DNA of 64,000 bases from NCBI GenBank assembly GCA_003167215.1, contig PMTV01000014.1, positions 110,285-174,284 on the forward strand. Reading direction: 5' to 3'. Positions 1 through 64,000 of this stretch are shown in pieces (position 1 is the first letter of the stretch; each line of letters starts with the position of its first letter). A model generated the notes under the pieces. That model was not told the DNA's origin and searched no databases. It was given only the letters and a program-made list of their open reading frames with translations. The stretch is from Acidobacteriota bacterium. Its GTDB lineage: Bacteria > Acidobacteriota > Terriglobia > Acidiferrales > UBA7541. Both the position numbers and the translations under genes were made by a program.

Positions 1-172
1 TCTTAACACGTCCCACGCCCCCAGCCACGACCCACCCAGATCACTAAAATGACTCTCAACGCGACCCTCTCCCCCGCCTGTCATTCCGAGCGCAGCGAGG
101 AATCTGCTCTTCTCTTTTTTGAGCACGACACGGAGCGAGCCGGCCAGCCGCTGCTCCGCATTGCGAACGCAA
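1..172. other. Gene-free edge region downstream of the TPR gene
   Basis: No credible coding sequence is seen. The long plus-strand ORF starting at 49 runs antisense through the TPR gene and is rejected. The stretch lies beyond the stop codon of the minus-strand TPR gene and holds one copy of a short dispersed-type repeat, listed separately. Confidence 0.5.
79..110. repeat. Interspersed GTCATTCCGAGCG...GAGGAATC repeat
   Basis: The core TGTCATTCCGAGCGCAGCGA followed by GGAATCTGCTCT is seen once. ATTCC and GGAAT can pair around a GAGCGCAGCGA centre. I recognise this as a motif that recurs in intergenic regions of Acidobacteriota and other bacteria, but only one copy is in this window, so its repeat nature cannot be shown here. 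Confidence 0.45.
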
Positions 173-1486
173 TCAAGGCCGCGCGACGTGCCCGGAAAGC
201 GCCGCCAGAGCGCGCTGGTAGTCGGGCTCGTCCGGCGAAAGCGCCGCAGCTTTCTTGTACGCCGCCAGCGCATGCTCCTTGTTTCCACGCTGTTCGTAAA
301 TCGCGCCCATTTCGAAAAATGCGTCCGACTCCTTCGGATTCACAATCGTGGTTCGTTCGAAAACCGCGAGCGCTTGCTCCGGCTTTCCTTGCTTCTCAAA
401 GATCTTCCCTTGCACGTAAAGAAAATCCGGTTGATAAGGATCGTGCTCCAGCGCTTTCGAAATCGACTCGCTCGCTTTCTCAATATCGCCCGCCGAGTAA
501 TATAGTTTTGCAAGCTGCGAATACGCCGCGCCATACGTTGCGTCCTTCGCAATGGCCTGCTGCAACAGTTCCAGCGAGCCGGCGAAATCATTCTTTAACG
601 CCAGCTCGTTCGCTTGCTGCACCAGGTGCTTCGCCTGTGTCTGGTTTTCTTTCGTCTCGCGATCGTTTTTCGAAGAGGCTTCAAACGCCGCCAGTGTTTT
701 CTGCGCCTGCTCGGATGCTCCCGAGCATTCGTACGCGCGGGAAAGCAAAAACAATGTCTCCGAATCCTCTGACGACATTTCGAGGAGAGGTTCGAGTGTG
801 GCAATCGCCCGCCGGCAACGCTCCTCGGTTTGTTCGGCTGCTTCGCCCTGCGGCGCGCGCAGAAGAACTTTACCCAGCAGCAGTCGGCCCCGCGAATTCC
901 GCGGCTGCAGCTCGACAACTTTCACTGCATCCGGCAGCGCCGCTGCGTCCTGATTCCGGTCGGAATAAATTTTTGCCCGCGTGTAGTAAGCGAGAGCGTT
1001 CTTGGGGTCGCGCGCCAGAACCTTCGCGATTTGCGCCAGCGCGCTGTTCAAATCTCCCTTCGCCTGGTAAGCGACAGCCAGCCGGTTACGCGATTCGACA
1101 TCTGAAGGCGCAATCGCAAGCGCCGCGCGCAAATGCGCTATCGCTGCGTCATAAGTCTGCAGTTCTATTTCGAGATCGCCGAGCGCGGCGAGCGGCTTTG
1201 CGCTCCGCGCATGTTCGGCGCGAGCACGTTCCAGAATTTGTTTTGCTTCGGCGTAGTTGTGCACGCCGCGATAGGCTTGCGCGAGGCCGATTTCGGCGGC
1301 TAGATTCTGCGGCGAGACCCGCAATGCCTCGTCGTAACTCGCAATTGCTGCGGCCCAATCTCCCGCAAACGCTTTGGCATCCGCCTGCCGCCTCAGTTCC
1401 TGCGCTTGCTGCAAAGGCGCTTGCGCGTTTGCCGAGGAGCTTCCAAGCAGCAAGAGAAACCCGCAGAAAAGAAATCTATGAAACAT
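173..1486 (-). CDS. Exported tetratricopeptide repeat protein
   Basis: A 437-residue protein made almost entirely of TPR units, with recurrent A-x3-Y-x-KA.. and LDPxN-type junctions such as EHDPYQPDFLYVQG and LSPDEPDY. The ORF track starts further upstream, but the methionine at MFHRFLFCGFLLLLG begins a clean signal peptide ending near SSANA-QA, so I use it. The protein is probably periplasmic and acts as a protein-protein scaffold. No enzymatic domain is visible. It is divergent from the permease gene at 1604, with about 117 bases between them. Function unknown beyond the repeat fold. Confidence 0.85.
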   Translation of the reverse strand: MFHRFLFCGFLLLLGSSSANAQAPLQQAQELRRQADAKAFAGDWAAAIASYDEALRVSPQNLAAEIGLAQAYRGVHNYAEAKQILERARAEHARSAKPLAALGDLEIELQTYDAAIAHLRAALAIAPSDVESRNRLAVAYQAKGDLNSALAQIAKVLARDPKNALAYYTRAKIYSDRNQDAAALPDAVKVVELQPRNSRGRLLLGKVLLRAPQGEAAEQTEERCRRAIATLEPLLEMSSEDSETLFLLSRAYECSGASEQAQKTLAAFEASSKNDRETKENQTQAKHLVQQANELALKNDFAGSLELLQQAIAKDATYGAAYSQLAKLYYSAGDIEKASESISKALEHDPYQPDFLYVQGKIFEKQGKPEQALAVFERTTIVNPKESDAFFEMGAIYEQRGNKEHALAAYKKAAALSPDEPDYQRALAALSGHVARP

Positions 1487-1603
1487 GGGCGAAGTATAGC
1501 ATTCGCACTTTGCCTTTTCGCTTGACGCGCGTAGCGCCAGAGAACTATAAGCAGCCACTGCACGACTCATCCATCACGCGCTGGTGCTACCAAGAGGAAT
1601 TTA

Positions 1604-2584
1604 ATGTTCACGCCGCATGACGCAACCCTGGCTTTGATCATGATGGTAACCAGTGCAATCTGCTGGGGTTCCTGGGCCAATACCTTCAAAGGCGTGAAGA
1701 ACTACCGTTTCGAACTGTTCTACTGGGACTACGCGGTCGGAATTTTTCTTACCTCACTGATTTTTGCATTCACGCTGGGTAGCAGCGGAAACAACTCTTC
1801 TAGTTTCTTGAACAACGTGCACGCGGCCGACGCTTCCAATATCGGCTGGGCCTTGCTCGCCGGAGTGATCTTCAACCTCGCGAACCTGCTCCTGGTCGCC
1901 GGCATCGATATGGCGGGTTTGGCCACCGCTTTTCCTGTCGCCATCGGCATCGCCCTGGTGGTCGGCGTGGCCCTGAGTTACGTTCAGCAACAAAAGGGCG
2001 ATGTAAGGATGCTGGCAGCAGGCGTATTGTGCGCCGTCGTCGCAGTAATTCTCGACGGAAAAGCTTATGGCGAGGTAAGCAAGGGCAAAGAAGTCTCGCG
2101 AAAGAGCATCATCACCTGCATCGTCTCCGGCGTGCTGATGGGGCTGTGGGCTCCCTTCTCCACTCGCGCTCTCACGCACGGAAACACGCTCGGGCCCTAC
2201 AGCATCGCTGTGTTTCTCACCGGTGGCGCTCTGCTCTCCTGCTTTATCTGGAATGTGTATTTCATGAAGAAGCCGCTCGTGGGCTCGCCGGTAGGCTTCG
2301 GCGGATTTTTTCGCGGCCCCACCAGCGGCCATTTGCTTGGCCTCACCGGCGGAGCGATATGGACCACCGGAACTGTTTTCAACCTGGTGGCCGCAAACTT
2401 CACCGGCGTCGCAATTTCCTATGCCATCGGCCAATCTGCACCGATGGTCGCGGCGCTGTGGGGCATCTTCGTGTGGAAAGAATTCGCCGGAGCAAACAAA
2501 CGGGCGACGGCCTTCCTCGCCCTGATGTTCATTTTTTACATCCTGGCAATCCTGCTTATCGCCCGCGCCAACACCGCGAGCTAG
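1604..2584 (+). CDS. DMT-superfamily permease (ureide permease / GRP sugar transporter-like)
   Basis: A 326-residue integral membrane protein with about ten hydrophobic helices. The N-terminus (ICWGSWANTFKG) and the pairs of helices separated by short polar loops resemble the drug/metabolite transporter superfamily, specifically the ureide-permease and glucose/rhamnose uptake branch. A segment rich in Asn and Ser (GNNSSSFLNN) lies between helices two and three. The substrate cannot be read from sequence; nucleosides, ureides or sugars are all known for relatives. The convergent amidase at 2603 could act on an imported amide or ureide, but that is only suggested by proximity. Confidence 0.8.
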   Translation: MFTPHDATLALIMMVTSAICWGSWANTFKGVKNYRFELFYWDYAVGIFLTSLIFAFTLGSSGNNSSSFLNNVHAADASNIGWALLAGVIFNLANLLLVAGIDMAGLATAFPVAIGIALVVGVALSYVQQQKGDVRMLAAGVLCAVVAVILDGKAYGEVSKGKEVSRKSIITCIVSGVLMGLWAPFSTRALTHGNTLGPYSIAVFLTGGALLSCFIWNVYFMKKPLVGSPVGFGGFFRGPTSGHLLGLTGGAIWTTGTVFNLVAANFTGVAISYAIGQSAPMVAALWGIFVWKEFAGANKRATAFLALMFIFYILAILLIARANTAS

Positions 2585-2602
2585 CCGTGGAACTCTCACA
2601 AG

Positions 2603-4024
2603 TTAGATCGGCGGGCGACGGAAGCCGCCGCATGCATCTTCAATTTTCGCGGCGACCGCGAGCACGGCTTCCTCTTCCCACGGGCGGCCAACAATCTGCA
2701 CGCCGATTGGTAAGCCCTCTGGAGAGCGGCCTACCGGAACCACCGCAGCGGGATTCCCCAGAAGGTTAAACCACTGCGAATAGCTCATCGCTTTCAAATA
2801 CTCGACTTTGCGCTCTTGTACCGTCCATTCCCGTTCGCCGTGGCGGAACGCCGGCACGGCACACGCCGGGCATATAAGTATGGGGAACTCTTCCATCTTT
2901 GCCAGCAGGTTGGCGCGGAGCACGTCGCGAGCGAGAAGCGTGTTCAAGAGTTCCTGCGCGGTGAGCGGAGGCAGTTCGGCAACTTTCGCGCGAAATGCGC
3001 GCAAGATGGGACTCAACTCCGCTTCGTGACTTTCGATTGTCGGCGCAAAGGCCATCTGGCCCGCGCGCCCGAACAGATTCCACCAGAGTTGCCACACTCG
3101 GTCGAGATTCTGAGGCCGCCACTCAGCCACCTGAAATCCCTGGCTACGCAAAGCTTCGACTGCGGCGCGCACGGCTGCGGCGGTTTCAGGAGTGACGGGG
3201 GTCGCATCGTCATCCACAAAATAGGCCACCCTGAGTTCCCGAATTTCCTGCGCGCTCCAACGCCTCAGTGGAACCGGAGCAGACGCCGGATCGCCGGGAT
3301 CTGGCCCGGCCATCACCTCAAACAGTCTTTCCACATCTCGAATCGTGCGCGCCATTGGACCAACCACTCCGAGCTGCGCAAACGGCCCCGCGGACCCGGG
3401 GAAATGCCCGGTGGAAGGAATGCGGCCGGGTGTCGGCTTCAGCCCGCAAATCCCAGTGTAGTGCGCGGGTATGCGAATCGATCCTCCACCGTCACTGCCC
3501 ACTCCTCCGGCGGAGCAACCCGCAGCGATGGCCGCCGCTTCGCCACCACTTGAGCCGCCCGGCGTGCGCGAAAGATCCCATGGGTTATTCGTTCGCCCAT
3601 AGAGCAGGTTGTCGGTTTCGTATGCCATCAGAAATTCCGGCACGTTTGTATTTCCCAGAATGATGGCGCCCGCCGCCCGCAGCCTTTTCACCAGGGGCGC
3701 ATCTTCGGGAGGAATATTTCCCTTCCTTAAGATGCTGCCGCATTCGCATGGTAAGCCCGCGACGTCGATAGAACTCTTAATTGAGATTGGCACACCGTGG
3801 AGCGGGCCGATAGAATTTGATTTTGCGCTGGAGCTGAGCGCGGCCTCCGCAGACTTCGCCTGTTCGCGCGCTCGCTTTTCATCGACCGTGACGAATGCGT
3901 TCACCTTTGGATTCAACTGTGTGATTCGGGCCAGGTGCGCGTCGACTAATTCGACCGGAGATAATTTCTTGGCGCGAATACGTTCAGACATTTCAGTGAG
4001 CGAGATGTAAACGACGTCGTCCAC
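2603..4024 (-). CDS. Amidase signature family hydrolase
   Basis: A 473-residue amidase-signature enzyme that hydrolyses a carbon-nitrogen amide bond. The full Ser-cisSer-Lys triad is visible: Lys83 in PISIKSSID, Ser158 in TPGGSSGGE and nucleophile Ser182 in [10 protein letters not shown], the same spacing as in fatty-acid amide hydrolase. The start is a GTG preceded by AGGAG at good distance. Length is normal. It could equally be annotated as a GatA-like protein, but no gatB or gatC accompanies it, so a free amidase (aryl or alkyl amide, or a ureide-type substrate) is more likely. It is convergent with the permease gene, 18 bases apart. Confidence 0.9.
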
Positions 4025-4106
4025 TTCGACCTTTCTCCTATTTCGCGAGCCGCCGAGTCTAACACGCGCGACGCAATTAAGCCGCGTCAGCGAAAATGAA
4101 CCGCGA

Positions 4107-4135
4107 TTGACAGGCCTTCAACTTAGGGTGAGAAT
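4107..4135 (+). promoter_or_regulatory. Candidate sigma-70 promoter for the cytochrome/CRTAC1 genes
   Basis: TTGACA is followed after 17 bases by GAGAAT, about 75 bases upstream of the start of the multiheme cytochrome gene. The -35 box is perfect and the -10 box matches four of six positions. It lies in the intergenic region shared with the divergent amidase gene. Confidence 0.4.
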
Positions 4136-4209
4136 TTTGCGTTCGACTGGAACCCAAGAATTTTGCCCACTCTAAACATTCCATTAATGGCGACATCACA
4201 GAGCGCGCG

Positions 4210-7083
4210 ATGAGAGGGCCTAGGATGATGTTGCTCGCCGTTTTGTTCGTGACGGCCGCGTATCTTTTCGTGTGGCCCGCAGCGAACGTCCCTTACTTTG
4301 CTGCGGTGATACTGCACCTGGCGGCGGGCATAGCACTTCTGATTCTTCTGGTATTCACGCTGCGCGGAATTTTGCGCGGTGGTTCGACGACGTCCCGTAT
4401 CGGCTGGATCCTAATTGCGACCGGAGGCGTGCTGGGAGCTGTACTAATAAAGACCGGCACGCGCCGCGACGAATGGCCGCTGCTTTACGCTCATATCGGG
4501 GCATGCGTGGCTGGGGGCGCACTGCTGGCCTCCGCATGGGCGGACAAGCACGGTTTTCTTGCGAGGAGGCCGGCAGCGGGACTGCTCCGCAGCACGAGTT
4601 TCCTTCTCCTGGCGGGGTTACTTGTTTTCGGCGCGCGCTGGATACGGACGACTTCCTGGGAGCGCGGGCACCGGATCGAAAATCCGGCGATCGCGCCGGC
4701 TTCCATGGACAGCGAAGGCGATGGGCCGAGCGGACCGTTTTTTCCGAGTTCGGCGCAGACTGCGCACGGCGGGCAAATTCCCGCGAATTATTTTACGGAG
4801 TCCGATTCCTGCCAGCGCTGCCACGCAGACATTTACAAAGAATGGCAAGGTTCGGCGCACCATTTTTCTTCCTTCAACAATGCTTGGTATCGCAAGAGCA
4901 TCGAGTACATGCAGGACACTGTCGGAGTAAAACCGTCGAAGTGGTGCGCCGGATGCCACGATCCTGCGCTGCTTTATAGCGGCATGTTTGACCGTCCGAT
5001 CCGCGAAGTTGAAAATACGCCCGCGGGCCAAGCCGGCCTCGGCTGCATGATGTGTCACTCGATCGCAAGAGTGAAAAGCACGATGGGTCAGGGAGATTTT
5101 CAGCTGGAGTACCCGGCACTACATCGCCTGGCCGCGAGCAAGAATCCGCTAGTCCGGCGGCTGCACGATTTTCTGACCGAGCTAAATCCCGAGCCCCACA
5201 GGCGCGTTTTCTTAAAACCCTTCATGCGGACACAAACGGCGGAGTTTTGCTCAACGTGTCACAAGGTACATCTCGATGTCCCGGTAAATCACTACCGCTG
5301 GGTGCGCGGTTTCAATGAATACGATAACTGGCAAGCGAGCGGTGTTTCGGGCGAAGGCGCGCGGTCGTTTTATTATCCGGCCAAATCCCAGTCGTGCGCG
5401 GACTGCCATATGCAGATGACCCCCTCCGGGGATGCTGGAAATGTCGCCGGCAAAGTGCATTCACACCGCTTCGTCGCCGCGAACTCGGCGCTGCCGTATG
5501 TGAATGATGACGCCGCGCAGTTGAACGAAACCGAAAAGTTTCTTGCGGACCAGGAAGTGAGCATTGATATTTTCGCGATATCGCCGGAAAGTACCGCGGT
5601 GGCGGCCGGTGCCCTGAGCCAAGCGAATGCAGGATCTTCGGTGAATCCGCCCACGCCTACACTTGCAACGACGTTTGCGGTCGGCGAAGAAGCGGAAGCG
5701 TCCATTCCAGCAAATGCTTCGCAAGAATCCGCGACGCCGGTCGCGTTGCTGACTGCTCCACTGAATCGCACTACCGCGTCGGTGCGCCGCGGAAAGACAT
5801 ATCGAGTGGATGCAGTTGTGCGCACGCGCAAGTTGGGGCATTTCTTCCCCGGCGGCACGGTGGATGCGTTCGATTGCTGGGTTGAGCTAAAAGCTGTTGA
5901 TGACGCGGGCCACACAATTTTCTGGAGTGGCCGTGCCGAAGATGATGGAAAAGGTCCGGTGGATCCCGGCGCGCATTTTTACCGTTCGCTGCAAATCGAC
6001 GGCCATGGCAACCCGATCAACAAGCGCAACGCCTGGGCTACGCGCGCGGTGGTTTACGTCCATCTGATTCCGCCCGGCGCCGCGGACACGGTACATTACA
6101 GGCTGCAAATTCCATCGAACGCCGGCGGGAAAATACATGTCACCGCCGAAGTGAACTACCGCAAGTTTTCCTGGTGGAATACGCAGTTCTCTTTTGCCGG
6201 CGCTCGCGGTCCGAAGGAACCAAGCGCTGAGCCATCGCCGAATTTTGACGACGCTCATTATGTTTTCACCGGCGATCCAGCGAAGATGCCGGGGGGCGCC
6301 AAGGGCATCCCCGCGCTGCCTGTTGTAGTGATGGCGGAAACTAGTGTGGATTTAAATGTATTGAGCGAAAAGGCCGCGGAACCTGAACCCAAGGTGGTTC
6401 TGAGCCGCGAAGATTGGACGCGGTGGAATGATTACGGCATCGGGCTATTTCAGCAGGGCGACTTGACCGGGGCCGGCGGGGCATTCGAGAAAATTACGCA
6501 GATTTTTTCCGACAATCCCGACGGGTGGGTGAATGTCGGGCGCGTCCGCGTCCAGGAAGGACATTTGGCGGCTGCTCGCGAAGCGCTCGAGCACGCACTA
6601 GCGCTGAGTCCGCATCTTGCGCGGGCTCATTTTTTCTACGCGAAGGCGCTGCGTAACGAAGGCCACTATGATGAAGCCGCCGAGCACCTGCGCGAAGTCC
6701 TGGCGCAATATCCGCGCGATAGAGTGGTGCACGACGATCTCGGGCGCATCTATTTTCTGCAACGGCGATATGCTGATGCGGTAAAGGAATTCGACGCAAC
6801 CCTCGCAATCGATCCCGAAGACCTGGAAGCAAACTACAACTTGATGCTGTGCAATACGGGACTCGGCCGCCCGGACGTCGCGAGCGAGTTTCAAAAGCGC
6901 TATTTGCGTTTCAAAGCCGACGAGTCAGCGCAAACGCTGACGGGGCCTTACCTGCGAACGCACCGGGACGACAATGTGGAACGGCAGCCGATACACGAGC
7001 ACGTTTCTGCACTAGAGCCGAACCGAAAAAATAACGCGGCGAAATATCAGGGCGTCTCCGGCCGGGCGAAGGATTCCGATTGA
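4210..7083 (+). CDS. Membrane-anchored five-heme cytochrome c with C-terminal TPRs
   Basis: A 957-residue protein. Roughly residues 5-145 form about five transmembrane helices. A periplasmic region then carries five CxxCH heme motifs: CQRCH (201), CAGCH (246), CMMCH (279), CSTCH (347) and CADCH (396), in the manner of the cytochrome c554-type multiheme family. After about 300 residues of beta-rich sequence, residues about 735-900 are TPR units (for example HFFYAKALRNEGHYDEAAEHL). The role is probably extracytoplasmic electron transfer or redox catalysis with the TPRs recruiting partners. The fusion of helices, hemes and TPRs is unusual. The stop overlaps the next start by four bases (TTGA), so the two genes are translationally coupled. 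An alternative ATG lies five codons downstream. Confidence 0.85.
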   Translation: MRGPRMMLLAVLFVTAAYLFVWPAANVPYFAAVILHLAAGIALLILLVFTLRGILRGGSTTSRIGWILIATGGVLGAVLIKTGTRRDEWPLLYAHIGACVAGGALLASAWADKHGFLARRPAAGLLRSTSFLLLAGLLVFGARWIRTTSWERGHRIENPAIAPASMDSEGDGPSGPFFPSSAQTAHGGQIPANYFTESDSCQRCHADIYKEWQGSAHHFSSFNNAWYRKSIEYMQDTVGVKPSKWCAGCHDPALLYSGMFDRPIREVENTPAGQAGLGCMMCHSIARVKSTMGQGDFQLEYPALHRLAASKNPLVRRLHDFLTELNPEPHRRVFLKPFMRTQTAEFCSTCHKVHLDVPVNHYRWVRGFNEYDNWQASGVSGEGARSFYYPAKSQSCADCHMQMTPSGDAGNVAGKVHSHRFVAANSALPYVNDDAAQLNETEKFLADQEVSIDIFAISPESTAVAAGALSQANAGSSVNPPTPTLATTFAVGEEAEASIPANASQESATPVALLTAPLNRTTASVRRGKTYRVDAVVRTRKLGHFFPGGTVDAFDCWVELKAVDDAGHTIFWSGRAEDDGKGPVDPGAHFYRSLQIDGHGNPINKRNAWATRAVVYVHLIPPGAADTVHYRLQIPSNAGGKIHVTAEVNYRKFSWWNTQFSFAGARGPKEPSAEPSPNFDDAHYVFTGDPAKMPGGAKGIPALPVVVMAETSVDLNVLSEKAAEPEPKVVLSREDWTRWNDYGIGLFQQGDLTGAGGAFEKITQIFSDNPDGWVNVGRVRVQEGHLAAAREALEHALALSPHLARAHFFYAKALRNEGHYDEAAEHLREVLAQYPRDRVVHDDLGRIYFLQRRYADAVKEFDATLAIDPEDLEANYNLMLCNTGLGRPDVASEFQKRYLRFKADESAQTLTGPYLRTHRDDNVERQPIHEHVSALEPNRKNNAAKYQGVSGRAKDSD

Positions 7084-8828
7084 AGAACGAGCGCCCGCGC
7101 CGGACATGGACATTTGCAGCGTGTGCTGCGAACGCTCTTGTGATTTTCTTTGCGGCCAGTGAGTTAACCGTAGCGGTGGGCGTGCCGCAAAAGAGCACGC
7201 TGCCCTCCGCTAGCGGATATGCAACGCAATTTGAGGACGTGACGCGTGCCGCGGGAATTCACTTCGTTCACAATAGCGGCGCGTTCGGCAAAAAGTGGCT
7301 ACCTGAAACGATGGGTTCAGGCGTGGCATTTCTGGATTACGACAACGACGGCTGGCAGGATATTCTCTTTGTGAACGGCACTGCGTGGCCGGGGCACGCC
7401 GGCCGCCACACGACTCTCGCGCTGTATCACAACAACCACGACGGAACTTTTACTGATGTCACGCAGAAGGCCGGACTCGCGACGGAAATCTATGGCATGG
7501 GAGTGGCCATCGGCGATTTCGACAACGATGGCTACGACGATATTTTCATCACCGCGCTCGGGCAGAGCCATTTGTTCCACAACAACGGCGATGGATCGTT
7601 TACGGACGTGACGAAGAAGGCCGGCTTGTGGGGGCCGAACGAATTCAGCACCAGCGCCGCCTGGGTGGATTACGACCGCGACGGGCATCTGGATCTGGTA
7701 GTCGCCAATTACGTGCAGTGGTCGCCAGAGAACGATATTTATTGCGCGCTCGACGGAAAAACAAAATCGTACTGCACGCCGGAGCCTTATAAGGGGAGTT
7801 CGATACGTCTCTGGCACAATCGTGGAGATGGAACGTTCGAGGATGCGACTCAGAAAGCCGGACTGTACGACCCGGCCTCGAAGAGTCTGAGTGTGGCAAT
7901 CCTCGACACGAATCAGGACGGCTGGCCGGACATTCTAGTAAGCAACGATACGCAGCCGAACAAGCTTTACATAAATAATGGAAACGGAACATTTTCGGAA
8001 AAAGGCGTGCAGGCGGGCATCGGATACAGCGAGGACGGAATCGCTCGTGCCGGAATGGGCGTGGACGCCGGAGACTACGATCGTTCCGGATATCCGAGCG
8101 TGCTCATCACGAATTTTTCGAACCAGATGCTTGCGCTTTACCATAACGAGCGCAACGGGCTGTTTGTGGACGACGCGCCTCAATCGGACGTGGGCCACGC
8201 AAGTTTGCTGACGCTTGGATTTGGGTGTTTCTTTTTTGACTACGACCTCGATGGCTGGCTGGATATCTATATTGCGAACGGCCATATCGAAGACGCCATC
8301 GAAAGAGTGCAGCCGCGCGTGCGCTACGCGGAACCGCCGCACCTTTTTCATAATCTCGGCGATGGGAAATTCAAAGAGGTGACGACATCCGCCGGGGCAT
8401 CTTTTGCCGCACCTCGCGTGGCACGAGGCGCGGCCTACGGCGATATCAATAATGACGGCGCGCTCGATGTGCTGGTAGCAACCAATGGCGGGCCTGCTGC
8501 TTTGTTCCGCAATGCTGGTACGACAAATCATAGTTTGCGAATCAAGCTAACCGGAACGAAATCGAATCGCGACGGAATCGGCGCTGTCGTGCGTGTGACC
8601 GCTGGAAATGACACGCAATCGCAGATGTTACGCAGTGGGTCGAGCTATTTGTCCTCAAGCGAGCTGGTTGTGACTTTCGGGCTCGCCTCGCATACGCAGG
8701 CCGACGCCGTCGAAATTCGATGGCCGAGCGGGCAATCGGATCACTTAAAAAATGTGGCGGCGGATCAGATCGTGACCGTGGAAGAGGGCCGCGGGGCAAT
8801 TGCGGCAAAGCCGCTCGCGAAACGCTAG
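7080..8828 (+). CDS. CRTAC1-family FG-GAP/VCBS repeat protein with ASPIC/UnbV domain
   Basis: A 582-residue exported protein that starts with TTG inside the stop of the preceding gene. After an N-terminal hydrophobic signal, it has a beta-propeller of FG-GAP/VCBS blades marked by calcium-binding Dx[DN]xDG loops (DYDNDGW, DFDNDGY, DYDRDGH, DYDLDGW, DINNDGA). The last ~70 residues are an ASPIC/UnbV domain (RDGIGAVVRV, IRWPSG). CRTAC1-type proteins are abundant in Acidobacteriota and are thought to bind partners or glycans outside the cell; the molecular role is not established. Coupling to the multiheme cytochrome suggests they work in one envelope complex. Confidence 0.9.
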   Translation: MKNERPRRTWTFAACAANALVIFFAASELTVAVGVPQKSTLPSASGYATQFEDVTRAAGIHFVHNSGAFGKKWLPETMGSGVAFLDYDNDGWQDILFVNGTAWPGHAGRHTTLALYHNNHDGTFTDVTQKAGLATEIYGMGVAIGDFDNDGYDDIFITALGQSHLFHNNGDGSFTDVTKKAGLWGPNEFSTSAAWVDYDRDGHLDLVVANYVQWSPENDIYCALDGKTKSYCTPEPYKGSSIRLWHNRGDGTFEDATQKAGLYDPASKSLSVAILDTNQDGWPDILVSNDTQPNKLYINNGNGTFSEKGVQAGIGYSEDGIARAGMGVDAGDYDRSGYPSVLITNFSNQMLALYHNERNGLFVDDAPQSDVGHASLLTLGFGCFFFDYDLDGWLDIYIANGHIEDAIERVQPRVRYAEPPHLFHNLGDGKFKEVTTSAGASFAAPRVARGAAYGDINNDGALDVLVATNGGPAALFRNAGTTNHSLRIKLTGTKSNRDGIGAVVRVTAGNDTQSQMLRSGSSYLSSSELVVTFGLASHTQADAVEIRWPSGQSDHLKNVAADQIVTVEEGRGAIAAKPLAKR

Positions 8829-8858
8829 AATGGCTTGGATACTTCCTCTGAGGATTGC

Positions 8859-11800
8859 ATGACGCGTTTGAAGTCGCGGCTGCGGTTGGCCCGCACAATT
8901 GTTGCTTTGCTAGTGATAACGGGCGCGCCTGCCGGCGTTCTTCCCGGTGCAGCGCAGCAAATGAAGCGCGCTCATGCACCCAAATCCGCTGACCCAACCC
9001 CTGCTGAGCAGGAGGAAGCACGGGCAGCTTCGCACGCGCAAATCATACGCGAAAATAATTTCGGCGTGGCGCTGATGAACCGCCAACAATTCGAACAAGC
9101 GCTGGGGAAATTTCAGCGTTCTTGCATTCTGGAACCGCAATCCGATGTCGGCTGCGTGAACGCGGGAATCGCGCTGCTGAATATGCAGCGATTTGACGAA
9201 GCGCGGCCGATCCTGTCGAAATCGGCCGAGCGCGATCCTCGGAATCCACGCGTTTGGTTCAACCTGGGCCTTCTCGAAAAAGCCCTCGGCAATTCGGACG
9301 CTGCAATCGAGAATTTTCAAAAAGTAGCGCAGCTCGATGCGTACGATGCCGATGCACAATATTTTCTTGGCTTGGTGTATTCGCAAGAGCACGAATACGA
9401 CAAGGCCATCGCTGCGTTCACGCACGCCATCGAGTTAAATCCGTTCCAGGTTTCAGCGGAATTCGGCGTGGCACAAGCCTTGCAGCGAAAGGACGATACG
9501 GCGCGCGCGAAAGAGCATTTCGACCGTTTTCAGCATTTGATCTCAGAGAAACTCGGCAAGCCCGTAAGTTTTATTTATGGCGAGCAGGGAAAATATTCGC
9601 TCGCGGAATCGATGATGCCCGCTCCCGAACCAGTACCGCCTGCTGTTCCCGTGCATTTTGTGAACGTCACTTCTCTTTCTGGGTTGCCGGTGCGTTTGGA
9701 AGCGACCCAAGCGGAACAGAGGACGCCTTCGAATGCAACGAAACGGCCCGGAAAAGTGGTTCGCGAAGAAGTTGCACCCGAATCGGTAGCGTCTTTTCTT
9801 GGCAGCGGGGCGTGCATTATCGACTACGACGGTGATGGGCGGCCGGATATTTTTCTGGTCGATGCGGACGGCCAGGGCAATGCAGCGCTGTACAAGAATG
9901 AAGGTGGCGGGAGATTTGTAAACGTCACGAGACAGGCGAAACTGGAAATTCATGGCTTAGGGATGGGATGCGCCGTCGGTGATTACGATAATGACGGAAT
10001 GCCCGACCTCGCGGTCAGCACGAATGGCGGCGTTTTGCTTTTCCATAACGAAGGAAAAGGTACGTTCAAGGACGTTACCAAAGAAGTTGGAATTGAAATG
10101 GTCGGGCTCGCAATGGGCGTGACGTTTATCGATTACGACCACGATGGCGATCTGGATCTTTATGTGACACGCTTCAATGATTTTCCGCTCGCGAATTCCG
10201 CGGAGCCATTTTCATTTCCGGCTGACGCCACGGCTGCCGGAAATGTTCTGTGGCGGAATAATGGCAATGGAACATTCACCAATTGGACGGCCGAGTCGGG
10301 GCTCGCCGGTAGTGCGCCTTCCGTCGGCGCGATCGGAAGCGATCTGAACAACGACCGGGCGATCGATTTCGTCGTTACCGGATGGCAGAAGGCGCCGGTC
10401 GCATTCATGAATCCGCGCGAGGGACTTTTTCAGGCTACCACTCCATGGGCCACCGATATGCCGGCTCCGACGGCGGGCGTCACGGCTCTCGATTTCGACA
10501 AGGATGGTTGGATGGACTTGGCATTCACACACTGGGGAACGCCCGGGCTGAGCTTGTGGCGCAACGTCCAAGGAAAATCATTTGAACGAGTTCCGCTTCC
10601 GGATTTGGAGTGGATGCGCGGCTGGGGCGTGGCGGCATTGGATTATGACGACGACGGATGGATGGACCTCGTCGCAGTAGGCGAGAATTTTTCTGGGGAC
10701 GGGCGGATCGTCTTGCTCCGAAACGAAGGCGAGAAGGGGTTTCGCGACGTGACTTCCGAAGTGGGACTGGACAAAATTGTGCTGCACAATCCGCGAGGAG
10801 TGATCGCGTTCGATTTTGACGGCGACGGTTCCACGGATTTGCTGATCACGCAGAATCATTTGCCGCCGGTGCTTTTGAAGAACGAAGGTGGCAACCGTTA
10901 CAACTGGCTGCGAATGGAATTCAAAGGCACCAATGACAACAAGACCGGGATAGGCACAAAAGTTGAGATGAGCGCCGGAGCGTTGCAACAGAAGTGGGAG
11001 ATCACGGGCGCGTCAGGCTACCTGGGCCAGGGTTCCACGGATATTTTGGCGGGGCTTGGATCGGAACGCGGCGTGGACGTAGTTCGGCTGCTGTGGCCCA
11101 CCGGCGTCCTGCAAGATGAGATGGAAATTCCCGCGCTAAAAACGGACCGTATTACGGAGATTGACCGGCGCGGCAGTTCGTGTCCGATCGTGTTCGTTTG
11201 GAACGGCCGGAAATTCGAATTTCTCGCGGACATGATTGGCCCGGGGATCGTCGGACATTGGATCGCTCCAAACCAACACAACACGCCCGACCCGGAGGAA
11301 TATTTCAAAGTTGCAGGATCGCAGGTGGAAGCGAAAGATGGCCTCATTCAGTTTCGCATGGTCGAGCCGATGGAAGAGCTGGACTACCTCGATCAGGCGC
11401 GGCTCATTGCTGTAGATCACCCTTCGGACGTTGAGGTTTATCCCAACGAACGTTTCATGACCAATCCGCCGTTCCCGAAATTTAGAGTGATTGCGAGTTT
11501 CGAAGCGCATCCGCCGCTCGGCGCGTGGGACGACGGCGGGCACAACCTGTTGCCGCTGCTGGTCGAGCGAGACCATAAATATGTGACCAGCTTTGCCGAC
11601 GCGCCGTACGCTGGCTTCGCCGCGATGCACACGATCGAGCTCGATATCGGACCATGGGATCCGTCGCGTCCGCTGCGTCTGCTGATGGACGGCTTTACCG
11701 ATTATTTCAGCGCTAGCTCGATGTACGCGGCGTGGCAGGCTGGAATACAGCCGGTGCCGCCCTACGTCGAGATGCTTGACGATTCGGCGAACTGGGTTCG

Positions 11801-12476
11801 CGTAGTGGACGATATGGGATTTCCGGCCGGACTTTCGCGAACGATGATCGCGGATCTGACCGGAAAGCTGCCGCCGGGGACGCGGTTCATTCGCATCACC
11901 ACAAATCTGAAAATTTATTGGGATCGCATTCGCGTGGACAATTCCGCGGAGGATACGCCGTTCAAGACGACAGAAGTTCCGCTGGCCAAGGCGTATTTGC
12001 AGTTTCTCGGCTATCCGCGCGTGGTGGAAGGAAATCCGCGCAACGATTTGAGCTATATCTATGAGGACGTCAGCGAAACCGGGCCGTACACGCGGCAGAC
12101 CGGGAACTATACGCGGTACGGCGACGTCACAGATCTGCTTCGCGCGCCGGACGACGAATACGTGATTTTTGGTTCCGGCGACGAAGTAGTGGTCGATTTC
12201 GACCCCACGCATTTGCCGGAACTGCCGGACGGCTGGGCGCGCGACTATTTCTTCTATGCCAACGGATTCGCGAAGGACATGGATTTTTACGCAGCGCACG
12301 GCGACACTGTCTCGCCACTTCCCTTTCACACGCTCGTGCCTTATCCGTATCCGCAGGGAGTGGGCTATCCCGAGGATGAGCGCCATCTGAAATATATGTT
12401 GGAGTACAACACGCGCGGCGTTGCGGGCCCTGCGGGCGACAGCTTCCGATTCGATTACCCGGAAAAGCAGCCCTGA
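8859..12476 (+). CDS. Large TPR plus FG-GAP/ASPIC-UnbV protein with unassigned C-terminal region
   Basis: About 1205 residues. The ORF track begins at a TTG at 8835, but the ATG at 8859 is preceded by GAGGA at short spacing and opens a signal peptide ending near GVLPGAAQ, so I use it. Four or so TPR units follow (residues ~55-210), then FG-GAP/VCBS blades with DYDGDGRPD, DYDNDGMPD, DYDHDGDLD and DFDGDGSTD loops, then an ASPIC/UnbV domain (GIGTKVEM, LLWPTG) near residue 700. The last ~430 residues, beginning at CPIVFVWNG, match no family I can name. Probably periplasmic or outer-surface. It lies 30 bases after the CRTAC1 gene on the same strand. Confidence 0.85.
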   Translation: MTRLKSRLRLARTIVALLVITGAPAGVLPGAAQQMKRAHAPKSADPTPAEQEEARAASHAQIIRENNFGVALMNRQQFEQALGKFQRSCILEPQSDVGCVNAGIALLNMQRFDEARPILSKSAERDPRNPRVWFNLGLLEKALGNSDAAIENFQKVAQLDAYDADAQYFLGLVYSQEHEYDKAIAAFTHAIELNPFQVSAEFGVAQALQRKDDTARAKEHFDRFQHLISEKLGKPVSFIYGEQGKYSLAESMMPAPEPVPPAVPVHFVNVTSLSGLPVRLEATQAEQRTPSNATKRPGKVVREEVAPESVASFLGSGACIIDYDGDGRPDIFLVDADGQGNAALYKNEGGGRFVNVTRQAKLEIHGLGMGCAVGDYDNDGMPDLAVSTNGGVLLFHNEGKGTFKDVTKEVGIEMVGLAMGVTFIDYDHDGDLDLYVTRFNDFPLANSAEPFSFPADATAAGNVLWRNNGNGTFTNWTAESGLAGSAPSVGAIGSDLNNDRAIDFVVTGWQKAPVAFMNPREGLFQATTPWATDMPAPTAGVTALDFDKDGWMDLAFTHWGTPGLSLWRNVQGKSFERVPLPDLEWMRGWGVAALDYDDDGWMDLVAVGENFSGDGRIVLLRNEGEKGFRDVTSEVGLDKIVLHNPRGVIAFDFDGDGSTDLLITQNHLPPVLLKNEGGNRYNWLRMEFKGTNDNKTGIGTKVEMSAGALQQKWEITGASGYLGQGSTDILAGLGSERGVDVVRLLWPTGVLQDEMEIPALKTDRITEIDRRGSSCPIVFVWNGRKFEFLADMIGPGIVGHWIAPNQHNTPDPEEYFKVAGSQVEAKDGLIQFRMVEPMEELDYLDQARLIAVDHPSDVEVYPNERFMTNPPFPKFRVIASFEAHPPLGAWDDGGHNLLPLLVERDHKYVTSFADAPYAGFAAMHTIELDIGPWDPSRPLRLLMDGFTDYFSASSMYAAWQAGIQPVPPYVEMLDDSANWVRVVDDMGFPAGLSRTMIADLTGKLPPGTRFIRITTNLKIYWDRIRVDNSAEDTPFKTTEVPLAKAYLQFLGYPRVVEGNPRNDLSYIYEDVSETGPYTRQTGNYTRYGDVTDLLRAPDDEYVIFGSGDEVVVDFDPTHLPELPDGWARDYFFYANGFAKDMDFYAAHGDTVSPLPFHTLVPYPYPQGVGYPEDERHLKYMLEYNTRGVAGPAGDSFRFDYPEKQP

Positions 12477-12571
12477 TTTAGGGTCGCGTGATTTAAACTG
12501 GGTCGCCATTGGGAAATCTCTAACGAGTTCCAGCTCAACGCACTTTGCCGTTTCCACTAAGTCCTCATGGC

Positions 12572-12598
12572 TTGATTGCAGGCGGGTGGCGTGATAAT
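12572..12598 (+). promoter_or_regulatory. Weak candidate promoter ahead of the lipid-type cluster
   Basis: TTGATT and GATAAT are separated by 15 bases, about 40 bases before the first gene of the co-directional cluster. The -10 match is five of six, but the spacer is short, so this is tentative. Confidence 0.25.
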
Positions 12599-12636
12599 TT
12601 TGTATCTTCATTCGGAATTGCAGCAAACCACTCACG

Positions 12637-15033
12637 ATGTTGCCGTCGAAGCCAAACGATCACATTTCGAATGTTTCACAGGGCGAGCAAGACGCCTCCG
12701 CTGCCGGTGCGCGCGAACGTGTGTTCTGGAGGGTGGAAGGGAGCCTGCTGAATCTGACGGCAGTGCGGCCTGTGGCCTTTTTTGCGTGGAACTCGCAAAG
12801 CTTTTTGCAGCGGTGGACGCGCCGGGGAGGGATGGCTTTTCTCGCGATTGCGCGGCCCTTTCTTTACTGCACGAATCGCGTGTTCGCGACGCGGCTATTG
12901 CACAGCATTCTGCGCGGAGTCAGCCGCGATCGGCTGGACCTGTTGGGCGAAGAATTCTTTGAATATTTCCTGAAGCCGCGCCTGAAAAAAGAAGGGGTGG
13001 ATAAACTGGCGAAAACTCTGGCTTCGGGCGCGCCTGTGGTTCTGGTGAGCCAGGGCTTGGACCACATCATGCGGCCGCTCGCAAAGCATCTCGGCGTGCG
13101 GCAAATTGTTTGCAACCGTCTGGATTTTCGCAATGGCATGGCCACGGGACGCCTGCTCGATCCGGTAATCCGTCCGCGCGGCGCGTTCGCGAAAATCACG
13201 GGCAGGCAGCCGGACGGCAGGGTCTCGCGCAAAGCGCTGATACGCATTTTAGGATTCGCGAAACACCCCGGAGCGCTGGATGAAGCAATCCAAACGGACG
13301 AGCGCGCAGCACCTAAGGTCCATTTGCCGGTGGTTCATTTTGATTCCGGCAATGGTCTCAGACCATTTTCAGTGCGCGAGACGTTGCGCGGGAAAAATAT
13401 TTTGCTGATTGGAGCAACGGGATTTATCGGAAAAGTCTGGCTGTCGAATTTGCTGACCGACTTGCCGGAGATCGGCCGCATTTACCTGCTGGTTCGGCAC
13501 AACCGGACGGTAACTGCTCTGCAGCGATTTCAGCGCAAGATTGAAGAGTCTCCTGTCTTCGAGCCACTAGCCGAACGATACGGCAGCCGCTTTGCGCAAT
13601 TTTTACGCGAACGGATCGAAGTGGTCGATGGCGACGTCAGCACACCGGACCTGGGGTTTTCGCCCGAAATGCGCCAGCGGCTCGCGCGCTCTGTGGATGT
13701 AATCGTCAATAGCTCCGGGCTGACGGACTTCAATCCGGATTTGCGCGACGCGCTGGCGATGAACGTTCGCTCGACGGTATACGTACTGAATTTCCTGCGT
13801 GAATGCGATCATGCGTCCCTGCTGCATCTTTCCACCTGTTACGTGATCGGGCGCCGCGACGGCCGAATCCTGGAAACACTTCTGAAGAATTACACGCCCG
13901 TCGTCCTGCGCGATTATGACGCCGAAAAGGAATGGCAATCGCTCGAATCGCTGGTCCTCCAGACGGAAAAGCGCGCGGAGTCTGGAGAAGTGGCCGAAGA
14001 GCTTCGCCGCGCTGCGCTGAAAAAAGAGCACGCCGCAAAAGACCTTCACGGGGCGGCGCTGGAAAATCAAATTCGCAAAAACCGTGTCCGCTGGCTTCGC
14101 GATACCTTGACCGATGCGGGCTCGAGCCGCGCGAATGAACTCGGATGGCCGAACACTTATACGTTTACCAAAAGCATGTCGGAATCATTGATCCGACATT
14201 TTCTGGACCAGAATCCCGACGCGGCGATTGCGGTGGTGCGGCCGGCCATCGTGGAATCGTCCATCGAAAAACCCTTCCAGGGCTGGAATGAGGGCATTAA
14301 TACTTCCGCCTCGCTTTCTTATTTGCTCGGAACTTTCTTCCGCCAACTGCCGACGAATGAGAGCAAGTCTCTCGACCTGATTCCGGTGGACCTGGTGTGC
14401 CGGGGCATGACGCTGATCGCGGCGGCGCTAATCGCGCGACGCAACGCTCGCGTCTATCAACTGGCAACTTCCATCGCGAACCCGTGCGACATGCGCCGAT
14501 CAATCGAGTTGACGGGCTTGGGGCACCGTAGATTTTATCGCGCGCAGACGGATTTGAATCAGCGGATGCGCTTAAAATTCGATGCTATTCCCGTTTCAAA
14601 AGCGCGGTATGACAAGCTTTCGGCCCCGGCCCAGAGAACCATCGTGCAGGCGATTAATCGCGCGGCGGAGCCGTTTGCTTCGCGTCCGCCTCTCGCTCGG
14701 CAGGAACGCGATCTTGAAAAAGTAATCAAGCTAATTTCCCTGTTCGAACCATTCATCCTGCACAACGATCACAATTTCGAAGCGGTGAACGTCGAACAGT
14801 TAAGCGCCGCGCTGCCCGCCGCGGAACAAGCCGATTTCGGCTATGACGCACGCGCGCTTGATTGGTGGGACTATTGGATCAACGTGCACATTCCGGCCCT
14901 GCGAAAGTGGTGCTATCCTCTCATCGAAGGACGCCAACTGGAATCTCGTCCGCGGCGCTCCGTGCAACTCGCGGGACAACCCGAGACGAATGCCGCGGAA
15001 GCGGCGAGTTCGGCTTCCACAGCGGCGTCCTGA
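12637..15033 (+). CDS. Degenerate HAD domain fused to fatty-acyl reductase (FAR-type, NAD-binding 4)
   Basis: A 798-residue two-part protein. Residues ~30-190 follow the HAD-IB phosphatase fold (cap-like stretch [13 protein letters not shown], then [10 protein letters not shown]), but the motif-I nucleophile is lost: where FDxDGTL is expected the sequence reads WRVEGSLL (Arg32, Glu34), and no GDSxxD motif follows. Residues ~250-700 are an extended SDR of the alcohol-forming fatty-acyl reductase class, with the dinucleotide motif GATGFIGK (259) and the catalytic pair Tyr508-Lys512 in YTFTK. It would reduce an acyl-CoA or acyl-ACP to an aldehyde or alcohol. It heads a long co-directional cluster with two ligases and an ACP. 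Upstream SD is weak, so the exact start is uncertain. Confidence 0.8.
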
Positions 15034-15041
15034 CACACAAC

Positions 15042-16211
15042 GTGGCCATCCTTCTGACCGGATCCACCGGCTATATTGGCGCACATATCGCGTCGAACCT
15101 GCTTGCGGGCCATTCCGAGCCGCTGAACCTGCTGGTCCGCGCGCGCAGCGAGCAAGAAGCGCAGGAACGTCTCTGGCGCTCGCTGCAACTGCATCTGGAA
15201 TTCGCGCTTTTCGAAGAATATTTGAATTCACGCGTCAATATATTCCGCGGCGATCTGACGGATGCGCACTTCGGCCTTGCTGACGACGATTACACGCGCC
15301 TGGTCCACACCACCGATTCGATCATTCATTGCGCTGCATCGCTGAATCGCAAGTCCGAGAAAAGCTGCCTCAACGTGAATCTGCGCGGGACGCTGGAAGT
15401 GATTCAACTCGCGACGCGCGCTCGCGACCACCATGGGCTTCGTAGGTTCAGCCACGTGAGCACGGTGGCCGTCGCAGGGCAGCGTTTGGACGAAGTGGTC
15501 CAGGAAGACACCGCAATCGATTGGAACCGCTCGGACTACGATCCCTACGCGCGCACGAAAAAATTCTGCGAACACATGGTCCGGCAGTTGCTACCCGACG
15601 TCCAGCGCACGATTTTCCGGCCAAGCATCGTGCTGGGAGATAGCCGCCGTCCGGAGACGAACCAATTCGACATGGTTCGCGCGTTCGTCTTCTTGGCCGG
15701 GCTTCCGGCTCTTCCCTTCCGGCCTACAGCGCGCATCGATATCGTGCCGGTGGACTTCGTCGCCGATGCGGTTGCGACGCTGCATCAGAAAGAACGGCCT
15801 GCGCACGAAATCTATCATTTATCCTCGGGTACGGATTCCGAGACATTCGTGGAATTGACGGATGCGCTTTCCAAAGCACAGGGAAAACGCGGTCCTGTCT
15901 TCGCGCCGAGCCTCGAAGGTCCGTCGTCCAAAATGGTGAACGCGCTCGCGGGCCGCGCAGGAAAAATCGGCGGACTGGCCACACTAATGAAAGTATTTCT
16001 TCCCTACCTGGTGTGGAACACAGTGTTTGACAATAGCCGCGTGGTTGAAGAAATGGGCCGCCGTCCCGCGCCGTTTTCGCAATATTGTTTTCCCCTGCTG
16101 AAATTCAGCCGCGAAAATAATTTTCTGTATAAGTACCGCAACTGGCCGCCGGAGACTTCCGCACATAACGCGTCACCTGAGGCCAGCGCCGCGCGGGATT
16201 CCGGCCGATGA
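15042..16211 (+). CDS. Extended SDR reductase (thioester-reductase-like)
   Basis: The ORF track opens at a TTG far inside the preceding gene. The GTG at 15042, eight bases after that gene's stop, places [15 protein letters not shown] at the N-terminus, as is normal for this fold, and gives 389 residues. The GSTGYIG dinucleotide motif and the YARTK (YxxxK) catalytic pair are present. The fold and the [11 protein letters not shown] segment resemble thioester reductase or Male-sterility-type enzymes that act on acyl-thioesters. It probably cooperates with the FAR-type reductase just upstream. Its stop overlaps the next start as ATGA. No strong SD supports the start. Confidence 0.75.
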
Positions 16212-17632
16212 CCGACCTTTTTCTCGAGGGCTGGGTCAGCGGCCTGATTGAATTAAACAAGCTCGAATGGATGCTGGGTGCCGGCGAATCGTGGAAGCCC
16301 GGCACGAAGCTAAAACTGCTGTTTGCAACCTACAATGGTACGCGTAACACGGGTTCTGATGTGCGCGTGGAAGAAATCCTGCGGCAGGTGCGGCGCATCC
16401 TGGGCCCGGAAAACGTCGCTCTTAGCGTGATGTCGCAGAGTTTCGATCTTACGCGCGGTTATTTTGGCGACGCGAAACAAGTGTACCTTCCCGACGTCTT
16501 TCCTCCATTTCTGCATTCTGAGGTGAGAAAAAATGACGGCGTGGTGGCGTGCGAAGGTTCCATGTTCAAGAGTAAATTCGCCAATGCGCTGACCACAATG
16601 ATGATCGGGGCCCTGGGTATCGCCGCAGCACAAAACAAGCTTAGCGTCGCATTTGGCGCCGAAGCGGGCGAAATGGATCCGCTGCTGCAGAAGATGTGCG
16701 GGCGATATTGCCGCGATTCACTGGTGATCACCCGCAATATCGAGTCGCAAGACGTTCTCGGTAAGCTCGGGGTTCCTACGGAACTGGGAACTGATACAGC
16801 GTGGACCTTCGAACCACTCGGCCCGGAATACGGACGCAAAACGCTGCTTGATGCGGGATGGGACGGGAAATTGCCGGTGCTTGCGATATGTCCCATTAAT
16901 CCATTCTGGTGGCCGGTGAAAGCATCGCTCGCAAAATGGATGGCGCATTCGTTTACTGGAGCTTACAAGGATAGCTATTACCGCACGATTTATTTCCATC
17001 GTTCGGGACGCGAAGTGGATGCCGCGTATGAGAAATACTTGACGGCTATGGCAAACGGCGTTGCGCGCTACAAACAATCACGCTCAGTTTTCCCCATTTT
17101 GATCGCCATGGAAATGCTCGACCGCGATGCATGCGAGCGTGTGGCGCAGAAACTCGGCGGCGCTCCCGTTTTCGCATCGGACCGATATAACATGTACGAA
17201 CTCGTGAGTATCTTGCGAAGCTGCGACCGGATGCTTTCTTCGCGTTACCATGCCATCGTGACGTCGATGCCGGCGGGCGTCCCCTCGGCGGGAGTGACGA
17301 TGGACGAGCGCATACGCAATCTAATGCGCGAACGCGGGCATGAGAATCTGTTGTCGCGCGTGGACGACCCTGATCTGGAGGATAGAATCGTTGCGTCGCT
17401 CAATGTCCTTGATTCCCAAACTAAAGAAATTCAAGACGCCATTGGGCGGACCGTCGCTCGTAATCTGCAATTGATGGCGCGCATGGGCGTCTATTTCGAG
17501 GAGCAGGTCGCGCGACGATATCCCGAGTTCCCTGTCCGCCGCGGCGTGCTCGCGTGGCAGGATTACCTCCCGCCGCTCAGTGACGGCCTGTGCAGATTGC
17601 TCGAAAAGCACAGCGGTGTGCCGGCATGTTGA
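16208..17632 (+). CDS. Polysaccharide pyruvyl transferase family protein
   Basis: A 474-residue protein with the features of the polysaccharide pyruvyl transferase family: an N-terminal [12 protein letters not shown] segment, a central substrate-binding fold, and the C-terminal motif [16 protein letters not shown] that holds the conserved Arg-His pair. The family moves pyruvate from phosphoenolpyruvate onto sugars or makes related ketal links. It overlaps the reductase upstream (ATGA) and lies 12 bases before an AMP-forming ligase, so it is embedded in what otherwise looks like a lipid pathway. It may decorate a lipid headgroup or glycolipid, but this is inference. Confidence 0.75.
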
Positions 17633-17644
17633 AGGCTGCGTAGC

Positions 17645-19309
17645 ATGACCTTTCTAGAAAACATTTTCGAAAGACTTCAACAAGCCGGCCCTGCGCCGGT
17701 CTTGCGCGAAATACGACACGGCAAAATGAATTCCGTATCGGGAGACGAGTTGCTGGGTATGGTGCAGGAGGCCAGGAACTTCCTGATCTCACGCGGCATG
17801 AAAAGAGGAGATCGCTGCGCTCTGCTTGCCTCGAACAGCATTCGCTGGGTGGCGCTGGATCTCGCCATGATGGCCGAAGAGATCATCGTTGTGCCGTTGT
17901 ATTCGCGCCAAGCCCCTGCGGAGCTGGTCGCCATGATGAAAGATTCATCGCCCGTGCGAATCTGCTGCTCCACTGCTGCGCGTTCCGCAGAAATCAAGAA
18001 TCACTGGGCGGCAGCGCCTCACATAACGCTGCTCGATAGCATCTTCGCCGGCGAGACTCAGAAGCCCACGCCGCCCAAACATCACGCGGATTCAGATATC
18101 CTGACGATCATCTACACCTCCGGAACGTCGGGCGAGCCAAAGGGCGTTGTGTTAAATGCAGGAAACGTAGCCCACATGTTGGGGTGTACAAACGCGCGCC
18201 TCGATCAGCTCATGGGCCAGCACGCTGCCGCCAAGGCGCCGGACGAAATCTTCCATTACTTGCCATTCTGTTTTGCGGCCTCTTGGATCCTGCTGCTCAC
18301 CGCTCTATCGCGGAGCAGCGTGATGACGCTTTCGACGGACGTCTCGAAACTGAGCGATGATTTAAAATTGTGCACGCCGGATTATTTTCTGAACGTTCCC
18401 ACGCTTCTTGAGCGAGTGCGCGGCAAAATCACCGAGACGATTCAGAAGCGCGGAGGTTTTGCGGCCCTTGTTTTCGCGCGCGCGCAGCAGGCATATCTGC
18501 GTCAACGGAATAGCGATTCGCGTTTGTTCGACCGGCCGTGGTTAGGGCTCGCAAAACGGATAATGTTTCCGGAGATTCGCAAGAGCATCGGGACAAGATT
18601 GAAGGCGTTGATTTGCGGTTCCGCCCCGCTCTCAATCGAAACACAACTTTTTTTTATGATGCTCGGAATACCTGTGCTGCAGGCATACGGACTCACGGAA
18701 ACGACGGCGATCTGCACGCTGGACGATCCGCTACACGCCGTACCAGGGCGCGTGGGGCCGGCAGTTCCCGGAGTCGAAATGAGGCTGACCGAAAGTGGAG
18801 AGATTTTGGTTCGCGGTCCGAATGTATTTCCAGGCTATTGGCAGCGCCCGGAGGCCACAGCAAAGGCCATCCAGGACGGCTGGTTTCACACAGGCGATCA
18901 AGGTGATGTCGACGCAACAGGAAACTGGCGCATCACGGGACGCTTAAAAAATCTCATCATCCTAAATTCGGGGCACAACGTTGCGCCCGAACCGCTAGAA
19001 GAAGAGCTGGCGCGTCATGTACAGGAGGCTCAACGGATCATCCTGGTTGGGAATCAGCGAAGCTTTTTGGCAGCGTTGGTGACTGCCACTTCTTCGAATG
19101 GCTTAACGGATGCGGACGTGCAGTTCGCAATCGAACACGTAAACGGCGATCTGCCGCACTACAAGCAGATTCGAGCGTTTGTCATTCTTCCAGAGCCGCT
19201 CAGTGCGGAAAACGGGTTGTTGACGACAAATGGCAAGCTCAAGCGCGACGCAATCGCAACGCGCTTCTCGGCTGAGATCGAGCAGCTCTATCAGAAGAAA
19301 CCTGCATGA
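17645..19309 (+). CDS. AMP-forming acyl-CoA/acyl-ACP ligase
   Basis: A 554-residue adenylate-forming enzyme. The P-loop motif TIIYTSGTSGEPKG lies near residue 157, the YGLTE motif near residue 345, and the hinge/catalytic motif as TGDQGD and GRLKNL further on. It activates a carboxylic acid with ATP and loads it onto CoA or onto the cluster's carrier protein. The sequence resembles long-chain fatty acid ligases (FadD15-like), which fits an acyl substrate. It starts 12 bases after the pyruvyl-transferase gene and its stop overlaps the following hydratase gene as ATGA. Confidence 0.85.
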   Translation: MTFLENIFERLQQAGPAPVLREIRHGKMNSVSGDELLGMVQEARNFLISRGMKRGDRCALLASNSIRWVALDLAMMAEEIIVVPLYSRQAPAELVAMMKDSSPVRICCSTAARSAEIKNHWAAAPHITLLDSIFAGETQKPTPPKHHADSDILTIIYTSGTSGEPKGVVLNAGNVAHMLGCTNARLDQLMGQHAAAKAPDEIFHYLPFCFAASWILLLTALSRSSVMTLSTDVSKLSDDLKLCTPDYFLNVPTLLERVRGKITETIQKRGGFAALVFARAQQAYLRQRNSDSRLFDRPWLGLAKRIMFPEIRKSIGTRLKALICGSAPLSIETQLFFMMLGIPVLQAYGLTETTAICTLDDPLHAVPGRVGPAVPGVEMRLTESGEILVRGPNVFPGYWQRPEATAKAIQDGWFHTGDQGDVDATGNWRITGRLKNLIILNSGHNVAPEPLEEELARHVQEAQRIILVGNQRSFLAALVTATSSNGLTDADVQFAIEHVNGDLPHYKQIRAFVILPEPLSAENGLLTTNGKLKRDAIATRFSAEIEQLYQKKPA

Positions 19310-20109
19310 AGACATTTCAAGGCAAGACACTTTCGTGGCGGATTGCCGATGGCGTGATTGAGCTGACGCTCGATCACGCTCCGTGCAACGAAATCGGCTT
19401 GGCCATGCTGGCTGATCTCGAACAATTCGTCGCCGCCCTGGGCACATTAAAAGACGAGGCGCACGCGCTGATCATTTTCAGCGCTCGGAGCGAAGGCTTT
19501 TGCGCGGGCGGTGACCTGCGCGAACTCTTTCGTCTTTCCCAAGAAGTTACCGGTGCAGAGCGGCTCAGCGGCCTGCGCAACTTTATCGAACGCATTCACC
19601 GCGTGATGAACGCCCTGGATGAAGCGCCATTCACTACGATTGCCGCGGTCAACGGACTCACGTTTGGCGGCGGCTTCGAACTTGCGCTTACGTGCGATCT
19701 GATCGTCGCGGATAAAATGGCGCGTTTCTGCTTTCCGGAGTTGCGCTTGGGGCTGATACCGGGGTTCGGCGGTATTCCGCGCCTCAAACGGGACTTGGGA
19801 AACGCGGTTGTTCGCGACCTAATTCTCACTGGCCGCAGCATTAACGCTGCCAAGGCGCAATCTGCCGGTATCGTCAGCCAAGTAGCGGCCGAAGGAGACT
19901 CGCTCCGTGTGGCACGTGAAACAGCCGCCCAATTGAAAAAGTTTGACCAAAACACGGCTTTGGCCGCCAAGCGTTTTATCAAACAGATCCCGCACGAAGA
20001 GTTGCGACGCGAAATTGATATCTTTTGCGAGCTATTCATGCGGCCGGCCGTTGAAAAGGGACTGCGAAAGTTTGTGGAAAGCAAAGACGCGTTGCCCTAT
20101 CTGCCGTAG
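19306..20109 (+). CDS. Enoyl-CoA hydratase/isomerase family protein
   Basis: A 267-residue crotonase-fold protein. The oxyanion-hole segments are visible as GFCAGGDLREL (about residue 65) and NGLTFGGGFELAL (about residue 110). The position of the first catalytic Glu is filled by a glycine-rich GGFELALT stretch, and the helix after it carries FCFPELRLGLIPGFGG, as in hydratases. It would hydrate or isomerise an enoyl thioester within the cluster's lipid product pathway. Translationally coupled to the ligase upstream. Without alignment the choice between hydratase, isomerase and decarboxylase is open. Confidence 0.85.
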   Translation: MKTFQGKTLSWRIADGVIELTLDHAPCNEIGLAMLADLEQFVAALGTLKDEAHALIIFSARSEGFCAGGDLRELFRLSQEVTGAERLSGLRNFIERIHRVMNALDEAPFTTIAAVNGLTFGGGFELALTCDLIVADKMARFCFPELRLGLIPGFGGIPRLKRDLGNAVVRDLILTGRSINAAKAQSAGIVSQVAAEGDSLRVARETAAQLKKFDQNTALAAKRFIKQIPHEELRREIDIFCELFMRPAVEKGLRKFVESKDALPYLP

Positions 20110-20167
20110 CTTTTAGGACGGAACGCAGCGGCGGAATTGCGGCTCTATTTGTGGCAACATAGAAGCT

Positions 20168-20410
20168 ATGAGCTCCTTACAGAGCACGACCGAAGAAGTA
20201 CTACGGCTCGCAGCTGAACACTTCAAGGTGCCGCGAGAGCAACTTGCTCCCGACGATGATTTCTTCAAGAAACTCGGCATCAACAGCCTGCAGGCCCTCG
20301 ATTTGCTCACGCGAATCGAGCACCACTTCAAAATCGAGCTTCCTGACTACGAGCTTCAGGGCGTCAGCGATTTCCGCACGCTCGCCGAGCGCATTCAGTT
20401 GCGCCTCTGA
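20168..20410 (+). CDS. Acyl carrier protein
   Basis: An 80-residue acidic carrier protein. Ser40 in the motif [12 protein letters not shown] is the 4'-phosphopantetheine site; the usual Asp before Ser is Asn here. It is separate from the housekeeping fab locus and lies between a hydratase and a second adenylating enzyme, so it is probably dedicated to this pathway. Its stop overlaps the ATG of the next gene (TGATG), indicating tight co-expression and a likely loading relation with that ligase. Confidence 0.92.
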
Positions 20411-22119
20411 TGCTTAACCTCCGCGAATATCGGTCATTGGGCGAAGCTTTGCGCGCGGCGTTGGAGCGCTGGCCCAATGAGGTTTGCCTGATCGAAGCGG
20501 ACCGCGAACGCGAGAACGCGCGATTTACCTATCGTCAATTCCAGGAAGCTGCGCTGCCGCTCGCGAGCGCGTTGCAGGGTGCGGGGCTTCAGAGCGGCAC
20601 GCGTGCTGCGATTATCATGACCAATCAGTCGAAATGGCTGATTTCCGCCTATGCAATTTTCTTCTGCGGTGGCGTACTTGTCCCGCTCGATTACAAGCTC
20701 ACCGCTGCGGAAGAACTCCAACTGCTAGCGCATTCGAAAGCTGAGTTTCTAGTCGTCGAATACCATCTCTGGCGCGCGATCATGCAGACGGAGCGGTTTA
20801 AGGATTTGGCTACTCGTGTTGTGCTCGTGACAGAAGCTCCCGGCGGCGCTGATCTTGGCGGCGCAAACCGCTGGGAGGAATTCATCGCGGCTCGCGAACC
20901 AGTCTTTACGCCACGAAGCCGCCAAGACCCGGCCTGCATCGTCTATTCGTCGGGCACCGGAGGGAGGCCCAAGGGCTGCCTCTTAACGCACGAAAATTAT
21001 CTTGAACAGTGCATAGCGCTGACTGCGTTGTACCCTTTTTCGCCGGGCGTGCGTTATTTGAGCATCTTGCCGACGAATCACGCGATTGATTTCATGATTG
21101 GGTTTATCGGCCCATTCACTTGCGGCGCGGCCGTGGTGCATTTGCGCACACTGCGCCCGGAATATATTCGCGAGGCTTTTACACGCTACAAAATTACTTA
21201 CATGACTCTCGTGCCGATGATCTTGAAGAATCTGGAACGCGGGCTGCGGCAGCGATTCGCCGATTTGCCAAAGGTTCGGCGTGGGGTTCTGAATGCTCTC
21301 ATTGCGACAAACCGCGCGCTCACGCGCCGGCGGCCAAATCTAAGATTGAGCCGAGCTCTGCTTCGCCAGGTGCACGGCGCTTTTGGCGGCGAATTGCGTG
21401 CGTTCTTTGTTGGCGGAGCTTTCACCGAGCCATCAACGCTTCAGTTTTTTTACGATCTGGGAATCCCGGTAGGAAACGGATATGGCTGCACGGAGGCCGG
21501 CACAGTCATCACGGTGAACGATTTCAAACCGTTTCGCGCTGATACCGTCGGAAGGCCGCTTCCAGGAATGGGAGTTAAGATTCTAAGCCCAGACGCCGAA
21601 GGAATCGGCGAAGTGGCCGCGCGCGGCAAAACGATCATGTCGGAATACATTGATGACCCTGAAATGACGGCGCAAACGATCGTGGATGGCTGGCTGATGA
21701 CCGGCGATTTGGGCCGCATCGACGCCACGGGTCACTTGCAGCTTTTCGGCCGCAAGAAAAACATGATCGTCACCGAAGAGGGCAAGAACATTTATCCCGA
21801 GGATATTGAGACCGCCTTCGAGGGCCTTGCGGTCAAGGAGTTTTGCGTGTTCGCGGCAAATTACCTGTGGCCGGCGCGTACGCTGTCGGGGGAGCAATTG
21901 GTTATCGTGCTTCATCCCGAAGCTGGGCAAGCAATCAGCGAGGATTTGGTTAGGAACCTTGCCGGGCGCAATCGCCGGCTGCTGAATTACAAACGCATCA
22001 GCGGCTACCTCGGATGGGAGCGAGATTTTCCGTTGACGGCATCTCTTAAAATTAAGCGCGGCGAGTTGGCGGAGCAGATCCGGACAAATTTCGACCGGTC
22101 TGCCGTGGTGTCTCTGTGA
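20410..22119 (+). CDS. AMP-forming ligase, second of the lipid-type cluster (likely acyl-ACP loading)
   Basis: A 569-residue adenylate-forming enzyme. The P-loop [11 protein letters not shown] sits near residue 178 and the YGCTEAG motif near residue 358. TGDLGRID and a GRKKNMIV hinge follow. It begins at the stop of the acyl carrier protein gene, so loading of that carrier is the simplest reading. The long helix-rich insert around residues 270-310 ([20 protein letters not shown]) is typical of long-chain acyl ligases. It is not closely similar to the ligase at 17645, so the two probably act on different acids or different acceptors. Confidence 0.85.
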
Positions 22120-22153
22120 GAGCGGTGCATCGCCGCGTTATGGAGCCGGCCTG

Positions 22154-23062
22154 GTGATCCAACCACACTTTCTCGCGATCGTGAATCCGGCAGCGGGCGG
22201 CGGGCGATGCGGCAGATTTGAACGCGCTACTTTAGGCCGGGTTCGGCGCGCTGGGATTGAGATCGAGGTCGTTGAAACTTCACGCCGCGGGGACGCTACC
22301 GACATCGCTCGCAAGGGCTATAACAAAGGGTTCCGTAAATTCTTAGCTGTGGGCGGAGACGGAACTTCCTTCGAAATCTTAAATGGGCTTTTCCCTGAAG
22401 CACTGTCTTCCACCGCAAGAGTTGCTCTCGGTTTTTTGCCCCTGGGAACAGGAAACTCGTTCCTCCGGGATTTCACCTCGCAAGGTGTCGAATATACGAT
22501 TGCAGCCTTGAAGTCCGGAAAACGCCGCCCATGCGACGTGATTCGCCTTCGGCACTCTCAGGGCGAACTCTATTTTATAAATTTACTTAGCCTGGGGTTT
22601 CCGACCGAGGTCGGGGAGACGGCTAACCGCCGATTCAAGCGTTGGGGTCAGCTCGGGTATATTTTCGCGGTTTTCACACGCTTGTTGGCACTGAAGCATT
22701 CCTCATTTCCCCACCGTCTGGATAATTCGAGCGAATGGAATAGTAATCGCGCGCTGTTCCTCTCGTTTAGCAACAGCAAGTTCACCGGCGGTAAAATGAT
22801 GATCGCGCCACAAGCGGACTCCACAGATGGCTCGATCGAGTACGTTCGATGGGGACCGGTCGGCCGGCTCGGCTTGCTCAAGGCGCTTCCCACGCTCTTT
22901 AGCGGAACTCACATCCAGCATCCGCTCGCTTTTCGTGCCGGCGCGAAGAAAATTGAATTTCGCTTAGATGGGCCGGTCAACGTGATGATCGATGGTGAGA
23001 TTCTGCGCCTCGAATGCCGCTCCATCGAAATTCTGCCCGGCGCATTCGACGCGATCGTATGA
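22154..23062 (+). CDS. Diacylglycerol kinase-like lipid kinase (YegS/BmrU-type)
   Basis: A 302-residue DAGK-catalytic-domain protein. It opens with NPAAGGGRCGRF, has the nucleotide-binding motif GGDGTS near residue 68, and LPLGTGNSFLRD near residue 95, all hallmarks of the family that phosphorylates diacylglycerol, sphingoid or related lipids with ATP. The start is GTG. It is 34 bases after the ligase and overlaps the next acyltransferase (ATGA). In this cluster it may phosphorylate a lipid intermediate made by the reductases and ligases. Confidence 0.88.
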   Translation: MIQPHFLAIVNPAAGGGRCGRFERATLGRVRRAGIEIEVVETSRRGDATDIARKGYNKGFRKFLAVGGDGTSFEILNGLFPEALSSTARVALGFLPLGTGNSFLRDFTSQGVEYTIAALKSGKRRPCDVIRLRHSQGELYFINLLSLGFPTEVGETANRRFKRWGQLGYIFAVFTRLLALKHSSFPHRLDNSSEWNSNRALFLSFSNSKFTGGKMMIAPQADSTDGSIEYVRWGPVGRLGLLKALPTLFSGTHIQHPLAFRAGAKKIEFRLDGPVNVMIDGEILRLECRSIEILPGAFDAIV

Positions 23063-23805
23063 GAAAGATCTACCTCACCCTTCGCGCGCTTCTTTTGTGG
23101 GCCGTCAGCGGGATTCATTTTGCACTGGTCTGCACATTCCTTCTTTTTCTCGCGGTTTTCATAGATCCGCGAAAGAACGACTTGCCGCAGCGCGTTTTCT
23201 TCCGCAATATTCTGCGTCTCATCGGAGTGCGATTTGAAGTCCATCGCTCGCTGGGTTTTGATCCCCAGCGGACGAGCATCTTTATTTGTAATCACGTCAA
23301 CATTTTTGATCCTTTCGTGGTTTACTCTGCCATTCCACAATTCTTTCGCGGCTTCGAACTCGAATCTCATTTCAAGATTCCCATCTATGGCTGGTTGATG
23401 GGCCGGTTCGGAAATATTCCCGTTCCAGATGCGCCCAGCCGGCAAAGCCTGGAAACCATGACGAGCCGTGCCAAGAAAGCGCTGGATTCAGGAGTCAGCT
23501 TGATCGCCTTCCCCGAAGGGGCGCGGACGCGCGACGGCCACGTGCACCTTTTCAAGAAAGGGATTTTCAATCTTGCGCACAAATTTGGAATTCCCATTGT
23601 GCCGGTAAGCATCGCCGGCTCGTACCAATTTTTTCGAACCGGCAATTGGATGCTGTATCCGGGGAAGATCACGGTTTACGTGCACGATACGATTGAAACG
23701 GCAAACGTCGAGCGAACCGAACTCGATGATCTACGGCGGCGGGTTCAGGAGATCGTGTCGATGCCGGCGGAAAAATCGTTACAAGAGAACCCGCCTGAAG
23801 GCTAA
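23059..23805 (+). CDS. 1-acyl-sn-glycerol-3-phosphate acyltransferase (PlsC family)
   Basis: A 248-residue PlsC-type acyltransferase. The ORF track begins upstream, but the ATG at 23059 overlaps the stop of the lipid kinase gene (ATGA) and gives MRKIYLTLRALLLW, a membrane anchor helix. The catalytic motif is NHVNIFD (His79-x4-Asp84) and the phosphate-binding motif FPEGART is near residue 151. It moves an acyl chain to a lysophospholipid-type acceptor at the inner membrane. It ends the co-directional run and its stop codon overlaps that of the convergent phosphatidyltransferase gene. Confidence 0.9.
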   Translation: MRKIYLTLRALLLWAVSGIHFALVCTFLLFLAVFIDPRKNDLPQRVFFRNILRLIGVRFEVHRSLGFDPQRTSIFICNHVNIFDPFVVYSAIPQFFRGFELESHFKIPIYGWLMGRFGNIPVPDAPSRQSLETMTSRAKKALDSGVSLIAFPEGARTRDGHVHLFKKGIFNLAHKFGIPIVPVSIAGSYQFFRTGNWMLYPGKITVYVHDTIETANVERTELDDLRRRVQEIVSMPAEKSLQENPPEG

Positions 23806-24440
23806 GTGGCGTTGATGTCGGGAAGTGTCCGGCCGGCGCGCAGTTCTTGCCAAGTGTAAGCCACGCGGTGGATAACCGTGATGGTCGAGATTGTCGCGAT
23901 CACCCACAGCACTTGCGCCATGCGATTGAATACACCTCCGATGATCAGCAGGACGAGCCGCTCCGGCCGTTCCATAAAGCCGACTTTGCACAGAGGGATG
24001 AGCGATTCCGCGCGCGCCCTTGAATAACTCACCATAAACGAGCTGGCCATCGCTACGGCGGCGAGTGCCATGTAAAACGATCTGCCAATCAGCGTGTAGT
24101 AAACGACCAGGCCCATGTAAAGAGCGAGATCGGAGTAGCGGTCGAGCGTTGAATCCAGGAAGGCGCCGAAGGCGGTGACACGTCCCACGCGGCGCGCCAC
24201 TTGTCCGTCGGCCATGTCGAGAAACCCAGCAAGAAAAAGTACGGCTGCAGCTTGGCGGAATCGCCCCATGGCGAAAAGCACAGCAGCCCACGAATTCACG
24301 GCCAGCCCTAAAAACGTAAACATATTGGGCGTGATGCCGGTCGCGGCCAGCCCGCTTACCACATGGCGTAATAGCCATCCGCCGCCTTCGCCGATCCAAT
24401 ATGTGATCGGACGCTTCCGCCCTGCCCGCTCGGTTGCCAT
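23802..24440 (-). CDS. CDP-alcohol phosphatidyltransferase
   Basis: A membrane enzyme of about 212 residues. The family signature D-x2-D-G-x2-A-R-x8-G-x3-D-x3-D is complete: DMADGQVARR then FGAFLDSTLDRYSD. About five or six hydrophobic helices follow. It joins a CDP-linked lipid to an alcohol such as inositol phosphate, glycerol phosphate or a similar headgroup. The ATG at 24440 is preferred over a GTG at 24458 in the same frame, but neither has a clear SD. It is convergent with the PlsC gene with a four-base overlap, and probably serves the same lipid pathway. Confidence 0.85.
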   Translation of the reverse strand: MATERAGRKRPITYWIGEGGGWLLRHVVSGLAATGITPNMFTFLGLAVNSWAAVLFAMGRFRQAAAVLFLAGFLDMADGQVARRVGRVTAFGAFLDSTLDRYSDLALYMGLVVYYTLIGRSFYMALAAVAMASSFMVSYSRARAESLIPLCKVGFMERPERLVLLIIGGVFNRMAQVLWVIATISTITVIHRVAYTWQELRAGRTLPDINAT

Positions 24441-24526
24441 CGTTTGAAAATAATACACTGGAACCGCGCATACGGATACGACCGCTCCGAGTCACGGCTT
24501 GTGTCTGAATTGAAGGAGGGCGAAAA

Positions 24527-25204
24527 TTAGCGCGGCTGTAAGCGCATTGCCGGGACATTCGTGGAATAGCGTAATTTAGGTTCCGTGAACTTTTGCACTT
24601 CTTCCGGAGTGAATCCCGGGGCAACCTCGCGGAGAACCAAGCCTTCCGGGGTCACGTCAATCACCGCAAGGTCGGTAATAATCGTATCCACACAGTCAAT
24701 GGCCGTGAGCGGGTAGCTGCAGGTCTTTACAATTTTAGGCGAGCCGTCTTTTGCAGTGTGTTCCATGGTCACGATGAGTTTTTGCGCGCCGACTGAAATG
24801 TCCATCGCGCCACCGATTCCGCCGGCGCCCTTCGCGCCCGGGATGCGCCAATTCGCGAGGTCTCCATGTTCCGAAACCTGAAGGCCGCCGAGTATACAGA
24901 TATCGAGATGGCCTCCGCGGGTCATCACGTGAGCATCATCCTGTGAAAAATACGACCCGCCGGGAAGTAGCGTGACGGGAACCTTCATCGCGTCGACTAG
25001 ATCGAAATCTTCTTCGCCGGGCTTCGCGCGCGGTCCCATTCCAAGGATTCCATTTTCGCTGTGAAAATAGACAGTCACTTGCGAAGGAACGTAAGCCGCG
25101 ATCAGATTCGGAATGCCCCAGCCTAAATTCACGTACGCGCCATCCGGCAACTCCAGGGCAGCTCGTTCGGCAATCTGTTCTCGTGTGAGCCGTGCTTTAG
25201 GCAT
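24527..25204 (-). CDS. 3-oxoacid CoA-transferase subunit B (PcaJ/ScoB-like)
   Basis: About 225 residues. The ORF track starts earlier, inside subunit A, but the ATG at 25204 gives MPKARLTREQIAERAA, the usual subunit-B start, and overlaps the A-subunit stop by eight bases. The catalytic glutamate is in HSENGILGMGP (Glu50). Many positions (RGGHLDI, GDLANW, GGAMDI) are as in the beta-ketoadipate enzyme PcaJ as well as in succinyl-CoA:acetoacetate transferases. With protocatechuate dioxygenase genes in the same island, 3-oxoadipate is a plausible substrate, though an aroylacetate is another possibility. Confidence 0.88.
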   Translation of the reverse strand: MPKARLTREQIAERAALELPDGAYVNLGWGIPNLIAAYVPSQVTVYFHSENGILGMGPRAKPGEEDFDLVDAMKVPVTLLPGGSYFSQDDAHVMTRGGHLDICILGGLQVSEHGDLANWRIPGAKGAGGIGGAMDISVGAQKLIVTMEHTAKDGSPKIVKTCSYPLTAIDCVDTIITDLAVIDVTPEGLVLREVAPGFTPEEVQKFTEPKLRYSTNVPAMRLQPR

Positions 25205-25877
25205 ATCGCTTCCCCTCGGCCTGAACGATACGATCGACAAATATGGAAGGCGTAATGATGGCTTCGGGATCGAGCTTTCCCGTACCGACGATCTCCTCCA
25301 CCTCGGCAATCGTAAATTTTGCCGCCGTGGCCATAATCGGATTGAAATTCCGCGCCGCCTTGTGATAAATCAAGTTTCCCATGTGGTCCGCGCGGTACGC
25401 CCGAATGAATGCATAATCCGCGCCCAGCGCCTGCTCCAGGATGTAGCGCTTCCCTCGAATCACGCGTTCCTCTTTACCGCTCGCAATCTCGGTTCCCACA
25501 CCAACGGGCGAGAAAAATGCGGGAATGCCCGCGCCAAACGCGCGCATGCGCTCGCACAGAATTCCTTGCGGCACGAGTTCCAGCTCGATTTCTCCGGCGT
25601 CAAATTGTTCCTGAAAATATTTTGCGCCAGGCCCGGGAAACGCCGCCACGACTCTGCGAATCTGCCTGTTCTTAAACAGGAGCCCCAGTTCCCCTTCGCC
25701 GGTGCCGCAATTATTGCTGATCACGCTCAGATTTCGCGCGCCCTGCCGCGCAAGAGCTTGGATCAGGTTGTTGGGAAAGCCGGCTCCGCCGAAACCACCG
25801 AACATAATCGTTGCGCCATCGGGGATGTCCGCTACTGCAGCATCTATTGTGGGATAAACTTTCTCTTTTGAAGTCAT
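25197..25877 (-). CDS. 3-oxoacid CoA-transferase subunit A (PcaI/ScoA-like)
   Basis: A 226-residue alpha subunit with MFGGFGGAGFPNNLI at the N-terminus, SNNCGTGE, the FFSPVGVGTE loop and KAARNFNPIMATAAK, all typical of class I CoA-transferases. The end EAIITPSIFVDRIV closely follows PcaI-type proteins. With the overlapping subunit B it forms a heterodimer that moves CoA, normally from succinyl-CoA, to a 3-oxoacid. It lies downstream of tRNA-Leu on the same strand, about 180 bases from it. Confidence 0.88.
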   Translation of the reverse strand: MTSKEKVYPTIDAAVADIPDGATIMFGGFGGAGFPNNLIQALARQGARNLSVISNNCGTGEGELGLLFKNRQIRRVVAAFPGPGAKYFQEQFDAGEIELELVPQGILCERMRAFGAGIPAFFSPVGVGTEIASGKEERVIRGKRYILEQALGADYAFIRAYRADHMGNLIYHKAARNFNPIMATAAKFTIAEVEEIVGTGKLDPEAIITPSIFVDRIVQAEGKRYA

Positions 25878-26056
25878 CTTGGCGGCGTCTGAGTCTTAAT
25901 CATGGAGGGCCTGGATTCTGTGTCCTGCGATAATACGGCAACTTGCACATTTTTTGAAATGCTCGGGCGGCGCCCGGCAGCCTATGGGCGCCTGCCCCGG
26001 TATTTCCGTTCTAAGCCGTGAAATCCATCTCGCGATGTTCGAAACCTCACGGAGTT
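25878..26056. other. Intergenic region with strong inverted repeat
   Basis: No gene is seen between the CoA-transferase operon and the tRNA. A GC-rich near-perfect inverted repeat lies at 25965-25997 (GGGCGGCGCCC ... GGGCGCCTGCCC with a ten-base loop and one bulge). It is downstream of the tRNA on the minus strand. No uridine tract follows in either direction, so it is not a canonical terminator. Confidence 0.45.
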
Positions 26057-26144
26057 TGGTGCCCGGGGTGGGGGTCGAACCCACACGTCCCGTAAAGGAC
26101 AGGGGATTTTAAGTCCCCCGCGTATGCCATTCCGCCACCCGGGC
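26057..26144 (-). tRNA. tRNA-Leu (anticodon UAA)
   Basis: Read on the minus strand, the acceptor arms GCCCGGG and CCCGGGC pair perfectly and are followed by an A discriminator and encoded CCA. The anticodon stem GGGGA/TCCCC encloses the loop CTTAAAA, giving anticodon TAA. A long variable arm (about TGTCCTTTACGGGACG) and a T-arm GTGGG TTCGACC CCCAC make it a class II tRNA, as leucine tRNAs are. A TATAGG box lies about 14 bases upstream of the 5' end. The length is 88 bases including CCA. Confidence 0.95.
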
Positions 26145-26321
26145 TTTGCCGCTGTAAACCTATACTATCAAAAGTCTTACTGCAACATTGGGGCTCTCGG
26201 TCGGTTCCCGAGTCCCGAGGCTCGCCCAGGTCATTGCCCCCTGGAAGCAAAGGCCACGCAAGGAGTGCCAGACAAGAACCGGCGGCCCCAGCAACCCAAT
26301 ATCGCGCGTTGGGGACTATCG

Positions 26322-27347
26322 TCAGAAAATAGCTTTCTCACGGACTCTTGCGAGGAATTTGAGATCCGTCGTCACGGGGACATCGCCGGCCGTTGTCACG
26401 ATCGCGGGACGCGACTTTTTGATGAAAGCGTGGAAGAGTTCCAATAAGGTTTCCGCGGCTGATGCCTCCGGCTGAAATGCTTCGGGACTTAAAGCAATAC
26501 CCAGATTGGCGAATCCCGACGAAGGAACCATCTCCCATGCGCTGAATGCTGACGCGGCCAGTGCCGGACATATGACGCAATCCCAATTCTGCTGAAAGAT
26601 AACCTGCTTGTTTTGGGCGAAGGAATGGCTGTCCATGATCTGCAGAACCGGAAGTGCCTCATAAAACCGCACGATGTTAATTGCCGGCGCAAGCAATGAT
26701 GCCCAGGCCTCGCGATATTCGGCCGATAGCACTGGCAGAATATCTTCCTGGATGAAGATCACACTCGCGCCCGCTTCCACAAATTTGGAAGCAATCTGCG
26801 TGATAGTTGCGGCCGCCAGCTCCAACACTGCATCGGTAAAATCCTCGCGTCGTGCTGCATTCCCTTGCCGCAGTCCAGTAATTCGCGCTGCCAGCGTGAA
26901 CGGACCCGCTACTCCTGCCATCAGGAGAGGTTCATCGCGCAGCAGTGACTTGAGCCGGCGAATTGCTTCGACCGCAACGGTGACGCGAGTGCTTTTCGCT
27001 GCGTCTTCCGGCGACCGAAGGCCTTCCGGAACTTCGCCTTTCTCTGCGTGGTGCGGCCATTGAATCGCGGGCGGCTGGTCGCCGGTCTTCCATTGCAGAA
27101 CGGCGCCGAGCGCTTCCGCTTCGAGATAAGGATCGAAGTAGCAAGCGACCCCGTCCGAGCGCAGGTGGCTGCGGATTTGTCGCAGCGAATTGGAGATTTT
27201 TGTGGGGTTCCCGAGAAATTCGCGCAATGGAAGATTTTCCACTTTGGCGCCGAGCGAAAACACGATGGGCAAGAATAGCGGCCGCGTCTGCGGAATTCCT
27301 TGCAGCAACCCTTTAAGCATCTGACGCGGAGTGGAATTCTCCGTCAT
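26322..27347 (-). CDS. Uroporphyrinogen decarboxylase-fold protein (methyltransferase-like, not HemE)
   Basis: A 341-residue TIM-barrel protein of the URO-D superfamily. The segment AGVAGPFTLAARI near residue 145 is characteristic, and the C-terminal TTAGDVPVTTD resembles the end of corrinoid-dependent methyltransferase members. The HemE substrate-binding motif (RQAGRYLPEY) is absent, so a heme role is unlikely. It starts three bases after the HyuB stop, as the last gene of the carboxylase operon. Relatives handle methyl groups on corrinoids; here it might serve O-demethylation or one-carbon transfer from methoxylated aromatics, which is only an inference. Confidence 0.7.
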   Translation of the reverse strand: MTENSTPRQMLKGLLQGIPQTRPLFLPIVFSLGAKVENLPLREFLGNPTKISNSLRQIRSHLRSDGVACYFDPYLEAEALGAVLQWKTGDQPPAIQWPHHAEKGEVPEGLRSPEDAAKSTRVTVAVEAIRRLKSLLRDEPLLMAGVAGPFTLAARITGLRQGNAARREDFTDAVLELAAATITQIASKFVEAGASVIFIQEDILPVLSAEYREAWASLLAPAINIVRFYEALPVLQIMDSHSFAQNKQVIFQQNWDCVICPALAASAFSAWEMVPSSGFANLGIALSPEAFQPEASAAETLLELFHAFIKKSRPAIVTTAGDVPVTTDLKFLARVREKAIF

Positions 27348-27350
27348 CGC

Positions 27351-29411
27351 TTAAGGCCGGAAGCAAGGCCCGGTGGACTTCGCGTCCGGCCAAGTGCCGT
27401 AATACTGCAAGATTTCTTTGGGGGGACTCAATTTGCTCCATTGCTTCTGGAATTCATCGAATGGCTTACCGCGCGCCAGGCGGGCGCGCCGTTCTTCGTC
27501 CCTAAGTTGCTTGGTTTTTTCCGCATCCAGTTTGCGGCGCACAGGATCGTATGCAATGCGATAGACATTTTGCGCCGTCCCATCCGAGATGATCTTCTTC
27601 TTCACGTCTTCCAGAATCTCCAGGGGATCGCGCTCGAGCGGATCTCCGTAGCCCGGGCCGCCGCCGCTGAAACCGAATAGCAGATCACCTTCCTCATACA
27701 CCTTGGGAGTGCGCGCAATTAACTCCATAGTCCAATTGCCTTCGATGGTGTGCCCCTCCAGGATCGTGCGGGAGTCCATGGTGAGGTTCGGATTGGCTTC
27801 CGCCATCTGCTTCAGCAAATCCGCCTTGCGTATGCTGATCCCAGGAATGGGCGAAGAAGCGTATCCGCCGAAAAGCGGCTGGCCTAGCGGGACCTTACTG
27901 CCGTTTCCCATGCACAGCGAAACCAGGTTGGGAACTTTGTGAATCATCCATTGCTGCACACCGCCGGAACCGCCGCGATGAAGCCCCGGGCCGCTCGAAT
28001 CTTTCCAATGCTGCGATAGCGTCACCGTAACGGGCAATTCGCTTTCCACCTGCTCGGAATCCGGCGCTCGGCCAAACGCGCACCACGCAAAGCCGTAAGC
28101 GTCCATGCCGTCTTCAGCGGAGCGCCCTCCTTGCCCTTGCGTGTTCAACGAAAACGAAAGTACATCCGAAACAGCGAGGTTCCACTGCGAGTGCCCCGCG
28201 CAAATTTGCGCTGTGTGCTGGCTACCGGGCGCCGCAGCCACTTGTCTCCAGAGTCCGGCGCTCGAAAATACCATCTTCGCGAAACTATTGTGCGTCGCGT
28301 TGCGCGCCTGCATTCCGATATACACGCAGCAACTCGTGGCCGCCATTTTGTCCGGGTTGAGGATGATTCCTTCCGGAAAAAGAAAATCGATGGGCGCGAA
28401 CGTGGAGCTGGATATCGGCAGGTCGTGGAAAATATATTCGTACATGAAATTGGCGATGTGGCCGACGACCGCTTGCGGATGCACGTTGTAGGAAGAGGGG
28501 TTTTCCGGCGAAGTGCCTTCAAAATCGAAGACAAGTCCGCCGTCTTTCTTCGTGAGCGTCAAATAGCAGGCGCGGACCAGGGCCGGCGTCCAGCCAATCG
28601 CATCATTAAACACCACGGCTCGGAATTTGCCGTCGGGAAGAGCTTTGATTTTCTTTCTGGCTCCCGCCTCGGCTGTTTCACTCATCTTGCGCATCAAGCC
28701 GACGACATAGTCCGGCCCGCGTTTTTCGGCAAGCTCCAGCACGCGGACTCGTACGCGGTCGGCAGTGGTACAACGCGCGCGCAAATCGGAAATGAACATG
28801 GCCGGCGCCCGCAAACCGTACACCGTGTAAAATTCCAGAAAATCATTGCGAATCTCGAAGTTCTCCCCGATTTTAATGGGAGGAAGATTCAACCCTTCCT
28901 CGAATCGCGATTTTGCGCTGACCGGCATGCCGCCGGGTTCAATGGCACCAGTTTCCGTGGTGTGCAGCGCAGCAGTCCCCCATCCCAGAAGCTGCCCTTT
29001 ATAAAAAATGGGCATGAGCGCCACTTGATCTGGATTGTGAATGCCGCCGTAGAGAGCGTCGTTGGTGTACCAGATATCCCCGTCGCGGATTCCCGGATTT
29101 TGTTCGTAATATTTCAAAATAAATTTAATGACAATAGGCTGAATGATGGCGTGCAGGTATGTGCCGCAGGATGCGTTTATCAGATCCCCGCCGGCAGTAA
29201 ACAGCGCCACCATGGAATCGCCCGAGACGCCGAAATAGCTTCGCGACGCTCGCACGAACACTTCCATGGCCTCATCGAGAATGTCGTTAGTCACCTGCAC
29301 GCCAATTTCGTAATCGCCCTGAGCGATTTTCGCCGCGCACTGTTTTTCATAAGGCGTGGCTGGGGCTGGTTTGAGCCATGCCAGTTTTTCGGCAAGAGTT
29401 GGAATAGGCAT
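27351..29411 (-). CDS. Hydantoinase B/oxoprolinase family protein; acetophenone-carboxylase beta-like subunit
   Basis: A 686-residue HyuB-family protein. Typical segments are FTAGGDLINASCGTYLHA, GDIWYTNDALYGGIHNPDQ and GLHRGGSGGVQQ in the C-terminal third. A GAGGAG SD sits at proper distance before the ATG. HyuB proteins pair with HyuA ATP-binding subunits in hydantoinases, oxoprolinases, and acetone and acetophenone carboxylases. Presence of a zinc-ribbon gamma subunit and two HyuA genes next to it points to the biotin-independent ketone carboxylase class and against a 5-oxoprolinase. It would form the carboxyphosphate/ketone-binding part of the complex. Confidence 0.85.
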   Translation of the reverse strand: MPIPTLAEKLAWLKPAPATPYEKQCAAKIAQGDYEIGVQVTNDILDEAMEVFVRASRSYFGVSGDSMVALFTAGGDLINASCGTYLHAIIQPIVIKFILKYYEQNPGIRDGDIWYTNDALYGGIHNPDQVALMPIFYKGQLLGWGTAALHTTETGAIEPGGMPVSAKSRFEEGLNLPPIKIGENFEIRNDFLEFYTVYGLRAPAMFISDLRARCTTADRVRVRVLELAEKRGPDYVVGLMRKMSETAEAGARKKIKALPDGKFRAVVFNDAIGWTPALVRACYLTLTKKDGGLVFDFEGTSPENPSSYNVHPQAVVGHIANFMYEYIFHDLPISSSTFAPIDFLFPEGIILNPDKMAATSCCVYIGMQARNATHNSFAKMVFSSAGLWRQVAAAPGSQHTAQICAGHSQWNLAVSDVLSFSLNTQGQGGRSAEDGMDAYGFAWCAFGRAPDSEQVESELPVTVTLSQHWKDSSGPGLHRGGSGGVQQWMIHKVPNLVSLCMGNGSKVPLGQPLFGGYASSPIPGISIRKADLLKQMAEANPNLTMDSRTILEGHTIEGNWTMELIARTPKVYEEGDLLFGFSGGGPGYGDPLERDPLEILEDVKKKIISDGTAQNVYRIAYDPVRRKLDAEKTKQLRDEERRARLARGKPFDEFQKQWSKLSPPKEILQYYGTWPDAKSTGPCFRP

Positions 29412-29435
29412 CTGTCTCCTCGATTTCTCGGCGAC

Positions 29436-31556
29436 CTAGCTTTCCAGTATGCCGAGGCCTCGCTCATCAATCGAAAAACGCATCGCCGGCGGAACAACGA
29501 GCGTGGTGTATTCGCTCTCGACGATTGCAGGTCCTTCCACCACGTTTCCGGGACGCAGCAATTCGTAAGTAAAAATTGGCGTTGTACGAAAATCTTTCTC
29601 CGTCGTCCAGTACACTGGTCGCTCGGCTTTCCGCGCAGCCGCCGGGCTGTGCCCTTCCAGCGTCATTTTCGGCATTTCAACCTTCTTCGTCGGGACGATC
29701 GCCTTCAGGATGAAACTCTCGATGAAGATTCCACCTTCCGGGTTCACCACAAACGGGCTGAAGGCTTTGCTGAATTCCTTGTTAAACGCATCGCAGATGG
29801 CGCGAACGTCTTCTACCGAGTGAATCGCCAAGAGCGGGGAGAGCGCTCTTTTTACGTGAAACTGTCCGCCATAGAGCATGTCCAGCTCGAGAACGAACGA
29901 CGCATCGTTCAGATTCAAGCCGTCGCCGGTCAAATCCCGCCGTGCCTGCTCGATAAGGTTCTCCACCGTCACGTTGAAGACTGAGAATTCGTTGGATAGC
30001 TTTTGGGTACCGGGCTCCATGAGCGTGAGCTTTTTAGACACTTCGTAAACGTGCATGATATCCATGGTCGAAGACCCGAACGCGCAGAACACGGGAGAAA
30101 ACGCGAAGGTCACGGCTTTCGGAATATCGGCCTTATATCCTTCCGCATGCGTGGGGCCCGCACCGCCGCCGACGAAAAGAATGAATTCCTCAGGGCTGTA
30201 GCCGCGGAGATGAACTTCCTTCATGATCGCGGAAGCCATGTTGCCGTTGACGATTTTTCGTATGATCACAGCGCCTTCTTCCACGCTGATTCCGAGCGGC
30301 TTGGCGATCTTGTCGCGCACCGCCTGAATCGCGCGATTCTTGTCCAGTCGCATCTTCCCGCCGAAATAGTATTCCGGGTTGAGGTAGCCGAGGACCACAT
30401 CCGCGTCTGTCACCGTAGGCTCGCTTCCGCCAAGATTGAAACAAGCTGGGCCGGGAATCGAGCCGGCGCTCCGAGGACCCACCTGTAGGCGGTTCTCAAG
30501 CAGCTTGTTGACCGACGCGATCGAACCTCCCCCGGCGCCGATGGAAAGCGTCTTGATCATGGTGATGCCGACCATCCAGCGGTCAATGATGGGCCTGAAG
30601 TCGTAACTGCGCACGCTGTCTTTCACCACCAGGCCCACGTCGAAGCTGGTACCGCCCATGTCCGTCATCACCACATTTTGATATCCCAGAGTTTTTGCCA
30701 CATGATGCGCGCCCATTAGCCCGGATACTGGTCCGCTGTTGAACGTGCGGCTGGCAGCGGTGCGAAAGACTTCGGCGATTCCACCGGAACTCTGAATCAT
30801 GAGGAGCGGTTTGGAGTAGCCTTTCTCGCGCAGCTTGTCCCACATGGCGGAAAGTTCGATTTGCATGGACCGCTGCAGGTAGGCATCGAGAATTGCGGCC
30901 ATGGTTCGCTCGTACTCACCGAGCTTTCCAACCACTTGTCCGGCGAGGACCACCGGCAGATAGCCAATGTGAAATTCTTTGTACTCGTCGCGAATAATTT
31001 CCTTCACCCGTCGCTCGTTCACCGGATTCAGAAAACCCCAAAGCAACGAGACCACAAATCCGCGCGCACCACGGCTGGTGAGATAGCGAACTTTTTCACG
31101 CAGGTCGTTTTCATCAAGCGGCCGGATCACTCTGCCGCGCGAGTCCACGCGCTCTTTTACGCCGACGATCATGTCCCGCGGTATCAGCGGTTCCGGCTTG
31201 TTCTGAACGGCAAGATTCCTGCGCTCGGAAACACGCGTGCCGTCGATCCACTGTGCGCCCCGGCCGATCAACACTACGTCTTCATGGCCTTCGGTCGTGA
31301 TCAACCCCAAACGCGGGCCTTTCTTTTCAATCAGGCGGTTTAGCGCGATGGTTGTCGAGTAGCGGATCATTTCGATGCCCGGCAGCAGATCTTCAATCTT
31401 CATGCCCAGCGCTGCCGCACCGTCTTCAATCACGCGCGTAAAGCAGACGGAAAGATCGTACGGGGTCGTCGGAGACTTTTTGATCAGAGCCTTCCCGTTA
31501 TAGTTGAGGACCAGATCGGTGAAGGTCCCGCCGACATCGATATCGATAGAATTCAT
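29436..31556 (-). CDS. Hydantoinase A/oxoprolinase family protein; ketone carboxylase alpha-like subunit
   Basis: A 706-residue HyuA-family protein of the ASKHA nucleotide-binding fold. The N-terminal SIDIDVGGTFTDLVL is the phosphate-1 motif, followed by YDLSVCF, the central VVMTDMGGTSFDVGLV and the C-terminal FVGGGAGPTHAEGY. It would bind ATP to activate the ketone as an enol phosphate or bicarbonate as carboxyphosphate. The start overlaps the gamma subunit stop (ATGA), and HyuB follows after 24 bases. Together with 31967-33988 it gives two non-identical HyuA subunits, the alpha and alpha-prime arrangement described for acetophenone carboxylase. Confidence 0.85.
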   Translation of the reverse strand: MNSIDIDVGGTFTDLVLNYNGKALIKKSPTTPYDLSVCFTRVIEDGAAALGMKIEDLLPGIEMIRYSTTIALNRLIEKKGPRLGLITTEGHEDVVLIGRGAQWIDGTRVSERRNLAVQNKPEPLIPRDMIVGVKERVDSRGRVIRPLDENDLREKVRYLTSRGARGFVVSLLWGFLNPVNERRVKEIIRDEYKEFHIGYLPVVLAGQVVGKLGEYERTMAAILDAYLQRSMQIELSAMWDKLREKGYSKPLLMIQSSGGIAEVFRTAASRTFNSGPVSGLMGAHHVAKTLGYQNVVMTDMGGTSFDVGLVVKDSVRSYDFRPIIDRWMVGITMIKTLSIGAGGGSIASVNKLLENRLQVGPRSAGSIPGPACFNLGGSEPTVTDADVVLGYLNPEYYFGGKMRLDKNRAIQAVRDKIAKPLGISVEEGAVIIRKIVNGNMASAIMKEVHLRGYSPEEFILFVGGGAGPTHAEGYKADIPKAVTFAFSPVFCAFGSSTMDIMHVYEVSKKLTLMEPGTQKLSNEFSVFNVTVENLIEQARRDLTGDGLNLNDASFVLELDMLYGGQFHVKRALSPLLAIHSVEDVRAICDAFNKEFSKAFSPFVVNPEGGIFIESFILKAIVPTKKVEMPKMTLEGHSPAAARKAERPVYWTTEKDFRTTPIFTYELLRPGNVVEGPAIVESEYTTLVVPPAMRFSIDERGLGILES

Positions 31557-31939
31557 TCGGCGGCCTCCAGGCGCTGTTCGCGAATCACGAACTCTCCCTT
31601 TTGCAGTCTTTCTTTCAACCGGTCCACATCAATTTCTATATCGTGCGTGATGGGATGCCCGGGAGGCAGGTATTCCGTCTCCACTTGCGTACCGCAGCCC
31701 GGACAATAAAATTCGACGATGCGGACCCAAAGCGGGTCGGGAGAAAAATTGAATGCTCCGGAAACCAGCGGCGGATGAATTTCCCGTGGATCGCGATCGT
31801 GAACCAAACAGCCCTTTTTGTAATTCTCTCGGGCCGGGCCGATTACGCGATTGCAACGGTTACACATCCACTGTTCGCTATCGAGATCCAAATCGAGGTA
31901 CTCAGTGATGCGTAGACGATTTTTTTGCTGTGTGGCCAT
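31553..31939 (-). CDS. Acetone/acetophenone carboxylase gamma-like zinc-ribbon subunit
   Basis: A 128-residue protein with two CxxC pairs, CNRCNRVIG near residue 26 and FYCPGCGTQVE near residue 80, plus CLVHDRDPREIHPP between them. This is the pattern of the acetone carboxylase gamma subunit family, a small zinc-binding subunit. It ends in a charged tail (DVDRLKERLQKGEF). An AGAGGAAAG SD precedes the ATG. Its presence is the main reason to call the neighbouring HyuA/HyuB genes a ketone carboxylase and not a hydantoinase. Confidence 0.85.
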   Translation of the reverse strand: MATQQKNRLRITEYLDLDLDSEQWMCNRCNRVIGPARENYKKGCLVHDRDPREIHPPLVSGAFNFSPDPLWVRIVEFYCPGCGTQVETEYLPPGHPITHDIEIDVDRLKERLQKGEFVIREQRLEAAE

Positions 31940-31966
31940 TGAGCTTTCCTCTTTCGGCGCGGCCGA

Positions 31967-33988
31967 CTAAACCTTTGGGGAAACGCGGCTGAGCGAGCCG
32001 TTTCCGAAACGGTCCATTATCATTTCCCATCCCTCGGGAATAAAATAGGTGCTGTTCACGTCTTCGAGCACTGCACACCCACTGACTCGGTTGCCGGGCC
32101 GCAATGCTTCCCAATTGTAAATTTGCGCTTCGCCTTTGCTGCTGCCCCACAAAACCTTGCGCGTCCCCTTGCGCGCGTGCGACGAATCGGGGCCTTGCAA
32201 CGGGCGTTCGACCAGCCGCGGCTTGGGCATCCCTTTCTTCACCGATACGCGGATCAGCTCGAGCGAAATCGGGCCGTCTGGCGCGCCTCCAGGATTCCCG
32301 AGGGCCTTGGCGAGCGCCGCTTGCAGATCCTTCTCGCTGCGCAGAGACGATTCCGAGCAAGGCACCGAGATTGAGCTGTGGCCGTTTCGAGATACATCCA
32401 TTTCGTAGGCGTAACTAATCCCATCAGGACGAATGCCTTCACCGAGAAGATCCTTCACGCCTTCCGCTTTCATTTCCTCGATCATCTGCCGAATTCGGAT
32501 GAGGCCGACATCTGAAATCGCGACCCCTGCTAGCGAGCCTTCGTACAGATGAGAAATGTCGGAGACAGAAGAGCCGAAAGCGCTGAATACGGGTCCCAGA
32601 GAAAATAATTGCACGCGATTGAGCCCCGCTTTTTCCGCTACGCCGCACGCGAACAAGCTGCCGTTACCTCCGTAAGCGAAGAGAATCGATTTCGACCAAT
32701 CCCGGTTCAGCCCTTTTTCGGTGCTGACGATCATGTTCGCGACAGATTCGAAGGCTCGGTCGAGGACGATCCGGCAGGCTTCCTCAATCGTCAAGTTCAG
32801 CGGCCGCGCCACTGATTCAGCAATCACCTTGCGAGCCAATTCCAGATCGATCGTTTTGGCTCCGCCAAGAAAATAATCCGGATTGATTAGTCCTGCTGCG
32901 ACGAACGCGTCGGTGAGCGTCGGCTGATCCCCTCCGAGCCCGTAACACGCAGGCCCTGGAAATGAACCCATGCTCTCCGGACCCAACTGAACACTCGCCT
33001 TTTCGGCATTCGGGAGAGGTTTCACCACGCTGCCGCCGCCCAATGCGATCGAATGCAAATCAGGAAGCGAGATCGCTACGGGGATGCCGAAAAAATCGGA
33101 TGGCCTGCGGTAGATCGGTTCGCCGTTGAGCAGCACGCTGATCTTCGCGGTGGTCCCGCCAATATCCATCGAGATCACGTCATTGAAACCGTAAGCCTTT
33201 GCCAGGTAGGCGCTGGCATGAATTCCCAGAATCGGTCCGGATTCGATCGTATCAATCGCCTTGGTCTTGGCGATTCCCGCCACGCCACCATTGATATGAC
33301 TCACCAAAAAAGTGCCGGTGTACCCGGCACTTTGGCGAAGGTCATCCTCAGCCTTGAACAGCGTCGCCGCCAGCGCTCCATGCGTGTACGTATTGATCAG
33401 CGCGGAATACGTGCGCGTTTGGTCCTCCGCGGATTTGGAAATATCGCTCCCGGCTAAGACCGGCACAGAACCCAGGAAATGATCCGGATACTGTTGGTCG
33501 ATGATTCGTTTGACGGCGATTTCCCGCCGGGGATCACGATGCGAACCTTCCAGGCTGACGCAGATGCGTCGCACGCCGCTTTCCAGAAGTTTGCGCGCGG
33601 CATTCATGATCTCGGGCTCGCCCGCAGAATCATTCACGCCGATTACATCCTGCTCGGATATCAGGCGATTTAAAACGCTGCTGCGGGGCTCTTGTCCATA
33701 AAGGTCTTTCTGGTGACCTTGGGAGACCAGCAAGCCGATGCGGGGGCCTCGCGATTCCGCCAGCACGTTGGAAGTGATCGTAGTGGACCAGCGAATCAAC
33801 TCCACGTTTTCGAGGAATTCATTCGTGCCGGGGAAATCCAGTTTCGCGGCTCCTCGGGACAGGCAGTCAAACAGGCAAACGGTCAAGTCGTGCGGGGTGG
33901 TATCCACTTTCACGCAGAAGATTTCTTCACCGCTAGTGAAAATCCCGTCCGTTAGCGTTCCGCCGACGTCAATGTCCACTGTCCACAC
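31967..33988 (-). CDS. Second hydantoinase A family protein; ketone carboxylase alpha-prime-like subunit
   Basis: About 673 residues. The ORF track starts at 34102 inside the upstream ligase gene, but the GTG at 33988 is preceded by AGGTGAGG at five bases and yields VWTVDIDVGGTLTDGIF, the normal HyuA N-terminus. The second phosphate motif is VISMDIGGTTAKISV, and AYGGNGSLFACGVAEKAG lies in the C-terminal half. It is paralogous to the HyuA at 29436 but clearly different, as the alpha-prime subunit of acetophenone carboxylase is. It is 23 bases after the ligase and 27 bases before the gamma gene. Confidence 0.85.
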   Translation of the reverse strand: MWTVDIDVGGTLTDGIFTSGEEIFCVKVDTTPHDLTVCLFDCLSRGAAKLDFPGTNEFLENVELIRWSTTITSNVLAESRGPRIGLLVSQGHQKDLYGQEPRSSVLNRLISEQDVIGVNDSAGEPEIMNAARKLLESGVRRICVSLEGSHRDPRREIAVKRIIDQQYPDHFLGSVPVLAGSDISKSAEDQTRTYSALINTYTHGALAATLFKAEDDLRQSAGYTGTFLVSHINGGVAGIAKTKAIDTIESGPILGIHASAYLAKAYGFNDVISMDIGGTTAKISVLLNGEPIYRRPSDFFGIPVAISLPDLHSIALGGGSVVKPLPNAEKASVQLGPESMGSFPGPACYGLGGDQPTLTDAFVAAGLINPDYFLGGAKTIDLELARKVIAESVARPLNLTIEEACRIVLDRAFESVANMIVSTEKGLNRDWSKSILFAYGGNGSLFACGVAEKAGLNRVQLFSLGPVFSAFGSSVSDISHLYEGSLAGVAISDVGLIRIRQMIEEMKAEGVKDLLGEGIRPDGISYAYEMDVSRNGHSSISVPCSESSLRSEKDLQAALAKALGNPGGAPDGPISLELIRVSVKKGMPKPRLVERPLQGPDSSHARKGTRKVLWGSSKGEAQIYNWEALRPGNRVSGCAVLEDVNSTYFIPEGWEMIMDRFGNGSLSRVSPKV

Positions 33989-34011
33989 AGCAACCTCACC
34001 TGGCCTGGGGA

Positions 34012-35919
34012 TTATTTCTTCTGGATTCGCAAAACTTGCGCACATGGTTTCGCTGCGTAAAGCTGATCGAGAGTTGCGGCACGTCGATTGAGAACCGCAC
34101 ACTGGTTTAGCGAGCCTTTGTCGGTGATTTCGCCGCCATCCAGTGAAGGCGGCTCCTGCACCACCATCGCTCTCGTGACGCGAGTGGAACTCCCTGTGGC
34201 ATTCACAGCAAAGCTCTCGAGCAACTCTTGAAAACGCCGGTGCACGTTTGGATGTCCGAAAATCTCTGCTGCGGATGAGGAGCGCTCAAGCCCCAAGCAA
34301 AGAGCGCGACATTCATCGATATCTCCAAAGATCATCAGGCCCACTTCATCTCGATCGTGGCCGGTTACAACCACGTCGCGGACAAATGGGGCGAAGTGGC
34401 TCAGAATCCTGCCGCGAAGAGCACCCACGTTGACCCATGTCCCGCTCGAAAGCTTGAAATCCTCTGAAAGTCGCCCATCAAACTCGAAACCTTTGTTCAC
34501 ATCGGACGGATCCACGAAACGAAGCGCATCTCCGAAGCTGTAGAACCCTTCTTGATCAAATGTCTTTCGCGTGAGTTCCGGTTGGCGCCAGTAACCTGGT
34601 GTTACATTTGGTCCGCGAACTCTCACTTCGAGTTTCTTGCCACATGGCACAAGTTTGGCCTCAACACCGGGAATAGGAATACCGACGACGCCTGCCCGGT
34701 CGGTTTCCCAGGTGGCTTGGATGGCCATAGGGGAAGTCTCCGTGGCGCCGAGGCCGGAGACCATCACGATTCGCTCGCCACAAGTCTCAAGCGCCAGGGC
34801 TCGGTAAGCATCCCAGACCGGCTGCGATAAGCCTGCGCCCGCATAAAACAAGAGACCCAGGCGGCGGAAGAAATTTTCACGAAGCTTTGTTTCTCCGCGC
34901 AGGGCCGGCAGCAGATCCTCATAGCCTTTAGGAACGTTGAAGTAAACCGTCGGAGAGATCTCGCGCAGATTGCGAATGGTTTCTTCGATGAATCCGGGAC
35001 CCGGCTTGCCGTCGTCAATATAAAAACTCCCACCATTGTAAAGGGCGATGCCCACGTTGTGGTTTCCGCCGAAGGTGTGATTCCAAGGAAGCCAGTCCAC
35101 CAGCACAGGAGGCTCGTCCTGCAGAAAACAAAATACCTGCGCGATCATTTGCTGATTGCAGCAGATCATCCGGTGCGTGTTGATGACAGCTTTGGGCATT
35201 CCGGTCGAACCGGAAGTGAAAAGAAACTTAGCCACGCTATCAGGCTTTATCTGTTGGCGCGCGGCAGCTAAGCCGGCTGTCGGCGCAGTAGCCAGGAGGT
35301 TGGCAAACAGGGTTGCCTTTCTCCCCTTTGGGGCAGCGCTCGTAACCACGAGCTCGGTATCCCTGCTGACAACTGCCTCGATAGCGCTGCCATACCGCTC
35401 GCCGTTCGAGGCAAATACCAAACCCGGTGTGAGGATGCCCAGCGTATGCCGCAGCCGGCCGAAATCTTTGGAAACCAGCGAATAGGCGGGCGAAAGGTGC
35501 GCTGTAGGAACTCCTACGTGCTGTCCAGCCAACATGAGCACCAAATGCTCGAGATCGTTCTCGGAGAGAATTGCTACGGGTCGCTCGGCCGACAGGCCTC
35601 GGTCCAGCAAAGCTTGTCCGACACTTTCCACTGCCGCGAGCACTTGTGCATAGGTAAGCCTTCGCCATTCCCTGCTCACATCCCTCTGAGCGGCGCAAAT
35701 TCTTTCCGGAAACGCCTTCGCCCAATGGACCAGGCGATCCGTAAGAACTTTCGGATACGGACCTAGCGCTTCATCTGGGCGCACCAGTAATGTTCCGTCG
35801 GCCAGCTTTTCAACGGACGCTCCGGAAGTCCGGAGCCGCACTTGGCGGACGCCCGCGCCCCCAATCCGGTGCTGCACGCGCGGGCTGTTCTTGGCGTGAC
35901 TCGAGTTCATTGTTTCCAT
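34012..35919 (-). CDS. Feruloyl-CoA synthase-like aryl-CoA ligase
   Basis: A 635-residue AMP-forming ligase of the feruloyl-CoA synthase type, marked by the N-terminal RPDEALGPYPKVLTDRL and the THLSPAYSLVSKDFGRLRH stretch. The P-loop is FLFTSGSTGMPKAV near residue 232 and a GLGATETSPM motif stands near residue 390. It would make the CoA ester of an aromatic acid. As first gene of the carboxylase operon it may activate the aroylacetate produced by the carboxylase, in the role the benzoylacetate-CoA ligase has in the acetophenone pathway; a cinnamate-type substrate is the alternative. Confidence 0.85.
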   Translation of the reverse strand: METMNSSHAKNSPRVQHRIGGAGVRQVRLRTSGASVEKLADGTLLVRPDEALGPYPKVLTDRLVHWAKAFPERICAAQRDVSREWRRLTYAQVLAAVESVGQALLDRGLSAERPVAILSENDLEHLVLMLAGQHVGVPTAHLSPAYSLVSKDFGRLRHTLGILTPGLVFASNGERYGSAIEAVVSRDTELVVTSAAPKGRKATLFANLLATAPTAGLAAARQQIKPDSVAKFLFTSGSTGMPKAVINTHRMICCNQQMIAQVFCFLQDEPPVLVDWLPWNHTFGGNHNVGIALYNGGSFYIDDGKPGPGFIEETIRNLREISPTVYFNVPKGYEDLLPALRGETKLRENFFRRLGLLFYAGAGLSQPVWDAYRALALETCGERIVMVSGLGATETSPMAIQATWETDRAGVVGIPIPGVEAKLVPCGKKLEVRVRGPNVTPGYWRQPELTRKTFDQEGFYSFGDALRFVDPSDVNKGFEFDGRLSEDFKLSSGTWVNVGALRGRILSHFAPFVRDVVVTGHDRDEVGLMIFGDIDECRALCLGLERSSSAAEIFGHPNVHRRFQELLESFAVNATGSSTRVTRAMVVQEPPSLDGGEITDKGSLNQCAVLNRRAATLDQLYAAKPCAQVLRIQKK

Positions 35920-36068
35920 AATATCAGTAGGAATGGTTTTGCAGACCCCCGGTTATGGGCAGGCACAACTGTTATGCGGTACAAGATAAGTAGCACACAG
36001 AAAACCGTCACCGGCCGGGAAGCGTCCGGTCGCAAATCGCAGGCCGGACCCTCCCCCGCCGACAGGCG

Positions 36069-39000
36069 CTAGAAAGCGAACTTAGCCGCGAACTGGAATT
36101 GCCGCGGGTTCAGCATGGTCCTGGGGGCGCCGAATAGACCATTCGGTACCGGCGGGCTTGGCACCGGCGCCAGGTTCGGACAGGTGAATGTGGCTGGATC
36201 CGTGGGATTGAAGTCGGCAGCTTGGGCCTGAGTCTCTCTGGTGGCCTTGTCTCGGTAGTTCCTTGGGACCGCTGTGCCTCCGCATATCACTGCGGCGCCG
36301 TACACTGAAGTCACTTCGTCCACGTTCGGCCGATTGAGTAAGTCGAATGCGTCAACCATCAAGTCGAGTCTCAGACGTTCCCTAATCTGGAAGTAACGAG
36401 AGATGCGCAGATCCCATGAGTAGAGAGGATCGCCGTAGTAGGTGTTCCTACCCAGGTTTCCAACGCGGTCAGTGACGGGATTCGTATCGCCATTGGCATC
36501 GAACCCGACGAACATGGTAAAGGGGCGCCCAGTCTGCAACGTGACGATGCTGCTCATCGAGAAGTTGCGCAGGATGCTATGGATGGGCGTAGTTCCCGTA
36601 AAATTCGTTACGAACCGCTGACGCACGTCTTGGTTCGAATTCGCCCGTTCCAGCCCGCGATTGTAGAGGTCCTGCGGCGTGCTGACGAAGGTTGTAAACG
36701 TGCCATCGTCGAGCGTGTGTGAAAAAGTGTAGTTCGCGTTGAGGCTGAAATACTGTCCGGCCCTCTCGGTCACCTGGAGCGTCAGACCGTTGTAAACGGA
36801 ATTTCCTGTATTGTCCGTGGAATACAGAAGACCGGCATTATCGTATGCCGCACCACCGCCTGCTACGCCTGCGGCACCGAAATAGGCCTTACCAGCGGGC
36901 CAGCCGGCAGGAGGCGCCGGAGTTGGCGCGCAATTTGGGATACCAGGATTAATGGTAGGGACTGTCGTGCCGGCCGGGGCACCAAATGGCGGGCAGACAT
37001 TCAGGTTCGACGCACGGACTAGATGGTGCGCCGCAACCCAGAGATATCCAGCGCTGACGGTAAGTCCATGTCCGATTTCCCGGTCGATCTCAAGATTGGC
37101 CTGTTCCGAATAAGGGATTTTGCTGTCGTGCTGCACCATGCCCGCGCCCGCAGTGCACGATGGCGGGCAGGGCCCGGTAATGAATTGCGCCGGCACCTGG
37201 CCCGTGGTGACCAAAGTTGCCGCCGCGTTGGCGGGAAGTAGGAATGTGGGTGGACCGGCCAATGGCCCCGGCGTCAACTGGTTCAGAACCCACGTCGCTG
37301 TGTTTGCACCTTGCCGGATTCCCGGCAGCGTCTCCCCAGGAATTATTACCGGCCTTTGCGGCTGAGTGATGAACAAGAAAGACAGGTTGTAGCGATCATC
37401 GAATAGACCCGCGCCAGCTCGCACCACTGTCTTGTTGTTCGGAGACCAAGCCAAACCGAGGCGAGGCTGGACACCGTTATAGTGAGGATTGATCTGCTTC
37501 GACAATCCCGACTCGAAATCGTATCGGATACCATAATTAACCGTCAAACTGGGCCTGACCCGCCACTGATCCTGAGCGTAGAATCCATAATAAGCGTGAT
37601 CGAGAGTTTCGGAAAAGTTCCCCGTTTCGGACGGGAGATACGCATTCTTCCAATTTGTCGGAATTGGCGGTGGAGTTGGAAGCTGACCGCTCGGAGGATT
37701 GGGCGCGCTTCCGACCGGAGCTCCCCAAAAGACGATCGGAACGCCGTTCAATGGATCGAGCGGATTGGGCCCCGGAACGGCAGGGAAACCTGTCGAAGTC
37801 GGACACTGTCCGTCGGCAGGATTCGACGGAATATCCGCGGTCGTATCCACGAAGTTGGCAAAATCCACCAGGCAATTGAGACCGGGCAACACGATCCTCA
37901 TCGGGGTGAATCCAGGCCAGATCACAAAATTGTTGACGTAGTTGTAATCGACACCGAACTTCGCAACGTGGTTTCCTTTCACCCACGATATGTTGTCAGC
38001 GAGTTGGAAGCGGCTTTCGTAAATGGCGTCGAAAACTCCGAAGTTGTGACCGAACAAAAGCGTGTTAGGGATATCAAGATTGGGCTGGCCCGTGACTCCG
38101 GGAAAATTATAGTGGCGTCGCGCGTATTGAGCCAGAACGCTATTCACCAGGTTGGGCTTAATTATCGTGCTCACCGTACCCACCAGAGATTGATCCCGAA
38201 GGAATAAATTATGGCCGCTGCTGGGGGCGCCAATGCCGCCGCCATCCAGCGTGCTGCCTACTAACTGATTCAAATCGCGTCCATCTTCGACGTTGTAACG
38301 CAGACTCAACCGGTTGTTGGAATTGATCTGATAATCAGCTTTGATGATGCCGTAGTCGTTGTCCTTGGTCTTTAGGATATTGGGATTCTCCGGCGCAATT
38401 CCCAACGCCGCTTTTGACTCATTGATCAAATCCAGGTTTTGATAAAACACGCCCGGAAAGGTTGGCGATTCCCCGCGCCTCTGGCCTTCGTAATTCGTAA
38501 AGAAGAAGAACTTGTCCTTCTCGATCGGCCCTCCGAGCGACGCGCCGAATTGATTTTGACGCAGCGTATCGTCGTCCGGCGAGGGCTGGAGAAGCGACCG
38601 CGCGTCGGTCGCGTTGTTCTGCAAATAATCATATACCGTGCCATGAAATTCATTTCCGCCCGATTTCGTAACAATGTTGACGATGCCGCCCAGTGCGCGG
38701 CCGTACTCCGCGCCAAATCCGTTGTTCACCACACGAAATTCCTGTACCGATTCCTGCGGTGGCGTGGACCGTTGGGAACCTGTCACGGTGTTGACGTTGT
38801 CTGCGCCGTCCACTGTGATTTCATTGCTGAGGTCTCGCATACCACCAAAAGAAACTCGGGTTGACTCGAATTCCGTAATGGTGGACTGCAGGCTGGTGCG
38901 GCCCGTGGCCACACCGGCGGTCAGCAGCGCAAAATCGGTGAATAGCCGGCCACTGATTGGCAAATCGTTGATCTGCTTCGTGTCAATCACTTGGCTGATT

Positions 39001-39404
39001 TCTGTCTTGGTCGGCTCAATAGTCGGCGCTTCTGTGCTGACGATAACTTCTTCTCCGTGCGCCTCAACTTTTAAAGTGATATTAACTGTAGCTGTCTGGC
39101 CGACGCTCAGTATGGTCCCCGTCTGCGTGTACTTCGAGAAGCCTTTAAACTCGGCCTTGAGTTCATAGCGCCCGGGAGGGAGATTGGGTATGGCGTAATA
39201 GCCGGATTGGTCGGAGGTAGCGCTGTACATGGTATTCCTATCCATTTCGCGCAGGCTAATGGTGGCGCCGCTCACAGTACCGCCGCTTGCGTCAAGCACG
39301 GTTCCGTTTAACGACGCTACGCTGGTTTGCGACCACGTTGGATCTGCATAACTAAACAGAATCGCAATCGCTAAAATAGCAAACAGCCCAGTACGTATCC
39401 TCAT
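36069..39404 (-). CDS. Oar-type TonB-dependent receptor
   Basis: A 1111-residue outer-membrane receptor. A signal peptide (RTGLFAILAIAILFSY) is followed by a carboxypeptidase-regulatory beta-sandwich (SLNGTVLDASGGTVSGATIS, YELKAEFKGF), then a TonB plug (AEYGRALGGIVNIVTKSG near residue 235) and a large beta-barrel ending in the aromatic QFAAKFAF, the usual outer-membrane C-terminal signature. This class is expanded in Acidobacteriota and mostly serves uptake of complex organic ligands. It lies directly upstream of the aryl-CoA ligase/carboxylase operon on the same strand, so aromatic oligomers or monomers are a reasonable guess for its ligand. Confidence 0.9.
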   Translation of the reverse strand: MRIRTGLFAILAIAILFSYADPTWSQTSVASLNGTVLDASGGTVSGATISLREMDRNTMYSATSDQSGYYAIPNLPPGRYELKAEFKGFSKYTQTGTILSVGQTATVNITLKVEAHGEEVIVSTEAPTIEPTKTEISQVIDTKQINDLPISGRLFTDFALLTAGVATGRTSLQSTITEFESTRVSFGGMRDLSNEITVDGADNVNTVTGSQRSTPPQESVQEFRVVNNGFGAEYGRALGGIVNIVTKSGGNEFHGTVYDYLQNNATDARSLLQPSPDDDTLRQNQFGASLGGPIEKDKFFFFTNYEGQRRGESPTFPGVFYQNLDLINESKAALGIAPENPNILKTKDNDYGIIKADYQINSNNRLSLRYNVEDGRDLNQLVGSTLDGGGIGAPSSGHNLFLRDQSLVGTVSTIIKPNLVNSVLAQYARRHYNFPGVTGQPNLDIPNTLLFGHNFGVFDAIYESRFQLADNISWVKGNHVAKFGVDYNYVNNFVIWPGFTPMRIVLPGLNCLVDFANFVDTTADIPSNPADGQCPTSTGFPAVPGPNPLDPLNGVPIVFWGAPVGSAPNPPSGQLPTPPPIPTNWKNAYLPSETGNFSETLDHAYYGFYAQDQWRVRPSLTVNYGIRYDFESGLSKQINPHYNGVQPRLGLAWSPNNKTVVRAGAGLFDDRYNLSFLFITQPQRPVIIPGETLPGIRQGANTATWVLNQLTPGPLAGPPTFLLPANAAATLVTTGQVPAQFITGPCPPSCTAGAGMVQHDSKIPYSEQANLEIDREIGHGLTVSAGYLWVAAHHLVRASNLNVCPPFGAPAGTTVPTINPGIPNCAPTPAPPAGWPAGKAYFGAAGVAGGGAAYDNAGLLYSTDNTGNSVYNGLTLQVTERAGQYFSLNANYTFSHTLDDGTFTTFVSTPQDLYNRGLERANSNQDVRQRFVTNFTGTTPIHSILRNFSMSSIVTLQTGRPFTMFVGFDANGDTNPVTDRVGNLGRNTYYGDPLYSWDLRISRYFQIRERLRLDLMVDAFDLLNRPNVDEVTSVYGAAVICGGTAVPRNYRDKATRETQAQAADFNPTDPATFTCPNLAPVPSPPVPNGLFGAPRTMLNPRQFQFAAKFAF

Positions 39405-39660
39405 CGGTCACCCCTTTTATTTCTCCAGCCAACTGGAGCAAACCCCTGCCTCGTGTTGGTATTCCCAGCCAAATTTGCAGCAGGTCTAACGCCTGTGCCG
39501 CAGTTTGTCAAGCACTTTAATCGTCCGCTTGTGCGAATATCGGTCGCATTCATAATTCGATTTTATAACCTGAATAAATCAGCCCACTGGCAGCCAAAGA
39601 GAAATCCGGACTGCTAGTAACTCTTCGTTCGCCTTCTTCCAATCTTCGGCTACCGCCGCT
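39405..39660. other. Intergenic region between ligase and TonB receptor
   Basis: No coding sequence is seen. It is the leader of the minus-strand TonB receptor gene and the trailer of the minus-strand ligase gene. An SD-like AAAAGGGG stands just before the receptor start, and a promoter candidate lies near 39483-39511. The centre is AT-rich (TTATAACCTGAATAAATCAG). Confidence 0.5.
39483..39511 (-). promoter_or_regulatory. Candidate promoter of the TonB receptor gene
   Basis: On the minus strand TTGACA is followed after 17 bases by TAGACC, about 80 bases before the receptor start. The -35 is perfect, the -10 poor. Confidence 0.3.
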
Positions 39661-41229
39661 TCAATGCACACTCCTGTCTCGGCTCACCCAAAAGGGCCTG
39701 CGGAGCGCTTTCTTGTCGGTCTTCCCAGCCGCAGTTTTTGGGATCGCATCAGTAAATGCCACGGACTTGGGCGCCTTCACGCCCCCGAGTTTCTCTTTGC
39801 AGTGCGCGATGACGGCATACTCACTCAACGATTCTCCTGCATGCAGCACCACAATTGCCTTCACCGCTTCGCCCCATTTCTCGTCCGGCACGCCGATGAC
39901 CGCGCACTCGTGAACTTGCGGAAGCGCCATCACGCCGGCTTCTACTTCCGCGCAGTACACATTGAAGCCTCCGGTAATGATCATGTCTTTCTTTCGGTCG
40001 ACGATGTAGAAGTAGCCGTCTTCATCCCGGTAGCCGATGTCGCCGGTGTGATGCCATCCATGGGTGCGAATTTCAGCGGTGGCGTCGGGAAGTTTGTAAT
40101 AGCCACGCGTCACCAAAGAGCCGCGCGCGACAATTTCGCCGGGTGTGTTAGCAGGCAGAAGGCGCCCCTCTTCATCCATTATCGCAAGGGTTACAGCAGA
40201 CGTCGGCTTGCCGCAACTTCGCAGCCGCTCGATATGTTCTCCGCCGGCAGCCGCGGCAACAGTTTTCTGATCCAGCCAGGTCAGCAGCATCGGCGCTTCC
40301 GTCTGGCCGTAGCTTTGGCACATGCATGGTCCAAACACTTCGACGGCTTTCTTGAACTTGTCCGGAGAAACCGGCGAAGCCACGATTAAGAAAACGCGCA
40401 AGCTCGAATAGTCAAAATCACTCAATTGCGGATGGTTGAGCAGCGCATACAGCGCAGTGGGCGGCAAGAACATGTGCGTGACGCGGTATAGTTCGATGTT
40501 CCTCAAAACGTCAAGCGCGTCGAATCCCGGCATGACCACATTGGTAGCGCCGAGCGAGGTCATCACGAAGGCCACCACGCCTGCCGCGTGTGAAAGCGGC
40601 GCGCTCGTCAGGCAGACCCGGTCAGTCGTATCGCCCGCCCAGTATTGGCCGGCCATTTCCGTCATGGTTCCCCACGCGAGATCGGTAACCATCACTCCCT
40701 TGGCCGCTCCCGTAGTTCCGCCGGTGGGGACCAGGCCCATCAGACGTTCTGGATTTCCGTATGGATCTCCCCAGTCGATCTCCGCTGCGTTCGAGCCAAC
40801 TTGCATAAATTTGTCTAGCGACGGATTCGGACCATCCTCCGCGTCGATGCAGATCCAATGTCGCAGCGTCGGAACGCGCACTTTGAGTTCTTCCACTTGA
40901 TCGCGGTAGCTGCTGTGATAAAAAAGCCAGGAAACTTCTGCGTAAACCATGTATTCAGCATTGGCTTCTGGCGCATTCCGGGAATTGATCGGAACCCACA
41001 CCGCGCCTGCGCGCAGCACCCCCAACATACAAAACAAAACACGCGCGTCATTTGGCGAATAAATCGCGGCGCGTTCTTCCCCGTTCAATCCATTCGCACT
41101 CATCGCGCGCGCGATTCGGCGCGTGATCTCCCGCATCTCCTGATATGTATAACGGCTCTCACCGTCGATGATCGCAGTCCGCCCCGGGCACGCGTCTGCG
41201 CCTTTGTCGAAATAATCTATCGCGCGCAT
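39661..41229 (-). CDS. AMP-forming acyl/aryl-CoA ligase
   Basis: A 522-residue adenylate-forming enzyme. The P-loop LVPTGGTTGAAKGV is near residue 165, the QSYGQTEAPML motif near residue 315, and the C-terminal hinge DRKKDMIITGGFNV with catalytic lysine in KTAAGKTDKKAL. It is of the medium-length acyl/aryl-CoA synthetase class. It is the terminal gene of a minus-strand pair with the saccharopine-dehydrogenase-like gene (93 bases apart) and lies inside the aromatic island, so a hydroxycinnamate or phenylacetate-like acid is likely; the substrate is not defined by sequence. Confidence 0.82.
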   Translation of the reverse strand: MRAIDYFDKGADACPGRTAIIDGESRYTYQEMREITRRIARAMSANGLNGEERAAIYSPNDARVLFCMLGVLRAGAVWVPINSRNAPEANAEYMVYAEVSWLFYHSSYRDQVEELKVRVPTLRHWICIDAEDGPNPSLDKFMQVGSNAAEIDWGDPYGNPERLMGLVPTGGTTGAAKGVMVTDLAWGTMTEMAGQYWAGDTTDRVCLTSAPLSHAAGVVAFVMTSLGATNVVMPGFDALDVLRNIELYRVTHMFLPPTALYALLNHPQLSDFDYSSLRVFLIVASPVSPDKFKKAVEVFGPCMCQSYGQTEAPMLLTWLDQKTVAAAAGGEHIERLRSCGKPTSAVTLAIMDEEGRLLPANTPGEIVARGSLVTRGYYKLPDATAEIRTHGWHHTGDIGYRDEDGYFYIVDRKKDMIITGGFNVYCAEVEAGVMALPQVHECAVIGVPDEKWGEAVKAIVVLHAGESLSEYAVIAHCKEKLGGVKAPKSVAFTDAIPKTAAGKTDKKALRRPFWVSRDRSVH

Positions 41230-41322
41230 TCTTAATCGTCTTCTCTCGGTACTCCAGCCATTCGCTGCATCACTCGTTTTGCTTAAAACTCCGCGGTGAG
41301 GACGATTCGTCCAAAGCAGCCC

Positions 41323-42435
41323 TCACGAAAGGAGTTTTGCCTTCACGAATCCGTGGCTTTCGAGCGCCCCGAGAAGTTCACGATGTCCAAATGCAGACGT
41401 GGGCGAAGCGAAACCAACCTTCCGCGGCGCAGCATGGATCAAATGGTGCGCGGCAAACGCTTGCAAGAGCCCGGTCTGCCGATAAGCGCAGGTCCCAAAC
41501 ATCACGCACTTGGCGAAGGATGTCGTTCCGCGCCCGACGACCACATCGATCGTTCGGTGCTCTCGAGTGTTTTCCCGCGACGGGGTTCCGGCTTGCACAG
41601 AGTTAGCCATCTCTGAGAGCTTTCGCTCTTGCTCCTCTTTGGCCAAGGGCCGAATCTCCTTCTCGTAATGTATTTCTGTCGCCAGGACATTCTCCATGAG
41701 CTGTCGATCCAGTATTCCACCCATCGACCGCACGTTCGCTACCTGCGGATGATCCTTGTACCAAACCGGGTGCGGGAAACCTCCCCACGCCAGCGCCAGT
41801 TGCGTTTCGACTGAACTCGGCAAAATCGCCTCATGCCCCCTCGCGCGCACCCAAGGCTTATAGCGATGCTGTTCCAGGTAACAAGCCTCCGTTTGTATCA
41901 CGGCAAAAATCGTTTGCGTGGAACCGAACGTCGGCGCACCCTTGAACATTGACAAAGTCTCGAGCGTGTCGATGCCGCTAGTCTCGAGGCATATTTGAGC
42001 GGCAATATCGCTCGTGGCTGACATATATGCCGTCGCTGGAGCGGCCAGCAGCCCCGCGCGCGCGAACTTCTCGCCCCACTTTTCGGAAACTTCTCTTAGC
42101 CACGCTTGTTCCCCGCTGATGTCAATGTAATGGCATCCCGCACCGAGGCAGGCCTCGATCACCCGAGGCCCGTTGTAAAGAAATGGACCGACGGTGTTGC
42201 ACACCACTTTGGCGCCTGCGAACAATTTCTCCAACTCCGCGGCCGAATTGCCGGCTTCTGCGATCTCGTAATCCGCGGTTTCAATACCGGGCACGTGACT
42301 CAACACTTGCTCGATTTTTTTTCGATTGCGGCCGACCGCCAGAAACGGAACGTTGTATTCTCGAAGGAATTCCGCGACCAGGCGTCCTGAAAAGCCGCTT
42401 GCTCCATACAGAATTACGGGTTTCTTGTCGGCCAT
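41323..42435 (-). CDS. Saccharopine dehydrogenase-fold oxidoreductase (trans-acting enoyl reductase-like)
   Basis: About 370 residues. The ORF track begins 24 bases earlier, but the ATG at 42435 follows GCGAGGAATGCG and gives MADKKPVILYGASGFSG, with the dinucleotide motif GASGFSGR at the very N-terminus. The region VVCNTVGPFLYNGPRVIEAC and CHYIDISGEQ are typical of the saccharopine dehydrogenase NADP-binding family, including mycobacterial trans-acting enoyl reductases. Probably an NAD(P)-dependent oxidoreductase acting on a ligand bound as thioester. It is divergent from an HxlR regulator, which is the natural candidate for its control. Confidence 0.78.
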   Translation of the reverse strand: MADKKPVILYGASGFSGRLVAEFLREYNVPFLAVGRNRKKIEQVLSHVPGIETADYEIAEAGNSAAELEKLFAGAKVVCNTVGPFLYNGPRVIEACLGAGCHYIDISGEQAWLREVSEKWGEKFARAGLLAAPATAYMSATSDIAAQICLETSGIDTLETLSMFKGAPTFGSTQTIFAVIQTEACYLEQHRYKPWVRARGHEAILPSSVETQLALAWGGFPHPVWYKDHPQVANVRSMGGILDRQLMENVLATEIHYEKEIRPLAKEEQERKLSEMANSVQAGTPSRENTREHRTIDVVVGRGTTSFAKCVMFGTCAYRQTGLLQAFAAHHLIHAAPRKVGFASPTSAFGHRELLGALESHGFVKAKLLS

Positions 42436-42513
42436 CGCATTCCTCGCTTCGGTGAGCACATTCGCAGAAGGCTCCCGGCAGATTTCACCGGCCCTTCCGA
42501 CCTCGTAAACTCG

Positions 42514-42524
42514 GCATACTATGC
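42514..42524. promoter_or_regulatory. Small palindrome in the HxlR/oxidoreductase intergenic region
   Basis: GCATACTATGC is an inverted repeat GCATA/TATGC around one base, between the divergent reductase and hxlR-type genes, about 60 bases before the regulator start. It is a candidate operator for the HxlR protein. No reporter or footprint evidence can be given from sequence. Confidence 0.35.
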
Positions 42525-42582
42525 TAAAGTCGCTTTTTGGCTAGTAGGAACCTTTCAGAAACCTGGTATCGGGAGTCCCACC

Positions 42583-42909
42583 ATGGAAGACAAATCCTAT
42601 TGCGCGGTAGAAATCACAGCTGACATCATCGGCGGAAAATGGAAACCGATGATTCTCTTTTACCTTCAAGATCAGACCCGCAGGTTCGGCGAGATTCACA
42701 GGTTGATACCGAGAGTGACGAAGAAGATGCTCACTCAACGGCTTCGCGAACTGGAAACCGGAGGAATCGTTCACCGCAAAGTGTTTGCACAAGTTCCGCC
42801 TCGCGTGGAGTACTCACTCACGAGACATGGTCAAAGTTTGCGGCCGATTCTGGAATTGATGTCGAAGTGGGGAGACCGGCATCGCTCGCGCTACGGTGGC
42901 GCTCAGTAA
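42583..42909 (+). CDS. HxlR-family transcriptional regulator
   Basis: A 108-residue winged-helix protein. HxlR features are IIGGKWKPMILFYL near residue 15, FGEIHRLIPRVTKKMLTQRLREL (recognition region) and YSLTRHGQSLRPIL near the C-terminus. A cysteine near the N-terminus (SYCAV, Cys7) is the position that senses electrophiles or quinones in relatives such as YodB. A GGGAG SD precedes the ATG. Divergent from the oxidoreductase/ligase pair, it probably represses them, possibly in response to a reactive aromatic or quinone. Confidence 0.88.
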   Translation: MEDKSYCAVEITADIIGGKWKPMILFYLQDQTRRFGEIHRLIPRVTKKMLTQRLRELETGGIVHRKVFAQVPPRVEYSLTRHGQSLRPILELMSKWGDRHRSRYGGAQ

Positions 42910-42946
42910 CTGGTTTCTACTGAGCGTGGATCAATGGAAGCAACAA

Positions 42947-43816
42947 TCAGTTCAACAGCATAGAAAGTTCCTGAGCTGCAGCGCGAAGTTGCGGGAGGAA
43001 TTTAGTCTGCAGCTCCTGGATGGAGAGGCGATGTGCGTGCGCCCCAACGTTCAGTGCCGCCACTACTTTTCCGCTTGGATTCTGGATGGGAACCGCCATG
43101 GAACGCAGACCAACTTCAAGTTCCTGATCGACGAGCGAGTAGCCGTTACGCAGGACGAGGCGCAGCGCCTGCCTTAATTTCTCCACGCTCACAATCGTTC
43201 GGTTCGTGTGGCGGGTGAGCCGAACGCGTTCAAAAAAAGACTCCAACTCGGCAGCCGGCAGGTTCGCCAGCAACACGCGGCCCATGGAGGTGCAAAACGC
43301 AGGCAATCGGCTGCCCACTCCCAGGTCGATGGACATGATGCGGGTTACGTTTGCGCGCGCCACATAGATGATATCGAGCTCTTCGAGAGTCGCGATAGAA
43401 CAGGATTCGTGCAACACGCGGCTGATATGTTCCAAAACAGGCTGGGCGGATGCCGCGAGCGGCATAGAGGAAATGTAGGAGTGGCCGAGTGCCAGGATAC
43501 GAGGCTGAAGAAAAAAGTGATGGCTGTCGTCGGAACCGGCAAAACCGAGTTTTGTAAGCGTGTAAAGACATCGGCGCACTGCTGCTCGCGAAAAACCCGT
43601 CTTGCTGCTCACTTGCGAGATGGTAAGCTGGCGCTTCTGCGTCGAGAAGGCCTGTATCACCGCCAAGCCGCGCGCCAAAGAGGTCATGAAGTTTGGATCC
43701 CCCGTGCAGTCATCGAAGAGCGTGGATGGCGTCAACAGTTCGGGAGCCGGTCTTCGAGCGGACGGTACACCTCGTGATTGTTTCTCGGCACCTGTGCGAG
43801 GATTGGCAGGGGACAT
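42947..43816 (-). CDS. IclR-family regulator (PcaR/PobR-like)
   Basis: A 289-residue protein with an N-terminal winged helix-turn-helix (SLARGLAVIQAFS, LTISQVSSKTGFSRAAVRRCLYTL) and a C-terminal ligand-binding domain (PLAASAQPVLEHISRVLHESCSIA, GSRLPAFCTSMGRVLLA). The MTSLARGLAVIQAF start of the DNA-binding domain and overall pattern follow the Pca/Pob subgroup that responds to aromatic acids. A 40-residue tail precedes the HTH. It is divergent from pcaHG with 220 bases between, the typical arrangement for control of protocatechuate ring cleavage. Confidence 0.88.
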   Translation of the reverse strand: MSPANPRTGAEKQSRGVPSARRPAPELLTPSTLFDDCTGDPNFMTSLARGLAVIQAFSTQKRQLTISQVSSKTGFSRAAVRRCLYTLTKLGFAGSDDSHHFFLQPRILALGHSYISSMPLAASAQPVLEHISRVLHESCSIATLEELDIIYVARANVTRIMSIDLGVGSRLPAFCTSMGRVLLANLPAAELESFFERVRLTRHTNRTIVSVEKLRQALRLVLRNGYSLVDQELEVGLRSMAVPIQNPSGKVVAALNVGAHAHRLSIQELQTKFLPQLRAAAQELSMLLN

Positions 43817-43888
43817 GGGCTCTCCGCTCGGAAGTCGGGAAGGATACCCTACTCGGCCGATATGCGCACGGAATTTCGATAATCGGTC

Positions 43889-43917
43889 TTGACAAAATAT
43901 CCCTCCCTTGCATTAAT
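43889..43917 (+). promoter_or_regulatory. Candidate sigma-70 promoter of pcaHG
   Basis: TTGACA and ATTAAT are separated by 17 bases, about 120 bases before the pcaH start. Just upstream, CCGAT and ATCGG arms flank a 20-base core and could be an IclR-family operator. Confidence 0.45.
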
Positions 43918-44036
43918 TCGTCTTAACTTCTGCGTTTTCGCCTGTGCATTAAAAGCGGTGCGGAGACCACCCTGCTTTTGTAACATCGCAGGAAGACTCG
44001 GGTTCCGTGACTCGGCGGTTGCAAGGAGGAAGTGGC

Positions 44037-44741
44037 GTGGCCAAGATTGTTACATACCGGAGGCCAAATCCGGACTCGCAGCCCCCTTATCTGCATCCAA
44101 CGTATATCTCCTCTATCAAACGCGCGCCTTCAAAATCTCTGATTTATTTGCCGCACACGCTCTCGGAAGTCACCGGACCCTCGTTCACGGAGGCGGCAAT
44201 TGATGTGAAAGCCTGCGACCTCACGCGCCAACACTCGGGCAATCCGCTCGGCGAACGCATCATCGTCAGCGGGCGGGTAATGGATGAAGATGGAAGGCCG
44301 CTGCAGCATTCACTCATCGAAGTCTGGCAGGCCAATGCCGCTGGCCGGTATTTGCATAAGCGCGACCAGCATAATGCTCCTCTGGATCCGAACTTCACCG
44401 GATCCGGGCACACCCTGACGGACGCGGAGGGACGCTACCGATTCGTAACCATACGCCCCGGCTCATATCCCTGGGGGAACCATCACAACGCCTGGCGGCC
44501 GGCACACATCCATTTCTCGCTTTTCGGCCCGGCCTTCGCATCGCGTTTGGTGACTCAGATGTATTTTCCAGGCGATCCGCTGTTGCCCTTCGATCCAATC
44601 TTCAACTGCACGGCGGATGAGAACGCACGCAATCGGCTAATCTCGCTGTTTGATTGGGAAACCACAATTCCATCCCAGGCGCTGGGCTTCAAATTCGACA
44701 TTATATTGAGCGGGCGCGAAGCCACACCCATGGAGCCTTAG
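44037..44741 (+). CDS. pcaH: Protocatechuate 3,4-dioxygenase beta subunit
   Basis: About 234 residues. The ORF track starts at a GTG at 44007, but the GTG at 44037 has a perfect AGGAGG at seven bases and begins VAKIVTYRRPNPDSQ, so I use it. The intradiol signature IVSGRVMDEDGRPLQHSLIEVWQANAAG is split here only in quoting. The non-heme Fe(III) ligands are visible as Tyr in GRYLHKRD, Tyr in GSYPWGN and the two His of RPAHIHFS. With PcaG it opens protocatechuate to 3-carboxy-cis,cis-muconate in the cytoplasm, a step of the beta-ketoadipate pathway. Confidence 0.92.
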   Translation: MAKIVTYRRPNPDSQPPYLHPTYISSIKRAPSKSLIYLPHTLSEVTGPSFTEAAIDVKACDLTRQHSGNPLGERIIVSGRVMDEDGRPLQHSLIEVWQANAAGRYLHKRDQHNAPLDPNFTGSGHTLTDAEGRYRFVTIRPGSYPWGNHHNAWRPAHIHFSLFGPAFASRLVTQMYFPGDPLLPFDPIFNCTADENARNRLISLFDWETTIPSQALGFKFDIILSGREATPMEP

Positions 44742-44742
44742 A

Positions 44743-45318
44743 TTGAGTCGACAGCCAACAACATCACAAACCGTCGGCCCATTTTTCTCCATCGGTCTGA
44801 CGAGGATGAAACACGATGACTTGGTGGGTGCCGGCACATCCGGAGAGCGCGTAGTTATTGAAGGCCACGTCCTGGATGGCGACGGAGAACCGGTGCCCGA
44901 CGCTATTATTGAAATCTGGCAGGCAAACTCATATGGGAAGTACGCGCATCCCGAAGATCAGCAGGACAAGCCGCTGGAGCCAAGCTTTTCAGGCTATGGG
45001 CGCATCCCGACTGATGACGAGGGACAGTTTCGCTTCACGACGATCAAGCCGGGACCAGTGCCGGATCTGGATGGAAAGTTTCAGGCTCCCCACATTGTCG
45101 TCTCCGTGTTCGCGCGCGGATTGTTGCGCCGCTTGGTGACGCGGATTTATTTCTCTGATGAGCCGGCGAACGCGACAGACTTTGTGCTGAATTTGGTGGA
45201 AGCATCGCGGTGCGAGACGTTAATTGCCAAAAAGATCGCGGGCGTGAGCGGCAAGCTTGAATGGAATGTCATCCTGCAGGGACCAAACGAGACCGTTTTT
45301 TTCGATTGTGGACTTTGA
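44743..45318 (+). CDS. pcaG: Protocatechuate 3,4-dioxygenase alpha subunit
   Basis: A 191-residue alpha subunit that starts with TTG one base after the pcaH stop. The N-terminal TSQTVGPFFSIGL and GHVLDGDGEPVPDAIIEIWQ are typical. The iron ligands of the beta subunit are missing (FQAPHIVVSVF instead of PAHIHFS), as expected for the non-catalytic partner. It assembles with PcaH into the (alpha-beta-Fe) oligomer. No pcaB, pcaC or pcaD is seen here, so the later steps must be encoded elsewhere, apart from the PcaIJ-like transferase at 24.5 kb. Confidence 0.92.
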   Translation: MSRQPTTSQTVGPFFSIGLTRMKHDDLVGAGTSGERVVIEGHVLDGDGEPVPDAIIEIWQANSYGKYAHPEDQQDKPLEPSFSGYGRIPTDDEGQFRFTTIKPGPVPDLDGKFQAPHIVVSVFARGLLRRLVTRIYFSDEPANATDFVLNLVEASRCETLIAKKIAGVSGKLEWNVILQGPNETVFFDCGL

Positions 45319-45348
45319 CGCTCTCAGAGCGTGCTTTCCTATCTTTTT
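45318..45348 (+). terminator. Putative terminator after pcaG
   Basis: ACGCTC/GAGCGT form a six-base stem with a TCA loop that overlaps the pcaG stop, followed by a pyrimidine-rich GCTTTCCTATCTTTTT. It separates pcaG from the convergent methyltransferase gene. Confidence 0.5.
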
Positions 45349-46447
45349 AGTTCCAAACACGCTTGGCCGTTTCAACCACCAGCCGCAGCTTGGCCCACTG
45401 TTCGTCCTCGGTTAACAGATTTCCTTCCATGGTAGAGGCGAACCCGCACTGCGGGCTCAGTGCGAGCTTGTCGATCGGAAAATGGCGCCCCGCCTGCTCG
45501 ATTCTCCGGACGAGATCGTCGCCATTCTCCAGTTGCGGCAGTTTCGAGCTAACCAACCCAAGCACGACCGTCTTGTTTTTAGGAATGAAGCGCAGAGGTT
45601 CAAAGGTTCCGGAGCGTTCGTCGTCGTATTCGAGGAGGAAGCGATCCGCGGCCATGGTGGTGAACAGTTTTTCAGCGATAGCGTCGTATCCGCCTTCGGC
45701 GTACCAGTGGCTGCGATTGTTTCCACGGCAAAGGTGCACCGCTAGCGTAACTCCAGGGCGCCGCGCTGCCTCAAAACAAGCGTTGTCGGCGCTGATGGAA
45801 TCGTCGAGCAGCGCGTCCGGATCAACTTTCATCTCCGCGCGGATCCATTCGCGCCATTTCGGGTCGAGGTAATAGCTGTAGCGCGGTGCATCGATCTGAA
45901 TATATTTCACGCCCTCGGCGGCTAGCCTGGCAAGCTCCGTTTTCATGATGCCGACGATGTCCCACAACAGCGCGGAATGATTTTCGTACACTTTGTCGGT
46001 GACGCCGCGCTTGAAGGAAATAGCCGGGAACTGCGTAGCGCTGGGCAGGGTCATTTTAATCGCACCGGGGCTATTCGCTTTCAGGAACGAGAGTTCATGT
46101 CCGGTGAGCGGGCGCACCTGGCGAAGCTTTGAAATCACGATACCGGTTACGCTGCTTTCACGAGCGCCTTTGGCTTCGCCAACTTTCCAGGAGCGCGCCA
46201 CAGCATCGCCCATGTCGAAACCTTCGACCGCATCGGTGAAATCGCTCATAAAATTTTGCCGGCGCAGTTCGCCATCTGTAAAAATCTTCAATCCCAATTC
46301 CTTCTGCTTGGCGAGAACGCGGAGGATTTCGCGGTCCTCAATCTCACGGAGGCGCTGCGGATTTTCCGCAGCATTTCGCCGGGCCTCTAGAAGCTCTTGC
46401 GGACGCAGAAAACTCCCTACTTGATCGGCTCGATATTCTGTGGACAT
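45347..46447 (-). CDS. Cobalamin-independent methionine synthase-like protein (MetE C-terminal domain family)
   Basis: A 366-residue single-domain relative of MetE. The N-terminus RADQVGSFLRPQELL is the usual start of this family, the zinc ligands are suggested by HLCRGNN and LSPQCGFAS, and KYIQIDAPRYSYYL lies in the barrel core. A GGGGAAGG SD precedes the ATG. It would transfer a methyl group to a thiol such as homocysteine; short forms lack the N-terminal MetE half and often accept other methyl donors. Position between pcaHG and vanA raises the idea of handling methyl groups from methoxy-aromatics, but VanA releases formaldehyde, so this is uncertain. Confidence 0.85.
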   Translation of the reverse strand: MSTEYRADQVGSFLRPQELLEARRNAAENPQRLREIEDREILRVLAKQKELGLKIFTDGELRRQNFMSDFTDAVEGFDMGDAVARSWKVGEAKGARESSVTGIVISKLRQVRPLTGHELSFLKANSPGAIKMTLPSATQFPAISFKRGVTDKVYENHSALLWDIVGIMKTELARLAAEGVKYIQIDAPRYSYYLDPKWREWIRAEMKVDPDALLDDSISADNACFEAARRPGVTLAVHLCRGNNRSHWYAEGGYDAIAEKLFTTMAADRFLLEYDDERSGTFEPLRFIPKNKTVVLGLVSSKLPQLENGDDLVRRIEQAGRHFPIDKLALSPQCGFASTMEGNLLTEDEQWAKLRLVVETAKRVWN

Positions 46448-46640
46448 TCGCTGGCCTTCCCCGGAGTTCCGTTTTACGAGTTGATGAGCGTAGCGGCTGC
46501 GGCGCGCGGTGTCAATTAGGCCGACGCGAGGGACTCAAAAATCCGCGGAGAGGCGCCGGATTGTCGCTGGACTTGCACTTATGGCAAGATGCGCTTGCAT
46601 GTCGTGGTACGAAACACGAGCCACTGCAAGGAGCGCTGCG

Positions 46641-47654
46641 ATGTTTCTGCGAGACGCTTGGTACGCAATCTCCTGGGATCACGAAATCAAGCACGCGCCG
46701 TTTGGGCGCACGGTTTGCGGCGAGCCCATCGTGCTCTATCGCCGAACCAACGGAGCGCTCTCGGCTTTTGAAGACTGCTGCCCGCACCGCCTGCTTCCGC
46801 TCTCCAAGGGCTATCTGAAAGGCGACCACTTGGTCTGCAAGTATCACGGCCTGGAATTCGACGAGTGCGGCCAATGTGTTTGGATGCCCGGCCAGCAAGG
46901 GATTCACAAGGAAGCCAAGATGCGGATTTATCCGGTAGCAGAACGCCATCGCTTCGTTTGGGTGTGGATCGGCGATCCCGCGCTGGCGGACGAAAAAAAG
47001 ATTCCCGATCTACGCTGGTGCTCCGATCCCAAATGGATCTTCGAAGGAAGCACCTATCACGTGAAATGCAATTACCAGCTTCTGGTGGACAACTTAATGG
47101 ACTTGTCACACGAAACGTACGTGCATCCTTCGAGCATCGGCCAGCACGAGATCGTGGAGGCGCCGATCAAGGTTGAATCGGACGACGCTTCTGTGACCGT
47201 GACGCGATGGATGTACAACATCGATCCGCCGCCTTTCTGGGCCGCAAATCTGAAGTCGCAGGAAAAATGCGACCGCTGGCAGATTTGTCAGTTTTCACTG
47301 CCTGCGAACGTGATGATCGACGTGGGCGTGGCGCTGGCCGGCACGGGGGCTTCGCAAGGAGATCGCTCGCGCGGCGTCACGGGAATCGTGGTGAATCTAA
47401 TGACGCCCGAAACGGAAACTTCCACCTGGTATCACTGGGGCATGGCACGCGATTTTCAGACTGGCGATCGCGGCCTTACGATGCGCATCCGCGATGGGCA
47501 GGCGGCTGTGTTTACCGAAGATCTGGAAATTTTGAACTCGCAGCAGGAAAACATTCTTCGCCGAACGGACCGCGATCTGCTCAATTTAAAGATCGATGCC
47601 GGCGGTGTGAATGCGCGTCGAATTATCGAGCACGAGCTTTCCCGGCAACGATGA
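46641..47654 (+). CDS. vanA: Vanillate O-demethylase oxygenase (Rieske, VanA-like)
   Basis: About 337 residues. The ORF track begins at 46509, but the ATG at 46641 follows AAGGAG and gives MFLRDAWYAISWDHEI, the standard VanA start. The Rieske [2Fe-2S] ligands are Cys47-x-His49 and Cys66-x2-His69 (CPHR, CKYHG). The mononuclear iron site is in NLMDLSHETYVHPS. It removes the methyl of vanillate or a similar methoxybenzoate as formaldehyde to give the catechol, here protocatechuate, feeding PcaHG. No VanB-type reductase lies nearby. A strong terminator follows the stop. Confidence 0.85.
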   Translation: MFLRDAWYAISWDHEIKHAPFGRTVCGEPIVLYRRTNGALSAFEDCCPHRLLPLSKGYLKGDHLVCKYHGLEFDECGQCVWMPGQQGIHKEAKMRIYPVAERHRFVWVWIGDPALADEKKIPDLRWCSDPKWIFEGSTYHVKCNYQLLVDNLMDLSHETYVHPSSIGQHEIVEAPIKVESDDASVTVTRWMYNIDPPPFWAANLKSQEKCDRWQICQFSLPANVMIDVGVALAGTGASQGDRSRGVTGIVVNLMTPETETSTWYHWGMARDFQTGDRGLTMRIRDGQAAVFTEDLEILNSQQENILRRTDRDLLNLKIDAGGVNARRIIEHELSRQR

Positions 47655-47673
47655 GGCCTTTGATGTAAGTAGC

Positions 47674-47700
47674 GCCGGCGTCTCGCCGGCTCTTTTCTTC
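47674..47700 (+). terminator. Terminator-like hairpin after vanA; also a dispersed-type repeat
   Basis: GCCGGCG-TCT-CGCCGGC is a seven-base perfect stem with a three-base loop followed by TCTTTTCTTC, 20 bases after the vanA stop. The surrounding TAGCGCCGGCGTCTCGCCGG is also a phrase I recognise as a repeat in intergenic regions of Acidobacteriota-like genomes; only one copy is in the window. Confidence 0.5.
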
Positions 47701-47792
47701 CACGCCGCCGAGACCGCTGATTTGCGCGTGCTCCTTCCGAGGTCGAAATGCCACACCTCTGAAGAAGTGAGCTACGTTCCACGCTCAGCGAT

Positions 47793-48293
47793 TTAGACCC
47801 AGAGCTTTTCGTTTATTTTTAGGCCGTGCTCGCGACAATATGAGACGTAATGGTTGATGAACCAGAAGACGTCCAGAGTTTCGAGCAAATTGTCTTGATC
47901 GTCGTAGAACTCAAGAGAAGCGTTTAGATAGAAGAAGGTTTTCATGCCATTGGGGTCGTCGGAAACCAGCGTGTGAATTGCTCCGGGATTCTCGCGGACG
48001 TAGCTTCCCGGCCTCGCCACCCAATCGTATTCGAGGTAGCGCCAACTGCCTTCGAGCGTGCAGGCGAAAACAGGGCCGCGATGCCGATGCCGCCCGAGCT
48101 TCCCTCCCTTCTTTACCCAAAGAATGTTGGCAAACGCGCCGTTGCGCACATCGAAAGCCAAATGCCGAATGTAAACGTTCTCCATGAAAGGCACGTACGG
48201 AGATTCTTCTTCGCTCCCGCCAATGTGGACGTCCGGGCAGGCGAACTCGCGCGTGGTTGCCTCTAAGCTGCTCGCAGTATCTATCTTCGGCAT
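47793..48293 (-). CDS. 2,4'-dihydroxyacetophenone dioxygenase-like cupin
   Basis: A 166-residue single-domain cupin. Candidate metal ligands are in GRHRHRGPVFACTLEGSW (His-x-His) and NPGAIHTLVS. The pattern PYVPF...VYIRHLAFDVRNGAFANILWVKKGG then GSWRYLEYDWVARPGSYV is that of the 2,4'-dihydroxyacetophenone dioxygenase family, which cleaves a hydroxyacetophenone side chain in an Fe-dependent way. A GGAGG SD precedes the ATG. A role in aryl ketone side-chain cleavage would fit the carboxylase operon, but many family members are uncharacterised. Confidence 0.7.
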   Translation of the reverse strand: MPKIDTASSLEATTREFACPDVHIGGSEEESPYVPFMENVYIRHLAFDVRNGAFANILWVKKGGKLGRHRHRGPVFACTLEGSWRYLEYDWVARPGSYVRENPGAIHTLVSDDPNGMKTFFYLNASLEFYDDQDNLLETLDVFWFINHYVSYCREHGLKINEKLWV

Positions 48294-48368
48294 CTTGGCC
48301 TCCGCTTGATATGCGCCAATGAATTAACGCAGTGCGGTGCGAATGTCAATTCAGCAATTGTTGAGGGC

Positions 48369-50546
48369 CTACTTCGCTGCGCTGTGAGCGCTTTCTGCTT
48401 TCGTTTCGTTGGCGCGCGAAATCACGTAGGCACGAACGGATTCGGCATCTCGCCGTGAAAGTTCCTTCGCGAAGGAAACCATCCCATTCGGTTGGAGCAA
48501 GCCGTTCAGGACGATCTCGAACCACTGCTCGTTCGCCAGCGCGCTCGAATATCGCAGGTCTGGAAGGACCCCGCCGCTGACGGCGACATCGCCATGGCAT
48601 CCGGAACAAAATCGCTGGTATAGACGCTTACCGTTCTCGATGGTTGCTGCATTTGCCGTCGATTTAGGAGGATTTAAAACGGGCATGTCGATTTCTTGCA
48701 CGGGTGGCAGAGTCGAGTCCCCACCTAATTTGAAAGCAAGCATGCGTCCGATGTTTGGTCTTCTCCCAGCTTTCAAGGCGATCTCGCCCGTGGCCAACGC
48801 AAACACTCCGCCCCAACCGGAAAGCACCGCGAGATATTGTTCGCCCTTCACTTCGTAGGACACAGGGCCCGCCATTACACTCGTTTGAACCGCCATCGAC
48901 CATACTTTTTCGCCAGTGTCTGCGCGATACGCTTCGAAATGCCCATCCGCAGTTCCCTCGAAAACAAGATTGCCTGCGGTCGAAAGCGCACCGCCATTCC
49001 AGGGCACTGGGCGTTGCACACTCCAAACTTGTTTTTGCTGAATTGGGTCCCACGCGACCAAGCGGCCGGTTATGTTTTTGAGAATCGTCGTTTTGACTTT
49101 TGGATCTTGAGGCATGCCCGCGGCTGCGAAATCGATGCCATCATTCGTCGCGAGCGATTTCCATTCGAATTGCGGATCAGACTTGTACAGAAAACCAGCC
49201 TCCTGAATTGGAATGTAAACGAGTCCCGTGAGCGGGCTATAGGACATAGGCTGCCAACTGTGCGCGCCCAGCGGTCCCGGAACGACAGGCGTGGGATCCT
49301 GTCCCCTGGAATAACGCGCACTCGCGTTTTCCACCGGACGCCCAGTCTTTATATCGATCGCGCTCGCCCAGTTGACGAATGTGTACGGCTTTGCGGAAAT
49401 AAGCGCGCCTGTCGTGCGATCGAGCACGTAGAAGAATCCGTTTTTCGGGGCGTGGAACAAAATTTTCCGAGCCTGCCCACCAATTGGAATATCAGCGAGG
49501 ATGATTTGCTCGTCGGAATCGTAATCCCAATCATCCGCCGGATCTTCCTGGTAATGCCAGACGTATTCTCCCGTCTCCGGTTTGAGCGCGACGATTGAGC
49601 AAGTAAGAAGACCGTCTTCGCGCTTCGGATTCCGGTACTTTTCGTTCCACGGGCCGCCGTTCCCAGTCCCGATGTAGAGCAAATCAAGTTCAGGGTCGTA
49701 GACAATCGCGTCCCAAACTGTTCCGCCGCCGCCGTGCTTCCACCAATCTCCGCTCCACGTCTTTGCAGCCTGTTCAAGGATTGGGCTCTCAAAAGGTTTC
49801 GAAGGATCGCCCGGCACGGTGTAGAAACGCCAAACCAGACTGCCCGTTTCGGCGTCATACGCGGAGACGTAGCCGCGGACTCCCATCTCCGCCCCGCCGT
49901 TACCGATGATCACATTTCCCTTCACCACTCTCGGCGCGCCAGTGATCGTGTACCGCCATTTAGGGTCGATTGTCAAAGTCTCCCACACCTTATTCCCTGT
50001 TGCGGCATCGAGTGCGATCAGCCGGCCATCCAGTGTGCCGAAGAATATTTTTCCGTGCCACGCTGCTACGCCACGATTGACCACATCGCAACATGCGTTC
50101 ACACCCCATTCCGGCGGAACTTTCGGATCGTAGCTCCATAGCAACGCGCCGGTGGCGGCATCGAGAGCGAAAACTTTGCTCCACGCGGAAGTGAAATACA
50201 TTCTTCCGTCAACAACCAGAGGAGTTGCCTCCTGTCCGCGTCGCGTGTCCAGATCGAAATGCCACGCGAGTCCCAATTGTGCGACATTGTGGTCGTCGAT
50301 GTCTTTCAAGGTGCTGAAGCGCTGTTCGTTATATGTGCGGCCGTAGCTCATCCAGTTCCCCGGCTCTCGATCGGCGTTCGTAATTCGCGTGTCGTCAACG
50401 TCTGCCGCTTTCGCGCCGCTGTTCTCCGGCGATTCAACTGGCTTGCGAGAGCTGCGACTGCACCCCGAAATCGCCGCTAGGGCGACACAAATTGTGACAA
50501 TGGAGGAAATGCGGAAGGTAGTGTAAGTTCGTCCCATGCAATTCAT
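48369..50546 (-). CDS. PQQ-dependent alcohol dehydrogenase lipoprotein with C-terminal heme domain
   Basis: About 725 residues. The track starts at 50642, but the ATG at 50546 gives a basic N-terminus, hydrophobic stretch and lipobox AISGC (Cys29), so it is probably a periplasm-facing lipoprotein. The eight-bladed PQQ propeller shows W-motif repeats (ALDAATGALLWSYD), the adjacent Cys pair NACCDVV that stacks on PQQ, and a DDWDYDSDEQ segment around the catalytic Asp. The heme motif CSGCH is near the C-terminus. It oxidises primary or secondary alcohols and passes electrons to cytochrome c. The DYD pattern resembles lanthanide-type relatives. Confidence 0.85.
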   Translation of the reverse strand: MNCMGRTYTTFRISSIVTICVALAAISGCSRSSRKPVESPENSGAKAADVDDTRITNADREPGNWMSYGRTYNEQRFSTLKDIDDHNVAQLGLAWHFDLDTRRGQEATPLVVDGRMYFTSAWSKVFALDAATGALLWSYDPKVPPEWGVNACCDVVNRGVAAWHGKIFFGTLDGRLIALDAATGNKVWETLTIDPKWRYTITGAPRVVKGNVIIGNGGAEMGVRGYVSAYDAETGSLVWRFYTVPGDPSKPFESPILEQAAKTWSGDWWKHGGGGTVWDAIVYDPELDLLYIGTGNGGPWNEKYRNPKREDGLLTCSIVALKPETGEYVWHYQEDPADDWDYDSDEQIILADIPIGGQARKILFHAPKNGFFYVLDRTTGALISAKPYTFVNWASAIDIKTGRPVENASARYSRGQDPTPVVPGPLGAHSWQPMSYSPLTGLVYIPIQEAGFLYKSDPQFEWKSLATNDGIDFAAAGMPQDPKVKTTILKNITGRLVAWDPIQQKQVWSVQRPVPWNGGALSTAGNLVFEGTADGHFEAYRADTGEKVWSMAVQTSVMAGPVSYEVKGEQYLAVLSGWGGVFALATGEIALKAGRRPNIGRMLAFKLGGDSTLPPVQEIDMPVLNPPKSTANAATIENGKRLYQRFCSGCHGDVAVSGGVLPDLRYSSALANEQWFEIVLNGLLQPNGMVSFAKELSRRDAESVRAYVISRANETKAESAHSAAK

Positions 50547-50710
50547 GCTAGTTGTGTCGCAGTCGCGGCAAACTTCTTTTCCGGAAAGAATGGGAGAGTG
50601 TACATCAACATCGGGCTCCACAGCTCCGGACGCCGCGGCCACACGGTGCCGGAAAAAGCTGACGTGGACGGAATCGTTGGGAATTAAATCCTATTAAACT
50701 GGGAAACGTA

Positions 50711-51580
50711 ATGAATACAACCGCAGGACTCAAAATTGAAAATCTCATCGCCATCGATACTCACGTTCACATCGAGTCGGATGGCGGCCACGAGGTGAAC
50801 GAAGCTGCACGCAAGTATTTCGGTGCCACCGGCGATGTTCCTAGCGGCCCGGCCATTGCTGAATATTATCGATCCCGAAAGATCGCGTGTGTCGTCTTCT
50901 CCGTTGACGAGCGGCTGACCGGCAGGAAGCAGATCCCAAATGACGAAGTTGCGGCTTTGGCCGCGGCGAACAGCGACATCATGATCGCGTTTGCCAGCGT
51001 GGATCCAACCCGCGGCCCCGAAGCCGTGAGCGAAGCTCGCCGTTTGATCGCTGCCGGTGGAATTCGTGGATTCAAACTGCACCCCCCGATCCAGCAATTT
51101 CACGCCAACGACCGAATAGCCTATCCGTTCTACGAAGTCCTCGCCGAAGCGCGCATGCCTGTGATTTTTCACACCGGGCACAGCGGCATCGGCACCGGCA
51201 TGCCTGGCGGCGGAGGTGTGCGGTTGAAGTACGGCAATCCCATGGATATCGACGACGTTGCGGTTGATTTCCCGGATATGCCCATCATCATGGCCCATCC
51301 GTCATTTCCCTGGCAGGATGAAGCCATTTCCATCTGCTTGCATAAACCGCAGGTCTATATCGACCTATCAGGTTGGTCGCCAAAATATTTTTCGCCGACG
51401 CTCATCCAGTACGCAAACACTCTGCTCAAACAGAAAATCCTCTTTGGTTCTGACTTCCCTCTCATCACGCCCGACAGGTGGTTAGCCGATTTCGAAAAAA
51501 TTGCCATTCGAGACGACGTTCGCCCTCTGATCCTGAAACAAAACGCAATTCGCCTCCTGAGACTGCATAAAGCGGATTAG
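50711..51580 (+). CDS. Amidohydrolase 2 family protein, aryl-beta-ketoacyl-CoA hydrolase-like (CouO type)
   Basis: A 289-residue TIM-barrel metal-dependent hydrolase. Metal-binding motifs are DTHVH (residues 16-20), HTGHSG near residue 155, AHPSFPWQDE near residue 195 and FGSDFPLITP near residue 240. The whole pattern follows proteins annotated as 4-hydroxyphenyl-beta-ketoacyl-CoA hydrolase, the CouO-type enzyme of hydroxycinnamate beta-oxidation in Rhodococcus, which releases a hydroxybenzoate and acetyl-CoA. That is exactly the step needed after CoA activation of an aroylacetate. Function is inferred from family resemblance. Confidence 0.72.
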   Translation: MNTTAGLKIENLIAIDTHVHIESDGGHEVNEAARKYFGATGDVPSGPAIAEYYRSRKIACVVFSVDERLTGRKQIPNDEVAALAAANSDIMIAFASVDPTRGPEAVSEARRLIAAGGIRGFKLHPPIQQFHANDRIAYPFYEVLAEARMPVIFHTGHSGIGTGMPGGGGVRLKYGNPMDIDDVAVDFPDMPIIMAHPSFPWQDEAISICLHKPQVYIDLSGWSPKYFSPTLIQYANTLLKQKILFGSDFPLITPDRWLADFEKIAIRDDVRPLILKQNAIRLLRLHKAD

Positions 51581-51596
51581 AACGGAACCAGCATTA

Positions 51597-54224
51597 CTAC
51601 GCGGCGAATTCGGTGAGGAGGGCAGAGCGCAGGCTGGTCTGATGGTCGACGGAAAGCTTCGCGCCGGAAGTAGTGAGATAGAAGACGTCGATGGCAGTCT
51701 CTCCTTCGGTCTCGATGATGGCGATTTCGATGTTGCACCCCTCGCGCGAAAAAACTGAGCTGATTCGATGAAGAAGGCCGGGCTGATCCTGCGCGACGAT
51801 CTCGACAAGCGTGCTCTGAGCGGAGCAAGTGTCGTCTATTTTGACCCGCGTCTCGACCTTTACTTTTGGTTGGCGGCGTTTTTCTGAGTGCAGCGGGTCG
51901 CGCAGCATTCGATTCAGGTCAACTTTTCCCGCCAGCACGTCCTGGATGCTCGATTGGAACCGCTCCCACTCCGGCAAGTTCAGTTCTAGCGTCCGAAAGC
52001 GGTCGGTGAAATAAAAAGTATCCACCACAATCCCGGCCTGGTTTGAAAATGCGGCGGCTTTGACGATGTTCATGCCCCAGGCTGCCAGAACACCAGCCAT
52101 GGTAGCGAAGAGAAACGCGCGGTCGCGAGTGACCAGAGTGAGTTCGTACCAGTGGCGTCCACGGCGCAAACTGATCTGCACAGGGTTTTTGTCCAGACGC
52201 GTAGCCATTTCCAAATGCGCCAGGACTTCTGCCGCCGGATGAGTGAGCAGATAGCGCCGCGGAAGTCCTTCGAGAAAAACATCGAGCCGCGGTCCAACGG
52301 ACACCGCGAAAGTGCCAAGGTGCGCCAGCACTTCGTCATGGGCGTCAACGTGGAGGCGCTGGTCCAGGCTGCGATTTAGGTAATTTGCGGTAGCGATGTA
52401 AAGCTGCCAGATGTTTTCCGCCTTCCATGGCGTAAGAGCCTCGGGATTGACGGCTTTGATGTCCGCGTAAGTCAGCAGGCATAGCATTTTCAGGCGTTCG
52501 GGCGTTTCCACTTTTTCGGCAAAAGCGCGCACCGTTTCCAGCTCGAAAATATCGCGGCGCAGAGCGGCGCTCATTTCCAAATGGCGGCCGATTAGAAATA
52601 GGACAGTTTCGCGATCCGGCGCATCCAGATCAAGGCGGGTCAGGGCGCTCTCGGCGATATCAACGCTGGCTCGAACGTGGTCGCCGGATTTCGCGCCTTT
52701 CCCGACATCATGGAAAAGCAGCGCAAGGTAGAGCAAGTCGGGCTGCTCGAGTTCCTCCAGGAGCTCGGCATAGCGCTGATCCCATTTCGACTGGGACTGG
52801 CGCAGAGCATGGAGATTGTCGATCGCTACGAATGTGTGTTCATCTACCGTGAAGCGATGAGAATAGTCACGCACCACCAACGCGTTGATTCCCTGGAATT
52901 CCGGGAACAGGAGCGTAAGCAAGCCGAGCGAATGCATCGAGCGCAAAGCATCCGCGGCGTGAGGAGCGGTGAGAATTTCCTGAAGCGGGTGCCACAGCTC
53001 GGCGCCTTTAGGTGGCGTGACTGCAAACGATGGAAGTGCTCGTTCGATCTGCAATTCCGTGTTGGAACTAAGACTCAACCCGTGGCGCGCCAGAAACCGG
53101 AAGGCACGAAGGATGAACTCGGGATCGTTGAGCGCCGCGGGATGGCGCAACGAAAGCATTCCGTCCTCGACGGAAAACTCCGCATTTGAAAGCCGCGATC
53201 GCAATTGCTGAAACTGGTGGTGAAGCGAAAGCCGCGCGGCGGGAATTTCCTCCAAAAGCTGAATGCAGACGCGATGGACTGCGCGCGCGTGACCGAAATA
53301 CAGGCGCATCCAATCGGAAGCGGTAAGCGGCTCATTGCCTCCATCGTTCGGCGGTTCAGCCGCAATGCGCGAATTTGCAACGCCGATACGATGAGTGGCG
53401 GCAGCGTCCTGAGATTCCCAGGTGAGCGTGTTATCGTCGCGGTTGTGCCGAAAATGCAGAAAGCATCGGATGGACACCAGAGAGTCCAGGGCCGCTTCAA
53501 ACTGCTGCTGAATCGAGACAGGTAGGATCGCGTTTTCGACAGGCCAGACGTGGTACTTCTCAATCGCCGCTAGAAGTGAAAGCCAGCTGACTACGTTGTA
53601 GTCGCGAAGACCGCCGGGGCCATCCTTAATATTTGGTTCGAGATGAAATACGGTACTGCCGAATTTGCCGTGGCGAGTGCGGGTAAGTTCTGCCAGGCGT
53701 TTCACAATCTGGTCGGACGCATGCGAGATGAGTTTCGGGATCACGTCATCGTGGAGTCGCGCGAAAAGCTGGCGGTCGCCGGCAAGAAAGCGGCAATCAA
53801 GCACGGAGATTGCAAACTCGGGATTCGCCGTGTCGAACTGGCTGCACTCGGCGAGCGTGCGCGTAGCCGGGCTGAGTTTTAGTCCTAGGTCCCAGAGTCC
53901 CTGTGAAAATCTCCGGATCGGATCTTTGAGCTTGGCTTCCGTCCCATTTCCTGCGTGAAGAAATAGGATATCGATATCGGAATAAGGGAAAAGCCAGCGG
54001 CGGCCGAAACCGCCAAGAGCGACGACTGCAAAATCCGACGGACCATCCGATTCGGAGCAGATGAATTCCTTCCAAAGACGTTCCATCATGCGTTCGATGA
54101 GTGCGGTGCGGCCCAGCAGCGCGGCGCGGCCCGAGCCTGTCGTAACAAATTGCTCGCGGATGCGCCCTGATTCCTTTTCATAAGAATTGCGCAACTCAGC
54201 AGTGAACGAGGAGTTTGTCGGCAT
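51597..54224 (-). CDS. glnD: [Protein-PII] uridylyltransferase/uridylyl-removing enzyme
   Basis: An 875-residue bifunctional sensor of nitrogen state. The nucleotidyltransferase motif is [20 protein letters not shown] near residue 70. The HD domain is visible as [14 protein letters not shown] near residue 500. Two ACT domains close the protein ([17 protein letters not shown] near 690, [15 protein letters not shown] near 810). It uridylylates PII when glutamine is low and removes UMP when it is high. It stands beside amt and glnK on the same strand, so substrate and transporter are encoded together. No SD is clear at the start codon. Confidence 0.93.
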
Positions 54225-54274
54225 CGAAGTTGGTTTTGGAATTCTTCGGTCGTGAGCCTTGTGATTTCGCCCGC

Positions 54275-55987
54275 CTAAACTCCCCGCTGCTGTGCCTGCG
54301 ACCCCGCGGTCAGCATTTCAACAGCGTCCTCGGGATACGCCAACATGCCGAACTGCGGCACATCGAGACCCGCCAGCTCGACTTCCCGTGTCACGCGCAT
54401 GGAGCGCCATGCATTCACGGCGGAGAAAATAATATAAGTCGCTCCGAATGCATAAATCGCCAAGAGCGTAGCGCCACCGAGTTGCACCAGGAACTGTGAC
54501 GAGTCGCCGTGAAGCAAACCGGTGACGCCTTGGCCTGTTTTGCCGAGGTACGCCGCCGTGCCCACGCCATTCCACCCGGCGCCGTATGTCCCATCGGCGA
54601 AGATCCCTAAAGAAACCGCGCCCAGCCAACCACAGTAGCCGTGAACGGAAATAGCACCGCACGGGTCGTCGATCTTGAGGATTCGTTCGTTGAAGAGTAC
54701 GCCTCCACAAACCACAATGCCTGCAATCACGCCGATGATCACCGATGCCGTGGGACTTACGAATGCGCACGGCGCAGTGATAGCTACCAGTCCCGCAAGC
54801 ATTCCATTGCAAGCCATGGTTATGTCAGGCTTGCCAAAAAGTTTGTACCACAGAAGCATCGCTGCGGCAGAGCCTGCCACTGCCGCGAGATTCGTATTCA
54901 CCGCTACAACCGAGATGCGAAGGTCCGTTGCACCGAGCGTCGAGCCGGGATTGAAACCCATCCACCCAAAGAGCAGAAGAAACGTGCCGGTAACGACGAA
55001 CACGATGTTGGAAGCCGGGAATGCCCGCGGCTTTCCATCCGCACCATACTTGCCAAGCCGTGGCCCAAGGATGAGCGCCAGCGCCATAGCGCAAAAGCCT
55101 CCGATACTGTGGACCACCGAGGAACCGGCAAAATCCACATAACCGTGACCGAGGTGCATGCTGGAGCCCAATTGGGAGAGCCAACCGCCTCCCCAGACCC
55201 AACAGCCGGAAATCGGGTAAAGGAAGGCGCCAATAAACAGCTCACAAAAAAGGAAGGCCCAGAAGGTGATCCGCTCGCAAATCGCGCCAACGATAATGTA
55301 GCCGGCAGTCTCCATAAACACGACTTCGAAGAGCGTCAAGCAATTGCTGCCCGCATCGTACGCTGGGCCCGTAAGAAAAAATCCCTTGCCTCCCAGAAAT
55401 CCCCATTGGCCGCTTCCAATCAGGAAATGATTCAGAGTTGGGACGCCACCGAGATTCGAGGGAGCAGCATTCACAGCCACAGCGCCGAATTGGAAAGCGT
55501 ATCCGACTGCGTAGTAAGCAAGGAATGCAAAAACGTAGGCCGCGAAGTTCAGCATCATCAGGTGCGCGGCATTCTTCTTGCGCACCAGCCCGCATGTCAG
55601 CAGAGCAAAGCCCGCTTGCATGAATAGAACAAGATAGCCGGTGAGAAGTGTCCACGAAAAGTTCGTCGCGATACGTGTGTGGCCCACGCCATCGGCAAGC
55701 TTCAGCGCCAGAGGTTCCCTGGCTGCCTGGGCTTGGAATTCTTCAAAGTCCTTCTTGCTCTTGGCGTAATCGGGCGCGTTCTTGTCAGTCGGCTCCGGCA
55801 CAACAAAGGGATTGCCGGCCGCATCGGCGACCGAAAACTTATCGCCCGTCGTAGTGCCCGCGGGATCGGGTTGCGATTGATCTGCAAAAACGAGATTCAT
55901 CGAGCCACAAAGAATTTGTGCAAGGACCAAGGCCGCAATCGACTTCGACATCCACTTTAAAGTGCGCCGAGGGAGTGCATATTGCAT
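54275..55987 (-). CDS. amt: Ammonium transporter (Amt)
   Basis: About 570 residues. The track starts at 56035, but the ATG at 55987 follows AAGGAGCTCCAG and opens a signal peptide ([22 protein letters not shown]), so I use it. After a periplasmic linker, eleven or so helices carry the Amt signature [17 protein letters not shown] and ammonia-channel histidines in [11 protein letters not shown]. It imports ammonium or ammonia across the inner membrane. Between glnK and glnD, the usual partner order, with GlnK able to block the channel when nitrogen is sufficient. Confidence 0.93.
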
Positions 55988-56050
55988 CTGGAGCTCCTTT
56001 CCTGATTGAGGTAATGGCGGCGTTCGCTGCGCCATTCGTCAAGAAAATGT

Positions 56051-56395
<345 letters not shown>

Positions 56396-56684
56396 TTACT
56401 CCTTTTGTTCCCGATCGGAAAACCCGCCGTAGGCAAGAACGTATAGAACCTAGAAACACACGATCAGTCAAATAAAAAACGTTTATCGCTTGCATCAGCT
56501 TTCCGACGGTTGGTTGTAGGTCGCCAAAAATTAGGGCCGACCCCGGAATCAGAAGATTGCTGAACCGTCGGTCCGCGATTCCCTTGTGACACGGACATGG
56601 GCGCGAGCACCCGTGTATTCGGGAAGGCTGGTAGCGAGCGTTGTCATGGTGATAGCCTTGGATGGCTGCAGCGGGAACAAAAAA

Positions 56685-57614
56685 ATGCGTAAACCCATTG
56701 TCGTGGTTGGAAGCATCAACCTTGATCTCGTTGCGACTGCGGAGCGCGTGCCTCTACCGGGCGAAACTCTCACGGGCCGCAGCTTTTCAACTTTCCACGG
56801 TGGCAAAGGGGCCAACCAAGCTGTCGCGGCGGGCAGGCTCGATTACCCTGTCAGCATGGTAGGCAAGGTGGGTGATGATTCATTCGGCTCCTCCCTGAAA
56901 AGCGCGCTGCGCAAAGCCGGTGTGGACGTAAGAGCAGTCGAAACAGTGAAAGGTTCCTCGGGCGTCGCGCTGATCAATATTGGCGAGGACGGACAGAACA
57001 GTATTGTCGTGGTTCCCGGCGCAAATGGAAAGTTGCTGCCCAAGCATATAACGCAATCCGCTGCTCTTTTGCGCAAGGCTGGGATGCTTTTGACCCAACT
57101 CGAGATTCCGCTGATCACGATGGAGACCCTGGCGGTCTTCGCACACAAGAATGAAATTCCGCTGATGCTGGACCCCGCTCCCGCGCGCGAACTCCCGAAG
57201 GGATTGCTGCAATGCGCCACATGGATCACGCCGAACGAAAGCGAAACGCGCATCCTCTGCGGCCTTAGCGCCGGCGAGCCTGTAACCCCGGCGACCGCGG
57301 CGCGTTGCGCCGATCTGCTTTTGGAGTGCGGCCCCAAGAACGTTGTGATTAAGATGGGTTCGCAAGGCGCTTTTCTCGCCACTGCCTCGGGAATTCGGGA
57401 GATGATTCCGCCCTTCGTGGTGAAAGCTGTGGACACTACCGCTGCGGGAGATGCCTTCAACGCAGGCTTCGCGGTAAGTCTTCTCTCGGGTGCGGCGCCG
57501 GTGCAGGCGGCGCGCTATGCCTCGGCGGTCGCAGCCATTTCCGTCACGCGAATGGGAGCGCAGCCTTCCATGCCGTCCGCCCGCGATGTGGATCGGTTTT
57601 TGAAGCTGCAATAA
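56685..57614 (+). CDS. rbsK: Ribokinase (PfkB family)
   Basis: About 310 residues. The ORF track starts at 56586, but MRKPIVVVGSINLDLV at 56685 is the proper N-terminus of the family. The substrate motif FHGGKGANQAVAAG is near residue 40 and the catalytic DTTAAGDAFNAGF near residue 250, with Asp of GDAF as base. It phosphorylates ribose or a related sugar with ATP. It stands alone; the DMT permease at 1.6 kb is far away and not obviously linked. It is convergent with the TPR gene four bases away. Confidence 0.88.
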   Translation: MRKPIVVVGSINLDLVATAERVPLPGETLTGRSFSTFHGGKGANQAVAAGRLDYPVSMVGKVGDDSFGSSLKSALRKAGVDVRAVETVKGSSGVALINIGEDGQNSIVVVPGANGKLLPKHITQSAALLRKAGMLLTQLEIPLITMETLAVFAHKNEIPLMLDPAPARELPKGLLQCATWITPNESETRILCGLSAGEPVTPATAARCADLLLECGPKNVVIKMGSQGAFLATASGIREMIPPFVVKAVDTTAAGDAFNAGFAVSLLSGAAPVQAARYASAVAAISVTRMGAQPSMPSARDVDRFLKLQ

Positions 57615-57618
57615 AGCA

Positions 57619-58935
57619 TTATGGCTTGGGCTCTGCGGTTAGTTCCGGTTGCGGCAGGGCTTCGCCGCTGAGTTCGCTTTGTCGGCGTGCGCGGCTGGCG
57701 TTGAGCAAACGCGTTGCGGTATCAAGCTCTGCCTGCCCTTCTTTGGATCGGCCCACGCGCAACAAAATCTGGCCCTTCAAATTATGGTAGTTAGGATTGT
57801 CCGGCTCGATCGTGCGGGCGGAATCGATTGCAACTAAAGCCTCGTCGAATTTCTTCTCGTGCTGGTACACCCTGGCGAGTCCGAAATACGAACTCGCGAG
57901 ATGAGAATCCCGTCGCAGCGCTTCCCGAAAATTTTGCCCGGCCTTTTCGTCGTCCTGCAGATACAAGTAAACAAGACCGAGCCGGTCGTAGTTGAACGCC
58001 ACGTCGGGTTCCAGCGCGATGTCTTTCTCAAATTCTTCTTTAGCGTGAACAAAATCCGGGCGAACCAGGTACGCCAGTCCCAAATTGAAGTGGACGAAAG
58101 GAAGGTTGGGGTCGGATTGCGCGGCTTGCTCGAGCTCCGCAAGAGCCTTGTCATTTTCCTCGCGGTTCAAAAAGGCCTTGCCCATCAGCAGGTGGTATTC
58201 CGCGGTGTTCTGCCCCAATTCAACGAACCGCGTCAGCGCACGTTCTTGCAAGGCGTTATTCCCCGCTTTGTCCGCAGCGTTGCCGAGTACGTAGAGATAG
58301 TTCAAGTCCTCTGATTCCTGCGGCCACAAATCCTGAAGCGCACGCACCGCGTCGGCGTCGCGGTCCGTAAAGAAATAGCAAAGGCCGAGTAGGTAGCGCG
58401 CCTGCACGGAATCCGGATGGTCGCGCACAACAGATTCAAAGGGCGCGATCGCGGAACGAAATTCGCTTTGGCGGTAGTAAACCAGTCCGATGTTCAGGCG
58501 GATTCCGGAGACGCTGGGCGCAAGCTTTTCCGCCTTGTTCAGCAAATCCAGCGCCTGGGACCAGCTCTGACGGCGCATTGCGATCACGCCAAGATTTGCG
58601 TAAGCACCTGCCGAGTTGGGGTCCCGCTCAAGCACTTGCTTGAATAAGCTTTCGGCTTCGTTCAAATTCCCAGCGCGAAGGGCAGCTTCGCCGCTGGCGA
58701 AAAGCTCGGGGATGGCCGGTTGCTGCGCATCACTCCGAGCACCTTGCGACGAGGCTTGCCAGGGACCGGAAGTCGAAAAGCAAGAAGACAAATGCCCTGT
58801 CGAGGCGCGGGCTGAAGAGAAAAGGAACAAAACCGCGATCCACAACCTGATCGCTGAATACGCAATTCTAGAACCGGTTAGAATTGTGCCCTTCTTTTGT
58901 TTTGAATGAGTTGCAATCACGAAAAACGCTAGCAC
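57619..58935 (-). CDS. TPR-repeat protein, probably exported
   Basis: A 438-residue TPR protein with eight or more repeats, for example YANLGVIAMRRQSWSQAL and FNLGLAYLVRPDFVHAKEEF. A hydrophobic segment (AIRLWIAVLFLFSSARAS) near residue 30 is a likely signal or anchor. The only start codons before it are GTGs at 58935 and 58920, so the exact N-terminus is unsure. The C-terminus ends in a Pro/Glu-rich tail. It resembles the TPR protein at the window start only in repeat type. Role as a scaffold is inferred. Confidence 0.8.
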   Translation of the reverse strand: MLAFFVIATHSKQKKGTILTGSRIAYSAIRLWIAVLFLFSSARASTGHLSSCFSTSGPWQASSQGARSDAQQPAIPELFASGEAALRAGNLNEAESLFKQVLERDPNSAGAYANLGVIAMRRQSWSQALDLLNKAEKLAPSVSGIRLNIGLVYYRQSEFRSAIAPFESVVRDHPDSVQARYLLGLCYFFTDRDADAVRALQDLWPQESEDLNYLYVLGNAADKAGNNALQERALTRFVELGQNTAEYHLLMGKAFLNREENDKALAELEQAAQSDPNLPFVHFNLGLAYLVRPDFVHAKEEFEKDIALEPDVAFNYDRLGLVYLYLQDDEKAGQNFREALRRDSHLASSYFGLARVYQHEKKFDEALVAIDSARTIEPDNPNYHNLKGQILLRVGRSKEGQAELDTATRLLNASRARRQSELSGEALPQPELTAEPKP

Positions 58936-59157
58936 GCCGTTTGGCGAATTTCAAGGATGTGTGCGTTGTGGACGGTCTAGTACTACGACGCAGTTCGCGC
59001 GCACTCTGACGCAAGGCGCGGAATTTCGCGACGCAGGTCCTATGAGCGCAACCTCAAAACCAGGACGCTTTAGGAATACGTGGCGGAAGCGGACGTCCCG
59101 TGATTGCTCTGCTGCACGCGGCGCCGTTATACCAGGGCGGCACAAAGCTTTTTTCGC
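58936..59157. other. Intergenic region, no gene seen
   Basis: Between the divergent TPR and TonB receptor genes. No ORF, RNA or clear structure is recognised in this part; the promoter of the receptor lies just after it. Confidence 0.5.
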
Positions 59158-59186
59158 TTGACATACGGCGGCCCATGAATTTTAAT
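59158..59186 (+). promoter_or_regulatory. Strong candidate promoter of the second TonB receptor
   Basis: TTGACA and TTTAAT are separated by exactly 17 bases, followed by an AT-rich stretch (TTAATAAATTTAATAAAAG). The start codon is about 175 bases downstream, leaving a long 5' leader. It is the best sigma-70-like sequence in the window. Confidence 0.6.
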
Positions 59187-59361
59187 TCGTTTTAATAAAT
59201 TTAATAAAAGACACGGGTGGGGTGCCCAAGCGCATTTGGACTCCGAAGTCCTGAATCCGGTTTCGAGTATTCCCTATTCTCGCGGCTGTCCGGAATCTTG
59301 CGTGTTGAGCGCACAATTGCACATGCGTGACCTCTTGACTTTCAGATCGACGGAGACGGCC

Positions 59362-62300
59362 ATGAAATTTCTTCGCACCGCTTTCTGCTCGCTCATATTC
59401 CTTTTGTGCGCCTCAGCAGCGGCCTTCGCCCAGGACACTGGCACGTTCACCGGGACGGTCCATGACAGCTCGGGTGCAGTTGTGGTCGGCGCAGAAGCGA
59501 ATATTTCCAATTCTGCTATCGGAATGAATAAGACGGTAACAACGAATACGGACGGAGATTGGGTTACTCCCTACATTCCGAACGGTACATACAATATAAC
59601 CGTCACCGCGAAAGGGTTTAAGAAATACGAGGCCAAGGGTGTAGTCCTGCGAGTCGGGCAAACGGCAAAAGTAGATGTAACGCTCGAGGTCGGAGCGATC
59701 ACGAACGAAGTTACGGTTGTGGGCCAGGGCCTGGCGCAGGTCGAGACAGAATCGGCGCAGGTCGGCGGAGTGCTCACCGGGACTGAAATCACGCAACTGC
59801 AATTGAATGGCCGCGATTTTGCGCAACTTATAACGCTGACCCCTGGAGTAAACAACCAAACCGGTCAGGATGAGGGACAGGTTGGAATCGTCGGCAATAC
59901 CATCTTTTCGGTGAACGGAGGCCGCGGAGAAAACAACAACTGGGAAGTGGATGGCGGCGACGACATGGACAACGGCAGCAACAACTCGCTGAACGTTTTC
60001 CCCAGCATCGACTCAATTGCAGAAGTCCGTGTTCTGACCTCCAATTATGGCGCGGAATATGGACGAAATGCCTCCGGAACGGTGGAGACGGAACTCAAGT
60101 CCGGAACGAACTCCTTTCACGGAGACGTGTATGAGTTCGTGCGCAACGACCTTTTCAATGCAAAGAATTATTTTGATGGACCGGGTCCGACCCCGGAATA
60201 CAAGAAGAATGATTTCGGTTACACGCTGGGCGGCCCGATTTACATCCCCGGCCACTACAACACGGATAAGAGCAAAACATTCTTCTTCTGGTCGGAGGAA
60301 TGGCGGCTGGAACGCATTCCCAATACGTTCAATATCCCGGTTCCATCAAATGCCGAGAGAGGTGGGAACTTCAGCGACGTATGCCCGGGTCCGGATTGTC
60401 CCAACTTGCCCGGCGGCGGAACGCAGATTGCAACACCGCTGGATCCCAATGCACTGGCCATCCTTGCTGAGATCAACGCGCCCAATAGCACGACTGGTTG
60501 CCCTTCGACGATTAGTTCCTGCTACAACGCTGACATCATACAACCCACTTACTGGCGTGAAGAACTTCTGCGAGTGGACCACAACTTCTCCAGCAACCTG
60601 CGAGGCATGTTTCATTACATCCACGACTCCTGGAATACGGTTACGCCCACGACGCTGTGGTCCAACGCGACGCTGCCTTCGATTCAGACGAAATTTGTGG
60701 GTCCGACAACGAGCGCGGTCGCGCGGCTGGTGTACACGGCTTCACCGACACTGGTGAATGAATTCGTCTTCAGCTATACGGCCGACCACATTTTTCTCAC
60801 GAACGTGGGACCGTTCGCGCGCCCCGACAGCATGACGATGACCGGTATTTTCCCCGACTTTGGCGGAAAACTGCCGACGGTGAGTGTGAGCGGCAACCAA
60901 GCCTACGGGCAGGGATTTACTGCTGACCCGTCGGATGAGCCGTGGAACAATGCGAACCCGACGTACACCATCCGGGACAACGTCACCAAGATCATCGGCA
61001 AACACACTTTGAAATTCGGGGCCTACGCTGTGATCGCGCAGAAGAATGAATTCTCCGGCACGGGACTGGAAGGCTCGCTTTCATTCGATGCCACGAACAC
61101 GAACGTCACCACGGGAAACGCGTTTGCGGACTTGCTGCTCGGTAATATCTCGACCTTTTCGCAGGTAAATCTGGAACCAAAGTATTACAGCCGCTATCAA
61201 TTCGTGGAACCGTACATCAACGACGATTTTCACATCACGCCGCGGCTGACTTTGAACCTCGGGCTGCGCCTAAGTCTGTTTGGCACCTACTACGAAAAAG
61301 AGAAGAACACCTACAACTTTGAGCCCGGCGCTTTTAACCCTGCGAACGCGCCCGAACTCGACCCGGCGGGCTCGGGAGCTCTGGTGAATCCCATCACCGG
61401 GGCATTCCTTTCGCCGACAAACCCCGCCGATGCTCAGTTTTTGTACAACGGACTCGTTCAGTGCGGTGCTTCGGGCGCTCCGCGTGGGTGCATGAAAGGC
61501 CATTTATTCAATCCGGCGCCGAGAGTTGGGTTCGCCTGGGACATTTTCGGTGACGGAAAGACCTCGCTGCGCGGCGGCTACGGAATCTTCTTCGATCACG
61601 GTAATGGAAACGAGGGAAACAGCGAGTCCTTGGAAGGAAGTCCACCCTTTGTACTGAACCCACAGCAGCCGAACATCGCTGCGGGAGTGGGGTCCTGCCC
61701 CTCGAGCGGTACTGGATATACGTGCATCGGCGGTAGCGGAGCATTGGCTTACCCTCTTAGCCTGGTGGCCATTCCTACCCATGCCGTATGGCCGTATATG
61801 CAACAGTGGAATCTGAGTATCGAACGGGAAGTGTTTAAGAATACGGTTCTGCAGGTTGGATATGTGGGCAGCAAAGGAACCCATCTGGCATTGAACGTGG
61901 ACCAGAACCAGTTGCAACCGACCGCGACGTCTCAAAATCCCTACAATCCCGGCGAACCAATTGTGATACAGAACAACACCGGACAAGTGGTAAACACAAA
62001 CTGCAACACTCTGACGGTGAATGGCATCGCTCTAACGGGGCAGGCTGCCATTAATCTGGGGACCGCCTGCGGAAACGATCCGTCGCCATACCGTCCTTTT
62101 GTTGGTTATGGAACGATCACTCGCAAGTACTACGGGGCGGATTCGAACTACAACTCGCTGCAAGTTTCCATCCGGCGGACGATTGCGCCGTTGGTGGTGT
62201 CGTTGTCCTACACCTACAGCCATTCGATCGACGATGCCTCCGACTTGGCCGACCAGAACTTCGTAAATTCTTACGACTTGGCCGCGAACCGTGCGAGCTC

Positions 62301-62961
62301 GAACTTCGATGAACGCCATATTCTGACGTTCAGCTACGTGTACAGCCTTCCCTCGCACTGGGCGAGCGGATGGAAGAAGGTCGCATTGGCAGGGTGGCAG
62401 TATTCCGGGATAACGTCGTTTAATACCGGACAGCCCTTCAGCGTGTTGAATGGCGTTTTCGGCGACAATGCTGGAGTAGCCAACGGTGTGGGAACTAACG
62501 GCTCTTATGCTGACCTGGTTCCCGGTGTGAGTCCCTACAGCAAACCTTCGGCGGCCGCAATTGCAGCGCTGGTTCCGGGGACGGGCCCCCTGCTCTTCAA
62601 CCCCGCAGCCTTTGAAGCCCCGACCGGGCTGACCTTCGGAGACTCCGGCAGAAACCTGCTGAATAATCCGAGCCGATTGAACTTTGACATGGCAATGTTC
62701 AAGAACTTTCCGATTCACGAATCCATTTCGATGCAATTTCGCGTGGAAGCATTCAACATTTTCAACCACACGCAATGGGCGAGCAACAACGCAACGGCAA
62801 GTACGACGGGAAGCGGTGGTGACGCGTACAATACGATCTCCTGCTATGGAGGCCCCAGCAATTCCGCTGCGTATTCTTCGTGTCTTGGAAGCGGATTCCT
62901 GCAGCCGGAGGGGGCGCACAATCCCCGGATTCTCCAGCTTGGGTTGAAGCTGCTGTTCTAG
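59362..62961 (+). CDS. Oar-type TonB-dependent receptor
   Basis: About 1199 residues. The ORF track starts at 59236, but MKFLRTAFCSLIFLLCAS at 59362, after CGGAGACGGCC, is a clean signal peptide ending at AFA-QD. A carboxypeptidase-regulatory domain follows (GTFTGTVHDSSGAVVVGAEA), then the plug (AEYGRNASGTVETELKSG) and the long barrel, closing with ILQLGLKLLF, an outer-membrane C-terminal signature. It shares architecture with the receptor at 36069 but not its surroundings: no adjoining catabolic operon, its own promoter and its own terminator. The ligand is unknown. Confidence 0.9.
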   Translation: MKFLRTAFCSLIFLLCASAAAFAQDTGTFTGTVHDSSGAVVVGAEANISNSAIGMNKTVTTNTDGDWVTPYIPNGTYNITVTAKGFKKYEAKGVVLRVGQTAKVDVTLEVGAITNEVTVVGQGLAQVETESAQVGGVLTGTEITQLQLNGRDFAQLITLTPGVNNQTGQDEGQVGIVGNTIFSVNGGRGENNNWEVDGGDDMDNGSNNSLNVFPSIDSIAEVRVLTSNYGAEYGRNASGTVETELKSGTNSFHGDVYEFVRNDLFNAKNYFDGPGPTPEYKKNDFGYTLGGPIYIPGHYNTDKSKTFFFWSEEWRLERIPNTFNIPVPSNAERGGNFSDVCPGPDCPNLPGGGTQIATPLDPNALAILAEINAPNSTTGCPSTISSCYNADIIQPTYWREELLRVDHNFSSNLRGMFHYIHDSWNTVTPTTLWSNATLPSIQTKFVGPTTSAVARLVYTASPTLVNEFVFSYTADHIFLTNVGPFARPDSMTMTGIFPDFGGKLPTVSVSGNQAYGQGFTADPSDEPWNNANPTYTIRDNVTKIIGKHTLKFGAYAVIAQKNEFSGTGLEGSLSFDATNTNVTTGNAFADLLLGNISTFSQVNLEPKYYSRYQFVEPYINDDFHITPRLTLNLGLRLSLFGTYYEKEKNTYNFEPGAFNPANAPELDPAGSGALVNPITGAFLSPTNPADAQFLYNGLVQCGASGAPRGCMKGHLFNPAPRVGFAWDIFGDGKTSLRGGYGIFFDHGNGNEGNSESLEGSPPFVLNPQQPNIAAGVGSCPSSGTGYTCIGGSGALAYPLSLVAIPTHAVWPYMQQWNLSIEREVFKNTVLQVGYVGSKGTHLALNVDQNQLQPTATSQNPYNPGEPIVIQNNTGQVVNTNCNTLTVNGIALTGQAAINLGTACGNDPSPYRPFVGYGTITRKYYGADSNYNSLQVSIRRTIAPLVVSLSYTYSHSIDDASDLADQNFVNSYDLAANRASSNFDERHILTFSYVYSLPSHWASGWKKVALAGWQYSGITSFNTGQPFSVLNGVFGDNAGVANGVGTNGSYADLVPGVSPYSKPSAAAIAALVPGTGPLLFNPAAFEAPTGLTFGDSGRNLLNNPSRLNFDMAMFKNFPIHESISMQFRVEAFNIFNHTQWASNNATASTTGSGGDAYNTISCYGGPSNSAAYSSCLGSGFLQPEGAHNPRILQLGLKLLF

Positions 62962-62991
62962 GCGACAAAAGACTTTACACAGGCTGTTCGA

Positions 62992-63022
62992 GGGCGCCCC
63001 GAGAAACGGGGCGCCCTTTTTT
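62992..63022 (+). terminator. Rho-independent terminator after the TonB receptor
   Basis: GGGCGCCCCG and CGGGGCGCCC form a perfect ten-base stem with an AGAAA loop, followed by six Ts. It lies 30 bases after the receptor stop and is a textbook intrinsic terminator. Confidence 0.9.
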
Positions 63023-63100
63023 ATTGGGTGCGAACTGATCGTCTACGAGGAGTCCTTCTAACCGATCTGCGGACTTCGGAATAGGGCAGGCAAAAATATT

Positions 63101-64000
63101 TCAGGGAGCCGGCAGGGGTTTCGTATCGCGGATTCCCTTCCCTTCAACTAGCGTGTAGATGTTGTCAGGCGCCACATTCTGGAGCTTCTCGACCAAGCCG
63201 CTGGGCCATTGAACTTCCACGGAATCCAGGTTTGATTCCTTGCCTAACCCAAAATGCAGGCGCAGATCGTTTTGCGAGAGGTAGCTCGCGCCTCCGCGGA
63301 CTTCGTTGAACTGCACGAGCTTGCCCGCGCGCACGGTGACGCGCGCGCCAATCGCGGCGCGGTTGCTCTTCGTGCCGATGAGCTTGAAGAGAACGCGGTG
63401 ATTTCCGGCGACGCCATGATTCAGCAGTAGCGAGGGCGGCTCGCCCACATTCAAAAGCAGGACATCGATGTTTCCATCGTTATTGACGTCGCCGAACGCC
63501 GCGCCGCGTCGCGAAGCAAGCGGAATCGCATTGAGCCCGGCGGTTGCAGCGGAATCCGTGAACGTGCCGTCGTGATTATTCATGTGCAGCATCAGTGGCT
63601 CGCGATAGCGCGGGCCGGAATCCAGCGAGTCCATCTGCGGGTAAACGTGCCCGCTGGCGACGAAAAGATCGACCCATCCATCGTTGTCGAAATCGAAAAA
63701 CCCCGTGCCCCATTTCACGTAGGGATAGCTGGTCGTAGCCACGCCTGCTTTCCAACTGACGTCGTCAAAGCCCGTGGCGCCCAGATTGTGGTAGAGGCTG
63801 TCCCCTTGGTCCATGAAATTGGTGACGAAGATGTCGAGCCGGCCATCGTGATCGTAATCGCCAAAGTCCACGCCCATCGAGCCTTCGGCGTCTCCTTCGG
63901 CGCTTAAGGCCGTGCCGCTTTGCATGCCGACGTCGGTAAACGTGCCGTTGTGATTGTTGTGGTAAAGATAATTGGGGCCAGTATCGTTAGCGACATAGAG
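63101..64000 (-). CDS. CRTAC1-family FG-GAP/ASPIC-UnbV protein, N-terminal part outside the window
   Basis: The reading frame is open to the last base, so the gene begins beyond 64000; the ORF-track start at 63925 is an internal Met. About 299 C-terminal residues are visible. They hold FG-GAP/VCBS blades with calcium loops DYDHDGRLD, DFDNDGWVD and DVNNDGNID, and an ASPIC/UnbV domain (RAAIGARVTVRAGK, VQWPSG). The partial protein resembles the CRTAC1 gene at 7080 closely in pattern (FLYHN.., LLLNHG). It is convergent with the TonB receptor, separated by the strong terminator. Confidence 0.88.
   Translation of the reverse strand, partial: LYVANDTGPNYLYHNNHNGTFTDVGMQSGTALSAEGDAEGSMGVDFGDYDHDGRLDIFVTNFMDQGDSLYHNLGATGFDDVSWKAGVATTSYPYVKWGTGFFDFDNDGWVDLFVASGHVYPQMDSLDSGPRYREPLMLHMNNHDGTFTDSAATAGLNAIPLASRRGAAFGDVNNDGNIDVLLLNVGEPPSLLLNHGVAGNHRVLFKLIGTKSNRAAIGARVTVRAGKLVQFNEVRGGASYLSQNDLRLHFGLGKESNLDSVEVQWPSGLVEKLQNVAPDNIYTLVEGKGIRDTKPLPAP

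Follow-up and report, generated by a model that had tools for sequence, protein, structure and literature searches.

The window, the whole stretch of 64,000 nucleotides that we analysed, comes from an Acidobacteriota bacterium with a genome of 3.78 Mb and carries on its plus strand, at 50711–51580, an intact open reading frame that runs from ATG to stop and encodes a protein of 289 residues. Orthologues from other acidobacteria are 81, 77 and 72% identical to this protein and homologues from other phyla 53–67%; identities of up to 81% argue that this is not a chance open reading frame, and its status as a real gene is confirmed. Pfam Amidohydro_2 (PF04909) matches the protein over its full length (residues 15–285, E=3.3e-46), in keeping with the TIM-barrel fold and size of about 290 residues expected of CouO/HpeF hydrolases. 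No NCBIfam model matched it, and as two CouO-like proteins run as controls likewise matched none, the missing model is uninformative. The genes most similar to it lie in cou-like operons, and the product of one of these is annotated as a "4-hydroxyphenyl-beta-ketoacyl-CoA hydrolase", which bears out the family resemblance claimed in the initial annotation. Hence, judged by its sequence, the product is very probably a hydrolase of the CouO/HpeF type, predicted to be a metal-dependent enzyme that acts on aroylacetyl-CoA (4-hydroxyphenyl-beta-ketoacyl-CoA).

The hydrolase gene stands singly, divergent from a gene encoding a PQQ-dependent alcohol dehydrogenase with a C-terminal cytochrome c (48369–50642, minus strand) and convergent with glnD. 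It is part of neither a cou-type operon (hydratase plus dehydrogenase) nor an hpe-type operon (kinase, carboxylase and phosphatase), which is a feature of context and not an enzymatic trait; its orthologues do have such operons. The PQQ dehydrogenase could oxidize aryl alcohols (1-arylethanols) to ketones that feed acetophenone carboxylase. Between the dehydrogenase and the hydrolase gene is a perfect inverted repeat, TTCTTTTCCGGAAAGAA (50574–50590), with 6-bp arms and a 5-bp spacer, a find expected by chance about one time in three. The genome contains a single distant paralogue of the hydrolase (36% identity), the locus of which (L047, G000:C66:93000–111000) also has crotonases, a CoA-transferase-like open reading frame, a 3-hydroxyacyl-CoA dehydrogenase and a BoxB-like protein of the benzoyl-CoA route that scores below its family cut-off, an apparent second aromatic-CoA pathway.

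Genes of protocatechuate catabolism are neighbours of the hydrolase gene. The pcaH and pcaG genes of protocatechuate 3,4-dioxygenase (44007–45318, plus strand; TIGR02422 and TIGR02423) and the gene of an IclR regulator of the PcaR/PcaU/PobR family (42947–43816, minus strand; TIGR02431) all scored above cut-off, as did 3-oxoacid CoA-transferase subunits A and B of the PcaIJ/ScoAB type (24527–25877, minus strand; TIGR02429 and TIGR02428), for which the lower beta-ketoadipate pathway and an alternative supply of CoA are candidate roles. A Rieske oxygenase with a VanA_C domain (46509–47654, plus strand; PF19112, E=5.2e-53, and PF00355) is a possible O-demethylase of aromatic acids. PobA is encoded in the genome and PcaD on contig C10, both above cut-off. 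Given PobA, PcaGH, PcaR, PcaD and the CoA-transferase, the aromatic acids that the route proposed below would release can be used. A MetE-like (Meth_synt_2) protein is encoded near the pca genes (45347–46447, minus strand), and proteins 45% identical to it are encoded directly after the CouO-type gene in one acidobacterial genome (G125; L043, 10635–11711) and directly before the Fcs ligase gene in another (G291; L169, 9228–10307). This recurrent partner may be a methyltransferase that O-demethylates methoxylated aromatics.

An operon at 26–36 kb, on the minus strand, has the gene order apcABCDE, in agreement with the apcABCD(E) order described previously (PMC5214803). The apcA gene (31967–34102) encodes the alpha-prime subunit (E=3e-159 to the alpha chain of PDB entry 5L9W), apcB (31553–31939) a small Cys4 subunit of 128 residues (E=2.7e-50 to the beta chain) and apcC (29436–31556), which apcB overlaps by 4 bp, the alpha subunit, called gamma in the PDB naming. 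ApcC matched 5L9W with E=6.3e-300 versus 3.8e-109 for acetone carboxylase, and its match to NF042975 had E=0 but 1088 bits against a cut-off of 1500. The apcD gene (27351–29411) encodes the beta subunit, delta in the PDB naming (5L9W E=2.2e-257; NF042976 897 bits, cut-off 1500), and the fifth gene (26322–27347) an ApcE-like subunit of the URO-D superfamily (NF042977 ApcE E=8.3e-24, below cut-off; PF01208 E=8.9e-17). By these matches the operon is a complete set of acetophenone carboxylase genes that resembles 5L9W more than it does acetone carboxylase, with scores that stay below the NCBIfam equivalog cut-offs. We abandoned the idea of a URO-D protein standing in for ApcE, as the protein matches the NCBIfam ApcE model; from these sequences the epsilon subunit of acetophenone carboxylase seems to have a fold of the uroporphyrinogen-decarboxylase type. 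A Haloterrigena plasmid also has a URO-D gene inside an apc operon (L162, 12632–13600), its product being 26% identical over 210 residues to that of 26322–27347.

The first gene of the apc operon encodes an AMP-forming ligase of the feruloyl-CoA synthase family (34012–35919, minus strand; NF009232), which is proposed to make aroylacetyl-CoA, hydroxycinnamoyl-CoA or both. The genome has no other ligase of this family. The end of the gene lies no more than about 35 bp from where apcA probably starts, so that it is apparently cotranscribed with the carboxylase genes. G+C content is uniform across apc, ligase and hydrolase, and hence no recent import of these genes is evident.

The ligase and the hydrolase are genetic partners within the phylum. 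Of 297 Acidobacteriota genomes five, including that of the window, encode a hydrolase with 72% identity or more; these five belong to five different families. A ligase of the window type was found in seven genomes, among them all five with the hydrolase. The hypergeometric probability of this co-occurrence is about 1e-9 (5e-8 without the window genome), a figure made optimistic by the relatedness of the genomes. Two homologues of 43–45% identity come from acidobacterial genomes that lack the ligase and fall outside the hydrolase clade described below. In two of the five genomes (G125 and G014; L043 and L051) the order is enoyl-CoA hydratase/3-hydroxyacyl-CoA dehydrogenase (ECH/HCDH), ligase, hydrolase, with the ligase adjoining the hydrolase; in a third (G187, L042) the hydrolase gene immediately follows ECH/HCDH. 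In genome G172 the ligase adjoins ECH/HCDH. In the window genome, where hydrolase and ligase are 15 kb apart, the hydrolase likewise has as partner a CoA ligase for hydroxycinnamates or beta-ketoacids. Acetophenone carboxylase was found at E<=1e-150 in none of the 297 sampled genomes besides the window's own. As orthologues sit behind ECH/HCDH and ligase and the other genomes with close orthologues lack Apc, the usual and ancestral role of this hydrolase in Acidobacteriota is probably hydroxycinnamate side-chain removal.

These arrangements make a serious contender, though one we rate somewhat short of even, of the reading that the hydrolase acts only in hydroxycinnamate beta-oxidation, partnered by the Fcs-like ligase and by a FadB/FadJ-type protein encoded elsewhere, that a separate thiolase cleaves the Apc product and that the two loci lie close together by coincidence. 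The genome encodes several thiolases (for example L155, 11071–12258, and L156, 12442–13635), and for Aromatoleum aromaticum the literature assigns the cleavage to a thiolase described as "so far unknown" (PMC4729919). However, the only Fcs-family ligase of the genome heads the apc operon, no thiolase is encoded in or beside that operon, and the closest ECH/HCDH has a ligase and a thiolase of its own and no link to the hydrolase. The ECH/HCDH required on the hydroxycinnamate side of the reading we prefer lies about 186 kb away in an island of fatty-acid type, a point against that reading.

Assignment of the protein to the CouO/HpeF type, common to this reading and to the one we prefer, was pursued through the neighbourhoods and phylogeny of its homologues. 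Full-length homologues of 51–59% identity were found on plasmids by tblastn. Those of Rhizobium sp. Q54, Rhizobium sp. TH2, Phaeobacter, Terrarubrum, Paracoccus and Peteryoungia are accompanied by a feruloyl-CoA synthase or AMP-binding ligase and a crotonase, usually with an SDR and a MarR regulator; those of R. opacus and Streptomyces by a ligase, an SDR and MaoC; and those of P. putida YC-AE1 and R. leguminosarum BT01 lie in Hpe-type clusters (biotin carboxylase, HAD phosphatase and an acetoacetate-CoA-ligase-like protein). Context was scored for 99 homologues with identities of 50% or more: it was of the cou type in 62, of the hpe type in five, with a CoA-transferase in five and with Apc in one, the remaining 26 being without the tested markers (thresholds were set by us and some contigs are short). 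As anchor for CouO we used the couN-O-M(-L)-type operons of actinobacteria, which stand in for the CouO sequence of Rhodococcus jostii RHA1 (WP_011597356.1). Nineteen of the 20 such operons examined have the order SDR, hydrolase, MaoC, ligase, and in three an ATTGA-N5-TCAAT repeat, of the type described for CouR (PMC4737184), is directly upstream of couN. Their hydrolases are 47–51% identical to the window protein over the full length.

In a maximum likelihood tree with L039, L045 and L046 as outgroup, the hydrolases of couNOM-type, cou-Fcs-type and hpe-type contexts formed, together with the window protein, one clade of 41 (support 100/99). Within it the window protein grouped with three acidobacterial orthologues (100/100), and these lay inside a set of eight (97/96) in which cou and hpe contexts are mixed. 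The five hpe-type proteins represented five separate changes, all forced by supported branches (at least four in a larger quick tree). It follows that CouO-type hydrolases have passed several times from one kind of pathway to the other, with five separate recruitments into ketone-carboxylase clusters of the biotin type. In five actinobacterial operons (L083, L088, L096, L115 and L124) the partner of the CouO-type hydrolase is a CoA-transferase of the 3-oxoacid type, which suggests a third way of making beta-ketoacyl-CoA. That the window protein serves some other beta-ketoacyl-CoA, such as the product of a CoA-transferase route unrelated to lignin aromatics, is unlikely; the window does encode a CoA-transferase of this kind, but its hydrolase clusters with the members linked to Fcs, ECH/HCDH and hpe genes and not with the CoA-transferase-linked ones, and its genomic neighbours are pca genes.

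The initial annotation had asked for an alignment of the metal ligands, and all five expected residues (HxH, His, His, Asp) are conserved: H18, H20, H154, H196 and D248 showed no variation in two alignments, of 25 and 34 homologues, and all the metal-ligand motifs were present in 98 of the 99 homologues sharing 50% identity or more. In CouO the aspartate ligand is reportedly D257, for which a result with a D257N variant is said to exist. The AlphaFold2 model of the hydrolase (pLDDT 90.2, pTM 0.90) gave as first Foldseek match BB4693 of Bordetella bronchiseptica (PDB 3IRS, TM 0.75; also 3K4W), an uncharacterized protein of 23% identity that is the nearest solved structure by sequence, profile and fold. 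BB4693 was found with E=7.6e-22 in the single-sequence search and with E=4e-33 in the profile search, versus 1.5e-9 for gamma-resorcylate decarboxylase and 7e-9 for ACMSD. Closer kinship to either of the latter enzymes, which the initial annotation had named as the observation that would count against it, did not appear, both being weaker in every comparison (single-sequence search, profile and Foldseek), and was rejected. It is thus very improbable that the protein is one of the decarboxylases and hydratases of the superfamily (the group of gamma-resorcylate decarboxylase, 5-carboxyvanillate decarboxylase, ACMSD and 4-oxalomesaconate hydratase), with a ring carboxylate or a ring-cleavage product near pca as its substrate, as, although the superfamily is shared, protocatechuate genes are nearby and such enzymes occur among the weaker matches, none fell below E=0.4 in the single-sequence search, BB4693 outranked two of them by profile and fold, and CouO-type homologues reach 53–81% identity.

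LigY is a C-C hydrolase of the amidohydrolase superfamily and is also among the profile and fold matches of the window protein; it therefore provides a precedent for the retro-Claisen hydrolysis that we propose. In that reaction one metal ion held by H18, H20, H154, H196 and D248 would activate a water molecule that attacks the aryl ketone carbon with acetyl-CoA enolate as the leaving group. The C-C bond of aroylacetyl-CoA (3-oxo-3-arylpropanoyl-CoA) would thereby be cut to give a free aromatic acid plus acetyl-CoA, so that the hydrolase would replace a thiolase and a thioesterase. ApcABCDE would supply the substrate by converting an aryl methyl ketone to aroylacetate, which the Fcs-like ligase at the operon head would activate; aroylacetyl-CoA may also come from hydroxycinnamates. 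PobA or the Rieske enzyme would then convert the released acid, of the 4-hydroxybenzoate or vanillate type, to protocatechuate, the ring of which PcaGH would cleave. A hydrolase of the CouO/HpeF type cleaving aroylacetyl-CoA is, we believe, the likely explanation of the window gene.

The uses to which the hydrolase is put call for separate judgements. Use in hydroxycinnamate breakdown is fairly probable, use in the Apc route has slightly better than even chances, and use of the one enzyme in both is a plausible but doubtful outcome. Because a complete apc operon headed by the same ligase is nearby, the hydrolase is the best candidate for the last step of the Apc pathway, a link drawn from location. 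The initial annotation held that the hydrolase closes the carboxylase pathway: the complete apcABCDE operon, the CoA ligase and a cleavage step otherwise unassigned in the window fit this well, but use of the hydrolase there stays a candidate assignment for a gene that is transcribed alone 15 kb outside the operon, has no detected operator in common with it and has close orthologues in Apc-free genomes. A search of the ligase, hydrolase and pca promoters for a shared operator or upstream motif gave nothing above chance, and no sigma-70-like promoter was found. At other loci Apc beside a CouO-type gene was seen in one weak case, that of Prauserella salsuginis (L076), where an Apc-like cluster (ApcD 41%) lies about 6 kb from a CouO-like gene with an apparent transposase-like open reading frame between them, and no clear CouO-type gene was seen annotated near the four plasmid Apc clusters examined. 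Substrate preference must also be considered. The A. aromaticum Apc acts on acetophenone, propiophenone and fluoroacetophenones, preferring unsubstituted or fluoro-acetophenones, and that strain degrades 4-hydroxyacetophenone by a different pathway (PMC4729919). A similar preference here would lead to benzoate, which does not enter PcaGH, and not to a protocatechuate precursor, and this counts against the proposed route.

Three known systems bear on the proposed route. CouO of R. jostii RHA1, which acts in the beta-oxidative deacetylation of p-hydroxycinnamates and yields an aromatic acid (PMC4737184), shares with the window protein the amidohydrolase superfamily, the HxH/H/H/D metal site, a cinnamate-type acyl-CoA ligase partner and a product that feeds protocatechuate, the likeness being drawn through the couN-O-M-type homologues and not the RHA1 sequence. 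Unlike couO, the window gene is outside any ligase/hydratase/dehydrogenase operon and the ligase is in an acetophenone carboxylase operon. In the acetovanillone and 4-hydroxyacetophenone pathway of R. rhodochrous GD02 the hydrolase HpeF likewise would follow ketone carboxylation and CoA ligation, although the carboxylase is biotin dependent and its substrate phosphorylated (HpeHI, HpeCBA, HpeD), whereas that of the window is of the biotin-free Apc type; in the accessible part of that report the HpeF activity is presented as proposed rather than assayed (PMC9618137). The apcABCDE-bal operon of A. aromaticum EbN1 (acetophenone carboxylase and benzoylacetate-CoA ligase) matches that of the window in its five subunit genes and their order, and it too includes a CoA ligase. 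It differs in that in the window the ligase gene comes before apcA and encodes a member of the feruloyl-CoA synthase family, and in that the window's candidate cleaving enzyme is a hydrolase giving the free acid in place of the thiolase giving benzoyl-CoA that is assumed for EbN1.

That one hydrolase could serve both ketone carboxylation and hydroxycinnamate beta-oxidation, as the initial annotation suggested, is sound as an idea, given the five origins of hpe-like contexts in the tree and the 95% identity of HpeF to CouO stated in the GD02 report (PMC9618137). The latter makes it a precedented idea and not a new one, and for the window gene the Apc half of it keeps its candidate standing. The hydrolase itself is ordinary, a further example of a known enzyme family that removes acetyl-CoA from the side chains of lignin-type aromatics. 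New, if confirmed, would be the pairing of an Fcs ligase and a CouO-type hydrolase with the biotin-independent Apc, a combination of which we found no report in the literature searched. Tentatively, we picture a hybrid aerobic pathway that turns aryl methyl ketones into free aromatic acids and in which biotin-free ApcABCDE is joined to a captured Fcs-family ligase and a CouO-type hydrolase, the ligase–hydrolase pair being common to hydroxycinnamate breakdown and cleavage being by the hydrolase and not a thiolase. For the enzyme of Apc pathways that cleaves aroylacetyl-CoA, described in the literature as "so far unknown" (PMC4729919), the window hydrolase is a concrete candidate. Such a hydrolase would be a transferable part for lignin engineering, and repeated recruitment of CouO-type hydrolases into ketone-carboxylating pathways would explain how bacteria assemble routes for lignin-derived ketones.
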